This document shows, piece after piece, positions 1 to 53,152 of a stretch of 53,152 nt of DNA. Location of the stretch: assembly GCA_035540635.1 (NCBI GenBank), contig DATLGH010000030.1, positions 1 to 53,152 on the forward strand, given 5' to 3'. Under the pieces are notes generated by a model. That model was given only the letters and a program-made list of their open reading frames with translations. It was not told the origin of the DNA and did not search any database. Position numbers and translations under genes: made by a program. How positions within the stretch are numbered: the stretch's first letter is position 1; every line of letters begins with the position of its first letter. The DNA comes from Egibacteraceae bacterium (lineage in GTDB: Bacteria; Actinomycetota; Nitriliruptoria; Euzebyales; Egibacteraceae).

Positions 1-111
1 CCCACGGCTTCGGCGCCCCCCGCCCCGCCGCCTCCGCCACCGCCGGCGGGTGGCGACGACGACATCGACGACGACATCGACGACGATGACGACGACGATG
101 ACGACGACTGA
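1..111 (+). CDS. C-terminal end of a protein with Pro-rich linker and poly-Asp tail (5' truncated)
   Basis: Reading from the first base, frame 1 stays open to a TGA at 109-111. It encodes a run of prolines, then Gly-Gly, then a tail made almost only of Asp with two Ile. Such acidic tails occur on small exported or PepSY-type proteins next to two-component systems, but no domain is visible here, so the family is unknown. The same DNA, read one frame over, encodes the Thr-rich start of the next gene. It probably belongs to the same transcription unit as the kinase and regulator downstream. Confidence 0.5.
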   Translation, partial: PTASAPPAPPPPPPPAGGDDDIDDDIDDDDDDDDDD

Positions 112-1567
112 GGACGGTGAGGGTCAGAGCGAGAACGGCGCCGGCGGTCTGCGCCGGGTGCTGTCGAGCCTGCGCGTCCGCCTCGTCGGCGGCTACCTGC
201 TCCTGCTCGCCCTCGCGCTGGCGGCGTCGATCGTGACGGTGCGCGCCGTGCTCCTCGACCGCGTGAGCGCACGCATCGACCGCGAGCTGCTCCAGGAGGT
301 GGAGGAGATGCGGGCGCTCGCGGCCGGCAGGGATCCTGTCACCGGTGAGCCCTTCGGGGACCGCGTCGACCGGGTCGTCGAGGTGTTCTTGCGCCGCAAC
401 ATCCCCCACCGGCACGAGACCATGGTCGCCTTCGTCGACGGGGAGCCGTTCCTGCGCAGTGCGAACCCCCCGCCCCTGCGCCTCGACCTGCAGCCGGAGC
501 TCGTCGAGCGGTGGTCGGTGCTGGAGACAACCCAGCGCGGGCAGGTGGACACGGAGGTCGGCCCGGTCGACTACCTCGCCGTACCCCTGCGCGCGGACGG
601 GCAGGCACGCGGCGTCTTCGTGGTCGCGGTGTTCACCGCGTTGGAGCGGGCGGAGGTCGACGAGGTCGTCCGCCTCGCCGGCACGGTCGCCTTCCTCACG
701 CTGGCGGCCGGCACCGTGCTCGCGTTCGCACTCGCCGGCCGGGTGCTCCAGCCGGTGCGGCAGCTGACCGCGACCGCGCAGCGGATCACCGACACGGACC
801 TGTCGCGACGCATCGACGTCCGCGGGCACGACGAGCTCGCCGAGCTCGCCGCCACGTTCAACGGGATGCTCGACCGCCTGGAGGGGGCCTTCTCCGGACA
901 GCGGGCGTTCCTCGACGACGCCGGGCACGAGCTGCGGACCCCGATCACCATCATCCGCGGTCACCTCGAGCTGATGGGCGACGACCCGGCCGAGCGGGAG
1001 GAGGTCGTCGCGCTCGTCCTCGACGAGCTCGACCGCATGCACCGCATCGTCGACGACCTCCTGCTGCTCGCCAAGGCGCAGCGGCCCGACTTCCTGCGCG
1101 AGGAGGTCATCGACGTGCGCGCGCTGGCCGAGGAGGTGTTCGCCAAGGCCCAGGCGCTCGCGCCACGCGACTGGCGGTTCGAGGCCGTGGGCGACGGCCG
1201 GATCGTGGGTGACCGTCACCGGCTCACCCAGGCGCTCGTCGCGCTCGCGGCAAACGCCGCGGCCTACACCGAGGAGGACGTCGAGGTCGCGATCGGTGCG
1301 GCGGTCACGGACGGCCACGCGCGCCTGTGGGTCCGTGACGAGGGGCCCGGCATCCCCCTCGGCGAGCAGGAGCGCATCTTCGACCGGTTCGCCCGCGGTT
1401 CCCACGGGCAACGCAGCCGCGACGGCAGCGGGCTCGGTCTGGCGATCGTCCGCGCGGTCGCCGAGGCGCACGGCGGGCGCGTGGAGCTGCGCAGCCGCGC
1501 CGGCGCCGGTGCGACCTTCACCGTGGTGATCCCCGTGGACCGGGCCGGCGACGGAGACGGGCGGTGA
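98..1567 (+). CDS. Two-component sensor histidine kinase (HAMP, HisKA, HATPase)
   Basis: Membrane sensor kinase that autophosphorylates on His and passes phosphate to the OmpR-type regulator encoded next. Order: a hydrophobic segment near residue 35, an extracytoplasmic sensor region of about 130 residues, a second membrane segment, HAMP, the H box (DAGHELRTP, His is the phospho-acceptor), then N, G1 (DEGPGIP) and G2 (GSGLGLAIV) boxes of the ATPase domain. The start is ambiguous: GTG at 50 and ATGs at 86 and 98 are all in frame, inside a low-complexity repeat of acg/gac. I chose 98, which overlaps the upstream stop least; no clear ribosome binding site precedes any of them. The stop overlaps the regulator start (GTGA). 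Confidence 0.93.
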   Translation: MTTTEDGEGQSENGAGGLRRVLSSLRVRLVGGYLLLLALALAASIVTVRAVLLDRVSARIDRELLQEVEEMRALAAGRDPVTGEPFGDRVDRVVEVFLRRNIPHRHETMVAFVDGEPFLRSANPPPLRLDLQPELVERWSVLETTQRGQVDTEVGPVDYLAVPLRADGQARGVFVVAVFTALERAEVDEVVRLAGTVAFLTLAAGTVLAFALAGRVLQPVRQLTATAQRITDTDLSRRIDVRGHDELAELAATFNGMLDRLEGAFSGQRAFLDDAGHELRTPITIIRGHLELMGDDPAEREEVVALVLDELDRMHRIVDDLLLLAKAQRPDFLREEVIDVRALAEEVFAKAQALAPRDWRFEAVGDGRIVGDRHRLTQALVALAANAAAYTEEDVEVAIGAAVTDGHARLWVRDEGPGIPLGEQERIFDRFARGSHGQRSRDGSGLGLAIVRAVAEAHGGRVELRSRAGAGATFTVVIPVDRAGDGDGR

Positions 1568-2235
1568 GCCGCATCCTCATCGCCGAGGACGAGGCGCGTA
1601 TCGCGTCGTTCCTCGAGAAGGGTCTGCGGGCGAACGGCTTCGTCACCTCGGTGGCGAGCGACGGGATCGAGGCGCTGCGGCGCGCGCGCAGCGGGGAGTT
1701 CGACCTGCTCATCCTCGACATCGGCCTGCCCGGCAAGGACGGCTTCGCCGTGCTCTCCGAGCTCCGGGGGACCGGCAACCGCTTGCCGGTGATCGTCGTG
1801 ACCGCCCGGGACGGCGTCGATGACACCGTGGCGGCGCTCGAGGGGGGGGCCGACGACTACGTCACGAAGCCGTTCGCCTTCGAGGAGCTGCTGGCCCGTG
1901 TGCGGGTGCGCATGCGGGGTGACGCGGCCGTGGAGGAGACCGTGCTCCGCCATGGCGCGGTGTCGCTCGACCTGCGCACCCGCCGGGCGCGGGTGGGCGA
2001 CCGGGAGGTCGACCTCACGGCCCGCGAGTTCACGGTGCTCGAGACGCTCCTGCGCCATCCCGGCCAGGTGCTGAGCCGTGAGCAGCTGCTCAGCCACGTG
2101 TGGGGCTACGACTACGACCCCGGGTCGAACGTCGTCGACGTCTACGTCGGCTACCTCCGCCGCAAGCTCGGCCAGCGCACGATCACGACCGTCCGCGGCA
2201 TGGGCTACCGCCTCGAGGCCGTCGATGCCGGATGA
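1564..2235 (+). CDS. OmpR-family DNA-binding response regulator
   Basis: Cytoplasmic transcription factor partnered with the kinase immediately upstream; its GTG start overlaps the kinase TGA by 4 bases, so translation is probably coupled. The N-terminal receiver has the acidic pair EDE, the phospho-accepting Asp in ILDIGLPG, the Thr of VVTARD and the Lys of VTKP. The C-terminal half is a winged-helix Trans_reg_C domain (LTAREFTVLETLL, then VDVYVGYLRRKL and VRGMGYRL). Length of 223 residues is normal. The regulated genes cannot be told from sequence; the upstream acidic protein and the following receiver are the obvious neighbours. Confidence 0.95.
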   Translation: MSRILIAEDEARIASFLEKGLRANGFVTSVASDGIEALRRARSGEFDLLILDIGLPGKDGFAVLSELRGTGNRLPVIVVTARDGVDDTVAALEGGADDYVTKPFAFEELLARVRVRMRGDAAVEETVLRHGAVSLDLRTRRARVGDREVDLTAREFTVLETLLRHPGQVLSREQLLSHVWGYDYDPGSNVVDVYVGYLRRKLGQRTITTVRGMGYRLEAVDAG

Positions 2236-2635
2236 CGCCGACGAAGGCCGTTCCGTGACCGGTCCCGGGGGCCGCGTGCTCCTCGTCGAGGACGAGCCCC
2301 GGATCGCCGCGTTCCTCGTCAAGGGGCTGCAGGGCGACGGCTGCGACGTGGTCGTCGCGGAGGACGGCGAGGTCGGGCTCTACCTCGCCACCGCCGAGTC
2401 CTTCGACGCGGTCATCCTCGACATCGGCCTGCCGGGGCTGCACGGTGTGGAGGTGCTGCGGGGGATTCGCAGAGCGCGCCCGGCCCTGCCCGTCGTCATG
2501 CTCACCGCCCGCGACGAGCCCGACGCCCGCGACGTCTGCATGCAGGCCGGCGCGACCGGCTTCGTCACGAAGCCTCTCGTCTTCGCCGACCTGCGCGCGG
2601 TGCTCGCCGCGTGCATCTCTTCGGGTGCGGGCTGA
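2225..2635 (+). CDS. Single-domain receiver protein (CheY-like)
   Basis: 136 residues, starting at an ATG that overlaps the end of the upstream regulator by 11 bases; a GTG at 2254 would give a shorter product beginning just before the receiver. All phosphotransfer residues are present: EDEP, Asp in ILDIGLPG, Thr in MLTARD, Lys in VTKP. There is no output domain. The receiver resembles that of the preceding OmpR regulator closely (RIA-FL-KGL near the start, ILDIGLPG), suggesting a partial tandem duplication. Known roles of such proteins include phosphate sink, phosphorelay intermediate or decoy; which applies here is unknown. Confidence 0.85.
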   Translation: MPDDADEGRSVTGPGGRVLLVEDEPRIAAFLVKGLQGDGCDVVVAEDGEVGLYLATAESFDAVILDIGLPGLHGVEVLRGIRRARPALPVVMLTARDEPDARDVCMQAGATGFVTKPLVFADLRAVLAACISSGAG

Positions 2636-2716
2636 ACCGCCCGCCCCTTCCAAGCCGGTCCGCTGCTTCGGCGGCTTCCCGCGGACACCAACGGGTTGTC
2701 CGGCGGGATACCGCGG

Positions 2717-2746
2717 GGGTGGACCGCCCCGAGGGGCGGCCCACCC
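2717..2746. terminator. Hairpin between convergent genes
   Basis: A 14-bp inverted repeat with one mismatch (arms 2717-2730 and 2733-2746) lies between the stop of the receiver gene and the stop of the minus-strand secreted protein. It is GC-rich with no clear T-run, so it is a plausible bidirectional terminator, not proven. Confidence 0.5.
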
Positions 2747-2754
2747 GCCGCGGG

Positions 2755-3510
2755 TCAGCGGGTGAGGACCGTCGGATCCCGGAAGGTGCCGACGAGGCCC
2801 GGCTGGGTCTCGCCCGGCGGCCGCGTGGTGTCACCGCGCAACCCGACGAAGTCGGTGAAGTGACCGCGCTCGGCGCACGTCGGCTGCGTGGCGTCACGCT
2901 GGTGCGCGAGGCACACGAGGATGCCCTGGAAGGACCCGTGACCAGTGATGTCCTGGAAGGTCCCGGTGCTCTGCGTGGGGGACAGCTCGAACCGCCCGGT
3001 CAGCTGCACCTCGTTGTCGGAGATCCGCCGGTACCGCGCCCGGAACTCGGTGACGATCGCGTGCTCGGTCTCGGTCTGGACGCCGTTGACCGTCTCGCAG
3101 AGGACGCTCGTGATCGTCCCCTCGATGAAGCCCCGGTCACCCCGCGGACCTTGCACCTGGGTGACGGTGCCCTGGACGTGGTGGCGGACCGCAGCGGTGC
3201 CGTCGTCGTCGTCGACACCGGGGTAGTCGGGCCGGAAGTCCAGCCCGAGGTCGTTGAAGGGCGCCCGCCCGGCGCAGGTACGGGACGAGTAGGCGAAGGT
3301 CTCACCCTCGACGAAGTCGTACGACAGCCGCTCGGTCGAGAAGAGCAGGCCCGACCAGTCGGGGTCGTCGTTGCTGTGGGTGTGGACGCTCAGCTGGAAA
3401 CCGCCGCGCGCCTCCGACTTGGGTGCCTTGTTCGGATTGGCTGCGGCAGGGCCGACGAGCGCCAGGGCCGTCACGACGGCCAAGGCGAACACGAGACGTA
3501 GTCTTTGCAT
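2755..3510 (-). CDS. Secreted protein of unknown function
   Basis: 251 residues with a classic Sec signal peptide (Arg near the N-terminus, long Leu/Ala/Val core, cleavage probably after PAAA). The mature part is rich in beta-strand-like alternation and Gly/Thr (GTVTQVQG, GTITSVL, GHGSFQG), as in small secreted beta-barrels, but I recognise no family. The ATG at 3510 was chosen because an AAGGGAG ribosome binding site sits 4 bases upstream; a TTG seven codons earlier is less likely. Four cysteines in the mature protein could form disulfides. It is monocistronic, facing away from the methyltransferase operon by its own promoter. Confidence 0.8.
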   Translation of the reverse strand: MQRLRLVFALAVVTALALVGPAAANPNKAPKSEARGGFQLSVHTHSNDDPDWSGLLFSTERLSYDFVEGETFAYSSRTCAGRAPFNDLGLDFRPDYPGVDDDDGTAAVRHHVQGTVTQVQGPRGDRGFIEGTITSVLCETVNGVQTETEHAIVTEFRARYRRISDNEVQLTGRFELSPTQSTGTFQDITGHGSFQGILVCLAHQRDATQPTCAERGHFTDFVGLRGDTTRPPGETQPGLVGTFRDPTVLTR

Positions 3511-3579
3511 GCAACTCCCTTTTGGTAGCAATTCAGTCGCTTTCCCTTACTCGCGCGGGTTCAGGGCGCAAGGCGGGCT

Positions 3580-3607
3580 AGTGTAGCCAGGCTAGGAAAG
3601 TCGACAA
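3580..3607 (-). promoter_or_regulatory. Predicted sigma70-type promoter of the secreted protein gene
   Basis: On the minus strand, TTGTCG (3602-3607) and TACACT (3580-3585) are separated by 16 bases. This would give a leader of roughly 60-65 bases before the ATG at 3510. The rest of the 3511-3661 gap holds only a 5-bp stem at 3624-3639, a weak candidate terminator for the operon that ends at 3662. Confidence 0.5.
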
Positions 3608-3661
3608 TCCTTTATTGCTCGACCCCGCGGCGTTGCGGGTACCGGTCGCTGTCGGCACCCC

Positions 3662-4609
3662 TCAACGGCTGGCGAACACGAGCGACTGCGTGTGGCCGGG
3701 CAGGTCGACGACGTCGACCGCGGCGAAGCCCGCCTCGGCAAGCCAGCGCGCATACTCCTCCTCCCCGTGCGTGTCCCCGCCGCCGCCGACGCCGAGCATC
3801 TGGACGGCGAAGGCCGGGACGACGGCGTTGCGGCCACGGACGAAGGCAAGCAGCGCGACGCCGCCGCGCGGGGCGACGACCGGACGCAGCAGGCGAAATA
3901 GGGCGGCATTGCGCGCGGGGTCGTACGTATCGGTGACGGCTGCGGCGAACACGATGTCGAAGGGTCCCTCCGCGAGGTCGTGGAAGAAGTCGCCGGCGCA
4001 GAGACGCACCCCGGCGGCCTCGAGTCGTCCGCTGCGGCGCGCGAGGTCGACGGCCTCGGGCCGGTCCTGCATCGTCACGGACAGGCCGCGGCGGGCGAAC
4101 GCGAGGGCGTGCTCGCCGTGGCCTCCGCCGAGGTCGAGCACGCGCCGCGCGTGCGGGAAGCGCGACAGGCACGCCTCGACGGCGGCCGGTGCGACCGGAC
4201 GCGCGTACGCCGCGAGGGCTGCGTACCACCGCTCGCGCTGCGCCGGCCCGGAGGCGGGCGCGGCGGTCGGCTCGACGCCCCGCAGGCGGGCGTCGAGCGC
4301 GCCGCTCCACATGCGTATGGAGCGGGCGTGGTGGCGCAGGAGCGCGGCGAGGTCGGGGTCGGGTGCGCCGGCGCCGGTCGCGTAGCGGCCGCCGCTGCGG
4401 CGTTCGACGATGTCCCAGACCGCGAGGAGGTCGAGGACGACGCGCACCGCGTGCTCGTCGAGGCCCGAGGCCGCCGCCACGTCGGCCGGCGTGCCCGGCA
4501 GGGCCGAGAGCACGCCGGCGTCGGCGGCGGCGTCGTAGACGAGCAGCATGCGCCAATCGCTCGCCTCGTCAGGCGGGGCGAGGAACGACCGGTCGGGGCG
4601 CACGGTCAC
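3662..4609 (-). CDS. SAM-dependent O-methyltransferase-like protein
   Basis: 315 residues. The N-terminal third looks like the winged-helix/dimerisation domain of plant-type (methyltransf_2) O-methyltransferases (PADVAAASGLDEHAVRVVLD, then ERRSGGRY). The C-terminal Rossmann domain has motif I DLGGGHGEH, an acidic residue at the end of strand 2 (QDRPE), and the post-I motif with CAGDFF. Last gene of the nine-gene minus-strand operon, 7 bases after the binding protein gene stop. In that setting it may demethylate or methylate an intermediate of the imported compound, or be a passenger; the substrate cannot be read from sequence. Confidence 0.85.
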   Translation of the reverse strand: MTVRPDRSFLAPPDEASDWRMLLVYDAAADAGVLSALPGTPADVAAASGLDEHAVRVVLDLLAVWDIVERRSGGRYATGAGAPDPDLAALLRHHARSIRMWSGALDARLRGVEPTAAPASGPAQRERWYAALAAYARPVAPAAVEACLSRFPHARRVLDLGGGHGEHALAFARRGLSVTMQDRPEAVDLARRSGRLEAAGVRLCAGDFFHDLAEGPFDIVFAAAVTDTYDPARNAALFRLLRPVVAPRGGVALLAFVRGRNAVVPAFAVQMLGVGGGGDTHGEEEYARWLAEAGFAAVDVVDLPGHTQSLVFASR

Positions 4610-4616
4610 CGGGCGG

Positions 4617-6290
4617 TCAGGAGTCCGTGGGCATGCCGGTCTCCTGGCCGGTGACGAACGCGTGCTTGTTGTACGTCGTCGGCACGACGCCGGCGACGCC
4701 GCCCGGGGTGTAGTACCAGGCGTCGAAGACCTCCGTGTCGTGGATCGAGAAGCCGGTCGGGTAGACGAGCGGCAGCAGCGGCAGGTCCTCGGCGACGATC
4801 TCCTGGATCTCGGTGACGATCTCGAGGCGCTCGTCGTCGTCGAGCGTGTTGAGCTGCTCGCGCGCGAGCTCGTCGACGCGCGGGTTCTCGTAGCCCTGCG
4901 CCTGCTGGACGAGCTGCTCCTCCGTCGAGTAGATGAGCCGCAGGTAGTCCGGTGCGAGGTCGCTGTTCATGCCGCCGAAGCTGATCATCGACATGTCCGT
5001 TTCGCCGGCCAGCACGCGCTGGTTGAACGACGGTGTGTCGAGCGCCTGCGGCTCCAGCTGCACGCCGATCTCCGCGAGGTAGCCCACGACGAGGTCGACC
5101 GGCGGCCCCGCCGGGGCGGGGACGAGGAGCTCGAACGACAGGGGCTGACCGTCGGGACCGGTGCGCATGCCGTCCTCGCCGCGGGCGTACCCGGCCTCGT
5201 CGAGGAGCGCGTTCGCGGCCTCGAGGTCGAACGCGTACTGCTCGACCTCGGCGTGGAAGGGATGCTCGGGCGGGATCCACCCGGGGTTGCCCGGGGCGCC
5301 GTTGCCGCCGAACAGCCGCTGCACCATGTCCTCGCGGTCGATGGCGAGCGCGCAGGCACGCCGGAACTGCGGGTCGGCGAGCGCGCCACCTCGGGCGAGG
5401 TTCCAGTACAGTGCCGTGCCGGCGGAACCCGGTGGCGCCTCGAGGATCTCGTAGCGGTCGTCCTCCTCGAACGGCGCGAGCGCGTCGTCGCGCAGCCCGT
5501 TGCCTCCGGCGGCGGACAGCTCACCGGCGAGCAGGGCGGTGAGCGGGTCGCCGACCTCGACGAACTCGAGCCGTTCGACGACCGGGGTCCCGAGGAAGTA
5601 GTCGTCGTTCGCGGTGTAGAGGTAGGACCCCTCGCCGGGGGAGTACTGCTCGAGGCGGTAGGGACCGGTGCCGACGAGCAGCGCGACGTCGCTGGCCTGG
5701 GCGGCGTCGTCGACCCCCGACCAGATGTGCTCGGGCACGATCGGGACCGCGCCTGCGGCGCCGAACTGCAGGAACGTCGCAGCCGGCTCCGAGAGGGTGA
5801 ACTCGACCGTGTGGTCGTCGACAGCGGTAACCTCCTCGATCTCCTCGATCGGCTGCACGATGACCTGCGGCGAGATCTGCTGCTGGTCGAAGTACGCGAA
5901 CGTGAAGACGACGTCCTGGGCGGTGAACGGCTCGCCGTCGTGCCAGGTGATGCCCTCGCGCAGCTCGAAGGTGTAGGTGAGCCCGTCGTCGGACTCCTCG
6001 AAACCGGAGGCCAGCCACGGCAGGACCTCCCCGCTCGCGTCCTTCCACACCAGCGTGTCGTAGATGAAGCTCGTCTGGACGTAGCCGGGACCACGCATGT
6101 AGCCGAACGGCGAGGGGAACCCCTGGTCGCCACCGGGCAGCCGCAGCGTCACGCGTTCCGGCGCCTCGTCGGTCGCCTCGGGCGTCTCGTCGGTCTCGGG
6201 TTCGGTGTCCTCCTCCTGGCCGGGGCAGCCGGTCAGTGCGAGGGCGAGCGCCACCAGGAGCGCCATGTGCCGGAGCGTTGCTTGCCTCAT
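4617..6290 (-). CDS. ABC transporter substrate-binding lipoprotein (SBP family 5)
   Basis: 557-residue extracytoplasmic solute receptor of the peptide/nickel/opine class. The signal peptide ends in a lipobox (ALTGC), followed by an acidic Glu/Asp/Thr linker, so the protein is anchored as a lipoprotein. Typical family-5 features follow: FIYDTLVW, LASGFEESDDGLTYTFELREGITWHDGEPFTAQDVVF-type stretch, VGTGPYRL, and a C-terminal lobe with the NALLDEAGY motif. Its start overlaps the stop of the fused ATPase gene by 4 bases. Ligand unknown: family members bind oligopeptides, glutathione, opines, Ni chelates or sugars. Confidence 0.93.
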   Translation of the reverse strand: MRQATLRHMALLVALALALTGCPGQEEDTEPETDETPEATDEAPERVTLRLPGGDQGFPSPFGYMRGPGYVQTSFIYDTLVWKDASGEVLPWLASGFEESDDGLTYTFELREGITWHDGEPFTAQDVVFTFAYFDQQQISPQVIVQPIEEIEEVTAVDDHTVEFTLSEPAATFLQFGAAGAVPIVPEHIWSGVDDAAQASDVALLVGTGPYRLEQYSPGEGSYLYTANDDYFLGTPVVERLEFVEVGDPLTALLAGELSAAGGNGLRDDALAPFEEDDRYEILEAPPGSAGTALYWNLARGGALADPQFRRACALAIDREDMVQRLFGGNGAPGNPGWIPPEHPFHAEVEQYAFDLEAANALLDEAGYARGEDGMRTGPDGQPLSFELLVPAPAGPPVDLVVGYLAEIGVQLEPQALDTPSFNQRVLAGETDMSMISFGGMNSDLAPDYLRLIYSTEEQLVQQAQGYENPRVDELAREQLNTLDDDERLEIVTEIQEIVAEDLPLLPLVYPTGFSIHDTEVFDAWYYTPGGVAGVVPTTYNKHAFVTGQETGMPTDS

Positions 6291-8041
6291 GCGGTTCCCT
6301 TCTCGTTGCGGATGGGCAGGTGGACAGGTTCGGGCCGGCGGGAGGCGAACGCGGAGGCGGCATCGACGAGCCGGCGGGCGGTCGGGCTCTGGGGATCGGT
6401 GGAGACGAACCTCGACGGGCCCTCCTCGACCACGCGGCCGGCGTCGAGCACGACGATGCGGTCGGTGACCTTGCGGACCACGGCGATGTCATGTGACACG
6501 ACGACGAGGCCGAGGCCCATCTCGGCCTGTCGTTCGCGCAGGACGACGAGCAGGCGTGCCTGCTCGGACGCGTCGAGCATGCTCGTGGGCTCGTCGGCGA
6601 TGAGCACCTTCGGACGGACGACGAGCGCGCGGGCGAGCGCGACCCGCTGCAGCTGGCCGCCGGACAGCTCGTGGGTGCGCGACCGGAGGAAGTCGCCTGC
6701 CGACGGCAGGCCGACGCTGTCGAGGACCTCGCGCACCGCGCGCGCACGCTCCGCGAGCGCCCCCGATCCGGCGACGTCGAGCGGCTCGCGCACGAGCTCC
6801 TCGACGGTCAGGCGCGGGGAGAGGGCGTCCCAGGGGTCCTGCATGACGAGCTGGATGCGCCGGCGCAGCGCACGGGCCGCGCGCCTGCGGGATGCGCGCA
6901 GCGGCTCGTCGCCGAGCCACACCTGCCCCGCGTCCGGCGCGACGTGCCCGGTGAGGACGCGCGCAAGGGTCGACTTGCCGCTGCCCGAGGGCCCGACGAT
7001 GCCGACGGCTTCGCCCTCGCGCAGTTCGAGGGACACCCCCGTCAGTGCCTGCACCTGCGCGTTCCCACGCCCGAACGCCTTGCGCACCCCCGCTGCCGCG
7101 AGCAAGGTCTTCAGTCCGCCGAAGTGGCAGGCGACCAGGCGCCCCCGCGACAGCATGAGCGGAGGGTTGTCGTCGCGGCACCAGTGCTCTGCCTGCGTGC
7201 ACCGCTCGAAGAAGGGGCATCCCGCCGGAAGGTTGCGCGGGTCGGGAGGGTGACCGCGGATGGGACGCAGGTCCTTCGTCGTGTTCATGACGGGGTAGGC
7301 GTTCACGAGCCCCCAGGTGTAGGGGTGGGCCGGGTCGGCGATCACCCGGTCGGTGTCGCCGACCTCCATGGCCTGTCCCGCGTAGAGGACCATCGTGCGG
7401 TCCGCCAGATGGGTGGCGTCGGGCAGATCGTGGGAGATCACGACGAGCGCGAAGGCGCGTTCCTGCGCCAGTGTTGCGACGCGGGCGACGAGCTCCGCCC
7501 TCGTCGCGGTGTCGAGGCCCGCCGTGGGCTCGTCGAGCACGACGAGCGCCGGATCGAGCACGAGCGTCATGGCCAGCAGGGCGCGGCGCCGCTCCCCACC
7601 GGAAAGCTGATGCGGATAGCGGTCGAGCAACTTGGGATCGAGCAGCATCCCCTCGGCGGCCGCCGTCACCCGGCGGCGGGCGCGTGCGGCGCTGAGACCG
7701 AGGCGGTCGCGCAGCGGCTCGGCAAGCTGCGTGCCGACGGTCGTCACGGGGTTGAACGGGGCGCCCTGCAGGGCGAGCGCGACCGTCGACCAGCGCAGCT
7801 CGCGGAGCCGCTCCGCCGGGGCGCCGATGAGCTCGACGCCGTTCAACCGGACGTTGCCATGCGCCTCCGGCGGCTGCACGAGGCCCGCGAGGCACATCGC
7901 GAGGGTCGTCTTGCCCGATCCGGACTCACCGACGACGGCGAGCGACTGCCCCCGCTCCAGGCGCAGGCTCAGTCCCCGCAGCGCGTGCACCCCGCCGGGG
8001 TAGCGCACCGCGAGATCCTCGACCTCGAGCAGCGCGCTCAC
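6287..8041 (-). CDS. Fused double ABC ATPase of a peptide/opine-type importer
   Basis: 584 residues with two complete nucleotide-binding domains in one chain, equivalent to separate DppD and DppF. Domain 1: Walker A GESGSGKT, signature LSGGERRR, Walker B VVLDEPTAGLD, then the oligo_HPY region with cysteines near CPFFERCTQ. Domain 2: GPSGSGKS, LSGGQLQR, LIADEPTSMLD. GTG start at 8041 overlaps the permease stop by 4 bases; the much longer open frame upstream is a shadow of the permease gene. Powers import of the ligand bound by the lipoprotein encoded next. Confidence 0.93.
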   Translation of the reverse strand: MSALLEVEDLAVRYPGGVHALRGLSLRLERGQSLAVVGESGSGKTTLAMCLAGLVQPPEAHGNVRLNGVELIGAPAERLRELRWSTVALALQGAPFNPVTTVGTQLAEPLRDRLGLSAARARRRVTAAAEGMLLDPKLLDRYPHQLSGGERRRALLAMTLVLDPALVVLDEPTAGLDTATRAELVARVATLAQERAFALVVISHDLPDATHLADRTMVLYAGQAMEVGDTDRVIADPAHPYTWGLVNAYPVMNTTKDLRPIRGHPPDPRNLPAGCPFFERCTQAEHWCRDDNPPLMLSRGRLVACHFGGLKTLLAAAGVRKAFGRGNAQVQALTGVSLELREGEAVGIVGPSGSGKSTLARVLTGHVAPDAGQVWLGDEPLRASRRRAARALRRRIQLVMQDPWDALSPRLTVEELVREPLDVAGSGALAERARAVREVLDSVGLPSAGDFLRSRTHELSGGQLQRVALARALVVRPKVLIADEPTSMLDASEQARLLVVLRERQAEMGLGLVVVSHDIAVVRKVTDRIVVLDAGRVVEEGPSRFVSTDPQSPTARRLVDAASAFASRRPEPVHLPIRNEKGTA

Positions 8042-8871
8042 GGGTGGGCTCCGACCCGCCGGTTGAGCAGCGGCTCGAGCCCCACGCCGAGGAACATGAA
8101 CCCCGAGACGAGGACGGTGATGGCGAGGCCCGCCGGCAGGACCCACCACGTCCACAGCGGTGAGAAGTACAGGCCGGGGTGGGCGAGCGCGCGGTTGAGG
8201 ATGAGCCCCCAGCTCACCGCGGTGGGGTCGGCCAAGCCGAGGAACGCGAGGCCGGTCTCCAGCAGGACCGCCTGGCCGGAGACGGCCACGAACCCCGCGA
8301 CGATGAGTGGTCCGACCGCGGGCAGCAGGTGCCGGCGCATCACATAGAGGCCACCGCCACCGAAGCCGCCCGCCGCCGCGACGAAGCCCCGTTCCCGCAG
8401 GCTCGCCGCCTGGCTGCGCACCGTCCGCGCGATCACCGGCCACACGGTGAGCCCGATGGCGAGGACGAGGTTCGTCCTGCTCGGCCCCACGAGCGCGGCG
8501 ACGAGGATGAGCAAGGGCAGGCGGGGGACGGCGAGCACGACGTCGACGACGCGCATCGCCACGACGTCGACGAGCCCACCGGCGAGCCCTGCCCCCACGC
8601 CGACGAAGGCACCGACGGAGATGGCCAACGTCGCCGCGCCGAGTGCGACGACGAGCGCGGCGCGGGCGCCCCAGACGAGCTGGGAGAAGAGGTCCTGCCC
8701 GATGTTGTTCGTGCCGATCAGGTGGCGGCTCGACGGGGGCTGGAGCGCCTCGCCGGCCAGGGCGCGCGGGTCGTACGGCGCGATCCACGGGGCGAGCAGG
8801 GCGGCGATGACGAGGGTCAGGACGAGCAGGCCCCCGACGAGCGCGAACCACGACCGCAGCCCGTGGCTCAC
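8038..8871 (-). CDS. ABC transporter permease (DppC/OppC-like)
   Basis: 277 residues, about six membrane helices. The N-terminus has the short OppC_N segment (one helix followed by APYDPRALAG and HLIGTNNIGQD), as in DppC. The binding-protein-dependent transport loop is visible as ERGFVAAAGGFGGGGLYVMRRHLLP (EAA-type motif). The GTG start at 8871 overlaps the TGA of the preceding permease gene by 4 bases. Forms the membrane channel with the DppB-like partner. Confidence 0.92.
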   Translation of the reverse strand: MSHGLRSWFALVGGLLVLTLVIAALLAPWIAPYDPRALAGEALQPPSSRHLIGTNNIGQDLFSQLVWGARAALVVALGAATLAISVGAFVGVGAGLAGGLVDVVAMRVVDVVLAVPRLPLLILVAALVGPSRTNLVLAIGLTVWPVIARTVRSQAASLRERGFVAAAGGFGGGGLYVMRRHLLPAVGPLIVAGFVAVSGQAVLLETGLAFLGLADPTAVSWGLILNRALAHPGLYFSPLWTWWVLPAGLAITVLVSGFMFLGVGLEPLLNRRVGAHP

Positions 8872-9953
8872 CCGCGCATCCTCGGGTCCAGGCGGGTCGA
8901 GAGCACGTCGGCGAGGTAGTTGGCGGTGACCACCACGGCGCCGAGCACGAGGAAGCAGGCCTGCAGGACCGGGTAGTCGCGGAACTCCACCGCCTCGAAC
9001 ATCAACCGCCCGAGACCGGGATAGGCGAACACGACCTCGACGTAGATGCTGTTGGTGATCGCGAAGCCGAGGTGGACGGCGATGAGGCTGACGACGGGGA
9101 GCAGGGCGTTGCGCGCCGCGTAGCCGTACTTCAACCGGCGCTCGCGCAGCCCCTTTGCCCTTCCCATGAGCAGGAAGTCGGCCCCGAGCTGGCTGACCAT
9201 GCCCGCGCGCATCACCAGGTACTGGCTGGCCGCGAAGCTCACCGCCATCACGGCCGCCGGCAGGACGAGGTGGTGGGCGATGTCGGCGGCGCGCTCGAGC
9301 AGTCCGAGCGCGGCGAACGGGGTGGTTCCGCCGGACAGGGGGAACCAGCCGAGCGTGGCCGCGAACACGAACACCGCCAGGGAGGCGAGGAAGAACGCGG
9401 GGAGGCTGTTCGCTGCCATGGCTGTGGTGAGCAGCCCGCGGTCGACACCGCGCCCGCGCCGCCAGCCCGACGTCGCCCCCGCCACGAGGCCTGCGGTCAC
9501 CGCAACGGTCATCGCCGCCGCCACGAGCAGCAACGTCCACGGCAGCCGCTCCGCCAGGAGTCCGGCGACCGGGCGGTTGTGACGGATCGACGTGCCGAGG
9601 TCGCCGCGGGCGAGCCCCGCGAGGTAGGACACGTACTGCTCGCCGAGCGGCCGGTCGAGCCCGTAGTAGGCGGCCAGCTGCTCGCGCAGGGCTTCGCTCT
9701 GCACGTAGGAGGGAGCGGCCGGGTCGAGCAGGGCGACGAGCGGGTCGCCGGGCATCGCCCGCGGCAGCACGAACGTCAGCGTCACGAGGACGTAGACCGT
9801 CCCGAGGTAGGCGAGCAGGCGGCTCCCGCCCGCCCGCGACCTGCGTGGTCCGTCCGCCGGCTTCCGCGTGGCCAGCCCCGTGAGCTCCTCCGCCACCGCC
9901 GGGGGCTGCTCGGGCCCCCCGGTGGCCGGGGCGCGCGCCTCACGCGCCGCCAT
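8868..9953 (-). CDS. ABC transporter permease (DppB/OppB-like)
   Basis: 361 residues. An unusual hydrophilic N-terminal extension of about 45 residues (Ala/Pro/Arg-rich) precedes the first helix (LLAYLGTVYVLVTLTFVLP), then the canonical PGDPLVALLDP, a Tyr-Gly-Leu-Asp-Arg-Pro motif (YYGLDRP), the RGDLGTSIRHNRPV segment and the EAA loop (MGRAKGLRERRL). The ATG at 9953 overlaps the end of the aldolase gene by 14 bases. Pairs with the DppC-like permease. Confidence 0.92.
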   Translation of the reverse strand: MAAREARAPATGGPEQPPAVAEELTGLATRKPADGPRRSRAGGSRLLAYLGTVYVLVTLTFVLPRAMPGDPLVALLDPAAPSYVQSEALREQLAAYYGLDRPLGEQYVSYLAGLARGDLGTSIRHNRPVAGLLAERLPWTLLLVAAAMTVAVTAGLVAGATSGWRRGRGVDRGLLTTAMAANSLPAFFLASLAVFVFAATLGWFPLSGGTTPFAALGLLERAADIAHHLVLPAAVMAVSFAASQYLVMRAGMVSQLGADFLLMGRAKGLRERRLKYGYAARNALLPVVSLIAVHLGFAITNSIYVEVVFAYPGLGRLMFEAVEFRDYPVLQACFLVLGAVVVTANYLADVLSTRLDPRMRG

Positions 9954-10605
9954 CGCCGTGCCCGGGCGCGAGGCAGGGACGCAGGTCGGTGAAGGCCCCG
10001 GGGGGGAGGTCCTTCGCCCCCCCGATGGCCGCCGCACGCAGCTCTGCCTCGGCCGCCTCCTCGACCACGATCGCGAGCTTGGCGGCTGCGGTCGGGGACG
10101 GCCCCCACACGAGCACCCCGTGGTTGGCCAGCAGCAGCGCCGACGTGCGGGGGTGCGCGCGGACGGTCTCCGCGATGGCACGCCCGAGCGCCGTGGATCC
10201 GCGCGGTGCCCACGCCGCGACGGGCATCTCGCCGTACTGGCCCCGTCGCAGCAGGGCCTCGTAGCGGCACGGGAGCGGACGACGCGCGAGGGCGAAGGCC
10301 GTGGCATGCGGCGAGTGGGTGTGCACCACCGCCCCGGCTTCGGGCAACGGTCCGTACACCGCGGCATGCATGCCGACGATCTCCGCGGTGGATGCGTCGA
10401 GCGTGCCCTCCTCCACTTGCCCGTCGGCCCCGACCACGGCGAACGACGTCTCCTTGACGGCGGCAACCGTCCCTCCGGCGAGGAGCATGCGCTCGGCGTC
10501 GATGCGGGCGCTGAGGTTGACGTGGCCGGTGTGGGACATGATCCCCGACTCCGAGAGGAGACGCGCCGCTCGCACGAGGCCTCGCCGCCGCTCCTCGACG
10601 GTCAT
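9940..10605 (-). CDS. Class II aldolase/adducin-family protein
   Basis: 221 residues. The zinc-binding signature of class II aldolases is present: VHTHSPHATAF (two His) and a further His in LLLANHGVLVWG; the glycine/serine-rich loop for the substrate phosphate is represented by GHVNLSARI near residue 27. Family reactions are retro-aldol cleavage or epimerisation of ketose phosphates (fuculose-1-P, ribulose-5-P), and some act on methylthio-sugar or hydroxy-keto acids. Start ATG overlaps the upstream stop (ATGA). In this operon it may cleave a carbon skeleton released from the imported compound. Confidence 0.88.
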   Translation of the reverse strand: MTVEERRRGLVRAARLLSESGIMSHTGHVNLSARIDAERMLLAGGTVAAVKETSFAVVGADGQVEEGTLDASTAEIVGMHAAVYGPLPEAGAVVHTHSPHATAFALARRPLPCRYEALLRRGQYGEMPVAAWAPRGSTALGRAIAETVRAHPRTSALLLANHGVLVWGPSPTAAAKLAIVVEEAAEAELRAAAIGGAKDLPPGAFTDLRPCLAPGHGDGGA

Positions 10606-11231
10606 GGGGATTCCACCGCTGTCGTCGTCCGCACGAGCGCCTCGCGCTCGTTGCGGGCCTCGTAGAACGCGCGGAGGACCGGCCGCTCGGGATCGACCAT
10701 CGAGAGGATGAGGCACCAGAGCCCGCTGCCCTCCGCAAGGCGCCGGTCGAGCTTCGTGCAGGTGTCGCGCACGGGGTCGGAGGCCCACGCGACGCGGTGC
10801 ATGTGGTAGGACCCGAACAAGATGGAGCCGGCCGCGTCGCAGGTTTCCTCCGCCGCCTGCACCTCGTTGGGGTCGGCGACCCATCCGCGCCGCTCGAACG
10901 GCGTCTCGGAGGGGACGGCCACGGCCTCCATCACCTCGTCGACGTAGGGCCGCAGCGGCGCCGACCAACGGAGGTTGCGACGGAGGGCAAAGGCATGCGT
11001 CGCGACGATTTCGTGGTCGTGCATGCGGCCGCCGAGCAGGCCGTAGCTCTTCTTCGCGGCCTCCTCCCCGGGCTCGTAGTCGCCACGGAGCTTGCGGCGG
11101 GCGTGCGCGAGGACGCGGTCGTACACGCCCTGCGGGAACGTGATGGTGCGGACCTCTTCCAGAAACCCCACGACGACGGCTCCTTCATGACACTGCGGGC
11201 AGGTCCGTTGGTCGGGCAGGGGGGCGCTCAT
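10602..11231 (-). CDS. JAMM/MPN-like metalloprotease-fold protein with N-terminal CxxC
   Basis: 209 residues, not confidently assigned. After a short CPQC motif (a possible half zinc knuckle), the pattern ITFPQGVYDRVLAHARR ... YGLLGG ... ALRRNL ... GSYHMHRVAWASDPVRD resembles the JAB1/MPN/Mov34 fold: alpha helix ending in H-A, a G-L-L-G strand, an Asn, then H-x-H followed by S and D. The H-x-H-x5-S-x4-D spacing departs from canonical H-x-H-x7-S-x2-D, and Lys sits where the catalytic Glu normally precedes GLL; two Glu lie four residues earlier. It may be an altered isopeptidase/amidohydrolase or an inactive relative. Both ends overlap neighbours by 4 bases, so it is an integral part of the operon. 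Confidence 0.6.
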   Translation of the reverse strand: MSAPLPDQRTCPQCHEGAVVVGFLEEVRTITFPQGVYDRVLAHARRKLRGDYEPGEEAAKKSYGLLGGRMHDHEIVATHAFALRRNLRWSAPLRPYVDEVMEAVAVPSETPFERRGWVADPNEVQAAEETCDAAGSILFGSYHMHRVAWASDPVRDTCTKLDRRLAEGSGLWCLILSMVDPERPVLRAFYEARNEREALVRTTTAVESP

Positions 11232-12619
11232 CGGTCCGGTGAGGTCGAGGGCCGGCTGCCGGTTGCTGCCCGTTGCCGCAGCCAGAGGTCCGCCCGCTCG
11301 ACGACCCGGTTGACGAGCGTGGCCGCGTCGCCGACCTGGCGGGCGGGATCGAAGATGCGGTCGAGCTCCTCGTCGCCCAGGTGCATGCGAACCTGCGGGT
11401 GCCGGGAGACCCCGGTGCGCAGGGACCGTCCCTCGTCGCGGGCCTGCTGGCTGAGCGCGTAGACGAGCGCGTAGGCGCTCTGTTTGCCCATGTGGCGGCC
11501 GAGGGCGAGCATGAGCGGCTCCGTGCAGATCTCCTCGGCGCGGGCCTTGGCGCCTTCGGCCATGCGGTCGGTGTGGACGCGCAGGCCGTCGAGGACCTCG
11601 GCGACGATCCGCAGGCCCGTGAGCGTGTAGTGCGACACGTCGGCGACCGCGACCCATTCCAGGCGGAGCCCCCGCGAGTCGCGCTCGTGCTCCACCACGA
11701 GCCCCTCGAGCGCGAGGGTGGCGTCCACCCGGGCGAGGCGCGCAAGCACGACAACCTGCTGGCAGGCCTCCGGGTTGCGCTTGTGGGGCATGGTGCTGCT
11801 GCCCACCCTTCCCGGGCTCCAGCCTTCCTCCAGCTCGCCGAGCTCCGGCCGCCCGAGTGTGCGGATCTCGTCGGCGATGCGCGCAAGCGTGCCCGTGAGC
11901 ATGGCCAGGCACGTGACGTACTCGGCCACGCGATCGCGCGAAGCGTGCCAGGACGTGGCCGGCACGCCCAGTCCGAGACGGTCCGCGAAGCACTCGAGCA
12001 GCCGAGGTCCCCGCCCGTGGAACCCGGCCATGGTGCCCACACCCCCGAAGAGCTGGGCCACGAGGGCCCGTTCGCGCATGGCGTCCACTCGCGCCGCCTG
12101 GCGGAGCAGCTCGTCCAGCCATCCGGCGACCTTGACCCCGAAGGTCGTGGGCAGTGCCGGGCGGCCGTGCGTCCGTCCGACCATGACCCTGTCGCGGTGC
12201 AGAAGGGCGAGGTCGCGCAGGACGACCACGAGGCCGAGGACGTCGCGGTCGACGACGTCGAGGACGTCGCGCATCTCCAGAGTTTGCGCGGTGTCCTGGA
12301 TGTCCTGCGTCGTCGCGCCGTAGTGAACGAACTCGCCGGCGCCTGCCCCGCACGCCGCCTCGTGCGCGCGCAGCAGCGCGACGAGGGAGTGGTTCGTGGC
12401 GCGGAAGTTCTCGGCCAGCGCGTCAAGGTCCATGCGACCGAGGTCGGCGGCGCGTGCGATCTCCTCGGCCGTCTCGCGGGGCAGCAGGCCCACGTCCGCC
12501 TGGCTCAGGGCCAGGGCCGCCTCGACGTCGAGCCAGCGCTGCATGCGGCAGGTGTCGCAGAAGATGCGGCGGCTCTCCTCGGTGGCGTACGCGTGACCAT
12601 GGAACCGTGAGTCGGTGAT
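11228..12619 (-). CDS. Fumarase/aspartase-superfamily lyase (adenylosuccinate lyase / carboxymuconate cycloisomerase type); start unclear
   Basis: About 463 residues of clear homology. Signature SSTMPHKRNPE (the SS-x-MPxKxNP loop of the superfamily), the GRTHGRPALPTTFG region with catalytic His, and HYGATTQDIQDTAQ are present, as in PurB/PcaB-type enzymes that eliminate fumarate or isomerise cyclic acids. Homology starts at ITDSRFHGHAY, yet there is no ATG, GTG or TTG in frame between the upstream stop (12672-12674) and an ATG at 12544 inside the first helix. The given start is an ATC at 12619, marking where homology begins, not a proven initiation site. Likely splits the imported compound or an intermediate into fumarate plus an amine. 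Confidence 0.85.
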   Translation of the reverse strand: MTDSRFHGHAYATEESRRIFCDTCRMQRWLDVEAALALSQADVGLLPRETAEEIARAADLGRMDLDALAENFRATNHSLVALLRAHEAACGAGAGEFVHYGATTQDIQDTAQTLEMRDVLDVVDRDVLGLVVVLRDLALLHRDRVMVGRTHGRPALPTTFGVKVAGWLDELLRQAARVDAMRERALVAQLFGGVGTMAGFHGRGPRLLECFADRLGLGVPATSWHASRDRVAEYVTCLAMLTGTLARIADEIRTLGRPELGELEEGWSPGRVGSSTMPHKRNPEACQQVVVLARLARVDATLALEGLVVEHERDSRGLRLEWVAVADVSHYTLTGLRIVAEVLDGLRVHTDRMAEGAKARAEEICTEPLMLALGRHMGKQSAYALVYALSQQARDEGRSLRTGVSRHPQVRMHLGDEELDRIFDPARQVGDAATLVNRVVERADLWLRQRAATGSRPSTSPDR

Positions 12620-12671
12620 GTGGCCGTGCCGGTGCGAGCACGGGGCACTGCGAGGTTCGGCGGGCGCCCGG

Positions 12672-14042
12672 TCAACGCAGCCCCTCCGCCGCCCCGCGGT
12701 GGGGCCGGTCCCCGTAGGGACGCCGCCGCCCGGCGTCCTGTTCGGCGCATAGCCGCAGTGCGGCCTCTCGCGGGGGAACGCCTCCCGCCGCCGCCAGGGA
12801 AAGAACCTCGCGCACGAGCGCGCGCGCCCGCCCCGCGACGCGCGCGAGCACCTCGTCGGCCGCAGGGCGTGCCGGCGGACCGAAGAGGGCGTCCATGGAA
12901 GCCGGGCCGCCGCAGCCGCCCACGAAGTCGGGGACGACCACGACACCCCGATCGTGCAGCCACTGCTCGGTGTCCGCCGACAGGCCGAGGTTCGCCCCCA
13001 CCACGACCGCCCTCGTGCCGGCCGCCAGCGCGTTTCGCGCGTCGGCGTCGACGGCGTCCTCGCAGGCCGCGAGCAGGAGGACGTCGACGGCTTCGAAGAC
13101 CGCATCGGGAGGCGCGACACGGCCGGCGGTGCGCGGACGGGTACGCGTACCATCGTGGTGCGGCCGCCGCAGCAGGGCCGTCACGTCAAGGCCCCCATCG
13201 GCGATCAGGCAACCGTGCTCGTCGCCCACCGCGGTGACCGGCAGGCCGGCCTCCACGAGTGCAGCCGCAGCAGCACGCCCGAGCGTTCCGAATCCCTGGA
13301 TCCCCACCCGTGGGCTGGATCTCGGGTAGCCGACCTCCTCGAGCGTGGCGATGGCGGCGTGGGCGAGTGCGTGGCCCGCGCGCCGCTCTCCGAGCGTGAG
13401 ATGGCCGACGCGCTCGTCGAGGCGCCGAAGGCGGTGGAGAACCTCCCCTTCGGGCAGTTCCTGCGCCGCCGCGACGGCGATCTTCACCGACGCGATCCCC
13501 TCGGCACGCGCGTGTCGCTCGATCTCGTCCCAACGCGTGCCCATGTCTGGGCCCATGGAGTAACGCTCGAGCAGGTAGGGCTTGATGAAGTGGAAGAACC
13601 GGCGGATGGCCGCCGCCTTGCCCGGCGCGCGGGGGTCGTAGGCGATGCCGGACTTCGCCCCGTCGACGCCCAGGCCGAGGACCCGCTGCTTCAACGCCAT
13701 GACCCCCGCCAACCGCTGGACCGTCGAGGCGGTCAGGCCGGGATGCACGCGGAAGCCGCCCGCGGCCAGGGCGTTCCCGACGCCCGCGAACGACAGGTGA
13801 CCGGAGAACCCTTCGACGGGGTCCACGTAGTGGACCAGCGACGCCGCGCGGTCTGCGTGGAGGAGTTCGGAGTAGGCCTGGTGGCGGGAAATGGGCTGCT
13901 CTCCGAGCTGCGAAAGGTCCAACCGGGACGCGGGGGTGGTTGACGTGGCATGCGTCGGGAGGCGGGCCAGTGGCCAGCGGGCGGGCAGGGAAGATGTCAG
14001 GCTAGGAGCTTCGGTGGGCGCGTCAATGGGTGTGCGCGTCAT
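12672..14042 (-). CDS. Glu/Leu/Phe/Val dehydrogenase-family protein, divergent
   Basis: 456 residues, first gene of the nine-gene operon. The catalytic half shows family-like GFRVHPGLT, RLAGVMALKQRVLGLGVDGAKSGI (two conserved Lys) and MGPDMGTRWDE; the Rossmann half shows GIQGFGTLGRAAA and VVGANLGLSAD ... VVVPDFVGGCGG, where usual family members have EGAN and PD-x-x-x-N-x-GG. The missing Asn and altered glycine loop suggest an unusual amino-acid substrate or a changed activity. ATG 14042 directly follows an in-frame TAG; only a weak ribosome binding site precedes it. Expected reaction: NAD(P)-linked oxidative deamination. Confidence 0.85.
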   Translation of the reverse strand: MTRTPIDAPTEAPSLTSSLPARWPLARLPTHATSTTPASRLDLSQLGEQPISRHQAYSELLHADRAASLVHYVDPVEGFSGHLSFAGVGNALAAGGFRVHPGLTASTVQRLAGVMALKQRVLGLGVDGAKSGIAYDPRAPGKAAAIRRFFHFIKPYLLERYSMGPDMGTRWDEIERHARAEGIASVKIAVAAAQELPEGEVLHRLRRLDERVGHLTLGERRAGHALAHAAIATLEEVGYPRSSPRVGIQGFGTLGRAAAAALVEAGLPVTAVGDEHGCLIADGGLDVTALLRRPHHDGTRTRPRTAGRVAPPDAVFEAVDVLLLAACEDAVDADARNALAAGTRAVVVGANLGLSADTEQWLHDRGVVVVPDFVGGCGGPASMDALFGPPARPAADEVLARVAGRARALVREVLSLAAAGGVPPREAALRLCAEQDAGRRRPYGDRPHRGAAEGLR

Positions 14043-14207
14043 CTAGTCCACTCGGGCGGGTCTGCGGCGGCCGAGGGAGGTTTACACGACCGCGGGTGGC
14101 GGCAGGCTCGCGGCGCGCGTGGGCCTCCTTGATTGGCGTGGGTGTGGCCGGGCTGTCCGCGTCGACCAAGGGACAAGGACCGATCGGCCGGCAGGCAGGC
14201 CCCGACT
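14043..14207. promoter_or_regulatory. Divergent intergenic region between catabolic operon and MFS gene
   Basis: 165 bases separate the two divergent starts, so promoters for both directions should lie here. I see no convincing -10/-35 pair and no extended palindrome. Confidence 0.35.
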
Positions 14208-15419
14208 GTGCGACGAACCGACAACGACCCACGGCGCACGCAGCGTGCCAGCTTCCGCTTGCTCTACCTCGGCCCGTTCATCGCGTACGGCGACCGCTTC
14301 GCCATCGCCCCGATACTCGTGTCGATCGCCCGCGACCTGCAGGAGTCGCTGGCCGCGGTCACCGCCGTGGCCATGTTCTACTTCTTCCTCTATGGCGTCA
14401 TGCAGCCGATCTACGGTGTTCTGGCCGATCGCTTCGGCCGTGTGCGGGTCATGCGCTTCGCCCTCGTCGGGATGGGTCTTGCGAACCTGCTGTCCGCCGC
14501 CGCCGGCGACCTCAGCGCCCTCATCGTCGGCAAGGCCGCCGCGGCGGGGTTCGCCGCCGGGATCCTGCCCCTCTCTCTCGTCTACGTCGGCGACAAGGTC
14601 CCGTTCGACCGCCGCCAGCAGGTCATCGCCAACGTGCTCGCCGCCGGTGCCCTCGGGACCGTCCTCGCGACGACGGGTGCGGGCCTGCTCGGGCGGTTCT
14701 CCGCGTGGCGTGCGGTGTTCGTCATCCCGGCTGTCCTGGCCCTTGCGCTTGCGGTCCTCCTCGCGTGGCTGCCCGAGTCGCTCGAGCGGCGCGAGGGAAC
14801 CGGCCCGTGGGGGCAGATCACGCGGGTGGTCACCCGGCCATGGGCGCTCCTGCTGCTGGGGATCGCAGTGGCAGAGGGCGCCTTCATGCTCGGGATGCTC
14901 ACCTTCCTCCCCGCCGCTCTCGAGGCCCACGGGGAGAGCGCCGCCGTCGCCGGTACGGTCGTCGCCGTCTACGGTGTGGCGGTCTTCGTCGGCATGCAGG
15001 TCCTGAAGCGCTTCATCCGCAGGACGGCCGTCGAGCCGGGGACCCTGATCCTCGCCGGTGGCACACTCGTCACCGCCGCCTATCTCGCAGCGGTGCCGGC
15101 GCAGGGCATCGTGAACATCCTTCTTGCCTCCCTGCTCATCGGATTCGGCTACTGCTTCCTCCACTCCACCCTTCAGACCTGGGCGACAGAGGTCGTGCCG
15201 GAAGCTCGGGGCACCGCGGTGACCCTGTTCGTGACGAGTGTGTTCACCGGGGCGGCGATCGGGACCGCGGCGGTGCGGGGGCTCGTCGACGCGCAACGAT
15301 TCTCGGCGGTCTTCCTCGTCGCGGCGGGGCTGACGGTGCCCGTGACGCTTGTCGGGGCATGGGCGCGCAGGCGCTATGGCGAGACCGCCGCAGTGTTGGG
15401 GGCCGGCGGGTCACCATGA
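14208..15419 (+). CDS. MFS transporter
   Basis: 403 residues, about 12 membrane helices, with the MFS motif between helices 2 and 3 (GVLADRFGRVRVMR). The GTG at 14208 was chosen since it places the start just before the first polar segment and helix; frames open further upstream but would add a non-homologous Arg/Pro-rich stretch. Transcribed divergently from the catabolic operon and translationally coupled (ATGA) to a methyltransferase. Substrate and direction of transport unknown; an efflux or organic-acid carrier role would fit. Confidence 0.88.
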   Translation: MRRTDNDPRRTQRASFRLLYLGPFIAYGDRFAIAPILVSIARDLQESLAAVTAVAMFYFFLYGVMQPIYGVLADRFGRVRVMRFALVGMGLANLLSAAAGDLSALIVGKAAAAGFAAGILPLSLVYVGDKVPFDRRQQVIANVLAAGALGTVLATTGAGLLGRFSAWRAVFVIPAVLALALAVLLAWLPESLERREGTGPWGQITRVVTRPWALLLLGIAVAEGAFMLGMLTFLPAALEAHGESAAVAGTVVAVYGVAVFVGMQVLKRFIRRTAVEPGTLILAGGTLVTAAYLAAVPAQGIVNILLASLLIGFGYCFLHSTLQTWATEVVPEARGTAVTLFVTSVFTGAAIGTAAVRGLVDAQRFSAVFLVAAGLTVPVTLVGAWARRRYGETAAVLGAGGSP

Positions 15420-16264
15420 GCGGCCATGACGGGGCCCCACCGCGGCCCGCACCCTCGGCGCCCATGGCCATCCACCAGGTCGCGGCAGCCGGCTATGCGA
15501 CGTGCGGCGACGCGTACGAACGCGGGCGTCCCGGTTACCCTGCCGACGCACTCCGCGAGGTCTGCACGCGCCTTCGGATCGGCCCCGGCAGTGTTCTGCT
15601 CGAGGTCGGGGCAGGTACCGGAAAGCTGACCCGGTTGCTCGTCCACGCCGATCGCACCGTCGTGGCCGTCGAGCCGGTGCAGGCGATGCTGCGCCATCTC
15701 ACCGGCGCCGTGCCGGGGGCGCTCGCTGTCGCGGGCACAGCCGAGGCGATCCCCCTGCGCGCGAGGTCGGTCGATGCCGTCGTGGTCGGGACCGCGTTCC
15801 ACTGGTTCGACGGCGACCGGGCACTCGAGGAGATCCGGCGGGTCCTGCGCCCCGGGGGCGGTCTCGCGCTGCTTTGGAACAACCCCGACCGGGACCACCG
15901 GTGGGTGGCAAGGGCATGGGAGATCATCGATCGGCACCGCAGCGGCACGCCGGGCAACCGTGACCTTCGCTGGCGCGACGCCTTCCGCCGGACCAGCGGC
16001 TTCACCGCTCTGCGGCACGAGCGCTTCTCCCACGAGGACCTGACCGACCTCGACGGTCTGCGGGCCCGCGTCGCGTCGATCAGCTTCATCGCGGCCCTTC
16101 CGGAGGGTGCACGGCAGGAAGTGCTCGCGCAGGTCGCCGACGTGGCGAGCAGCGATCCCATCGTGGCCCGGCGCGGGGTGCTCGTGCTGCCCTACCGCAC
16201 CGACGTCTACTGGTGCCGCGCGGCGGGTGAGGAGGGCGAGGAGGCAGACGCGGCGCGTCGGTGA
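15416..16264 (+). CDS. SAM-dependent class I methyltransferase (Methyltransf_11/25 type)
   Basis: 282 residues. Motif I is LLEVGAGTGKLT, followed by VVAVEPVQAM (acidic end of strand 2), GTAEAIPLRARSVDAVVVG (motif III region) and VLRPGGGLALLWN. The AFHWFD segment is typical of UbiE/trans-aconitate-like enzymes. The N-terminal 35 residues (Ala/Pro-rich) are poorly conserved, so an internal ATG at 15464 is an alternative start. The ATG overlaps the MFS stop; the gene ends inside a strong palindrome. Substrate unknown. Confidence 0.88.
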   Translation: MSGHDGAPPRPAPSAPMAIHQVAAAGYATCGDAYERGRPGYPADALREVCTRLRIGPGSVLLEVGAGTGKLTRLLVHADRTVVAVEPVQAMLRHLTGAVPGALAVAGTAEAIPLRARSVDAVVVGTAFHWFDGDRALEEIRRVLRPGGGLALLWNNPDRDHRWVARAWEIIDRHRSGTPGNRDLRWRDAFRRTSGFTALRHERFSHEDLTDLDGLRARVASISFIAALPEGARQEVLAQVADVASSDPIVARRGVLVLPYRTDVYWCRAAGEEGEEADAARR

Positions 16265-16281
16265 GAATTCTCTCACCGACG
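16256..16281 (+). terminator. 11-bp perfect palindromic hairpin at gene end
   Basis: Arms 16256-16266 and 16271-16281 pair perfectly around a four-base ATTC loop and include the methyltransferase stop codon. There is no T-run after it, so it may be a Rho-independent-like terminator or an operator for the ATP-grasp operon that starts 74 bases downstream. The gap to 16354 otherwise shows only the GAGGAG ribosome binding site. Confidence 0.5.
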
Positions 16282-16354
16282 GCTCATCGGTCCTTCATCG
16301 GGGGCGGGGAAGGTGCGTGACGGTCCCCGACAGCCGAGACCCGAGGAGCGTGGC

Positions 16355-17191
16355 ATGCAGCCGGTCTGGATCCTCACCGACGAGCGCTACGTCGCTCAGC
16401 GGATGCCCGGGGCGCTGACCGCCGCCCTGCGCAGGCGCGCGGTCGACGCGCGGCTCATCGTCGCCGAGCGCGTCGCCCCCCATCCCGCCGGCGGCTCCCC
16501 GTGGCCGGGCTTGCGCCGGGGGGACATGGTCGTCGGGCGTGCCCGCTCGCCGTGGGCCCTGACCCTCCTGCGCGCCGCGGAGCGGGTGGGGGCTGCAGCG
16601 ATGATGCCCTCCGCGGCCATCGAGGCGGTCCGCGACAAGGCGCTCGCGGCGGGGGTCCTCGCCGACGCCGGGGTGCCCACGCCCCCGACCTGGCTAGCTC
16701 ACGGCCCCGACGCGGTGAGGGCGCTGCCCGCCACCGCCTATCCGCTGCTGCTCAAGCCGGTGTACGGGGACAACGCCCGGGGCATCCGCCTCGTGCGGGG
16801 ACCTGACGACCTGCGCGGCGCCCACGACGAGGCGTCCGTGCTGGTCGCGCAGCGCTACGTCGACGTGGCAGGCGTCGACCTCAAGCTCTACATCGCCGGG
16901 GAGCGGGTGTGGGCGGTGCGGCGCCCCTCGCCGCTGACCGGCGAGCCGGGTGAGGGCACCGACGTCCCCGTGGACCGCACCCTGCACGATCTCGCCCGCA
17001 GGTGCGCGGAACTCTTCGGGCTCACCTTCGCCGGGGTCGACGTGCTCGCCGCGGCCGACGGCCCGCTCGTCGTCGACGTGAACGACTTCCCCAACTACAC
17101 GGGGATCGCCGAGGCGCCCGCCGTGCTCGCCGACCTCGTCCTGCGGTCGGGCGCGGCCGCCGCCCCGGTGCGGGAGGGGATGTGCGCATGA
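16355..17191 (+). CDS. ATP-grasp enzyme 1 (RimK/ITPK-like)
   Basis: 278 residues, first gene of a five-gene operon. Features of the ATP-grasp fold: DKALAAGVLADAGVPTP, the nucleotide-binding Lys in YPLLLKPVYG, the glycine loop DNARGIRLV, and a metal site at VVDVNDFPNYTGI. The D-x-N-x-F-P form and the segment LKLYIAGERVWAVRRPSPL resemble inositol-phosphate kinases (ITPK: KVYVVG...RPS, DINxFPGY) more than RimK ligases, which usually have E-x-N. Both families remain possible. The ATG is preceded by GAGGAG 6 bases upstream. The stop overlaps the next gene by 4 bases. Confidence 0.82.
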   Translation: MQPVWILTDERYVAQRMPGALTAALRRRAVDARLIVAERVAPHPAGGSPWPGLRRGDMVVGRARSPWALTLLRAAERVGAAAMMPSAAIEAVRDKALAAGVLADAGVPTPPTWLAHGPDAVRALPATAYPLLLKPVYGDNARGIRLVRGPDDLRGAHDEASVLVAQRYVDVAGVDLKLYIAGERVWAVRRPSPLTGEPGEGTDVPVDRTLHDLARRCAELFGLTFAGVDVLAAADGPLVVDVNDFPNYTGIAEAPAVLADLVLRSGAAAAPVREGMCA

Positions 17192-18051
17192 GCGCCGTCC
17201 GATCGCGGGGCACCCGCCCGGTGGCCTTCGTCCTCGGCCGGCCGGCCGGTCCCGGCTCGGTGCTGCCCGACGTGATCGCTCTGCTCGGCGAGCGTGGCAT
17301 CCCGGTGACCGTCGACGTCGTCGACGACCGCGTCCCGGCGCCCCTGCTCGCCCGCTGGGCCGACGCCGGGCTGCTCGTACCGCGGGGACTCGGCCTCCCG
17401 GTCCTCGAGGCGCTGCGCAGTCTCGCGGGGGTGCCGGCGTGCAACCCGGTGGCGGCCACGGCGGCGGCGCGCGACAAGGTCGAGGCACGCCGGCGGGTGC
17501 TCGCCGCCGGCGTGCCGATCCCCGAGGCCGCCGTCACGGGTCGCTGGGAGGCCGTGCGGGCCTTCGGTGCGCGGCGGGCGGTGGTCGTGAAGGCGGTGGC
17601 CGGCAGCCGCGGGCGGGGCATCCACCTGACCGACCGGCCCGGCGCGCTGCCCGCCGACCCGCCGTTCGCAGGGCCTTGGATCGCCGAGGAGCGCGTCCCC
17701 GCGGACGGGCTCGACCGCAAGCTCTACGTCATCGGCTCGGGCGTGTCCGGGGTGCTGCGCACCTGGCCACCCCGCACGCTGGGCGACAAGCTGGGCACCG
17801 CCTTCGAGCCCTCCGAGGTCGAGCACGCGGTCGCCCGCCGCGCCGCGGGCGCCGTCGGCCTGTCGCTCGCGGGGGTCGACGTCATCAACGGGCCCGAGGG
17901 GCCGGTCGTCGTCGACGTGAACGCCTTTCCCGGCTTCAAGGGCGTGCCCGACGCCGCCGCCCGCATCGCCGCCCACCTCGCCGACCAGCGGGGCGCGCCA
18001 GCCGTCGAGCCGGCGAGCACCGCCCGGGAGGTGACGGCATGCGCGTCGTGA
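17188..18051 (+). CDS. ATP-grasp enzyme 2 (RimK/ITPK-like)
   Basis: 287 residues, distinct from its neighbours but sharing the same motif set: CNPVAATAAARDKVEARRRVLAAGVPIP-type helix, VVVKAVAGSRGRGIHL (Lys and Gly loop), DRKLYVIGSGVSGVLR, GLSLAGVDVI and VVDVNAFPGFKGVPD. The last is strikingly like the DINAFPGYEGV of animal ITPK1. Activity could be phosphorylation of a polyol phosphate or ligation of an amino acid to a carboxylate. It ends 13 bases inside the dehydrogenase gene, so the genes are co-translated. Confidence 0.82.
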   Translation: MSAVRSRGTRPVAFVLGRPAGPGSVLPDVIALLGERGIPVTVDVVDDRVPAPLLARWADAGLLVPRGLGLPVLEALRSLAGVPACNPVAATAAARDKVEARRRVLAAGVPIPEAAVTGRWEAVRAFGARRAVVVKAVAGSRGRGIHLTDRPGALPADPPFAGPWIAEERVPADGLDRKLYVIGSGVSGVLRTWPPRTLGDKLGTAFEPSEVEHAVARRAAGAVGLSLAGVDVINGPEGPVVVDVNAFPGFKGVPDAAARIAAHLADQRGAPAVEPASTAREVTACAS

Positions 18052-19316
18052 TCGTCGGCACCGGCAAGATCGGCTGCGGCGCGCTCGCGCCGTTGTTCGC
18101 CGACGCGGGCTGGGACGTCGTGATGGCCGCCCGCACCCGCGCCGTCGCGCAGCGGATCCGCTCGTGCGGCGGTTGGCTCGTGCAGGTCACCGGCCCGCGG
18201 GGCGGAGGACCGCGCTGGGTGCCGGTCGCGGACGCCGTGGCGGTCGGCGACGACGCCTTCGGCGAGGCCGTGGCCGCCGCCGACCTCGTGTGCGTGTCGG
18301 TCGGGGTCGGCAACGTCGCCGCCACCGCCGCTCCGCTGGCGCGCGCCCTCGCCGGCCGTGTGCGCCCGGTCGACGTGTGGGTGGTCGAGAACGCCGACCA
18401 GGCACCCTCCCTGCGGACCGCACTCGCCGCCTGCGGCACCGCGCTGCCCCCCGTGGGGATTGCCGGGGTGGTCGCGAGCGTCGCGGTGGGGCGCGGGCGC
18501 TGGACGGCCACCGGTCCGGCGCCCTGTTTCGTCGGCGACGACGCCCGCACCCTGTGGGTGGACGGCACCGCGCTCGTGACGCCCCCGCCCACGCTGCCGG
18601 GCGTGCGCGCCACCCGCCACTACCGCGCCCGTCTCGTCGAGAAGCTCTACGTCTTCAACGCCGGGCACGCGGTCTGCGCCTACCTCGGGGCGCTGCGCGG
18701 GCACGAGACGGTGCCCGACGCGGTGAGCGACCCGCTGCTGCGCCCGATCATCGTCGGCTGCCTGCTCGAGGCGCGGCGTGCGGTGCTCGCCGCCCACCCC
18801 GAGCTCGTCGGCGAACCCGCCGCCGAGGGCGTCGGCCCCCACACCGCCGACGAGGTGCACGCGGTGGTCGGCGACGCGCTGCGCCGGTTCGCCGACCGCG
18901 AGCTCGCCGACCCGATCGAGCGGGTGGCGCGGGAGCCGATCCGCAAGCTCGGGGCCGACGACCGCCTCCTCGGCCCGGCCCGGCTCATCCGGGCGGCGAC
19001 GGGACGGGTGCCCGCGCACTTCGCGCTCGCCGTCGCCGGGGCGCTGCTCTACCCGTCCCCCGACGACGAGCAGGCCGTCGCGCTGCGGCGCATGCTGCGC
19101 CGCCAGGGGCTCGTCGCCACCCTCGGGCAGGTCTGCGGTCTCGCGCCCGACGACGAGCTGACCGCCGCCATCGAGGCGCGCTACCGGGGCTTCATCCTCA
19201 CCCCCGAGGGCACGATCTTCCCGCCCGTGCACACGACCGACGCGCTGCTCGCGCCGCGGCTGGCTGCCCCCGAGGCTGACCTCGCCGGAGCCCCGGGCAT
19301 GCGAGGGGCGTCATGA
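18039..19316 (+). CDS. Mannitol-1-phosphate 5-dehydrogenase-like NAD(P) enzyme
   Basis: 425 residues. N-terminal Rossmann motif VIVGTGKIGCGALAPLFADAGWDVV; C-terminal all-helical dehydrogenase domain with the MtlD-like signature RFADRELADPIERVAREPIRKLGADDRLLGPA, containing the Lys used in catalysis by this family, and EKLYVFNAGHAVCAYLG. Family reaction: sugar-phosphate/polyol-phosphate interconversion. There is no mannitol PTS gene nearby; instead it sits between ATP-grasp genes, so a different polyol phosphate is likely. GGGAGG ribosome binding site precedes the ATG by about 7 bases. Confidence 0.85.
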   Translation: MRVVIVGTGKIGCGALAPLFADAGWDVVMAARTRAVAQRIRSCGGWLVQVTGPRGGGPRWVPVADAVAVGDDAFGEAVAAADLVCVSVGVGNVAATAAPLARALAGRVRPVDVWVVENADQAPSLRTALAACGTALPPVGIAGVVASVAVGRGRWTATGPAPCFVGDDARTLWVDGTALVTPPPTLPGVRATRHYRARLVEKLYVFNAGHAVCAYLGALRGHETVPDAVSDPLLRPIIVGCLLEARRAVLAAHPELVGEPAAEGVGPHTADEVHAVVGDALRRFADRELADPIERVAREPIRKLGADDRLLGPARLIRAATGRVPAHFALAVAGALLYPSPDDEQAVALRRMLRRQGLVATLGQVCGLAPDDELTAAIEARYRGFILTPEGTIFPPVHTTDALLAPRLAAPEADLAGAPGMRGAS

Positions 19317-20119
19317 GGTCGCGCGTCTGCGCCGTCGTGGAGGCCGGGGGGGTGCCCGGCCGCAACCCCCTGCTCCCCCCGCTGGCCGCCATCCTCGCCG
19401 GCGCGGGGGTGGAGCTCGTGACCTGGGACCCGACCCCGGGGTTCTCGGCCACGGCGCCGGGCGCGCCGGAGGCCGACCTCTACCTCCTGAAGGGCGATCA
19501 CCCGGCGGTGGCGACCGCGGGTGGCTGCCTGGCCGACGCGGGGGCGCCCTGCCTGAACACGCTGGCGGCCACGTCGCTCGCGCGGGACAAGGCCCGGGCG
19601 CTGGCCCGGGCGTCGTCCGCGGGCGTGCCGGTCCCCGCCTCGACCGTCGTGGGGGACCCCGCGGCACTCGCGGCTGCGGTCGCGGCCGGCCAGCGGGTCG
19701 TCAAGCCGCTCACCGGCGCGCACGGCAGCGGCGTCGCCCGTGTGGGACCCGGCGACCCGCTGCCCACCGGCCCGGGCCCCTGGCTGGTGCAGGAGCCCGT
19801 CGAAGGCGACGGGTTCGACCGCAAGGTCTACGGGGTGGGAACGCGCACCGCCCTGCGGCGGATGCGCTTCTCCCCGGGCCGCGTCGACGGTGAGCGGCTG
19901 CCCTGCCCCGCCGACCCCAACCTCGAGCGTCACGCCGGCGCGGCGGCGGCGGCCTGCGGGCTCGTCTGCTGGGGGGCGGACTTCGTCGTCGGGCCCGACG
20001 GCCCGGTCCTCGTCGACCTCAACGCGTTCCCCGGCTACCGGGGCGTCCCCGAGGGCCCCGCCTGGGTCGCCGAGGCCGTCCTGTCCGCGCTGCGAGGCCG
20101 CGAGGAGCCGGCGGCATGA
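19313..20119 (+). CDS. ATP-grasp enzyme 3 (RimK/ITPK-like)
   Basis: 268 residues, third member of the set. Motifs: CLNTLAATSLARDKARALARASSAGVPVP-type helix, QRVVKPLTGAHGSGVARV, DRKVYGVGTRTALRRM, GLVCWGADFVV and VLVDLNAFPGYRGVPEG. Sequence between motifs differs enough from the other two that each probably does a different step. ATGA overlap with the dehydrogenase upstream and with the MFS gene downstream. Confidence 0.82.
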   Translation: MRSRVCAVVEAGGVPGRNPLLPPLAAILAGAGVELVTWDPTPGFSATAPGAPEADLYLLKGDHPAVATAGGCLADAGAPCLNTLAATSLARDKARALARASSAGVPVPASTVVGDPAALAAAVAAGQRVVKPLTGAHGSGVARVGPGDPLPTGPGPWLVQEPVEGDGFDRKVYGVGTRTALRRMRFSPGRVDGERLPCPADPNLERHAGAAAAACGLVCWGADFVVGPDGPVLVDLNAFPGYRGVPEGPAWVAEAVLSALRGREEPAA

Positions 20120-21795
20120 CCGGCAGCCCCGGCATCGCGCGCGGCCGCGTAGCGGGGCTGCGCGCGTGGGGGCGGAACGCGCCCGCGGTCAAGGCGGTCC
20201 TGCTCGAGGGCTTCTTCACGAGGCTCGGCTTCGGCATCGTCACCCTCTACCTGCCCCTCTACGCGCTCGAGCTCGGGATGAGCCTGACAGAGGTCGGCCT
20301 GCTCGTCGGCGCCAAGGCGCTCGTCGTCCCGGCCGTCAAACCGGTCATGGGCGTCGTCGTGGACCGGTTCGGGGCGCGGCGCGGCTACCTCGCCGCGGTC
20401 GGGCTGCGCTTCCTCGGCGCGCTCCTGCTGCTCGCCGCCGCCACGCCCGCAGCCCTCCTCGCGGTCCGCTTCGTGCAGGGCGCGGCCTCCGCCGCCCGCG
20501 ACCCCGCGTCCGTGACCGTGCTCGCCAAGCAGGCGCAGGCGCGGCTCGGCCGGACCTTCTCGGCCGCCATCGGTGCGAAGGACCTCGGCAACATCAGCGC
20601 CGGGGTCGTCGGCGGGACGGTCCTCGCCCTGTCCGGCGGGGACTTCGGGGTGCTGTGGGTGGCAGTGGCCGTCCTCGCGGCGGTGCCCGTCCTCGCCGTG
20701 TGGCGTTGGGTGCCGGCCGCCACGGCGGTCGACCAGCCCGCTCCCGCGGCGCCCGACGTCACCGAGGCCGCGGCCGAGCAGGGACGCGCGGCCGCCTCGG
20801 TGCTCCGCAGCCCCCACCTGCGTCGGATCGCCGCCCTCGGGATGTGCACCGGCCTGACCGCGCACCTGTTCCACGGCCTGTTCCAGGTGTACGCGTCGGA
20901 GGTGGCGGGCCTGTCGGCCGGGACGATCGGGGCGGTCTACTCGCTGTCCATCGTCACGCTGCTCGTCGTCGGTCCCGTCGCGGGCTGGGCCGCCGACCGC
21001 TTCGGCACCGGGCCCCTCGGCGGGGTACGCGGCCTCGCCAACGCCCTTTCGTCGATGATCTTCCTCGCCGCGCCGAGCCTCGGGGGCGTCGTGGCCGGGC
21101 GACTCGTGGACGACGCGGGCAAGGCGGCGTTCCGGCCGACGTGGGGAGCCCTCGTCGGGGGCGCCGCGCGCGAGGCCGGGCCGCGCGGCGGCCGGGTCGC
21201 CGCGGGACTCGACACCGCGTTGTCGGTCGGCGAGGCGCTCGGCCCGCTGCTCGCCGGGTTGCTGTGGGACACCTTCGGGGTGGCGGTGTTCCTCGTCGTG
21301 CGGGCGGTGCTCGGCGTCGGCACTGAGGTCGTCGTGGGGCGGCGCCTGCGTGGCAGCGCGCCGGCCGCCCCACACGCGGCCCACCACAGCCCCCCGCTCG
21401 GGACCGACGGGGGCTGGGCCGAGGGCGAGGACGCCGCCGCCGCGGTCGTCGACACGGCGGCCGAGCCGCGCGGGCGCGTCGAGCAGGCGCTGCGGGCCCG
21501 CAGGCCCGACGCGGTGCCCGAGGAGCTCGCTCGCGCGTGGGCGCGTGCGGGCCTCGACGTGCTCGGCTCGCTCGACGCGGCACGCAGCGGCGAGGCGGGC
21601 GTGCTGCCACCGCCGGTGCGGGCGCGCCTTGCGCTCGCGGCCGCGCTCGTGGGCGACCCGAGCCACATCCTCCTCACGGGGCCGCATGCCGAGGAGCTGC
21701 TGCCCGTGCTCGACCGCTACCCGGGAACGGTCGTCGCCGACGTGCCGGCGCGGACGGGGGCGCCGGAGCGACCCCCGGTCGCCCTGTCCAGCTGA
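20116..21795 (+). CDS. MFS transporter with long C-terminal extension
   Basis: 559 residues: about 12 helices (residues 30-410; motif [17 protein letters not shown]) followed by some 140 soluble residues. The extension starts with a Pro/His/Asp-rich linker and ends in an Ala/Leu-rich helical segment including [31 protein letters not shown] recognise no domain in it. Last gene of the ATP-grasp operon, so the likely role is export (or uptake) of the operon's product, with the extension possibly docking to the enzymes. Confidence 0.87.
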
Positions 21796-21829
21796 CCGTG
21801 GCGCCCGCCACCCCGCGGCCGGCCGCGCC

Positions 21830-21835
21830 TACACT
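21830..21835 (+). promoter_or_regulatory. Predicted -10 element of secA
   Basis: TACACT lies 37 bases before the secA start, giving a leader of about 30 bases. No clear -35 hexamer is visible at the expected distance. Confidence 0.45.
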
Positions 21836-21871
21836 GGCCGAAACGCGTGTTCCCTCGCGAGGGTGGTTCCT

Positions 21872-24712
21872 GTGGTTCTCCAGAAGATGCTCCGACTCGG
21901 TGAGGGTCGCCAGCTGAAGAGGCTCGAGCGGCTCGTCGCCCGCGTCAACGACCAAGAGGACAGCGTCGCGGCCCTGTCCGACGAGGACCTGCGGGGTCGC
22001 ACGGAGGAGTTCCGCGCACGCTTCGCCGACGGCGAGGCCCTCGACGACCTGCTGCCCGAGGCGTTCGCCACCGCCCGCGAGGCCGCGCGGCGGGTCCTCG
22101 GGCAGCGCGCCTTCGACGTGCAGGTGCTCGGCGGGACGGCGCTGCACCACGGCGACATCGCTGAGATGAAGACCGGTGAGGGCAAGACCCTGACCTCCAC
22201 CATGCCGGTGTACCTGAACGCCATCGAGGGCAGGGGCGTCCACGTCGTCACGGTCAACCCCTACCTCGCCGCCCGCGACGCGGACTGGATGGGGCGGGTG
22301 TACCGCTTCCTCGGCCTGTCCGTCGGCCTCGTGTACTCCCAGCAGCCTCGCGAGGAGAAGCGGGTCGCCTACGCCGCCGACGTCACCTACGGCACGAACA
22401 ACGAGTTCGGCTTCGACTTCCTGCGCGACCACATGGTCCTCACGAGCGCCGACAAGGTGCAGCGCGGGCACCGCTACTGCATCATCGACGAGGTCGACTC
22501 CATCCTCATCGACGAGGCCCGCACGCCGCTCATCATCTCCGGGCCCGCCGACCAGGCCACCGAGTGGTACACGGTGTTCGCCCGCCGCGTCGTACCCCGC
22601 CTGACCCGGGACGAGCACTACGAGGTCGACGAGGCGAAGCGCACCGTCGCCGTCACCGAGGAGGGGGTCACGAAGGTCGAGCAGCTGCTCGGCGTGGAGA
22701 ACCTCTACGAGAGCGTGAACACCCCGCTCATCCACCACCTGCAGAACGCCATCCGCGCCAAGGAGCTCTACCGGCGCGACGACGAGTACATCGTCGAGGA
22801 CGGCGAGGTCCACATCGTCGACGAGCACACGGGGCGCACCCTCTACGGCCGGCGCTACTCCGAGGGGCTGCACCAGGCGATCGAGGCCAAGGAGGGCGTG
22901 CGGGTCAAGGAGGAGAACCAGACCCTCGCGACGATCACGCTGCAGAACTACTACCGCGGCTACGACAAGCTCGCGGGCATGACCGGCACGGCCAAGACCG
23001 AGGAGAGCGAGTTCGCGCACATCTACGACACCGGGGTCGTCGAGGTGCCGACGAACCGTGACATCGTGCGCCTCGACCAGGCCGACCTCATCTACAAGAC
23101 CGAGGCCGCCAAGCTCGAGGCGGTCGTCGCCGACCTCCTGGAGCGCCAGGAGCGCGGTCAGCCGGTCCTCGTCGGCACCGCGTCGGTCGAGAAGTCCGAG
23201 AGGCTGTCGGGCATGCTCACCCGCCGGGGCGTGACGCACGAGGTCCTCAACGCGAAGAACCACTTCAAGGAAGCCGAGATCGTCGCCCAGGCCGGGCGCA
23301 TCGGTGCGGTCACCGTCGCAACGAACATGGCCGGGCGCGGTGTCGACATCATGCTCGGGGGCAACCCCGAGGCCCGCGCGGACGCCGACGCCCGCAAGCA
23401 GGTCGACCCCGAGCTCGACGCCGACGGCTTCCAGGGCGCCTACGCCGAGGCGCTGGAGCGCTACCGCGCCGAGTGCAAGGCCGAAGGGGACAAGGTCCGC
23501 GAGCTCGGCGGGCTGTACGTGCTGGGGACCGAGCGCCACGAGTCCCGGCGCATCGACAACCAGCTGCGCGGGCGGTCGGGCCGGCAGGGCGACCCGGGCG
23601 AGTCCCGGTTCTACCTGTCGCTCGAGGACGACCTCATGCGGCTGTTCAACGCGAGCGCGGTCGAGTCGATCATGACCCGTTTCAAGCTGCCGGAGGACAT
23701 GCCCATCGAGCACAAGATGGTGTCGCGGGCGGTTCAGCGGGCGCAGGGCCAGGTCGAGTCGCGCAACTTCGAGATCCGCAAGAACGTCCTCAAGTACGAC
23801 GACGTGATGAACAACCAGCGCAAGGTGATCTACGAGCAGCGCAACGTCGTCATGGAGGGCACCGACGAGCAGGTCGCCGAGTACGCCGAGGACTTCATCG
23901 AGGAGGCGGTACGCAACCTCTGCGCCCAGCACGCCGCCGAGGGGATCTACCCCGAGGAGTGGACGCTCGAGGACCTCTGGACGGCGCTCGAGCGCATCTA
24001 CCCCGTGTCGGTAGACCGGGAGAGCCTCGACCTCGACACCATCACCGCCGAGGAGCTCGCCGAGCTGCTCGTCACCGACGCCATGGAACGCTACGAGGAG
24101 CGTGAGGCCGACCTCGGCGCGGAAACCCTCCGTCACGTCGAGCGCCGCGTCATCCTGTCGGTCGTCGACCGCCTGTGGCGCGAGCACCTCTACGAGATGG
24201 ACCACCTGCGCGACGGCATCGGCCTGCGCGCGGTGGGCCAACGCGACCCGCTGCGCGAGTACGAGCGGGAGGCCTACTACGCCTTCAACGACATGATGGC
24301 GCAGATCAAGGAGCAGGCCGCCGGCTACTTCTTCAACCTGCCCGTGCAGAAGCCCGAGGAGCGCGAGGAGGCTGAGCGCGAGCGCCGCCGGCAGGCACAG
24401 GTCGCCCGCCCGGCGCTGCGCGACGACGCCCCGCGCCAGCCGGTGCAGCAGCTCTCCTACACGTCCTCGACGAGCGCTTCGTCGGCGCCCGCCGCGGGCG
24501 CGTCGTCCTACACCGTCAGCACCACCGGAGGCGGCAACGGTCAGGGCGGGGAGTCGCCGGCCCGCCCGGCCGGAGTCGGCGCCCCCGGCGCGGCGGCGGC
24601 GGCCGCGGCGGCGCAGCACGCCTCCGGGACGGTCACCCGCGACAAGGTCGGCCGCAACGAGCCGTGCCCGTGCGGCTCGGGGCAGAAGTACAAGAAGTGC
24701 CACGGGGCGTAG
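21872..24712 (+). CDS. secA: Preprotein translocase ATPase SecA
   Basis: 946 residues, normal for SecA. Drives Sec-dependent export with SecYEG. Seen: N-terminal [13 protein letters not shown], Walker [13 protein letters not shown]-type box [21 protein letters not shown], preprotein-crosslinking region, IRA2 motif [25 protein letters not shown], scaffold and wing domains, and a C-terminal SEC-C zinc motif [14 protein letters not shown] after a Ser/Ala/Gly linker. The start is GTG 21872, with GAGGG about 9 bases upstream; another GTG three codons earlier is possible. The zinc tail fits the housekeeping SecA1-type protein. Confidence 0.97.
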
Positions 24713-24787
24713 CCCCCGACGCTGAAGCCGTCCCTACGGTCGGGTGGTCTCAGCGGATTGAAGGCGAGCAACGCCCGGCCGTGCGCA

Positions 24788-24800
24788 GGCGCTGAGCGCC
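24788..24800. terminator. Short hairpin between secA and the convergent regulator gene
   Basis: A 5-bp GC stem (GGCGC/GCGCC) with a 3-base loop lies in the 93-base gap between convergent stops. Weak evidence for a terminator; the gap holds nothing else that I recognise. Confidence 0.3.
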
Positions 24801-24805
24801 GCCAC

Positions 24806-26347
24806 TCACCGCAGGAGGCCGTGCTCCATCGCGAACAGCGCCGCGGCCGCGCGCGTCGACGCGCCGATCTTCGCGTAGATGTGCTGGACGTGGTGCTCGG
24901 CGGTGCGGCGGGAGACGACGAGGGCCTCGGCGACCTCGCGGTTCGACAGGCCGCCTGCAACGAGCCGCAGGACCTCCACCTCCCGGTCGGAAAGCCCCAG
25001 GGGCCAGGTACCGCGGCCGTGGGTGGGACGCTCGCCGGCGGCCTCGATGAGCGCACGGACGCACTCCGGGTCGAAGCGTCCGGCGCCGGCCGCCTCCTCG
25101 ACGGCCCGCGCGGCCTCCTCCGGCGGACGGGCCGGCCGGTGCGGGCGCTGCTGGGTCATAGCCTGGAAGGCGTCCGCAACGGCGAGCAAGCGAGCCCCCA
25201 CCGGGATCTCGCTGCCCGCCGCGCCGCGGTGGTACCCCGAGCCGTCGAGGCGTTCGTGGTGACGCCCGGCGATCCGGCCGAGGGGCTCGAGGGGCGCGCT
25301 GCGCGCAAGGATGCGCTCGCCCTGGTAGGCATGCAGGCGCACCTGTTCCCACTGCGTCGTGGTGAGGGCCCTCGGCCGCTCCCAGACGGCGTTGGGCACC
25401 GCCACGCGGCCGAGGTCGTGGAGCAGGGCCGCCCGGCGGAGACGCTCCGTGTCGCCCGAGCCCAGGCCGAGCCGCTCCGCCGCCCCCACGGCGAGCTCGG
25501 CCACCCCCGCCGAGTGGCCGAGCGTGAACGGGGTCTTCAGGTCGACCATGTCCCCGAACGCGGCGGCGACCGCGTCGAGATGCGCGGGGGGGACGCGACG
25601 CGGCGGCTCCGGCTCGGCCGCGGCGACCTCCTCCCACACGTCCACCTCGGCGAGGAGGCGCAGGAGGTCGGGGCCGACGCGCAGGAACGCCTCCGCCACC
25701 GCGGGGTCGAACCACCGCCCGGCACGCCGCCGCACCGTCGCGCACGCGAGCTCGGGCCCTCCGAGCCGGTCGAAGATCACCGCCTGCGTCGCCACGACGC
25801 TGAAGCGCGCGGGCAGGGCGATGTCGTCACCGGTGAGCCCGTGGGCGCCCTCCCTGCCGTCCCACGACTCCACGCTGTGGTAGAGCGCCTGCTGCACCCC
25901 CGCGCTGAGGCCGAGCCGCGCGGCGAGACGGGTACCCACCTCGCACACCGCGGTGAGGACGTCCCGGGTGCCCTCGGTGCCCGCCGCCACCAGGCGGGCG
26001 AGGTGACGGAGCCGGTGCACCCCCGTGCCCCTGCCCGCCAGCGCGAGCAGCGCGAGCGCCTCACGCGGGCTGCGCGGGTCTGTCCGTTCTGCCTGCGGGA
26101 GCGTGCTGAGGTCGTCGCCGAGCAGCAGCGTGGTCTCGTGCGCCGGCGCCGTGCAGCCGAGGTGCTGCAGCAGCGTGCTGTAGTAGACGTCGCGCACGTC
26201 CCGGTCGGGCAGGTCCATGCTGCGGGCGAGGTGCGTCGCGAGCACGCAGGCCCGCACCGCCTTCTCCGGCTCCTGACCCATGCCGAGGTCCGTCGCGACC
26301 GACAGGGCCGCGAGCAGGTCGGCCAACCGCACCTCGTCCGCCCCCAC
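24806..26347 (-). CDS. HD-GYP-type phosphohydrolase fused to a LuxR DNA-binding domain
   Basis: 513 residues. The N-terminal and middle parts are an HD-GYP-like region: HSAGVAELA, HDLGRVAVPNAVW, then HHERLDGSGYHRG where the usual GYP reads GYH, and ARLLAVADAFQAMT. The C-terminus is a LuxR/NarL helix-turn-helix (LSDREVEVLRLVAGGLSNREVAEAL, then RTAEHHVQHIYAKIG). HD-GYP domains cleave cyclic di-GMP or related dinucleotides, so this may tie second-messenger turnover to transcription. Start: GTG 26347 is preferred, since a GTG at 26446 would run into the ribosome binding site of the divergent MFS gene. Confidence 0.85.
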   Translation of the reverse strand: MGADEVRLADLLAALSVATDLGMGQEPEKAVRACVLATHLARSMDLPDRDVRDVYYSTLLQHLGCTAPAHETTLLLGDDLSTLPQAERTDPRSPREALALLALAGRGTGVHRLRHLARLVAAGTEGTRDVLTAVCEVGTRLAARLGLSAGVQQALYHSVESWDGREGAHGLTGDDIALPARFSVVATQAVIFDRLGGPELACATVRRRAGRWFDPAVAEAFLRVGPDLLRLLAEVDVWEEVAAAEPEPPRRVPPAHLDAVAAAFGDMVDLKTPFTLGHSAGVAELAVGAAERLGLGSGDTERLRRAALLHDLGRVAVPNAVWERPRALTTTQWEQVRLHAYQGERILARSAPLEPLGRIAGRHHERLDGSGYHRGAAGSEIPVGARLLAVADAFQAMTQQRPHRPARPPEEAARAVEEAAGAGRFDPECVRALIEAAGERPTHGRGTWPLGLSDREVEVLRLVAGGLSNREVAEALVVSRRTAEHHVQHIYAKIGASTRAAAALFAMEHGLLR

Positions 26348-26450
26348 AGAGCTGAGGATGACACAGGCCGCAATAGGTAGCCCTACCGATGCGCCGGCCC
26401 CCGTCTGCCGCCCACGCTGAGCACACCAGTCGACGCGAGGAGGCACGACG

Positions 26451-27725
26451 ATGAACCATCACAGCACCGCGGTCGCCGATCCGAGCACCGCCGGCCCGTC
26501 GGGGACGGCGATGCCGGGAAGACGCCTGAGGCCCCCGACGAGAAGCACGCTGCTCACGCCGCAGTTCCTCGCCCTGGCGCTCGCCACACTGGCCTACTTC
26601 ACCGCGGACGGGATCCTCATCGCGGCGGTCCCCCGCTTCGTCGCCGGGCCGCTCGGCGCGGGCAACATCGCCGTCGGGCTCGTCGTCGGTGCCTTCAGCG
26701 TGTCCGCGTTCTTCCTGCGTCCGTGGGCCGGCCGCCTCGGCGACCGGCGGGGGCGGCGCCCGCTCATGGTCGTCGGCGCCGGCGTGTTCGCCGTCTCGGT
26801 GCTCGGCTACGTGACCGCCAGCGACCCCGCGGTGCTCGCGGCGCTGCGGCTGCTCACCGGAGCTGGTGAGGCGTTCTTCTTCGTCGGTGCGCTGACCGCG
26901 TTCACCGACGTCGCCCCGCCGGACCGACGGGGGGAGGCCATGAGCCTCGCCTCCCTGAGCCTCTACGTCGGGATCGGTGTCGGCCCTCTGCTCGGCGAGC
27001 TCGCCATCGACAGGGCCGGGTTCACCGCGGCTTGGCTGCTCGCGGCCGTCTGCGCCCTCGCCGCGCTGGCCGCCGCGCTGCGCACCCCCGAGACCCGGCC
27101 AGCGCTACCCGCGGCCTCGGCGGGCGACGAGCCCGCTGGCCACCGGCTCGTGCACCCGGCGGGAGTCCTGCCCGGCCTCGTGCTGCTCGCAAGCATCCTC
27201 GGCATGGCCGGCTTCCTCGCCTTCGTGCCGCTCTACGCCCTCGACCTCGGGATGACCGGCTCGAGCGGCGTGCTGCTCGTCTTCGCCGGCGTCGTCGTCG
27301 GCATCCGCGGCGTCGGCGCCCGCATCCCCGACCGGCTCGGGGCCGCGCGAGCCACACGGCTTGCCCTCGGGCTTTCGGCGATCGGCCTGGCCACGGCCGG
27401 CTCCTGGCAGTCGCCCACAGGCCTGTTCGCCGGCGCGATCGTCCTCGGCGTCGGCATCGCGCTGCTCACGCCGTCGGTCTTCACCCTCGCCGTCGAACGC
27501 GTCGCCCCGCAGGAGCGCGCGGCGGTGATGGGGACGACGTCGGCGTTCCTCGACCTCGCCTTCGGCCTCGGGCCGGCCGGACTCGGCGTCGTCGCCGCCT
27601 CCGTCGGCCGTCCGGGGACCTTCGTCGCCGGCGCGGTCGTCGCCGCCGCCGGCCTCGTCCTCGTCGTAGCGGCGCGCCTCGGCCGCCCGCCCCGACCGCA
27701 CAGGGCGGCGACGAGCCACCGGTGA
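26451..27725 (+). CDS. MFS transporter
   Basis: 424 residues, about 12 helices after a 35-residue polar N-terminus. MFS motif GRLGDRRGRRPLMV between helices 2 and 3, and LLTGAGEAFFFVGAL plus DRRGEAMSL later, as in drug/arabinose-type exporters. A GAGGAGG ribosome binding site 8 bases before the ATG makes the start firm. Divergent from the HD-GYP/LuxR gene, which could regulate it. Confidence 0.9.
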   Translation: MNHHSTAVADPSTAGPSGTAMPGRRLRPPTRSTLLTPQFLALALATLAYFTADGILIAAVPRFVAGPLGAGNIAVGLVVGAFSVSAFFLRPWAGRLGDRRGRRPLMVVGAGVFAVSVLGYVTASDPAVLAALRLLTGAGEAFFFVGALTAFTDVAPPDRRGEAMSLASLSLYVGIGVGPLLGELAIDRAGFTAAWLLAAVCALAALAAALRTPETRPALPAASAGDEPAGHRLVHPAGVLPGLVLLASILGMAGFLAFVPLYALDLGMTGSSGVLLVFAGVVVGIRGVGARIPDRLGAARATRLALGLSAIGLATAGSWQSPTGLFAGAIVLGVGIALLTPSVFTLAVERVAPQERAAVMGTTSAFLDLAFGLGPAGLGVVAASVGRPGTFVAGAVVAAAGLVLVVAARLGRPPRPHRAATSHR

Positions 27726-27770
27726 CCTGGTGAGCTTCGGGTCTGCTGTGCGTCCGCCGACCTCACCAGG
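27726..27770. terminator. Bidirectional terminator hairpin
   Basis: Perfect 9-bp arms (27726-27734 and 27762-27770), extended inward by a 4-bp TCGG/CCGA pair, between the convergent MFS and Nudix genes. Confidence 0.6.
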
Positions 27771-27791
27771 ACGACCGCCGCCCCGCATCGA

Positions 27792-28739
27792 TCAGCCGCC
27801 GTGCCAGGAGCCGCCGGGCGACGCGAGGCAGCGGGTGACCTGCTCGGCGACCATCGGGTCGAGGCGGGCGAGCGCGTCGGGCAGCGGCACCCAGGCGACG
27901 GCGTCGATCTCGTGGGCGTGCACCGCGGTGGGCTCGGCCGGCACGGGCCGCTCGGGGACCGCCTCGTAGACGAGCACGAGCCGGTCGGGCCCCGAGGCGG
28001 TGAACAGGCCGAGCAGACGGTCGGCACGCACCCGCAGACCGGCCTCCTCCCAGGTCTCGCGCTCCGCCCCCGCCCGCGGGTCCTCGTCGGCGTCGACGAC
28101 CCCCCCGGGAATGGTCCAGCGGCGCTTGAAGCTGTCGTGCACGACGAGCAGGCGCCCCTGCTCGTCGCGGCACACGGTCGCCGCGGCCACCACCTTGCGG
28201 GGCAGGGTCGCGAAGAACGCGCGGCTGCGCACGGCCGGGTCGGCGTGCCAGCGCCCGAGGGCGACCACCCGGGGGGCGGCGTCGAGCAGGCCCGGCCGGC
28301 GGTCGAGCGCGGGCTGGTAGTCCGGCGGCGCCCCCGCGAGGCGGCTGCCGGCGCCCGGTGCGCAGAGCAGCTCGACGGCGAAGCCCCGATGCCCGAGGAG
28401 GCGCTCGAGCTCGTCGGCGCGGTAGGCGCGCACACCCCCCGCCGGCCCGCCGTTCGCGGCGACGTGGAGGGCGCTCTGCGCCCCGACGAGCGCCACGCCC
28501 CCCGGGGCGAGCACCCGGGCTACGTCGGCGACCAGGCCCTCGGCGTGGTCGCCGCTGCGGCTCAGCTCGTCGGCGAGGAGGACCACCGCGTCGGCTGCGC
28601 CGGCGGCCACGTCGGCCAACGCCGCAAGGCGGACGTCGAGACCGGCGTCGGTGAGGGCCGCGACGGTGGCGGGGGACGGGGACAGGGCGGCGACGCCCGC
28701 AAGCCGCGTAGCGGCGACGGCCACGAGCTCGGGCGGCAC
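27792..28739 (-). CDS. Nudix hydrolase with N-terminal methyltransferase-like domain
   Basis: 315 residues. The C-terminal half has a Nudix box (GGVVDADEDPRAGAERETWEEAG, matching G-x5-E-x7-RE-x2-EE-x-G with Asp/Glu spacing close to consensus). The N-terminal half looks like the second part of a class I methyltransferase (VADVARVLAPGGVALVGAQS, RADELERLLGHRGFAVELL), but no glycine-rich SAM motif I is visible, so it may not bind SAM. GTG start, 25 bases after the peptidase stop. Last gene of a minus-strand operon beginning at 31401. Confidence 0.82.
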   Translation of the reverse strand: MPPELVAVAATRLAGVAALSPSPATVAALTDAGLDVRLAALADVAAGAADAVVLLADELSRSGDHAEGLVADVARVLAPGGVALVGAQSALHVAANGGPAGGVRAYRADELERLLGHRGFAVELLCAPGAGSRLAGAPPDYQPALDRRPGLLDAAPRVVALGRWHADPAVRSRAFFATLPRKVVAAATVCRDEQGRLLVVHDSFKRRWTIPGGVVDADEDPRAGAERETWEEAGLRVRADRLLGLFTASGPDRLVLVYEAVPERPVPAEPTAVHAHEIDAVAWVPLPDALARLDPMVAEQVTRCLASPGGSWHGG

Positions 28740-28763
28740 CCCCGGTCCGCTGATGGGAGGTGT

Positions 28764-29915
28764 CTAGCCGCAGGCCCGGCGCACGTAGGGGTAGGGGTTC
28801 ACGTTGCCGCCGCCGCCGGGCATGACCTCGAAGTGCAGGTGGGGGATGCCGCGGGCGTTGCCGGTGTCGCCGTTGGCGGCGATGTGCTGCCCGGCGTCCA
28901 CCCGCTGGCCCGCTGACACCCCAGCCGCGTAGCCCTGGAGGTGGGTGTAGTAGTACTGGGTGCCGCTGTCGCCCGCGAGGTACAGGGAGATCCCGCCGAC
29001 CCTGCTCGTGTTGAACCGGGTGATGCGGCCCGACTCGTAGGCGTAGATGGGCGTGCCGCGCGGTGCGAGGATGTCCGTGCCCTTGTGCGCCCGGCCACCC
29101 GATCGCGGCGCCCCGTAGGTGTCGCTGAAGCTGCGGGGCTGGCCCACCGGGCAGGCGATCCCGCCCGTGACCGCTGTGGGCAGGGGGACGGCAAGGGGCG
29201 CCGCGCGAGTGGGCCGCTGCTGGGCGGCGGCGGTGCGGCGCGCGGTCGCCCGGGCGGCCGCGCGCTGGGCGGCGGCCTGCTCGGCCGCGACGGTGCTGCG
29301 CGCCGACTGCTCCGAACGTTCCGCGGCGGCCACGAGCACTCCGGCCTCCTGCCGCGCCCGGTCGAGCTCGTTGCGGCGTCCCCGGAGCACCGCCGCCACG
29401 CGCTCGGCTTCCTCCGCGGCGACCTGTGTGCGGATGCGCGCGGCCGACGCCGCCTCGTAGCTCGCCCGGCCCTGCTTGGCGAGCAGGCCGAGCAGCCGCG
29501 CCTGGGCGAGCGCCTGGCCGGGCGAGTCGCTCGTGAGCAGGCTCAGGGTCGGGTCGGCGCTCCCGTACCGGTAGGAGGCTTGCGCGAGCAGCGCCACGGT
29601 CGTGGTCGCCTGCTGCGCCTCGTCGCGGTGGCTCGTCACCGCGGCGTTCAGCTGGGCGAGCTCCGCCTCGGCGGCGCCGACGCTGGCCTGCAGGTCGCCG
29701 AGACGCTGCAGGACCTCGTCGAGCCGCTGCTGTGCCTGGCGGCGCTGCTCGAGCGCCTTCTCGATCCGGGGGTCGGCAGCACGGGCCGGGGCAGAAGCCG
29801 GCCAGCCGACGACGAGCGCTGCGACGAGCAGACCGACCGCGACCGCCACCATCCGGCGGAGAGGGGAGGGGGCGGAGACCGGCCTGACGCGCCGCGCGGG
29901 GGGCTGCGCGTGCAT
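28764..29915 (-). CDS. Secreted M23 (LytM-type) peptidase with coiled coil
   Basis: 383 residues. One N-terminal signal or anchor helix (VAVAVGLLVAALVVGWPASAPARA), a long Ala/Gln/Glu/Arg coiled coil from about 50 to 235 as in EnvC/RipC-like proteins, then the M23 domain with zinc ligands HKGTD and HLHFE and the GDTGNARG loop. It cleaves peptidoglycan cross-bridges or activates amidases. The full metal set suggests an active enzyme. Starts 7 bases after the stop of the upstream Rv3235-like gene. Confidence 0.92.
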   Translation of the reverse strand: MHAQPPARRVRPVSAPSPLRRMVAVAVGLLVAALVVGWPASAPARAADPRIEKALEQRRQAQQRLDEVLQRLGDLQASVGAAEAELAQLNAAVTSHRDEAQQATTTVALLAQASYRYGSADPTLSLLTSDSPGQALAQARLLGLLAKQGRASYEAASAARIRTQVAAEEAERVAAVLRGRRNELDRARQEAGVLVAAAERSEQSARSTVAAEQAAAQRAAARATARRTAAAQQRPTRAAPLAVPLPTAVTGGIACPVGQPRSFSDTYGAPRSGGRAHKGTDILAPRGTPIYAYESGRITRFNTSRVGGISLYLAGDSGTQYYYTHLQGYAAGVSAGQRVDAGQHIAANGDTGNARGIPHLHFEVMPGGGGNVNPYPYVRRACG

Positions 29916-29922
29916 GCGGAGC

Positions 29923-30468
29923 TCACCCTAGCGGGCCGGATGGGTTGGGGCCAGTTCCCACGACCGTGTCGTCGTGCTGCGAATCAACCTGCGCCGGCGC
30001 CAAAGGCGCGGTCATTGCGACGCGGTCCTCCGGGCGCGCGGCGTCGGTCACCCGCCATGCGCCCTCGGTCCTGGTGAGTGCGACGACCACGGCGCCGTAG
30101 CGCGCGCCGCGGCGCACGAGGGTGACCGCCTCGTAGCGGTCTGCGGACACCCTGACGCCGTAGGTGCGCAGCGCACGCCCCGGCGGCCCGCCGCGCACCC
30201 AGACGTCGGCGAGGCGCAGGGCGAGCTCCGGGCACAGGACAGGGTGGAGCTGGGTGCGTGCGCGACGCCCCGACTCCACCTCGAGGAAGGCCTGGGTGAA
30301 CCCCGCCGCGAGGCGGCGCAGGCGCTCGCTCTCCCGCCGCTGCCGCGAGGGAGGACGCCGGGGGGCGGGCCCGCGGCCGGCCGGTCCGTTCGGACCGGGT
30401 CCGGCCCGCTCGCTCCGACGGCGCCGCGGCCGGTGTTCCGGGGGCTCACAGGTCGCGAGGGTGCTCAT
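29923..30468 (-). CDS. Rv3235-like (DUF6459-type) conserved protein
   Basis: 181 residues. An Arg/Pro-rich, probably disordered N-terminus of about 50 residues is followed by a compact domain (RLAAGFTQAFLEVESGRRARTQLHPVLCPELALRL ... VRVSADRYEAV ... GAWRVTDA) resembling the actinobacterial Rv3235 family encoded near secA1 in mycobacteria. Biochemical role unknown. ATG 30468 has GGAG 7 bases upstream. Cytoplasmic by prediction. Confidence 0.7.
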   Translation of the reverse strand: MSTLATCEPPEHRPRRRRSERAGPGPNGPAGRGPAPRRPPSRQRRESERLRRLAAGFTQAFLEVESGRRARTQLHPVLCPELALRLADVWVRGGPPGRALRTYGVRVSADRYEAVTLVRRGARYGAVVVALTRTEGAWRVTDAARPEDRVAMTAPLAPAQVDSQHDDTVVGTGPNPSGPLG

Positions 30469-30504
30469 GGCGATGCTCCGATCGTCGTCCCTGGTTTTTT
30501 GCGG

Positions 30505-31401
30505 TCACGGTTGCATGCCGAGCACTGCGGGGTCAGTCTCCCCGTGCAACCACAGGCGGTGGCTGCGGGGGGTCGCCTCACCGGGGCCGAGCGCGTCGAC
30601 GTGTGCCCGCAGGACCCCCCGCAGCTCAGGATGGGCATGGACCTCGAGGACCTCGACGTCGGTATAGCCGGCGGCCTCCACCGCCCGGGCCACCCCGGCC
30701 CGGTCCGCGGGCGCCGGCTCCCAGGCGGCATCCGCCCCCGGCGGCGGCGGGACGGGCAGCGGCCAGGGGTCGCCCACGGCCACGGGGTGCCCGTCGACGT
30801 AGCGCGTCGGGACGGCGAAGCGCGCGGGGCGCGCGGCATGCCAGCGGTCCGCCGAACCCTCGAGGACGACGGCGGCGACGGTGACGACCGTCACGTCGCC
30901 CACCGGGTGCATCGACGCGGGGATCACGACGTCGACGTAGCGGCGCTCGGCCGGTGACGCAGGCGCACTCGTGACGGCCAGGCGCACCGCCACGGCCGCG
31001 GCAGCCCCGAGCGCCGGGTCGACCGACGGGGCGGGGGTGCTCGCGCCGACCGACGGCGCGTCGTCGCGGGCAGGGGCCGGCGCCGCGGTGCCCGCGGCGG
31101 GGCGCTCGGGGCCTTCGCCGACGCCGAGGAGGCCGAAGGCGCCGACGACGCCCACCACCGCCCACGGCACCACGGCGAGCCGCAGCAGGCGGCGGCGCGG
31201 CGGCCGGCCCGCGTCGCCGGCGGGGGGGCGGGCCCACGCCGCAGGCTCCTCCTCGGGCGACGTGGGGGGCGACAGCGCCCAGTCCGGCCAGGTCACCGGA
31301 CGGTCCGGGCCGTCAGCCGCCTCCTGCTCGCGGGCCTGCGCGCCGCCCGCGGACGCCTCGTGGCGCTCCCGCAACCAGTCGGCCAGAGGGTTGTCGCTCA
31401 C
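30505..31401 (-). CDS. Single-pass membrane protein of unknown function
   Basis: 298 residues: about 75 polar residues in the cytoplasm, one helix (LRLAVVPWAVVGVVGAFGLLG), then a Pro/Ala linker and an extracytoplasmic domain with alternating strands (YVDVVIPASMHPVGDVTVVTVAAVVLEG). I do not recognise the family. GTG 31401 was chosen over longer frames because GTGGAG sits 6 bases upstream and a promoter fits further up. First gene of the operon that continues with the Rv3235-like protein, M23 peptidase and Nudix fusion. Confidence 0.75.
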   Translation of the reverse strand: MSDNPLADWLRERHEASAGGAQAREQEAADGPDRPVTWPDWALSPPTSPEEEPAAWARPPAGDAGRPPRRRLLRLAVVPWAVVGVVGAFGLLGVGEGPERPAAGTAAPAPARDDAPSVGASTPAPSVDPALGAAAAVAVRLAVTSAPASPAERRYVDVVIPASMHPVGDVTVVTVAAVVLEGSADRWHAARPARFAVPTRYVDGHPVAVGDPWPLPVPPPPGADAAWEPAPADRAGVARAVEAAGYTDVEVLEVHAHPELRGVLRAHVDALGPGEATPRSHRLWLHGETDPAVLGMQP

Positions 31402-31446
31402 GGGTGCTCCACGTCGGTGGGAGGACGGGCAAGGGGAGGGAACAAC

Positions 31447-31475
31447 GTTATAGATCAGCTTTGGAGACGGTTCAA
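31447..31475 (-). promoter_or_regulatory. Sigma70-type promoter for the 31401-27792 operon
   Basis: On the minus strand, -35 TTGAAC (31470-31475) and -10 TATAAC (31447-31452) are separated by exactly 17 bases, one of the best promoter matches in the window. It lies in an unusually A/T-rich patch. Confidence 0.65.
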
Positions 31476-31514
31476 GAAGATCTAACAAGAACCTGGAGAA
31501 AACGACGGTGCGCG

Positions 31515-31520
31515 TAGACT
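31515..31520 (+). promoter_or_regulatory. Predicted -10 element of the sigR-like gene
   Basis: TAGACT lies 31 bases before the ATG, whose ribosome binding site is GAGGGGAGGG. The -35 is unclear. I looked for a SigR-type GGGAAT-N18-GTT autoregulatory site and did not find one with correct spacing. Confidence 0.4.
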
Positions 31521-31550
31521 GGCGCGCCATGACGACGTGAGGGGAGGGCG

Positions 31551-32171
31551 ATGGCAACGGCTCGGCAGCAGCTCACCGACACCGAACGGCACGAGGCCTT
31601 CACCCGCGACGCCCTGCCGCATCTCGACGCGCTCTACTCGGCGGCGCTGCGCTTCACCCGCAACCCCACGGACGCCGAGGACCTCGTGCAGGAGACGTAC
31701 GCGAAGGCCTACGAGAAGTTCCATCAGTTCGCGGCCGGCACGAACCTCAAGGCGTGGCTGTACCGCATCCTCACGAACACCTACATCAACAGCTACCGGC
31801 GCCGGCAGCGGCGTCCGACCGAGGTTTCCGCCGACGCCGGTGAAGACGGGGGGTTCTCCCTGTACGACCGGATCGCCGGGGCGACGCACGCCCCCGCCGA
31901 GGTGGAGGTGCTCGCCCGGCTGACCAACGACGAGGTCAAGCAGGCCCTGGCCGACCTCCCCGAAACCTTCCGCATGGCGGTCTACCTCGCCGACGTGGAG
32001 GGCTTCCGCTACGCCGAGATCGCCGACATCATGGGCACGCCCATCGGAACGGTGATGAGCCGCCTGCATCGGGGAAGAGCCCGGCTGCACGAGGCGTTGT
32101 TCACCTACGCGCGCGACCGGGGGCTCCTCGGCCGCGCGGACGACGCCGAGCCGGGAGAGAGGGCGACATGA
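31551..32171 (+). CDS. sigR: ECF RNA polymerase sigma factor, SigR/SigH type
   Basis: 206 residues. Region 2 ([35 protein letters not shown], then [23 protein letters not shown]) and region 4 ([44 protein letters not shown]) match the ECF12 SigR/SigH group that controls the thiol-oxidative stress response. The stop overlaps the start of a zinc-binding anti-sigma gene (ATGA), the usual sigR-rsrA arrangement, which supports the assignment. Confidence 0.93.
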
Positions 32172-32395
32172 CGGAGCCGTGCTGGGAAGTCCTTGCGGAG
32201 CTCGACGTGTACCTTGACGGGGAGTGCGGCCCGAGCTTCGAGGAAGCGGTCCGCCGGCACCTCGATGCGTGCTCCCCCTGCCTCGACCGGGCGGACTTCC
32301 AGCGAGAGCTGCGGGCGTTGATCGCCGCCAAGTGCAAGGATGCGGCTCCCTCGGGACTGCTCGACCGCGTGATCGACAGCCTCACGAAGCGCTGA
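32168..32395 (+). CDS. rsrA: Redox-sensitive zinc anti-sigma factor, RsrA type
   Basis: 75 residues. The ZAS motif is complete: His31-x3-Cys35-x2-Cys38, with further cysteines at 5, 20 and 56. In the family, zinc-bound reduced RsrA holds SigR; disulfide formation releases zinc and the sigma factor. Length is somewhat shorter than the approximately 100 residues common in Streptomyces. Coupled by ATGA to the sigma gene. Confidence 0.92.
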
Positions 32396-32432
32396 TCACC
32401 GGCCCAGGGCCGGAGAAGGACGAGGGAACAGC

Positions 32433-33374
32433 ATGCGCGTGCTCGTCACCGGTGGCGCCGGGTTCATCGGCTCCAACCTCGTCGACCGGCTCCTCGCCGA
32501 CGGCCACATGGTGACGGTCGTCGACGACCTGTCGACCGGCAAGCTGCACAACCTCCACCAGGCGCGCCGCAACCCCGACCTGCCGCTCGACTTCCAGCGC
32601 CTCGACATCACCTCGACAGCGCTCGAGCGGGTGGTGGCCCGCGCCCGGCCCGACGTCGTGCTCCACCTCGCGGCGCAGATCGACGTCCGCCGCAGCGTCG
32701 CCGACCCCGTCCACGACGCGATGGTCAACATCGTCGGCACCGTCCAGCTGCTCGAGGCGTGCCGGCGGCACGAGGTCGGCAAGATCGTGCTCGCGACCTC
32801 TGGGGGCTGCATCTACGGGGAGCCTACGCTCGACGAGTTGCCGATCGACGAGTCCTACCCCGGGCACCCCCACTCGCCCTACGGGGCGTCAAAGCGCGGC
32901 GTCGAGGAGTACCTCTACACCTACGAGGCGCTCTACGGGCTGCGCTGGACGTCGCTGGCGCTCGCGAACGTCTTCGGGCCGCGACAGGACCCGGGTGGCG
33001 AGGCGGGTGTCGTCTCGATGTTCGGGGGGCGGATGCTCGCGCAGGAGCCCGTCACCATCTACGGCGACGGCGAGCAGACCCGCGACTTCGTGTTCGTCGA
33101 CGACGTCGTCCACGCCTTCGTGCTCGCCATCGACCGCGGCGACGGGGCCCGCTGCAACATCGGCACCGGCGAGGCTACGAGCGTGAACACCCTGTTCGCC
33201 GAGCTCGCCGATCTCACCGGATATCCCCGCGACGCCGAGCACGCCGCGGAGCGCAGCGGCGAGCTCCGCCACATCGCCCTCGACGCCCGCCTTGCGGGCA
33301 CGGCGCTGGGCTGGAAGCCGTGGACGACGCTACGCGAGGGGCTCGTCGCCACGCTCGACTGGCTCCGCGGCTGA
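32433..33374 (+). CDS. NAD-dependent sugar-nucleotide epimerase/dehydratase (GalE-like)
   Basis: 313 residues, extended SDR family. NAD motif TGGAGFIGSN, HLAAQIDVRRSV, catalytic TSGG and YGASK (Tyr-x3-Lys), ANVFGPRQDP, and IYGDGEQTRDFVFVDDVVHA, as in UDP-glucose 4-epimerases. Probably provides a UDP-sugar for cell-wall or extracellular polysaccharide. AGAAGGACGAGGG purine tract precedes the ATG. Its last 45 bases overlap the end of the convergent membrane protein gene. Confidence 0.92.
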   Translation: MRVLVTGGAGFIGSNLVDRLLADGHMVTVVDDLSTGKLHNLHQARRNPDLPLDFQRLDITSTALERVVARARPDVVLHLAAQIDVRRSVADPVHDAMVNIVGTVQLLEACRRHEVGKIVLATSGGCIYGEPTLDELPIDESYPGHPHSPYGASKRGVEEYLYTYEALYGLRWTSLALANVFGPRQDPGGEAGVVSMFGGRMLAQEPVTIYGDGEQTRDFVFVDDVVHAFVLAIDRGDGARCNIGTGEATSVNTLFAELADLTGYPRDAEHAAERSGELRHIALDARLAGTALGWKPWTTLREGLVATLDWLRG

Positions 33375-33977
33375 CGCGTCCCCGGCTCGAGCGGTAACCT
33401 GCCCGGCCCCGCCCCGGGGCTGGCGCCTGCGGCGGCTCGGTGCGGCCTGGCGCAGCATGAGATTCACGACGAGGATGCCGACGCCGGCGGCCAGGACGAC
33501 GTCGCCGGCGCTCACAACCGTACGCAGCATCGGGACGGCGAAGATGTCGGCCAGCGGCGTGAGCAGGTCACCCTCGGCAAGCAGCCGGTGCTTGCCCGGC
33601 GAGATGCTCGTCGCCTCGCCCGCGGAAACCGCGAGCAGCGCGTGGCGGGACACCGGCATCGCGCCGTTCACGGTGATCACCGCCGCGTTCATCGCGAAGC
33701 CGGCGAACACGAGCAGCATGCCCGGCAGCATCCGGTTCACCACGACGAAGGCGAGCAGTGCCGCGTGACTCGCGAGCAGGAGGGGAGCGGACAGCGCATG
33801 CGCCGGCCCTCCCGTCGCGGACACCGCCGCGAGCACGGCCTGGGGCAGCACGGAGACGAGCACGAGCCACCCGTGGCGCAGCGCGACGTGGCCGAGGTTG
33901 GCCAGACGCCCCCCGCGCGCGTAGCCGGCAAGGATCGCCCCGAGGACCGTGACGAGCACGAGCACCATGGCTCCCAT
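33330..33977 (-). CDS. DUF5317-like multi-pass membrane protein
   Basis: About 215 residues with five to six hydrophobic helices and a conserved-looking NGAMPVSRHAL loop between helices, as in the DUF5317 family of unknown function. Start uncertain: ATGs at 33977 and 33968 are close, and a longer frame reaches 34007. The polar C-terminus (about 45 residues, Arg/Ala/Glu-rich) overlaps the epimerase 3' end tail-to-tail. Confidence 0.75.
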   Translation of the reverse strand: MGAMVLVLVTVLGAILAGYARGGRLANLGHVALRHGWLVLVSVLPQAVLAAVSATGGPAHALSAPLLLASHAALLAFVVVNRMLPGMLLVFAGFAMNAAVITVNGAMPVSRHALLAVSAGEATSISPGKHRLLAEGDLLTPLADIFAVPMLRTVVSAGDVVLAAGVGILVVNLMLRQAAPSRRRRQPRGGAGQVTARAGDASAAEPVERGDEPLA

Positions 33978-34030
33978 GCTCGCACGCGCCGGCGCGCCGC
34001 CGGCCACACCGCGAGCGCAAAAGGGGGTCA

Positions 34031-35605
34031 GTGGACGCCCCGGATGGGTATGAGCCGGGCCTGCCGACCGAGGAGGGCCCCGTGGACCCGACCCAGGAGT
34101 CGCTCTGGATGGCGACGAGCTCCGGACCGGCTCGCCCCGCGCTGCGCGGGGCCGAGCGCTACGACGTCGCCGTCCTCGGGGCGGGCATCACCGGCATGAC
34201 GGCTGCCCTGCTCCTCAAGCGTGAGGGGCTGCGGGTTGCGGTGCTCGAGGCCGGTGCGGTCTGCCAGGGGGTGACCGGCCACACGACCGCGAAGGTGACC
34301 TCGCTGCACCAGCTCGTGTACGCCGAGCTGGCGTCGCGGTTCGACGACGACACGGCCAGGGTGTACGGGGAGGCGAACGAGGCGGCCATCGCCCTCGTGG
34401 CCTTGCTCGTCGCCGACTACGGCATCGACTGCGCATGGGAGCGCCGGCCGGCGGTGACCTTCACCGAGCGGGAGGACGAGGTCGACCAGGTGCGGGCCGA
34501 GGCCGAGACCGCCGCCCGCGTCGGACTGCCTGCCCGGCTCGTCACCGACACCGACCTGCCGTTTCCCGTGCGGGCTGCCGTCCAGTTCGACGGTCAAGGC
34601 CAGTTCCACCCGCGCGACTACGTGCTCGGCCTCGCCGAGCAGGTGGCCGGTGACGGCTGCGCCGTCTATGAGCACTCACGCGTCGTCGACGTCCGCGACG
34701 GTGACCCCTGCCGCGTGGAGACGCCGGAGGGAAGCGTGGAGGCGTCCTCGGTCATCGTGGCAACGCATCTGCCGCTGCTCGACCGGGGGCTGTTCTTCGC
34801 CAAGGCGCATCCCTCGCGGTCGTACGCCCTGGCGGCCACGGTCGAGGGCCCCCTCCCCGACGGCATGTACATCAACGTCGAGCAGCCGACGCGCTCGGTC
34901 CGCCCGTACGTCCGCGGCGCGACGCGCATGGTCGTCGTGAGCGGTGAGGGCCACAAGCCGGGTGAGGACGAGGACGAGGCCCGCCATTGGGACGCCCTGG
35001 CCGAGTGGACCCGCCGGCACTTCGCGGTCATCTCCGTGGACTACCTCTGGTCGGCTCAGGACTACACGCCCGTCGACAAGATCCCCTTCGTCGGCAAGGT
35101 GACGAGGACGTCGAGCAACATCTGGACGGCGACGGGGTTCCGCAAGTGGGGGATGACCGGGGGGACGGCGGCCGCGATGATCCTCGCCGACCTCGTCGCC
35201 GGGCGGGACAACCCGTGGGCGGCCACGTTCGACGCCAACCGCGTCACGCCCGTGCAGTCCGCGAGGTCGTTCGTCACCGAGAACCTCGACGTCGCACGCC
35301 ACTTCGTCGCCGACCGCATCACCGAGCCGGAGGATGCGGAGGCGGCGGAGCGGCTCGGGCCCGGCGAGGGGACGGTCGTGCGGATCGACGGCACGGCCTA
35401 CGCCGTGTGCCGGGACGACGATGGCGCCCTTTACGCTCTGTCCCCGGTGTGCCGCCACATGGGCTGCCACGTGCGGTGGAACACCGCCGAGCGCTCCTGG
35501 GACTGCCCCTGCCACGGCTCCCGCTACACGCCCGACGGTCGGGTCATCCAGGGCCCAGCGGTGCACGACCTCGAGCCGCGCGAGCTGCCCGAGCGCGGGT
35601 CCTGA
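34031..35605 (+). CDS. FAD-dependent (DAO-type) oxidoreductase with C-terminal Rieske domain
   Basis: 524 residues. FAD-binding motif VAVLGAGITGMTAALLLKREG, a GHTTAKVTSLHQLVY segment typical of this fusion family, WTATGFRKWGMTGGTAA near the end of the flavin domain, and a Rieske [2Fe-2S] domain with CRHMGCH and CPCHGSRY (2 Cys + 2 His) at about 460-500. The family is expected to move electrons from an amine or hydroxy substrate oxidised at FAD through the iron-sulfur centre; the substrate is not known. GTG start with a G-rich ribosome binding site. Confidence 0.92.
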   Translation: MDAPDGYEPGLPTEEGPVDPTQESLWMATSSGPARPALRGAERYDVAVLGAGITGMTAALLLKREGLRVAVLEAGAVCQGVTGHTTAKVTSLHQLVYAELASRFDDDTARVYGEANEAAIALVALLVADYGIDCAWERRPAVTFTEREDEVDQVRAEAETAARVGLPARLVTDTDLPFPVRAAVQFDGQGQFHPRDYVLGLAEQVAGDGCAVYEHSRVVDVRDGDPCRVETPEGSVEASSVIVATHLPLLDRGLFFAKAHPSRSYALAATVEGPLPDGMYINVEQPTRSVRPYVRGATRMVVVSGEGHKPGEDEDEARHWDALAEWTRRHFAVISVDYLWSAQDYTPVDKIPFVGKVTRTSSNIWTATGFRKWGMTGGTAAAMILADLVAGRDNPWAATFDANRVTPVQSARSFVTENLDVARHFVADRITEPEDAEAAERLGPGEGTVVRIDGTAYAVCRDDDGALYALSPVCRHMGCHVRWNTAERSWDCPCHGSRYTPDGRVIQGPAVHDLEPRELPERGS

Positions 35606-35611
35606 CCCGCC

Positions 35612-35781
35612 TCATCCCTCCTCGCGGGCGTCGCTTGGGTTGATCGCCCAAGCGAGTCCCTCGTCGTCGGTGAGGCGGCGCGCGCGGTGGAGGCGGCGCG
35701 CCGGCGGCAGCGTCGTGACGGCCACGGCAGGAGTAGCGCGTCGGGGTCCGCCGCGTCGACGAGGGTCTGCAGATCCTCCAT
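35612..35781 (-). pseudogene. Possible small frameshifted gene
   Basis: From an ATG at 35781 the minus strand encodes MEDLQTLVDAADPDALLLPW in good codon usage, and a different frame then reads RRLTDDEGLAWAINPSDARE to a TGA at 35612, also in good codon usage. Neither half continues sensibly in its own frame, so a one-base frameshift (real or a sequencing error) in a protein of about 56 residues would explain both. A TAGGCT -10 lies 7 bases before the ATG, as for a leaderless message. No family recognised. Confidence 0.35.
35632..35654 (+). terminator. 8-bp hairpin after the FAD/Rieske gene
   Basis: Perfect arms 35632-35639 and 35647-35654 around a 7-base loop, 27 bases after the stop codon. 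No T-run follows. It lies within the small minus-strand reading frame described separately. Confidence 0.45.
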
Positions 35782-35813
35782 CGCCCGCAGCCTACGGCCC
35801 CCACCCCCGGGGT

Positions 35814-35819
35814 AGCATT
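35814..35819 (+). promoter_or_regulatory. -10 element of a leaderless gene
   Basis: TAGCAT ends 5 bases before the GTG of the sigma-region-4 gene, which has no ribosome binding site; transcription would begin at or next to the start codon. Confidence 0.5.
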
Positions 35820-35824
35820 CCGTC

Positions 35825-36112
35825 GTGGACGAACGACCTTCCCGCCCCGCCTCCGGCCGCCGCGCCGAGGATGCGGCGCTGCGCGACCTGCGGGGCAAGC
35901 TCTCGGGGGTGCTGCGGCGGTTGCCCGACATCGAGCGGCGGGTCGTCGAACTGCGCATGGGCCTCGACGACGGCACGCCCGGCAAGCCCGGCGAGGTCGC
36001 CGAAGCGCTCGGGCTCACGATCGGCGAGGTGAAGAAGATCGAGGCGCGGGCCTTCTCGCGGATCCGTGAGGTCGGGCCGATCAAGGGGCTGGAGCGCTTC
36101 CTCGAGCGGTAG
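35825..36112 (+). CDS. Stand-alone sigma-70 region 4-like protein
   Basis: 95 residues. After a polar N-terminus the sequence LPDIERRVVELRMGLDDG ... EVAEALGLTIGEVKKIEARAFSRIRE matches the helix-turn-helix of sigma region 4 as in housekeeping sigma factors (L-x-E-R-E-x-x-V-L-x-x-R-F-G-L-D-D). No region 2 is present, so it cannot direct transcription alone; it could compete for the beta flap or the -35 element. Probably leaderless (see the -10 just upstream). Confidence 0.8.
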   Translation: MDERPSRPASGRRAEDAALRDLRGKLSGVLRRLPDIERRVVELRMGLDDGTPGKPGEVAEALGLTIGEVKKIEARAFSRIREVGPIKGLERFLER

Positions 36113-36127
36113 CGCCAGGCCATCCTG

Positions 36128-36155
36128 TTCACAGCAGCCCCAAAGCCGTTATTCT
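36128..36155 (+). promoter_or_regulatory. Sigma70-type promoter of the SLH amidase gene
   Basis: TTCACA (36128-36133) and TATTCT (36150-36155) with 16-base spacing. Transcription would start near 36162, leaving a leader of about 118 bases. Confidence 0.55.
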
Positions 36156-36179
36156 TACCCACTTCAGTAACCGACCTTG

Positions 36180-36243
36180 GTTGCCGAACGTCTCCGGGAC
36201 GTGGTCCCGTGGCGTCGGGGCGCCGCACGTCCCCGGGGGCAAC
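36180..36243 (+). ncRNA. Structured 5' leader (candidate cis-regulatory RNA)
   Basis: Within the leader of the SLH amidase gene, GUUGCC (36180-36185) can pair with GGCAAC (36238-36243), enclosing an 8-bp stem (36196-36203 with 36226-36233) that itself encloses a GGCG/CGCC stem. A second GC-rich segment follows up to the ribosome binding site. Cell-wall hydrolase genes of actinobacteria are often under cyclic-di-AMP riboswitches, but the diagnostic GGGUGAAUC-type motif of that class is absent, so the ligand, if any, is unknown. Confidence 0.35.
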
Positions 36244-36279
36244 GGGCGAGCCGTGCCGCCGGCCGATGGAGTGGTTCAT

Positions 36280-38307
36280 GTGATCAACCGCGCACTCGTG
36301 GTGCTGGTCCTGTCCATGGGGCTGGTCCTCGCGGGGCTGCCGAGCGCCGCCTCCGGCGAGCCGCCGATCCCCCCGACGGTTTCCGAGCATCTCGACGGCC
36401 TGCCCCTGGGGGAGGACCCGGGCACCTTCCAGCAGCGGCTGCGCGCCTACCGGGAGGGCAGCGGTGGAGGGGACGGGGCCCCGGAGCCGTCCCGGGCTGA
36501 CGAGGTCGCCGGCGCGGCCGCCGTCCGCTCCGCCGCCGTCCGCACGCCGATCCCTTTCTCCATGGTGGGCTTCGCGATCCCGCCGGGCGCCGAGGTGAGC
36601 TTCCGCACCTCCGCCGACGGCCGCGAGTGGACGCCCTGGCAATGGGCTCCCGCCGTCGGCAACGACGGGGGCCCGGACCCCGGCACGGCGGAGGCGCAGG
36701 CGGCGGCGCCGCCCGAGACGCGCAGCGAGGGGCACTGGGTCGGCCGGGCGACCTCCCTGCAGGTGCGGGTGCTCAACGGCCGTCCCGAGGACGTCGGCGT
36801 CGACCTCATCGACTCGCTCGGGCTGTCGCGCTCCCTGCCCGAGCGGGCCGCGGACGCGGTCCGCGCCGCGGTGCGGCCCGCGCCCGAGCCGGCGATCGCC
36901 GCGCCGGGCAGGCCGCGGATCGTCTCGCGCGAGGAGTGGGGCGCGGACGAGTCGCTGCGCAAGGACAAGCCGACGTACGCCAGCCGGGTGCGCATGGGGG
37001 TGGTCCACCACACGGCGGGCGCGAACGACTACACCGCGGCGGAGGCACCGGGGGTCATGCGGGCCGTCTACCGATACCACACCGTGAACCAGGGCTGGTC
37101 CGACGTCGGCTACAACCTCCTCATCGACCGCTTCGGCACGGTGTACGAGGGGCGGGCCGGAGGGCTCGAGTCGGCCGTGGTCGGCGCCCACTCGCGGAAC
37201 TGGAACACCGGCAGCTTCGGGGTGTCGGTCATCGGGTGCTTCGACTCCCAGGCGTGCGCCGGAGTCCCGGGAGGGGGCGGCAGCCTGCCCGCAGCCGCCG
37301 AGGAGGCGCTCATCGATGTCCTGGCCTGGAAGCTCGACGTCCACTCCGTGGACGTGGACGCGACGATCACTATGAACAACACCAAGGTGCGCACCCTCGT
37401 CGGCCACCGCGACATCGGGGCGACCTCGTGTCCCGGCAACCTGCTCTACGCGAAGCTCGACGCCATCAGGGAGCGCGTGGCCGCCCGGCAGGCCGACCAG
37501 GGGGGCGTGGTCGTCGACCCGGGGGCGACGCCGTCGGTCGTGGCGCTGCGCGAGGGCAAGCTCGGTGACGAGGTCACCCTGTCGGCGCGCCTTCGCCCCC
37601 CGGGAGCGTGGCAGCTCGAGGTCACCGACGTCGACGGCCGCCTGGTCCACAACGCCTCGGGGTCGGGCGACACCGCCGTCTCCCGCTGGTCGGGCGGCAG
37701 CGGCCTGCGACCAGGCACGTACCGCTACGCATTCTCGAGTCCCGGGCGGCGCACCGCCACCGGCGCCTTCGCGGTGGAGGCGCTCTGCGGGGACGCCTTC
37801 TGCGACATCGTGGGCTCGGTGCACCGCGAGGCGATCCTGCGCCTGCACGAGCGCGACGTCGTCCACGGCTGCGCGGAGGGCCGCTTCTGCCCGAGCGGGC
37901 GGGTGACCCGGGGGCAGATGGCCACGATGACCGCCCGGGCGCTCCAGCTGACCCCGGCGGGTGACGGCCACTTCCGCGACGTGCCCGCCGGCCACCCCCA
38001 CGCCGCGGGCATCAACGCGCTCTACGAGCGCGGGATCGTGCAGGGGGACGGCGGGCGGTTCTTCCCCGACCGGCTGGTCCGCCGGGACCAGATGGCGACC
38101 TTCCTGCGCAACGGCCTCGGCCTGACGCCGAGCGGCGCGAGCCACTTCAGCGACGTGGCCGGCAACACCCACGAGGCCGCGATCAACGCGCTCGGCGACC
38201 ACGACATCGCACGCGGGGACGGCGCGCGCCGCTTCCTACCCGACCGGCCCATCCGCCGCGACCAGATCGCGTCGCTGCTCGACCGGGCCCTGCAGGTCGC
38301 TCCCTGA
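36280..38307 (+). CDS. Secreted PGRP-type N-acetylmuramoyl-L-alanine amidase with three SLH domains
   Basis: 675 residues. Signal peptide (NRALVVLVLSMGLVLAGLPSAASG), a beta-rich N-terminal region, then a peptidoglycan-recognition/amidase_2 domain with zinc ligands in VVHHTAG and GHRDIGATSCPG and the catalytic-type NLLIDRFGTVYEGR. A FlgD-like strand segment follows, then three S-layer homology repeats (DIVGSVHREAILRLHERDVV..., FRDVPAGHPHAAGINAL..., FSDVAGNTHEAAINAL...), each with the F-x-D and I-x-x-L pattern, that anchor it to cell-wall polymer. Start GTG 36280 with GGAG 8 bases upstream; an in-frame GTG at 36271 is an alternative. Confidence 0.92.
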   Translation: MINRALVVLVLSMGLVLAGLPSAASGEPPIPPTVSEHLDGLPLGEDPGTFQQRLRAYREGSGGGDGAPEPSRADEVAGAAAVRSAAVRTPIPFSMVGFAIPPGAEVSFRTSADGREWTPWQWAPAVGNDGGPDPGTAEAQAAAPPETRSEGHWVGRATSLQVRVLNGRPEDVGVDLIDSLGLSRSLPERAADAVRAAVRPAPEPAIAAPGRPRIVSREEWGADESLRKDKPTYASRVRMGVVHHTAGANDYTAAEAPGVMRAVYRYHTVNQGWSDVGYNLLIDRFGTVYEGRAGGLESAVVGAHSRNWNTGSFGVSVIGCFDSQACAGVPGGGGSLPAAAEEALIDVLAWKLDVHSVDVDATITMNNTKVRTLVGHRDIGATSCPGNLLYAKLDAIRERVAARQADQGGVVVDPGATPSVVALREGKLGDEVTLSARLRPPGAWQLEVTDVDGRLVHNASGSGDTAVSRWSGGSGLRPGTYRYAFSSPGRRTATGAFAVEALCGDAFCDIVGSVHREAILRLHERDVVHGCAEGRFCPSGRVTRGQMATMTARALQLTPAGDGHFRDVPAGHPHAAGINALYERGIVQGDGGRFFPDRLVRRDQMATFLRNGLGLTPSGASHFSDVAGNTHEAAINALGDHDIARGDGARRFLPDRPIRRDQIASLLDRALQVAP

Positions 38308-38356
38308 CGGCGCCGACGTTCCCCGTGTGCTGAAATGGGGGGCGGAGGTGCTGACG

Positions 38357-39808
38357 ATGTCCCCGCTCCAGGAGCTCCTCGCCGAGCGGTCCAGCCTCGA
38401 CGTGCGGGCGGTGGACCATCTCCTGCTGCTGCTCGCCGACTGGCAGCTCCTCGCCGACCTTTCGTTCGCCGACCTGCTGCTGTTCGTGCCGGAGACGGGG
38501 GTGTCGCCGCCCGCCTACCTCTGCGCCGGCCAGATGCGCCCATACACCGCCCAGACCATCTACCACGAGGACCTTGTCGGCACGTCGTTTCCGGTCCGTG
38601 ACCGCCCGATGGTCGGCAGGGCCCTCGCGGAGGGCCGGGTCATCCGCGACGCCGACCCGGACTGGTCCACCGGCGTCCCGGTGCGCGAGGAGGCCATACC
38701 GGTGCGCTTCGACGGGCGCCTCATCGCCGTGGTCACCCGCGAGGCGAACGTCTCGACCGCCCGCTCGCCGTCCCAGCTGGAGCTCACCTACCTCCAGTCA
38801 GCCGGCGAGCTCGCGCAGATGCTCGCGGACGGAACCTTCCCCTACCGCGGCGACGACCCCCAGGAGCGTGAGCTGTCGCCCCGCGTCGGTGACGGCATCA
38901 TGCGCCTGAACGCGGACGGCGTGGTCACCTACGCCTCACCGAACGCGATCTCGGCCTACCGCAGGCTCGGGAGCCTGCCCAACGTCGTCGGGCGGGAGCT
39001 CTCCTCGTTCGACCCCGGCCACGCCGAGCTCGCCGCCGGCCTCGCCGGGGGCGTGCCCGTCGAGACCGAGATCGAGGACCAGGGGGCCGTCGTCCAGCGC
39101 CGCCTGCTCCCCCTCATCGGCCAGGGGGGCGTGGTCGCCGGCCTCCTGCTCGTGCGCGAGGTCACGGAGCTGCGCCGCCACGAGCGCGCGCTGCGGGTGA
39201 AGGACGCGACCATCCGGGAGATCCACCACCGGGTGAAGAACAACCTGCAGACCGTCGCCTCGCTGCTGCGCCTTCAGTCGCGCCGGCTGCGGTCCCAGGA
39301 GGCGCGTGAGGCACTCACCGAGTCCGTGCGACGGATCTCCTCCATCGCCCTCGTTCACGAGACGCTCAGCCAGGAGTCCCGTCAGCGGGTCAACTTCGAC
39401 AAGGTCGCCCGGCGGGTCATCGACATGCTCAGCGACGGGCTCGTCAACCCCGACGTTCCGGTGGTGTTCGAGACCCACGGGGCCCCCGGCGACCTGCCCG
39501 CCGAGGTCGCCACCCCCCTCGCGCTCGTGCTCACCGAGCTGCTGCAGAACTCCGTCGAGCACGGCTTCCCCGAGAAGGGGGGGAAGGTGACCATCACCTT
39601 CGAGCGCGGGCCCGTCACTCTGCGCGTGCTGCTCGCCGACGACGGCGTCGGGCTGCCGGAGGGGGAGACCCTCGAGGCGCGCGCCAACCTCGGCCTGCAG
39701 ATCGCCCGCACCCTCGTGGAGACCGAGCTCGGCGGGACGTTCACGCCTTCGCCCGGTGCCGGCGAGGGCCGGGGGCTCGCGGTCGAGCTCGTCCTGCCGT
39801 TGCCGTAG
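38357..39808 (+). CDS. pdtaS: PdtaS-type sensor histidine kinase (GAF, PAS, HisKA_2)
   Basis: 483 residues, soluble. N-terminal GAF-like and PAS-like domains (LNADGVVTYASPNAISAYRRLG) precede the HisKA_2/HWE-type dimerisation box IREIHHRVKNNLQTVASLLRLQSRR, the hallmark of the Rv3220c (PdtaS) group, then the ATPase motifs (LTELLQNSVEHGF, DDGVGLP, NLGLQIARTLV). In mycobacteria PdtaS acts with the ANTAR regulator PdtaR; none is encoded in this window. ATG 38357 follows GGAGG by 8 bases; an earlier GTG at 38327 is less likely. Neighbour of whiB1, as in mycobacteria. Confidence 0.93.
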   Translation: MSPLQELLAERSSLDVRAVDHLLLLLADWQLLADLSFADLLLFVPETGVSPPAYLCAGQMRPYTAQTIYHEDLVGTSFPVRDRPMVGRALAEGRVIRDADPDWSTGVPVREEAIPVRFDGRLIAVVTREANVSTARSPSQLELTYLQSAGELAQMLADGTFPYRGDDPQERELSPRVGDGIMRLNADGVVTYASPNAISAYRRLGSLPNVVGRELSSFDPGHAELAAGLAGGVPVETEIEDQGAVVQRRLLPLIGQGGVVAGLLLVREVTELRRHERALRVKDATIREIHHRVKNNLQTVASLLRLQSRRLRSQEAREALTESVRRISSIALVHETLSQESRQRVNFDKVARRVIDMLSDGLVNPDVPVVFETHGAPGDLPAEVATPLALVLTELLQNSVEHGFPEKGGKVTITFERGPVTLRVLLADDGVGLPEGETLEARANLGLQIARTLVETELGGTFTPSPGAGEGRGLAVELVLPLP

Positions 39809-39820
39809 TCCCGGCTGGTG

Positions 39821-40072
39821 TCAGCTCGCGATGCGGCGCCGGCGCTGGCGGCTGCGCCGCAGGGTCCGGCGCTCCTCCTCGCTCATGCCACCCCAGACCC
39901 CGGCGTCCTGGTTGGAGTCGAGCGCCCACTCGAGACACTGGTCGATGACGTCGCAGCCCCGGCACACGTCCTTGGCCCGCTCAGTCTGCTCCACGGCCAG
40001 GCCGGTCGTACCGACGGGAAAGAACAGCTCCGGGTCCTCGTCCAGGCAGACTGCGTGCTGGCGCCAGTCCAT
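39821..40072 (-). CDS. whiB1: WhiB1-type [4Fe-4S] transcription factor
   Basis: 83 residues with the four cluster-binding cysteines at 9, 37, 40 and 46, the same numbers as in mycobacterial WhiB1, followed by the GVWGG turn and a basic C-terminal tail (RRSRQRRRR) for DNA contact. Family members bind sigma region 4 and respond to nitric oxide. ATG 40072 is set by AAGGAG 7 bases upstream; the longer frame lacks homology. A perfect CRP-type site lies in its upstream region. Confidence 0.95.
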   Translation of the reverse strand: MDWRQHAVCLDEDPELFFPVGTTGLAVEQTERAKDVCRGCDVIDQCLEWALDSNQDAGVWGGMSEEERRTLRRSRQRRRRIAS

Positions 40073-40195
40073 AGCCTCTCTCCTTGGTCGTCTCGCGTTC
40101 ACGAGCCCGGCTGGCTCGAGCAGTCCGTCGGTGCCGGTGGTCGGCAGCAACCGCCGGCACGCGTGGGAATGCAGGGGGACCGAGCACCCGGGCCT

Positions 40196-40211
40196 TGTGA
40201 ATCCTGTCACA
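40196..40211. promoter_or_regulatory. Perfect CRP/FNR-type operator upstream of whiB1
   Basis: TGTGA-N6-TCACA with exact dyad symmetry, about 125-140 bases before the whiB1 start. Mycobacterial whiB1 is known to be controlled by the cAMP receptor protein, so this is the expected input. Depending on where transcription starts it would activate or repress; I could not fix the promoter. Confidence 0.75.
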
Positions 40212-40271
40212 ATGTGGACCGAGTCGTAACCCTATAGGCCCGATCCGCACGAGTAAAGGCCCTCGCCCAAG

Positions 40272-40460
40272 ATGGCGGAAACTTTTCCCGGCGGCCCCAG
40301 GCCCGCCGTCGTCGGGCACCGGGGCGCCCCGGGCTCGGCTCCCGAGAACGTGCCGGCGGCGGCGCAGGGCGGGGCGGCGTACGTCAGCCTCCGGCGGGGC
40401 GACGTCAGTACTCGGCGTCGCCCTCCATGCCCTCCCGCAGGAACTCGAGGATCCGCGTGA
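40272..40460 (+). pseudogene. 5' fragment of a glycerophosphodiester phosphodiesterase (GDPD) gene
   Basis: The frame starts MAETFPGGPRPAVVGHRGAP and goes on GSAPENVPAAAQGGAAYVSL, matching the N-terminus of GDPD enzymes (V-x-x-HRG-A/S-x-G-x-APENT-LAAF ... GADYVELDV), including the catalytic His-Arg-Gly and Glu-Asn. After about 42 residues homology stops and the frame runs into the 3' end of the opposite-strand sigF gene. The rest of the enzyme (about 200 residues) is missing, so it is a remnant. Confidence 0.6.
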
Positions 40461-41160
40461 GCAGGCGGGAGACGTGCATCTGGCTGATGCCGACGTGCTC
40501 GGCGATCTTCGACTGCGTCATGCCCTTGAAGAACCGCAGGTAGAGGATCGTGCGCTCGCGCTCGGGCAGCTGCTCGATGAGCGGGGCGAGCGAGGCGAAG
40601 TACTCGAGGTTCTCGAGGCGGAAGTCCTCCTGGCCGATGCGGTCGACCCGCAGCGGGGCGTCGTCGTCGTCGCCCGACGGCGCGTCGAGGGACGTCGTCG
40701 AGTAGGCCTGGCCGCTCTCGAGGGCCTCGAGGACCTCCTCCTCGGTCACCTCGGCCATCTTCGCGATCTCGCTGACCGTCGGGGAGCGCCCGAGATCCTG
40801 GGTGAGCTGCGCGATGATCTTGTTGAGGCGCAGCGAGAGCTCCTGCAGGCGGCGGGGCACCCGCACCGCCCAGCCCTTGTCGCGGAAGTAGCGCTTGAGC
40901 TCTCCCACGATGGTCGGCGTCGCGTAGGTGGAGAACTCCACCCCCCGGTCGAGGTCGAAGCGGTCGATCGCCTTGAGCAGCCCGACGCTGCCGACCTGGA
41001 CGAGGTCGTCGAGCGGCTCGCCCCGGTCCTTGAAGCGCTTCGCGAGGTACTCCACGAGCGGCAGGTGCAGGCGCGCGAGCTCCTCCCGGTAGGTCTGGTC
41101 CCCCGTGCGCTGCAACTCGGCGAACAGCAGCTTGGTGTCCTCTCGGTTGTAGGTGCTCAT
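40405..41160 (-). CDS. sigF: SigF/SigB-type stress or sporulation sigma factor
   Basis: 251 residues with regions 2, 3 and 4: DLVQVGSVGLLKAIDRFDLDRGVEFSTYATPTIVGELKRYFRDKGWAVRVPRRLQE is diagnostic for the SigB/SigF/SigG group, and LPERERTILYLRFFKGMTQSKIAEHVGISQMHVSRLLTRIL is region 4. It lacks region 1.1. Its ATG overlaps the stop of an RsbW-like anti-sigma gene (ATGA), giving the classic partner-switching pair; no anti-anti-sigma gene is in the operon. Promoter of the pair probably lies in 41553-41684. Confidence 0.94.
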   Translation of the reverse strand: MSTYNREDTKLLFAELQRTGDQTYREELARLHLPLVEYLAKRFKDRGEPLDDLVQVGSVGLLKAIDRFDLDRGVEFSTYATPTIVGELKRYFRDKGWAVRVPRRLQELSLRLNKIIAQLTQDLGRSPTVSEIAKMAEVTEEEVLEALESGQAYSTTSLDAPSGDDDDAPLRVDRIGQEDFRLENLEYFASLAPLIEQLPERERTILYLRFFKGMTQSKIAEHVGISQMHVSRLLTRILEFLREGMEGDAEY

Positions 41161-41552
41161 CAGCGATGCGGCCCGCTCGTCACGTTGATCCGGTGCTTGG
41201 TGAGGACGATCGTGGCGTGACCCTGCTGCATCTCGATGCGCAGGTCGTCGGCGAGTGCCCTGAGGATCGTCCAGGAGAACGACGACTCGTCGATGACCGG
41301 TTCGCTTCCCGCCACCTCGGCGTGCACGCGGACCTCGACGCCGGGCTCAGTGGCCTTGACCTCCAGGGTTATGAAGTCGCCTGTGGCGTGCCGCAGCAGC
41401 TGCACCGCGCTCTCCTCGACCGCCATGCGGAGGTCGTCGACCTGGTCGAGGGTGAAATGGTCGCGCGCCGCGAACCCGCCCACCGCGGTGCGAAGCAGCG
41501 CCAGGTGACCCGCAGTGGGGGGCACCTTCACCATCACCATGTCCACTGTCAC
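41160..41552 (-). CDS. RsbW-like anti-sigma factor (HATPase_c_2 serine kinase)
   Basis: 130 residues. VDDLRMAVEESAVQLLRHA corresponds to the N box of anti-sigma kinases of the RsbW/SpoIIAB group (usually E-x-x-x-N-x-x-x-H-A; here Gln/Leu replace the Asn region), followed by EVRVHAEVAG and SFSWTILRALADDL. The weak N box means kinase activity is uncertain while sigma binding is likely. GTG at 41552 was chosen, with GGAG 11 bases upstream; GTG 41546 and ATG 41540 are alternatives. Confidence 0.82.
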   Translation of the reverse strand: MTVDMVMVKVPPTAGHLALLRTAVGGFAARDHFTLDQVDDLRMAVEESAVQLLRHATGDFITLEVKATEPGVEVRVHAEVAGSEPVIDESSFSWTILRALADDLRIEMQQGHATIVLTKHRINVTSGPHR

Positions 41553-41684
41553 GCTCTGCCCGTCTCCTGTGCGACCCGACCACGACCCGCCGCGCGGGGA
41601 CGGGGGGCACAGCCTACAACCGTACGCGCAGGTCGGCCCCCGGCCGCACGGTTCGTCGGACGCGCGGCAGGGCAGGTCTGGCGT

Positions 41685-41882
41685 ATGGACATCAACCTCG
41701 ACACCTACTACCGGGGGTTGGCCGCGGAGCGGCTCCAGGAGCTCGGCGACCGGCTGCTCGCCCTGTCGAGGGAGGCGGAGAAGGCCGACGCGCACGACGC
41801 GGCCTGGCACCTGGCGGACCTCGCCACGCAGCTGCTCGACATGGGCATCGAGGTCGGAGGCCGCACCACGCCCGACCCGTGA
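41685..41882 (+). CDS. Small protein of unknown function
   Basis: 65 residues, acidic and helical: MDINLDTYYRGLAAERLQEL, then LLALSREAEKADAHDAAWHLADLA. Codon usage is typical and the gene sits between divergent sigF/anti-sigma and downstream lhr. No family recognised and no clear ribosome binding site; TACAAC at 41610-41615 could be its -10. It might be a helical adaptor or an unrelated small ORF. Confidence 0.5.
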   Translation: MDINLDTYYRGLAAERLQELGDRLLALSREAEKADAHDAAWHLADLATQLLDMGIEVGGRTTPDP

Positions 41883-41899
41883 CCCCGACCCGTGACCCC
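41874..41899 (+). repeat. 13-bp tandem direct repeat (two copies)
   Basis: GACCCGTGACCCC occurs twice in a row (41874-41886 and 41887-41899), covering the end of the 65-residue gene; the second copy forms the left arm of the adjacent hairpin. Confidence 0.8.
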
Positions 41900-41912
41900 A
41901 GGGGGTCACGGG
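41889..41912 (+). terminator. Inverted repeat before lhr
   Basis: Arms 41889-41899 and 41902-41912 are perfectly complementary over 11 bases. It follows the small gene's stop and lies where the lhr -35 would be, so it may be a terminator, an operator, or both. Confidence 0.45.
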
Positions 41913-41924
41913 ACCCCCAGGCCC

Positions 41925-41930
41925 TATCCT
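41925..41930 (+). promoter_or_regulatory. -10 element of leaderless lhr
   Basis: TATCCT ends 6 bases before the ATG at 41937; no ribosome binding site is present, which points to a leaderless transcript. Confidence 0.5.
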
Positions 41931-41936
41931 TAGGTG

Positions 41937-44900
41937 ATGGTGGCCGACCCGGCGCTCGCGCGCTTCTCCGCGCCCACCCGCGAGTGGTTCAGCTCGTCCT
42001 TCGACGCCCCCACGGAGGCGCAGGCCGCGGCGTGGTCGCACATCCACGAGGGCGCCAACGTGCTCGTGAGCGCGCCGACGGGCTCGGGCAAGACGCTCGC
42101 GGCGTTCCTCGCGACCCTCGACCGGCTCTTCACGACCCCGCGCGAGGAGCGTGGCACGCGGGTCCTCTACGTGTCGCCGCTGAAGGCTCTCGCCTACGAC
42201 GTCGACCGCAACCTGCGGGCGCCGCTCGCGGGCATCACCCGCGCCGCGGAGCGCCGCAACCGGTCGGTTGCGCCCGTGGACGTCGCGCTGCGTTCGGGCG
42301 ACACGCCGGCCGACGAGCGCGCCCGCATGGCCCGCACGCCGCCGGACATCCTCATCACGACGCCCGAGTCGCTGTTCCTCCTGCTCACCGCGCGGGCCCG
42401 GGAGACGCTCGCCGACGTGGAGACCGTCATCCTCGACGAGGTTCACGCGGTGGCTGGCACGAAGCGCGGCGGGCATCTCGCGCTGTCCCTCGAGCGGCTC
42501 GAGGCGCTCGCCGGACGACCGCTGCAGCGCATCGGGCTGTCGGCGACGCAACGCCCGCTCGACGAGGTGGCGCGCTTCCTCGGCGGTGGCGTGGTCGGCG
42601 GTGACGGGGCCTGGACGCCGCGACCGGTGCGCATCGTCGAAGCGGGCGCGCGCAAGCAGCTCGAGGTGGAGATCGTCGTGCCGGTCGAGGACATGAGCCG
42701 CCTCGGCGAGGTCCTCGAGGAGCCCCCGACGGGGCCGGCGGCGGTCGGCGAGCAGCGCCGGTCGATCTGGCCGGCGGTGCAGCCCCGGATCCTCGAGCTC
42801 GTGCTCGCGCACCGCTCCACGATCGTGTTCGCGAACTCCCGGCGCCTCGCGGAGCGCCTCTGCGCCCGCCTGAACGAACTCGCGAACGCGACGCGAGGTG
42901 ACGACGAGCCGGAGGTCGTCGTCGCGCGGGCGCACCACGGCTCGATCGCGCGGGAGCAGCGCGTGGAGATCGAGTCGGCGCTCAAGGAGGGGCGGCTGCG
43001 CTGCGTCGTCGCGACGTCGTCCCTCGAGCTCGGCATCGACATGGGCGCGGTCGACCTCGTCGTCCAGGTCGAGTCGCCCGGCAGCGTCTCGCGGGGGCTG
43101 CAGCGCATCGGCCGGGCCGGCCACGCGGTCGGGGCGCCGAGCGTGGGCAAGGTGTTCCCGAAGTACCGGGGCGACCTCGTCGAGGCGGCGGTCGTCGTCC
43201 GCCGCATGCACGAGGCCGCCATCGAGGAGACCCGCTACCCGCGCAACCCCCTCGACGTCCTCGCGCAGCAGGTCGTCGCGATGGCCGCGATGGACTCCTG
43301 GGACGTCGGCGAGCTCGTGCGGGTCGTGCGCGGGGCGGCGAGCTTCGCGGACCTGTCGCGCGCGCAGCTCGACGGCGTGCTCGACATGCTCTCGGGCCGC
43401 TACCCCTCCGACGAGTTCGCCGAGCTGCGCCCCCGCCTGAACTGGGACCGGGTCGCCGACCGCATCGTCGGTCGCGCCGGCGCCCAGCGCCTCGCGGTCA
43501 CCTCCGGCGGCACCATCCCCGACCGCGGCCTGTACGGGGTGTTCGTCGAGGGGGAGGGCACCGGCCGGCGCGTCGGCGAGCTCGACGAGGAGATGGTCTA
43601 CGAGACCCGCCCCGGAGAGACCATCGTGCTGGGCTCGACGACGTGGCGCGTCACCGACATCACCCGCGACCAGGTCCTCGTCACACCGGCGCCCGGGGAG
43701 CCGGGCAAGCTGCCCTTCTGGCACGGCGACGCCCCGGGGCGGCCCGTCGAGGTCGGGCGGGCGGTGGGCGCCTTCCTCCGCGAGACGGCCGAGGCGTCGC
43801 AGGAAGAGGCGAGAGCCCGTCTCGCCGCCGACTACGCCCTCGACGAGCTCGCCGCCGCCAACCTCGTCGCCTACGTCGCCGAGCAGCGGGCCGCGGTCGG
43901 CACGGTCCCGTCCGACCGCACCATCGTCGTCGAGCGGTTCCGCGACGAGATCGGCGACTGGCGGGTGTGCGTCCTGTCGCCCTTCGGCGGACGGGTCCAC
44001 GCCCCGTGGGCGCTCGCGATCGAGGCACGGGCGCGCGAGCGCCTCGGCCTCGACCTGGCGACCATGGCCACCGACGACGGCATCGTGATCCGCCTGCCCG
44101 ACACCGACGCCGACGGCGGGGCCGCAGGGCTGGCGGGCACCGTCGTCATCGACGCCGACGACGTCGAGGACCTCGTCGTGGGCGAGCTCGCCAACTCGGC
44201 GCTGTTCGCCGCGCGCTTCCGCGAGTGCGCCGGGCGGGCGCTGCTGCTGCCGCGGCGTCGCGGCGGGTCCGGTGGCGTCGCCCGCACCCCGCTATGGCAG
44301 CAACGCCAGCGGGCCCACGACCTGCTCGCCGTGGCGAGCCGCTACGGCAGCTTCCCGGTCCTGCTCGAGACCTATCGGGAGTGCCTGCGCGACGTGTTCG
44401 ACGTGCCGGCGCTCGTCGCGCTCCTGCGCGACGTCGCCGCCCGGCGGGTCCGCGTCGTGGAGGTCACGACGCCGCAGGCGAGCCCCTTCGCGTCGTCGCT
44501 GCTGTTCGGCTACATGGCCGGCTACCTCTACGAGGGCGACGCCCCGCTCGCCGAGCGCCGGGCCCACGCGCTGAGCCTGGACCGGGAGCGCCTCGCCGAG
44601 CTGCTCGGCTCGGGCGAGCTGCGCGAGCTCGTCGACCCGCGCGCGCTCGCCGAGCTCGAGCTCGTCCTGCAGCGCCTCGCCCCCGACCGCCATGCCCGCG
44701 ACCCCGACGGCGTCCACGACCTGCTCCGAGAGGTCGGCGACCTCGCCACCCACGAGGTCGCTGCCCGCACCGACGGGCCGGCGGAGCGCTGGCTCGACGA
44801 GCTCGCCGCCCAGCGGCGGGCCTATCCGCTGCGGGTGGCGGGTGACGAGCGGTGGGCGGCGGCGGAGGACGCCGCACGCTTCCGCGACGGGCTCGGAATC

Positions 44901-46493
44901 CCGCCGCCTGCCGGCCTGCCGCAGGCCTTCGTCGCGCCCGTCGACCGCCCGCTCGTCGACCTCGTCGCCCGCTACGCCCGCACGCACGGCCCGTTCCGCC
45001 CGCGCGACGTGGCGGCGCGCCTCGGGCTGCCGCCCGACGCCGCCGACCTCGCGTGCAAGGAGCTCGAACGCGACGGCCGGCTCGTCGCTGGCGAGTTCCG
45101 TCCCGGCGGCAGCGGCCCGGAGTGGTGCGACGCCGCTGTCCTGCGCCGGCTGCGGCGGGCGTCGCTCGCGGCGCTGCGCCGGGAGGTCGAAGCGGTCGAG
45201 CCCGCGGCCCTCGGCCGGTTCCTGCCCGCCTGGCAGGGGGTGGGTGCCGGGCGCTCCTCGACCGGTGCGGACCGCATGCTCGAGGTCGTGGCCCAGCTGC
45301 AGGGCGCGCCGATCCCCGCGTCGGTCCTCGAACGCGACGTCCTCGCGTGCCGGGCGCGCGACTACGAGCCGGCCTGGCTGGACGGGCTGGCGGCCGCCGG
45401 GCAGGTCGTGTGGGTCGGACGGGGACCGCTCGGGTCACGCGACGGACGGGTGTCGCTGTACCTGCGCGACGAGGCGCGTCCGCTCGTCGCGCCGCCGGAC
45501 GCCGTGCTGCCGGGGGGCGGCGAGGACGGGTCCACGGCCGCCCAGGCCGCCATCCCGGGGTGGAGCGCACGCCACGCCGGCATCATCGAGCTCCTTGGCT
45601 CGCGCGGCGCGTCGTTCTGGCCGGCGATCCACGCCGCGGCGGGGGGCGGCGGCGAGCAGGAGGTCCTCGACGCGCTGTGGGACCTCGTGTGGGCGGGGCT
45701 CGTTACGAACGACATGCTCGCGCCGCTGCGGGCGCTCGTCGACGCCGGCGCGCGGCGTGCGCGCGGCGCCGGTCGCCGCCGGCCGGGTCGGGCCGTGACG
45801 CGCAGCGGACCCCCGGCGGCGGCCGGCCGCTGGTCGCTCGTCGCCGACCTCACGCAGGACGGGGCGTCCGCCACCGACCGCGCCGCCGCACTGGCCGCCT
45901 GCCTGCTCGACCGTCACGGCGTCGTCGTGCGCGACGCGGTCGCCGCCGAGGACGTCCCGGGCGGGTTCGGCGCCGTCTACGGCGTGCTGAAGGCCATGGA
46001 GGAGGCGGGCCGGGCGCGCCGCGGCTACTTCGTCGAGGGGCTCGGGGGCGCGCAGTTCGCCCTGCCCGGCGCCGTCGACCGGCTCCGAGGAGTACGCGAG
46101 GCGGGTCTGGACGCCCAGGCCGACGCGCCGACGGTGCTCGCAGCGACCGACCCCGCCAACCCCTACGGGGCGGCGCTCGCCTGGCCGGAGCCGCTCGGCG
46201 CGCACGGCCACGCCCCGCGCCGGGTCGCCGGCGCGCACGTCGTCCTCGTCGAGGGCCGCCCGGTCGTCTACGTCGAGAAGGGGGGACGCTCCCTGCTCAC
46301 CTTCACCGCCGACGGCGGCCATCTCGCGGCAGCGGCCGAGGGGCTGGGCGCCCTCGTCGACGCCGGCCGTGTCGACCAGCTGCGGGTGCGGCGCATCGAC
46401 GGCGGACCGCCGGGCAGCCAGCCGCTCGCGGCACACCTGCGCAAGGCGGGCTTCGGTGACCACCCACAGGGACTCGTCCGGCGGCACCGCTGA
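41937..46493 (+). CDS. lhr: Lhr-type ATP-dependent superfamily 2 helicase
   Basis: 1518 residues, the full length of the long Lhr helicases involved in DNA repair. Motif I APTGSGKT, Ia SPLKALAYDV, motif II DEVH, motif III SATQ, later motifs GSIAREQR, VVATSSLELGIDMG and GLQRIGRAGH, then the winged-helix/DEAD_assoc region and a very long C-terminal domain (from about residue 900) typical of actinobacterial Lhr. An upstream in-frame GTG (41934) is possible, but the ATG at 41937 fits the leaderless promoter. Confidence 0.96.
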   Translation: MVADPALARFSAPTREWFSSSFDAPTEAQAAAWSHIHEGANVLVSAPTGSGKTLAAFLATLDRLFTTPREERGTRVLYVSPLKALAYDVDRNLRAPLAGITRAAERRNRSVAPVDVALRSGDTPADERARMARTPPDILITTPESLFLLLTARARETLADVETVILDEVHAVAGTKRGGHLALSLERLEALAGRPLQRIGLSATQRPLDEVARFLGGGVVGGDGAWTPRPVRIVEAGARKQLEVEIVVPVEDMSRLGEVLEEPPTGPAAVGEQRRSIWPAVQPRILELVLAHRSTIVFANSRRLAERLCARLNELANATRGDDEPEVVVARAHHGSIAREQRVEIESALKEGRLRCVVATSSLELGIDMGAVDLVVQVESPGSVSRGLQRIGRAGHAVGAPSVGKVFPKYRGDLVEAAVVVRRMHEAAIEETRYPRNPLDVLAQQVVAMAAMDSWDVGELVRVVRGAASFADLSRAQLDGVLDMLSGRYPSDEFAELRPRLNWDRVADRIVGRAGAQRLAVTSGGTIPDRGLYGVFVEGEGTGRRVGELDEEMVYETRPGETIVLGSTTWRVTDITRDQVLVTPAPGEPGKLPFWHGDAPGRPVEVGRAVGAFLRETAEASQEEARARLAADYALDELAAANLVAYVAEQRAAVGTVPSDRTIVVERFRDEIGDWRVCVLSPFGGRVHAPWALAIEARARERLGLDLATMATDDGIVIRLPDTDADGGAAGLAGTVVIDADDVEDLVVGELANSALFAARFRECAGRALLLPRRRGGSGGVARTPLWQQRQRAHDLLAVASRYGSFPVLLETYRECLRDVFDVPALVALLRDVAARRVRVVEVTTPQASPFASSLLFGYMAGYLYEGDAPLAERRAHALSLDRERLAELLGSGELRELVDPRALAELELVLQRLAPDRHARDPDGVHDLLREVGDLATHEVAARTDGPAERWLDELAAQRRAYPLRVAGDERWAAAEDAARFRDGLGIPPPAGLPQAFVAPVDRPLVDLVARYARTHGPFRPRDVAARLGLPPDAADLACKELERDGRLVAGEFRPGGSGPEWCDAAVLRRLRRASLAALRREVEAVEPAALGRFLPAWQGVGAGRSSTGADRMLEVVAQLQGAPIPASVLERDVLACRARDYEPAWLDGLAAAGQVVWVGRGPLGSRDGRVSLYLRDEARPLVAPPDAVLPGGGEDGSTAAQAAIPGWSARHAGIIELLGSRGASFWPAIHAAAGGGGEQEVLDALWDLVWAGLVTNDMLAPLRALVDAGARRARGAGRRRPGRAVTRSGPPAAAGRWSLVADLTQDGASATDRAAALAACLLDRHGVVVRDAVAAEDVPGGFGAVYGVLKAMEEAGRARRGYFVEGLGGAQFALPGAVDRLRGVREAGLDAQADAPTVLAATDPANPYGAALAWPEPLGAHGHAPRRVAGAHVVLVEGRPVVYVEKGGRSLLTFTADGGHLAAAAEGLGALVDAGRVDQLRVRRIDGGPPGSQPLAAHLRKAGFGDHPQGLVRRHR

Positions 46494-46499
46494 CGGTCT

Positions 46500-46527
46500 C
46501 CCGGGGCGGCAGGGAACCGCCCCCGGG
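46500..46527 (+). terminator. Strong GC hairpin after lhr
   Basis: Ten-base arm 46500-46509 pairs with 46517-46527 (one bulged C) around a 7-base loop, just after the lhr stop. It separates lhr from the Grd operon. A poor TTGGCG (46545-46550) / GAATAT (46569-46574) pair could be the Grd promoter, which would make grdE nearly leaderless. Confidence 0.6.
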
Positions 46528-46580
46528 GATCCCTGCTGGGTGGATTGGCGGCGCCGCGGTCGTTGGGAGAATATGCGGGC

Positions 46581-47867
46581 ATGGACACCACCACACCCGC
46601 CACCGGCGACGCCCCTTCGAGCCTGCTCGTGCACGCGGTCGAGCAGGTCGTGCTCGGCGACCGCACGGCCTACCGCGGGGGCCAGCTGACCGTCGGGGTC
46701 GAGCAGGCGCACGACGCCCTCGCCGACCCCGCGCTGTCGTCGGTGCGCGTGCACGCGACGAACCCCGGGGACCCGGTGCGGATCGTGAAGCTCCTCGACG
46801 TCGTCGAGCCGCGCACGAAGGGCCCGGGCCGCGGCGGGGTCTTCCCCGGCTTCCTCGCCCCGCCCCGCCCCGACCGTCCTCGCCAGACGCACGTCCTGCG
46901 CGGTGCGGCGGTCATGGCCGCCGGCGCCCTTCCGCGCAACCAGGAGGGCATCGTCGACATGAGCGGCCCCGCCGCGGAGGTGTCGCCGTACGCCGCCACC
47001 TCCAACGTCGTCGTCGAGTTCGCGCGGACCGACGACGCGAGCTGGGAGGACGTCGACGTGGCGTTGCGCCGGGGGCTGCTGCGCCTGGCGGTCCACCTCG
47101 CCGACGCGGCCGCCGAGGCGGACCCCGACGACGTCGAGGAGTGGGCGCCGCCCGCCCGGCCCGGCCCGGGCGACCTGCCACGGGTCGGTGTGGTGACGAA
47201 CCTCCAGACGCAGGGGTCGTTCAAGGACGTGTACGTCTACGGACGCAGCTTCGCCACGAGCCTGCCCACCCTCATCGACCCCTTCGAGGTCGACGACGGC
47301 GCCATCGTCGGCGGGCAGTTCGGCCACCCGGGGCTTCGCAACTCGACGTACGTCCACCAGAACCACCCCGTCGTCGCCGAGCTGCGTCGCCGGCACGGTC
47401 ACGACCTGTCCTTCGCCGGGCTCGTGATCTGCCCCGAGCCGGTCGACCAGCACGCCAAGGACCACATCTCCGCCCACGCCGCTCGCCTGTGCATCGCCGC
47501 GGGCTTCGACGCGGCCGTCGTGACGAAGGAGGGCGGGGGCAACGCCGACGCCGACGCGTCGCTGAAGATGGACCGTCTCGAGGACGCCGGCATCGCCGCC
47601 GTCGGCATGTTCGCCGAGTTCGCCGGCCCGGACGGCACGGGCCCGCCCCTCGTGTTCCCTCCGCGCAGGGCGACGGCGATGGTGAGCACCGGCAACTACG
47701 ACGAGCGCCTGCAGCTGCCGGCGATGGAGCGGACCCTCGGGGGGGACCGGGTCGACATCGCCGACGCCGACGCCGACGCCGCGATGGAGCTGCCCGTTGC
47801 GACCATCCACGGCTCGCTCAACCTGCTCGGCGGGGGCCGGCTGCGCGCCCAGGAGGAGGCCGCCTGA
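46581..47867 (+). CDS. grdE: Glycine/sarcosine/betaine reductase component B alpha/beta-type protein (GrdE-like), without pyruvoyl cysteine
   Basis: 428 residues, the length of the GrdE proprotein. Matching blocks: NLQTQGSFKDVYVYG, LPTLIDPFEVDDGAIV, NSTYVHQNHPVVAELRRRHGHDLSFAGLVI and VVTKEGGGNADADA. In clostridial GrdE the proprotein is cut at Asn-Cys in a GNCVSACDKNTTYHH-type segment and the Cys becomes a pyruvoyl group that forms a Schiff base with the substrate. Here the aligned stretch is GGQFGHPGLRNSTYVHQ: Gln-Phe247 replaces Asn-Cys and the second Cys is also gone, so self-cleavage by the known route cannot occur. The stop shares one base with grdB (TGATG). Confidence 0.9.
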   Translation: MDTTTPATGDAPSSLLVHAVEQVVLGDRTAYRGGQLTVGVEQAHDALADPALSSVRVHATNPGDPVRIVKLLDVVEPRTKGPGRGGVFPGFLAPPRPDRPRQTHVLRGAAVMAAGALPRNQEGIVDMSGPAAEVSPYAATSNVVVEFARTDDASWEDVDVALRRGLLRLAVHLADAAAEADPDDVEEWAPPARPGPGDLPRVGVVTNLQTQGSFKDVYVYGRSFATSLPTLIDPFEVDDGAIVGGQFGHPGLRNSTYVHQNHPVVAELRRRHGHDLSFAGLVICPEPVDQHAKDHISAHAARLCIAAGFDAAVVTKEGGGNADADASLKMDRLEDAGIAAVGMFAEFAGPDGTGPPLVFPPRRATAMVSTGNYDERLQLPAMERTLGGDRVDIADADADAAMELPVATIHGSLNLLGGGRLRAQEEAA

Positions 47868-49189
47868 TGCGTGTCGTCCACTACCTCAACCAGTTCCAGG
47901 CCGGCGTCGGCGGGGAGGACGCCGCGAGCACGCCTCCCCAGGTTCACGACGAGCTCGTGGGGCCGAGCCGGCTCCTCGCGCGGCTGCTGGAGCCAGGAGG
48001 CGAGCAGTCCGGGGACGCGCACGAGGTCGTCGCGAGCATCTCCTGCGGTGACGACCATGCCGCCTCCGACCCGGGCGTGATGACCGAGGTCCTCCGCCTC
48101 GCCCGCGAGGTGGGCGCCGAGATGATCGTCGCGGGACCCGCCTTCGGCAGCGGCCGCTACGGCCTGGCCTGCGGGCGCCTCGTGGCCGGGGCGGCAGCCG
48201 AAGGCATGCCGGCGATCGCGGGCATGCACCCCGACAACCCCGGCGTCGACCAGGCCGGCGGCGCGGTGGTCGTCGCCGCGGGAGCCAGCACGCGGGAGAT
48301 GCGCCCCTCGATGGAGCGCCTGGCCGCCGCGGCGCTCAAGGTCGCCGCCGGTGAGCCCGTCACCGCCGAGGACGGCCGCGTCGGGCGGATCCCGCGCCGC
48401 ACCACCACCGTGGAGCAGCCGGCGGCCGTGCGCGCCGTCGACCTCGCCCTTGCCCGCCTCGCCGGCGACCGCGACGCCACCGAGATCCCCGCCGGCCTGT
48501 TCGACGTCGTCAGCCCCGCCGGGCCCGTCGAGGACCCCGCCGAGGCGACCATCGCGCTCGTCACCGAGGGGGCGCTCGTGCCGGCCGGCAACCCCGACCG
48601 GCTCGAGGCCGCGCGGGCCACCCGCTGGGTGCACTACCCGCTCGACGGCGTGACGGCGCTCGCAGCGGGTGACTACGAGTCCGTGCACGGCGGCTTCTCA
48701 CCGGCGGCCGCCAACGCCGACCCGCACCGCATCCTCCCGCTCGACGTCGCCCGCGAGCTGGAGGAGCAGGGGCGCATCGGCGCGCTGCACCATGAGTACC
48801 TCGCGACGGCGGGCAACGGCACAGCCGTCGCGAACGCCCGGCGCTTCGGCGTCGAGTGGGCGGCCCGCCTGCACGGCTCCGGTGTGCAGGCCGCGATCCT
48901 GACCGCCACCTGAGGGACGGGAACGCGTTGCGGGTCAACGCTTGCGAAGGAGCTCGAACGGGGAGGGATCCCCACGGCGCTGCTCTGCAACCTCGTGTCG
49001 ATCGCCGAGCAGGTCGGCGCGCCGCGCATCGTGCCGACCCGGGGCATCCCCTACCCGGCCGGTGACCCCGAGCTCGATCCTGAGGAAGAGCGCGCCTGGC
49101 GCCGTCGTCTGCTCGAGACGGCGCTGCGGGCGGTCTCCACCCCCGTAAAGCGCCCCACCATCTTCGACGTCGAGGAGTCCGCGTCATGA
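47867..49189 (+). CDS. grdB: Selenoprotein GrdB-like (reductase component B gamma), Sec at in-frame UGA
   Basis: 440 residues if UGA 48911-48913 is read as selenocysteine 349. Before it: VVHYLNQFQAGVGGED, ISCGDDHAA, AGPAFGSGRYGLACG, GMHPDNPGVD, AHGG-type VHGGFSP and NGTAVANARRFGVEW, all GrdB landmarks; canonical Sec is at about 350. After it, without any frame change: RCGSTLAKELERGGIP, PRIVPTRGIPYPAGDPELDPEEE, RRRLLETALRAVSTPV. The motif reads U-G-T-G-T-R-C, so the first Cys of the family's UxxCxxC is Gly352 while Cys355 remains. AGGAGGAGG ribosome binding site overlaps the grdE end. Automated callers will end it wrongly at 48913. Confidence 0.95.
48925..48941 (+). promoter_or_regulatory. Bacterial SECIS-like hairpin of grdB
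   Basis: Perfect 6-bp stem GCGUUG/CAACGC with loop CGGGU, 11 bases after the UGA. Bacterial SECIS elements have a short apical stem with a GGU-containing loop about 16-37 bases after the UGA; the loop GGU here is 19-22 bases after it. Would bind SelB to direct Sec insertion. Confidence 0.75.
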
Positions 49190-50628
49190 TCCCTGTCGTC
49201 ACGGGTACGAGCGCCGTGCTCGCGCACGCGCCCGGCCTGGCCCGCCACGGGTCCAAACCGTCACGGGAGCTGGCCCGCGACGACGCGGTCCGCTCGCGGT
49301 TCCTCGCAAGCCTCCGCTCGTTCGACGAGGCGGTCGGCTATTCGCCCCATCAGGCGTACCTCGGGGCGCTGCACCCCCGCGAGCTGCCCGCGCGCCCGCG
49401 CACCGGTCAGCGCGTCGAGGGGGCCGAGCGGTTCGCCGCCGCCGGCGAGCTTCTGCCCGAGGAGGAGTTCCTCGGCCTGCTCGCCCTCGCCGACGACTTC
49501 GACCTCATCACCCTCGACCCGGCGGTGGCCGAGGACGCCGCCGCCCGCCTCGCCCGCCACCCGCTCGCCAAGGCCTTCGACCTCGACAAGGTCACCAAGG
49601 CGGCGGGCGACGCGGAGCGCGCCGCGGACCAGCCCGGGGCGCTGCCGCTGCACATCGGAGCCGACCGCCTGGCCGGCGCGATCCAACGGGGGCACGAGGC
49701 GGACGAGGCGCTCACGGCGCCCGTGCTCCTCGAGAACCTCGCCGGCAAGGCGACGGGCTTCCTCGCCCTCGCCTGGCTCCTCCACGGTCACGGCATCGAC
49801 CCCGGCGCCGTCGACTACGTCCTCGGCTGCTCGGAGGAGGCGGTCGGGGACCGCTACCAGCGTGGCGGCGGCAACCTCGCGAAGGCGATCGCGGAGACGG
49901 CCGGCCTCGCCAACGCCTCCGGTGCGGACGTCAAGAACTTCTGCGCCGCGCCGATCCCCGCGCTCGTCATCGCCGGCAGCCTCGTCGCCTCGGGGGTGTG
50001 CCGCACGGTCGCGGTGGTCGCCGGGGGGTCCCTCCCGAAGCTCGGCATGAAGTTCCAGGGACACCTCAAGCATGGCCTGCCCGTGCTCGAGGACGTCCTC
50101 GGGGGCATGGCCGCGCTCGTGACCGCCGACGACGGCGCGTCACCGCATCTGCGGCTCGACGTCGTCGGCCGCCACCCCGTCAGCGCGGGCAGCGCGAACC
50201 AGAGCATCCTCACCGCGCTGACGGTCGAGCCGCTCGAGCGGGTGGGGCTGCGCATGGTCGATGTCGACGACTACGCCACCGAGCTGCACGACCCCGAGGT
50301 GACCGAGCCGCAGGGGTCGGGCGATGTCGCGGCCCGCAACTACAAGACGATCGCCGCACTGGCGGTGCGCCGGGGCGAGATCGAGCGTGGGGACATGGGG
50401 GCCTTCGCCGCCGAGCGCGGCATGCCGGGGTTCGCGCCGACGCAGGGCCATCTCGCCTCGGCGCTGTGCTACCTGCCGCACGCGCTGCGGCGCCTCACCG
50501 CCGGCGACGCCAACCGGGTGCAGCTGCTGGCCAAGGGCAGCCTCTTCCTCGGGCGGATGAGCCGCAGCTCGGACGGCATGAGCGTCGTCCTCGAACGCAA
50601 CCCGCGAGTGACAGGAGAGCAGGCATGA
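49186..50628 (+). CDS. grdC: Glycine reductase complex component C beta-type protein (GrdC-like)
   Basis: 480 residues. Aligns along its length with GrdC: VVTGTSAVLAHAPGL, LLPEEEFLGLLALADDFDLITLD, LENLAGKATGFLALAWLL, CSEEAVGDRYQRGGGNLAKAI, VKNFCAAPIPALVIAGSLV, VVVAGGSLPKLGMK, VLEDVLGGMAALV, VGRHPVSAGSANQSILTAL and RGMPGFAPTQGH. In clostridia GrdC with GrdD makes acetyl phosphate from the Se-carboxymethyl group of GrdA. No grdD follows; the thioredoxin gene comes next. Start overlaps grdB stop by 4 bases; GAGGAG ribosome binding site. Confidence 0.93.
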   Translation: MIPVVTGTSAVLAHAPGLARHGSKPSRELARDDAVRSRFLASLRSFDEAVGYSPHQAYLGALHPRELPARPRTGQRVEGAERFAAAGELLPEEEFLGLLALADDFDLITLDPAVAEDAAARLARHPLAKAFDLDKVTKAAGDAERAADQPGALPLHIGADRLAGAIQRGHEADEALTAPVLLENLAGKATGFLALAWLLHGHGIDPGAVDYVLGCSEEAVGDRYQRGGGNLAKAIAETAGLANASGADVKNFCAAPIPALVIAGSLVASGVCRTVAVVAGGSLPKLGMKFQGHLKHGLPVLEDVLGGMAALVTADDGASPHLRLDVVGRHPVSAGSANQSILTALTVEPLERVGLRMVDVDDYATELHDPEVTEPQGSGDVAARNYKTIAALAVRRGEIERGDMGAFAAERGMPGFAPTQGHLASALCYLPHALRRLTAGDANRVQLLAKGSLFLGRMSRSSDGMSVVLERNPRVTGEQA

Positions 50629-50945
50629 GCGTCAAGGAAGCCACCCGGGAGGACTTCTGGGATTTGATCGACGTGGGCACCGTCCTCGTCGACGTGTGGT
50701 CGGAGCAGTGCCAGCCGTGCGTGAAGCTCGCCCCCCACCTCGAGCAGCTCGCCGAGGAGTACGCCGAGCTCACCGTGGTCAAGCTCGAAGCACCGAAGGC
50801 ACGCCGCGTGTGCATGGAGCTGAAGGTGATGGGTCTGCCGACCCTCCTGCTGTTCCGGGACGGCGAGGAGGTCGACCGCATCACCGACCCCGACCTCGAC
50901 GCACGGGCGGTGCGCAGCTGGCTGAACGAGCACTTCGAGCAGTAG
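50625..50945 (+). CDS. Thioredoxin of the Grd operon
   Basis: 106 residues, thioredoxin fold with active site W-S-E-Q-C29-Q-P-C32, and the cis-Pro in GLPTLLLF. The CQPC centre differs from the usual CGPC and is like the CxPC variants of thioredoxins linked to glycine reductase, where thioredoxin regenerates the selenoprotein. No thioredoxin reductase gene is in the window. ATGA overlap with grdC. Confidence 0.92.
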   Translation: MSVKEATREDFWDLIDVGTVLVDVWSEQCQPCVKLAPHLEQLAEEYAELTVVKLEAPKARRVCMELKVMGLPTLLLFRDGEEVDRITDPDLDARAVRSWLNEHFEQ

Positions 50946-50969
50946 CCGACACGACGAAGGGAGCGACGA

Positions 50970-51431
50970 ATGTTCGACGGAAAGAAGGTCATCGCCATCG
51001 GCGAGCGCGACGGCTTGGGAGGCCCCGCGATCGCCGCCTGCGCCGAAGCCGCAGGCGCGGAGGTCGTCTACACCTCCACCGCCTGCTTCGTCTGAACGGC
51101 TTCAGGAGCCATGGACCTCGACACGCAGGCCGCGATCAAGCGGCTTGCGGAGGAGCACGGGCCCGAGCAGCTGCTCGTGCTGCTCGGCGCACCGGACCCC
51201 GAGGCCGCGGAGATCGCGGCCGAGACGGTGGTCGTGGGTGACCCGAGCTACGCAGGTCCCCTGGCGGAGGCCCAGTTGGGTCTCGACGTGTACCACGTGC
51301 TGGAGCCCGAAGTCGCCGCGGCCGTCCCCGACGACGTCTACGACGAGCAGGTGGGCCTGATGGCCGACGTGCTCGACGCGGAGGCGGTCACCGAGGCGGT
51401 CAGCGGCATGCGAGCCAAGATCGGCGCCTGA
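50970..51431 (+). CDS. grdA: Selenoprotein GrdA-like (protein A), Sec at in-frame UGA
   Basis: 153 residues with UGA 51093-51095 read as selenocysteine 42. The N-terminal part is [20 protein letters not shown], then [11 protein letters not shown] before the UGA; GrdA of clostridia has CFVU at residue 44. The frame continues as [20 protein letters not shown], then [30 protein letters not shown] and VYDEQVGLM, all GrdA-conserved. The redox pair Cys39-x-x-Sec42 is intact. AAGGGAG ribosome binding site. In the known pathway GrdA carries the substrate carbon as a Se-carboxymethyl thioether. Confidence 0.96.
51098..51110 (+). promoter_or_regulatory. Candidate SECIS hairpin of grdA
   Basis: GGCU/AGCC stem (51098-51101 with 51107-51110) with a UCAGG loop just after the UGA. 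It is shorter and closer than usual and lacks GGU in the loop, so the true element may involve more downstream bases. Confidence 0.4.
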
Positions 51432-51442
51432 GGGAGCCGGCG

Positions 51443-52189
51443 GTGAGCCAGCGGCCGGCGGCGGTGGTGTTCGACGTCGACGGGACACTCGTCGACAGCG
51501 AACGCCACGGCCACCGGGTCGCGTTCAACGCCGCGTTCGCCGACGCCGGCCTGCCGCACCGGTGGAACGAGGACCGGTACGGGCGCCTGCTCGCCGTCCC
51601 CGGCGGTGAGCGGCGCATCCGCGAGTTCCTCCTCGGCGAGGGCTACCCCGCACCCGAAGCCGAGGAGCTCGCCGCCCGCCTCCACGCGCACAAGACCGCG
51701 CTCTTCCGCGACCTCGCGGCGCAGGGGCGCATCCCCGCGCGTCCGGGGACCGAGCGGCTGCTCGACGAGCTGGCCGAGGCGGGCACGCCCGTGGCGGTCG
51801 CGACGACCGGCAGCAGGGCGTGGGTGGAGCCGCTGCTCGACCGGCTGTTCGGCCTGTCGCGCTTCGTGACCGTCGTGGCCGGTGACGACGTGCCTGCGCT
51901 GAAGCCCGCCCCCGCGGCCTACCACGCGGTGCTCGACCGCCTCGGCGAGCCCGCCGACGCCGTCGTCGCGATCGAGGACTCGGCCAACGGTGTGGCCGCG
52001 GCGCGCAAGGCCGGCGTGGCGTGCCTCGCCGTCGTGAACGACTACACCGCGGGGGACGACCTCGAGGGCGCGGCGCTCGTCGTCGACCGCTTCGGCGAGC
52101 CGGGCCGCGCCCGGGTGCTCGCCGGCCCCTCCGACGCGCTCGAGCGGGGGGCGGTCACCCTCGGCACGCTGCGCCGCCTCCTGGTATGA
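51443..52189 (+). CDS. HAD-superfamily phosphatase (CbbY/phosphoglycolate phosphatase-like)
   Basis: 248 residues. HAD motif I VFDVDGTLVDSE (nucleophile Asp), motif II VAVATTGS, motif III Lys in PALKPAPAAY, motif IV VAIEDSANGV, with an alpha-helical cap between I and II. Acts on small phosphate esters. It follows grdA by 11 bases in the same direction with a GAGGGAG ribosome binding site, so it is probably in the Grd operon; it could remove a phosphate from a product or be repair/housekeeping. Confidence 0.9.
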   Translation: MSQRPAAVVFDVDGTLVDSERHGHRVAFNAAFADAGLPHRWNEDRYGRLLAVPGGERRIREFLLGEGYPAPEAEELAARLHAHKTALFRDLAAQGRIPARPGTERLLDELAEAGTPVAVATTGSRAWVEPLLDRLFGLSRFVTVVAGDDVPALKPAPAAYHAVLDRLGEPADAVVAIEDSANGVAAARKAGVACLAVVNDYTAGDDLEGAALVVDRFGEPGRARVLAGPSDALERGAVTLGTLRRLLV

Positions 52190-52208
52190 GCAGCCGCGCC
52201 CACCGCGT

Positions 52209-52224
52209 CGACCCGCACGGGTCG
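52209..52224. terminator. Hairpin between the HAD gene and the convergent cell-wall protein
   Basis: Perfect 7-bp arms (52209-52215 and 52218-52224) with a 2-base loop in the 43-base gap between convergent stops. Confidence 0.45.
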
Positions 52225-52232
52225 GGCGGGCG

Positions 52233-53152
52233 TCAGTGGCCCGCGGCTGCCTTCGCCGCGGCGAGGGTGGCGGCGGACACCGCCGAGGTGCCACCGAGGG
52301 CCACGACGTGGCGTGGGCGCAGTCGGGCGAGCTCCGCTGCCGCTGCCGGTGGCAGCGCGTCGGGGCGTACGAGCAGCAGCGGGCTGTCGTGGGCGCCTGC
52401 GGCCGGCCCGCCGGCGAGCGCGTCGGGGAACTCCAGCCCCGTGGCGAGGTAGACGACGTTGGTTTGTCCGGGGAACGTCCAGCGCGAGACCTCACCGGAG
52501 GTCGCGAAGCGGTTCGTGCCGAAGACGCGGGTCACCGAGCCTGCATAGGAGGCCACGGTCGACAGGACGCCGTCGGTGATGGCGGTGGGCCCGCCGAGGA
52601 CGACGATGTGGGCGGGCCGCAGCGCCCGGATGGCCTGCTCGGTCGCGTCAGGCAGCCGCGACGGCTCGGTGAGCAGCAGCGGGGCTCCCTGGGCGGCGGC
52701 TGCGGCACCGCCGGCGAGCGCGTCGGGGAAGTTGCGCCCGGACGCGAGGTAGAGGACGGGCACCGGACCGTCGAACGCGTCGCGGGCGATGGCGGCGGCT
52801 GTGCTGTAGCGGTCGCCGCCGGCGACGCGACGGACGGGGCCGTAGCGGGACAGGGCCTGCGCCACGTCGGTGGACACCGACGCGAAGCCGCCGGCGAGCA
52901 CGATCTCGCTCGGCTGCAGGCGGGCGAGCTCGGCCGCGGTGCTGGGCGGCAGGGCGGTCGGTGCGGTGAGGAGCACGGAGCCGCCGGAGGCCGCCGCCGC
53001 GGGGCCGGCCGCGAGGGCGTCGGGGTACTGCCGCCCCGTGCCGACGTAGACGCGGTCGACGCCGGGGCGACGTGACGCCGCGCTGATCGCCGCGGCCGTC
53101 GCGTAGCGGTCGCCGCCGGCGAGGCGGTCGGATGCGGGCGGGGGCGGGGCGG
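52233..53152 (-). CDS. Cell-wall-binding repeat 2 (CWB2) protein, N-terminus beyond window
   Basis: The minus-strand frame is open to the end of the window, so about 306 C-terminal residues are seen. Three CWB2 repeats are visible: RLAGGDRYATAAAISAA, RVAGGDRYSTAAAIARDAF and VFGTNRFATSGEVSRWTF mark their starts, each followed by a YLASGRNFPDALAGGAAAA-type stretch and a LGG strand. Three repeats form the unit known to anchor proteins to secondary cell-wall polymer. A Pro-rich linker precedes the first repeat, so the catalytic or adhesive domain lies outside. Shorter starts inside the frame (such as 52976) would cut a repeat. Confidence 0.93.
   Translation of the reverse strand, partial: APPPPASDRLAGGDRYATAAAISAASRRPGVDRVYVGTGRQYPDALAAGPAAAASGGSVLLTAPTALPPSTAAELARLQPSEIVLAGGFASVSTDVAQALSRYGPVRRVAGGDRYSTAAAIARDAFDGPVPVLYLASGRNFPDALAGGAAAAAQGAPLLLTEPSRLPDATEQAIRALRPAHIVVLGGPTAITDGVLSTVASYAGSVTRVFGTNRFATSGEVSRWTFPGQTNVVYLATGLEFPDALAGGPAAGAHDSPLLLVRPDALPPAAAAELARLRPRHVVALGGTSAVSAATLAAAKAAAGH

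Follow-up and report, generated by a model that had tools for sequence, protein, structure and literature searches.

Genes for ATP-grasp enzymes that stand in tandem or are otherwise linked usually serve to make peptide bonds, an arrangement typical of peptide-like metabolites, and an arginine in the first strand of the kinase half is the mark of this peptide-ligase assemblage (PMC4431377). The ITPK kinases, which share the ATP-grasp fold, have been reported from eukaryotes and archaea (reviewed in PMC8024741). Mannitol-1-phosphate dehydrogenase (M1PDH, or MtlD) of S. aureus has a phosphate pocket with R283, R287 and R294, of which R287 and R294 matter most by mutation (PMC6623548), and the PHO boxes of Streptomyces, the sites of OmpR/PhoP-type regulation, are made of 11-nt direct repeat units (PMC7866108). 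The locus described here can be compared with each of these, though the gene set as a whole has no description that we could find in the open-licence literature, which agrees with the earlier claim, made from this DNA without database searches (the sequence-only reading), that no known pathway description has it.

The window, by which we mean the whole stretch of 53,152 nucleotides analysed from an Egibacteraceae bacterium, contains at 16355–21795 of the forward strand an operon in the order A-B-DH-C-MFS, encoding three ATP-grasp enzymes (A, B and C), an M1PDH-like dehydrogenase (DH) and an MFS transporter. The five reading frames overlap by 4, 13, 4 and 4 nt (A/B, B/DH, DH/C and C/MFS), in keeping with the overlap stated in the sequence-only reading, whose proposal that they act together gains from a search of gene neighbourhoods, which found the set conserved in eight loci. 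The seven copies outside the window all belong to Actinomycetota. This genome has one of them and another Euzebyaceae genus a further one; Streptomyces accounts for two, and the last three come from other genera. Among genome contigs, the DH sequence (P0003) as sole query gave no match and a profile query gave two. Wherever the operon is complete the genes follow each other as A-B-DH-C-MFS, with the second copy in this genome as the one exception. The other copies adjoin two-component genes (sensor kinase, OmpR-type regulator, stand-alone receiver), and in the window this trio lies at 50–2635, 13.7 kb away from the operon; the full module has eight genes (kinase, regulator, receiver, A, B, DH, C and MFS). 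The second copy, the two-component genes and a putative operator at 16272–16304 had not been part of the sequence-only reading.

That the module exists as a conserved unit in several Actinomycetota is nearly certain. Since dN/dS lies between 0.28 and 0.57 among orthologues from several genera, the operon genes are not merely fortuitous reading frames and are under purifying selection. Across loci A forms one group, C another, and B nearly so, and the set of three paralogues is therefore old. A related pair of ATP-grasp genes in Streptomyces G385 lacks the dehydrogenase, thus enzymes like A and C also occur outside the module. When plasmids were searched with A, only distant RimK-like proteins were found, the best of which (Nocardia) has no adjoining DH or MFS gene. 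We also considered other settings for the locus: PADLOC gave no match to a defence system, neither a tRNA nor an Rfam match that might indicate a mobile element was found near the operon, the inspected genes that separate the receiver gene from A include no integrase or transposase, and the Pantoea PNP-1 cluster, a lead from the literature, proved unrelated to the module.

All three ATP-grasp proteins carry the motifs noted in the sequence-only reading, D-x-N-x-F-P-x-[YF]-x-G (DVNDFPNYTG in A, DVNAFPGFKG in B and DLNAFPGYRG in C) and K/R-L-Y/V-x-x-G (KLYIAG, KLYVIG and KVYGVG). These are close to what is seen in solved ITPK (YKVFVVG...DINAFPGYEGV) and PPIP5K (DVKVYTVG...DVNGFSF), and differ from a true RimK of the same class taken as a control (DIRAFVVG...FRSNVHRGG...EVNSSPG). 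Lysine replaces the ligase arginine in 22 of the 22 proteins having the region (the invariant alignment column K177), and the N-x3-GG loop, which is present in 5zct, 7qyr, 3vpd and the RimK controls, is absent from all 22 (by script between the two motifs in 21, by reading in C of G757). D-x-N replaces E-x-N in 20 of 22, the exceptions being A of G089, with E-x-N, and an extra C1 paralogue, with D-x-S. The ITPK-type signature of lysine, D-x-N and F-P-G-Y is complete in C, nearly so in B (FPGF) and varied in A (FPNY).

Taken over their whole length, the enzymes give a different picture. Enzyme A (16355–17191), for which the AlphaFold model has a pLDDT of 92.4 and both Foldseek and VIA give matches, scores 46.5 bits with Pfam RimK and 34.1 bits with the ITPK model Ins134_P3_kin (PF05770, cut-off 23). 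Its nearest relatives are RimK, LysX and ArgX both in fold (Z 26–27, compared to 23.7 for PPIP5K and 20.9 for ITPK) and in sequence (7qyr 1e-29, compared to 1e-13 for ITPK and 7e-7 for PPIP5K). Enzyme B (17188–18051) scores 30.4 bits with Pfam RimK and 21.9 with PF05770, just below its cut-off, and its profile matches, among PDB entries, RimK at 6e-27 and ITPK1 at 1e-13. Enzyme C (19313–20119) has the same lysine and D-x-N signature and the same ranking (RimK 1e-17, ITPK1 9e-9); taken by itself it falls below every ATP-grasp Pfam cut-off, with 13.9 bits for PF05770, yet aligns throughout with A and B. The likeness to inositol-phosphate kinases proposed from the motifs thus holds at the catalytic residues, while the overall fold and sequence are nearer to RimK/LysX (Z about 27), so that the kind of match which the sequence-only reading named as telling against it is there in the fold, though not in the catalytic residues. 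The ATP-grasp fold is shared with ITPK and PPIP5K along the whole protein; further differences from them are the presence of three paralogues in one bacterial operon and the lack of any inositol gene in the set. The histidine with which ITPK binds inositol phosphate is not evident in the module proteins.

For the dehydrogenase (18039–19316) the identification as a polyol-phosphate enzyme is supported by sequence. Its profile matches M1PDH (3h2z) over the full length with E=4.5e-65, Pfam assigns it Mannitol_dh_C, and judged by its residues it keeps the full phosphosugar active site of M1PDH. The catalytic Asn, Lys, Asn and His (N119, K203, N208 and H211 in P0003 numbering) and a basic group (R296, R299, R303, K304 and R310) do not vary among the six aligned sequences, and R299, R303 and R310 match R283, R287 and R294 of the S. 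aureus phosphate pocket. It differs from M1PDH in scoring 135 bits with the best NCBIfam equivalog model against a cut-off of 356, in forming a clade of its own that is always found with ATP-grasp genes, and in having an extra C-terminal segment.

The two-component genes of the window resemble those beside the other copies. The sensor kinase (50–1567; HAMP, HisKA and HATPase_c in Pfam) is 46–53% identical to the module-side kinases of G170, C1 and both Streptomyces, and 33–34% to those of G089 and G757. The OmpR/PhoB-type regulator (1564–2235; Pfam receiver and Trans_reg_C) is 71% identical to that of G170 and 68% to that of Streptomyces, and the receiver protein (2276–2635, also by Pfam) is 58–64% identical to those of C1, G170 and G005, 50–52% to Streptomyces and 32–35% to G089 and G757. 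In Streptomyces the receiver gene overlaps gene A by 4 nt. Upstream of A in the window are three 11-nt direct repeats, CTCACCGACGG-CTCATCGGTCC-TTCATCGGGGG (16272–16304), preceded by GTGAGA at 16261. The site matches once in the window and never in 100 shuffles, twice only in the 3.46-Mb genome, with one site ahead of gene A in each of the two operon copies, and is present in six loci, upstream of either A or the receiver gene. As with the Streptomyces PHO boxes, both an OmpR-type regulator and 11-nt direct repeat units are present, but the core is CTCAY, with three units and an upstream inverted half RTGAGA, and both genomic sites are at the module. The kinase and regulator probably switch on the operon through this dedicated putative site.

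The best reading of the module is that it probably makes and exports, under regulation, a hexitol phosphate that has been polyphosphorylated (or ligated). The kinase would sense a signal from outside or in the envelope and phosphorylate the regulator, which would bind the three repeats and turn the operon on. DH would reduce a ketose phosphate, namely fructose-6-phosphate or a closely related compound; the hexitol phosphate so formed, most likely mannitol-1-phosphate, would then receive further groups in sequence from A, B and C. These are most likely phosphates, the lysine and D-x-N being like those of inositol-phosphate kinases and not the arginine and E-x-N of peptide ligases, and the result would be an acyclic polyol carrying several phosphates, comparable with an inositol polyphosphate. 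The MFS protein would export the product; either it or enzyme A is probably tuned by the stand-alone receiver. For phosphotransfer, and for this explanation as a whole, we would put the chance at somewhat short of even. We count in its favour that the G089 module lies divergently to pstSCAB-phoU, and against it that this neighbour occurs in that genome only, that the substrate-binding histidine of ITPK is not evident, that A is overall nearer to RimK/LysX/ArgX, that A of G089 and the extra C1 paralogue depart from D-x-N, and that tandem ATP-grasp genes usually form peptides (PMC4431377).

It is possible, though in our view less likely, that A, B and C are RimK/LysX-type amide or peptide ligases adding amino acids stepwise to a carboxylated scaffold, with DH supplying or trimming a sugar-phosphate part and MFS exporting a small peptide-like natural product or signal. 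Such ligases are the nearest in fold and sequence, D-cycloserine synthetase (DcsG) also matches A with a Z of 23.4, and ATP-grasp genes that stand together typically go with peptide-like metabolites (PMC4431377); however, the assemblage arginine is replaced and the N-x3-GG loop missing throughout, E-x-N gives way to D-x-N in 20 of 22, the set has no obvious enzyme for making a carboxylate, and the DH pocket fits a phosphate substrate.

Two-component control is common for uptake and resistance genes, and the direction of an MFS protein is not readable from its sequence, so that the module might serve uptake or detoxification, with MFS importing a compound to be activated by the ATP-grasp enzymes and oxidised by DH under its own sensor, and with no exported product. 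This we consider improbable, as it would couple three ATP-consuming steps and no copy of the module contains degradative enzymes. It is least probable that the operon simply serves mannitol or a compatible solute and has RimK-like genes as unrelated neighbours: though DH is a full-length M1PDH homologue, no copy has this DH clade without the ATP-grasp genes, MFS is there too wherever a contig end does not truncate the copy, the clade is sporadic (e.g. one of 344 Streptomyces genomes), and neither a phosphatase, a PTS nor any further mannitol gene belongs to the module.

As far as the open-licence literature shows, the conserved module is thus undescribed, and its product is probably an exported, phosphorylated sugar alcohol. 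It offers a small pathway open to testing, with a putative operator of its own, and its Streptomyces members allow genetics. If a hexitol phosphate is indeed what the ATP-grasp enzymes phosphorylate, a multi-kinase polyol-polyphosphate chemistry would exist in bacteria in its own right; if they ligate amino acids instead, ligases with an unusual active site would be producing sugar-phosphate conjugates of a new class. On either reading, three old paralogues with a common non-ligase signature need a function. A more speculative suggestion, which we think unlikely, is a bacterial open-chain-hexitol counterpart of inositol-polyphosphate metabolism, in which DH and three ATP-grasp kinases under two-component control would make an exported signal, chelator or phosphate carrier, with possible feedback via the receiver protein and a transporter-fused HisKA.

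The transporter itself (20116–21795; Pfam MFS_1 3.7e-31) has a C-terminal extension of about 140 residues with no Pfam match. By eye it might be taken for a degenerate ABC ATPase, but neither Pfam, BLAST against an ABC ATPase nor a model of the C1 counterpart, which is not confident (pLDDT 43), supports this. In G089 and G757 a HisKA domain is fused to the transporter, an unusual signalling part.

The sequence-only reading had proposed five overlapping genes, and all five were borne out in place on the forward strand of the window, which is part of a 3.46-Mb draft genome: three ATP-grasp genes, A (16355-17191), B (17188-18051) and C (19313-20119), an MtlD-like dehydrogenase gene, DH (18039-19316), between B and C, and a transporter gene, MFS (20116-21795). 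Successive overlaps (A/B, B/DH, DH/C and C/MFS) are 4, 13, 4 and 4 nt. By Pfam and NCBIfam, A and B lie near RimK and ITPK, C lies weakly near the same group, DH falls among the mannitol-1-phosphate dehydrogenases and the product of the last gene among MFS exporters. Downstream, on the same strand, comes a gene that reads as secA.

That the module exists and is coherent is close to certain. A second copy in the same genome (contig C1) contains A, DH, two more ATP-grasp genes (L007 5700-6506 and 6503-7342, + strand) and MFS; neither of the two is clearly B or C, and one has D-x-S in place of D-x-N. The closest named relative of the module is in a Euzebyaceae MAG of another genus, which carries A-B-DH and the start of C before its contig ends. 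The order A-B-DH-C-MFS recurs in Streptomyces sp. S.PNR 29, a second Streptomyces (G523) and three further genera (G170, G089 and G757, the last with an apparently frameshift-broken A). The module is rare, being found in 1 of 344 Streptomyces genomes, 1 of 24 in the class of G170 and 2 of 39 in that of G089, where the remaining strong matches are plain MtlD relatives; such a patchy distribution is suggestive of horizontal spread. A tree of 23 ATP-grasp proteins places A in a single group with full support, C in a single group (84/75) and B in two neighbouring ones; the three roles had thus probably separated already in the common ancestor of the loci. The five genes give dN/dS values of 0.28-0.57 in the pairs compared.

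Do the ATP-grasp enzymes ligate or phosphorylate? Ligation is suggested by the overall fold, since the confident AlphaFold model of A (pLDDT 92.4) is nearest to LysX, ArgX and RimK (Z 26-27), followed by PPIP5K2 and DcsG (Z 23-24) and by synapsin, DdlB and ITPK (Z about 21-23), and RimK also comes first in sequence-profile comparisons. The catalytic positions point the other way. Where members of the peptide-ligase assemblage have their hallmark Arg (PMC4431377), all 22 module proteins have Lys; the RimK N-x3-GG loop is missing from every one, and D-x-N replaces E-x-N in 20. Solved ITPK and PPIP5K structures likewise have Lys and D-x-N, whereas true RimK proteins of the same bacterial class retain Arg, N-x3-GG and E-x-N. 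This pattern supports phosphotransfer over ligation, and we tentatively favour phosphotransfer, at somewhat short of an even chance, with ligation somewhat less likely. The same Lys and D-x-N signature occurs in a tandem pair of related ATP-grasp genes in another Streptomyces genome (L080 8218-9947, - strand); this pair has no DH or MFS with it and adjoins a conservon-like gene set.

A profile built from six DH sequences gives a full-length match to M1PDH (3h2z, E 4.5e-65). In the S. aureus enzyme, N119, K200 and N205 form the catalytic triad, H208, R280 and K288 likewise bind substrate, and R283, R287 and R294 form the phosphate pocket, mutation of R287 and R294 being most harmful (PMC6623548). 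The equivalents N119, K203, N208, H211, R296, K304, R299, R303 and R310 (P0003 numbering, offset by one additional residue at the start) do not vary among the six module proteins, and the expected substrate is therefore a phosphorylated ketose or polyol. We do not equate DH with MtlD, because it scores below the NCBIfam equivalog cut-offs. A single hint of phosphate is that the G089 module is divergent from pstSCAB-phoU (genes named from reading sequences).

The MFS proteins of G089 and G757 carry a C-terminal HisKA phospho-acceptor domain above the Pfam cut-off (4.7e-9 and 2.8e-6) with no ATPase domain (L053 6074-7708, - strand; L067 5711-7336, + strand), and may take part in a phosphorelay. 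The extensions in the window and C1 differ from HisKA and matched no known fold.

At other loci the module adjoins genes for a HAMP-type histidine kinase, an OmpR-type regulator and a stand-alone receiver. The window also has such a trio, at 50-2635: the receiver shares 58-64% identity with the module-linked receivers of C1, G170 and G005, and the regulator 71% with its G170 counterpart. This trio probably controls the operon. Between it and A now lie some 13.7 kb (2636-16354) of unrelated genes, mainly on the minus strand, for an oligopeptide-type ABC system, methyltransferases, a class II aldolase-type protein, a Glu/Leu/Phe/Val dehydrogenase and another MFS; none of those examined is a mobile-element gene.

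A putative operator, three 11-nt direct repeats (CTCAY-N6-CTCAY-N6-YTCAY), is present in the window, C1, G005 and both Streptomyces, upstream of A or, in Streptomyces, of the receiver gene instead. G170 has two units and G089 a looser pair; an inverted half-site, RTGAGA, lies 5' of the repeats in five loci. The triple repeat matches once in the window (0 in 100 shuffles) and just twice genome-wide, once before each operon copy, with no match for the control. Since 11-nt direct repeats are the binding target of PhoP in Streptomyces (PMC7866108), a regulator-binding site would be the natural reading by analogy. Other genomes hold a few additional sites; overlapping 11-nt CTCAY/TTCAT repeats (L052 14466-14503, - strand) upstream of a G170 subtilase gene (12676-14247) and close to a second histidine kinase mark a possible further regulon member.

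The locus is best read as one of regulated small-molecule synthesis and export. Under two-component control, DH would convert a ketose phosphate to a hexitol phosphate, three ATP-grasp steps would act on it and MFS would export the product. Each family is known; the combination and the common active-site signature are not known to have been described, and searches of the open literature (subscription journals lying outside their scope) found no published description of the gene set. A polyol-polyphosphate product is what would make the module novel.

Elsewhere in the window, a GrdA-like glycine reductase selenoprotein A gene (50970-51431, + strand) is open only with TGA 51093-51095 read as selenocysteine, and would be shortened by annotation pipelines; positions 46545-47867 hold a gene for component B of glycine/sarcosine/betaine reductase (PF09338).
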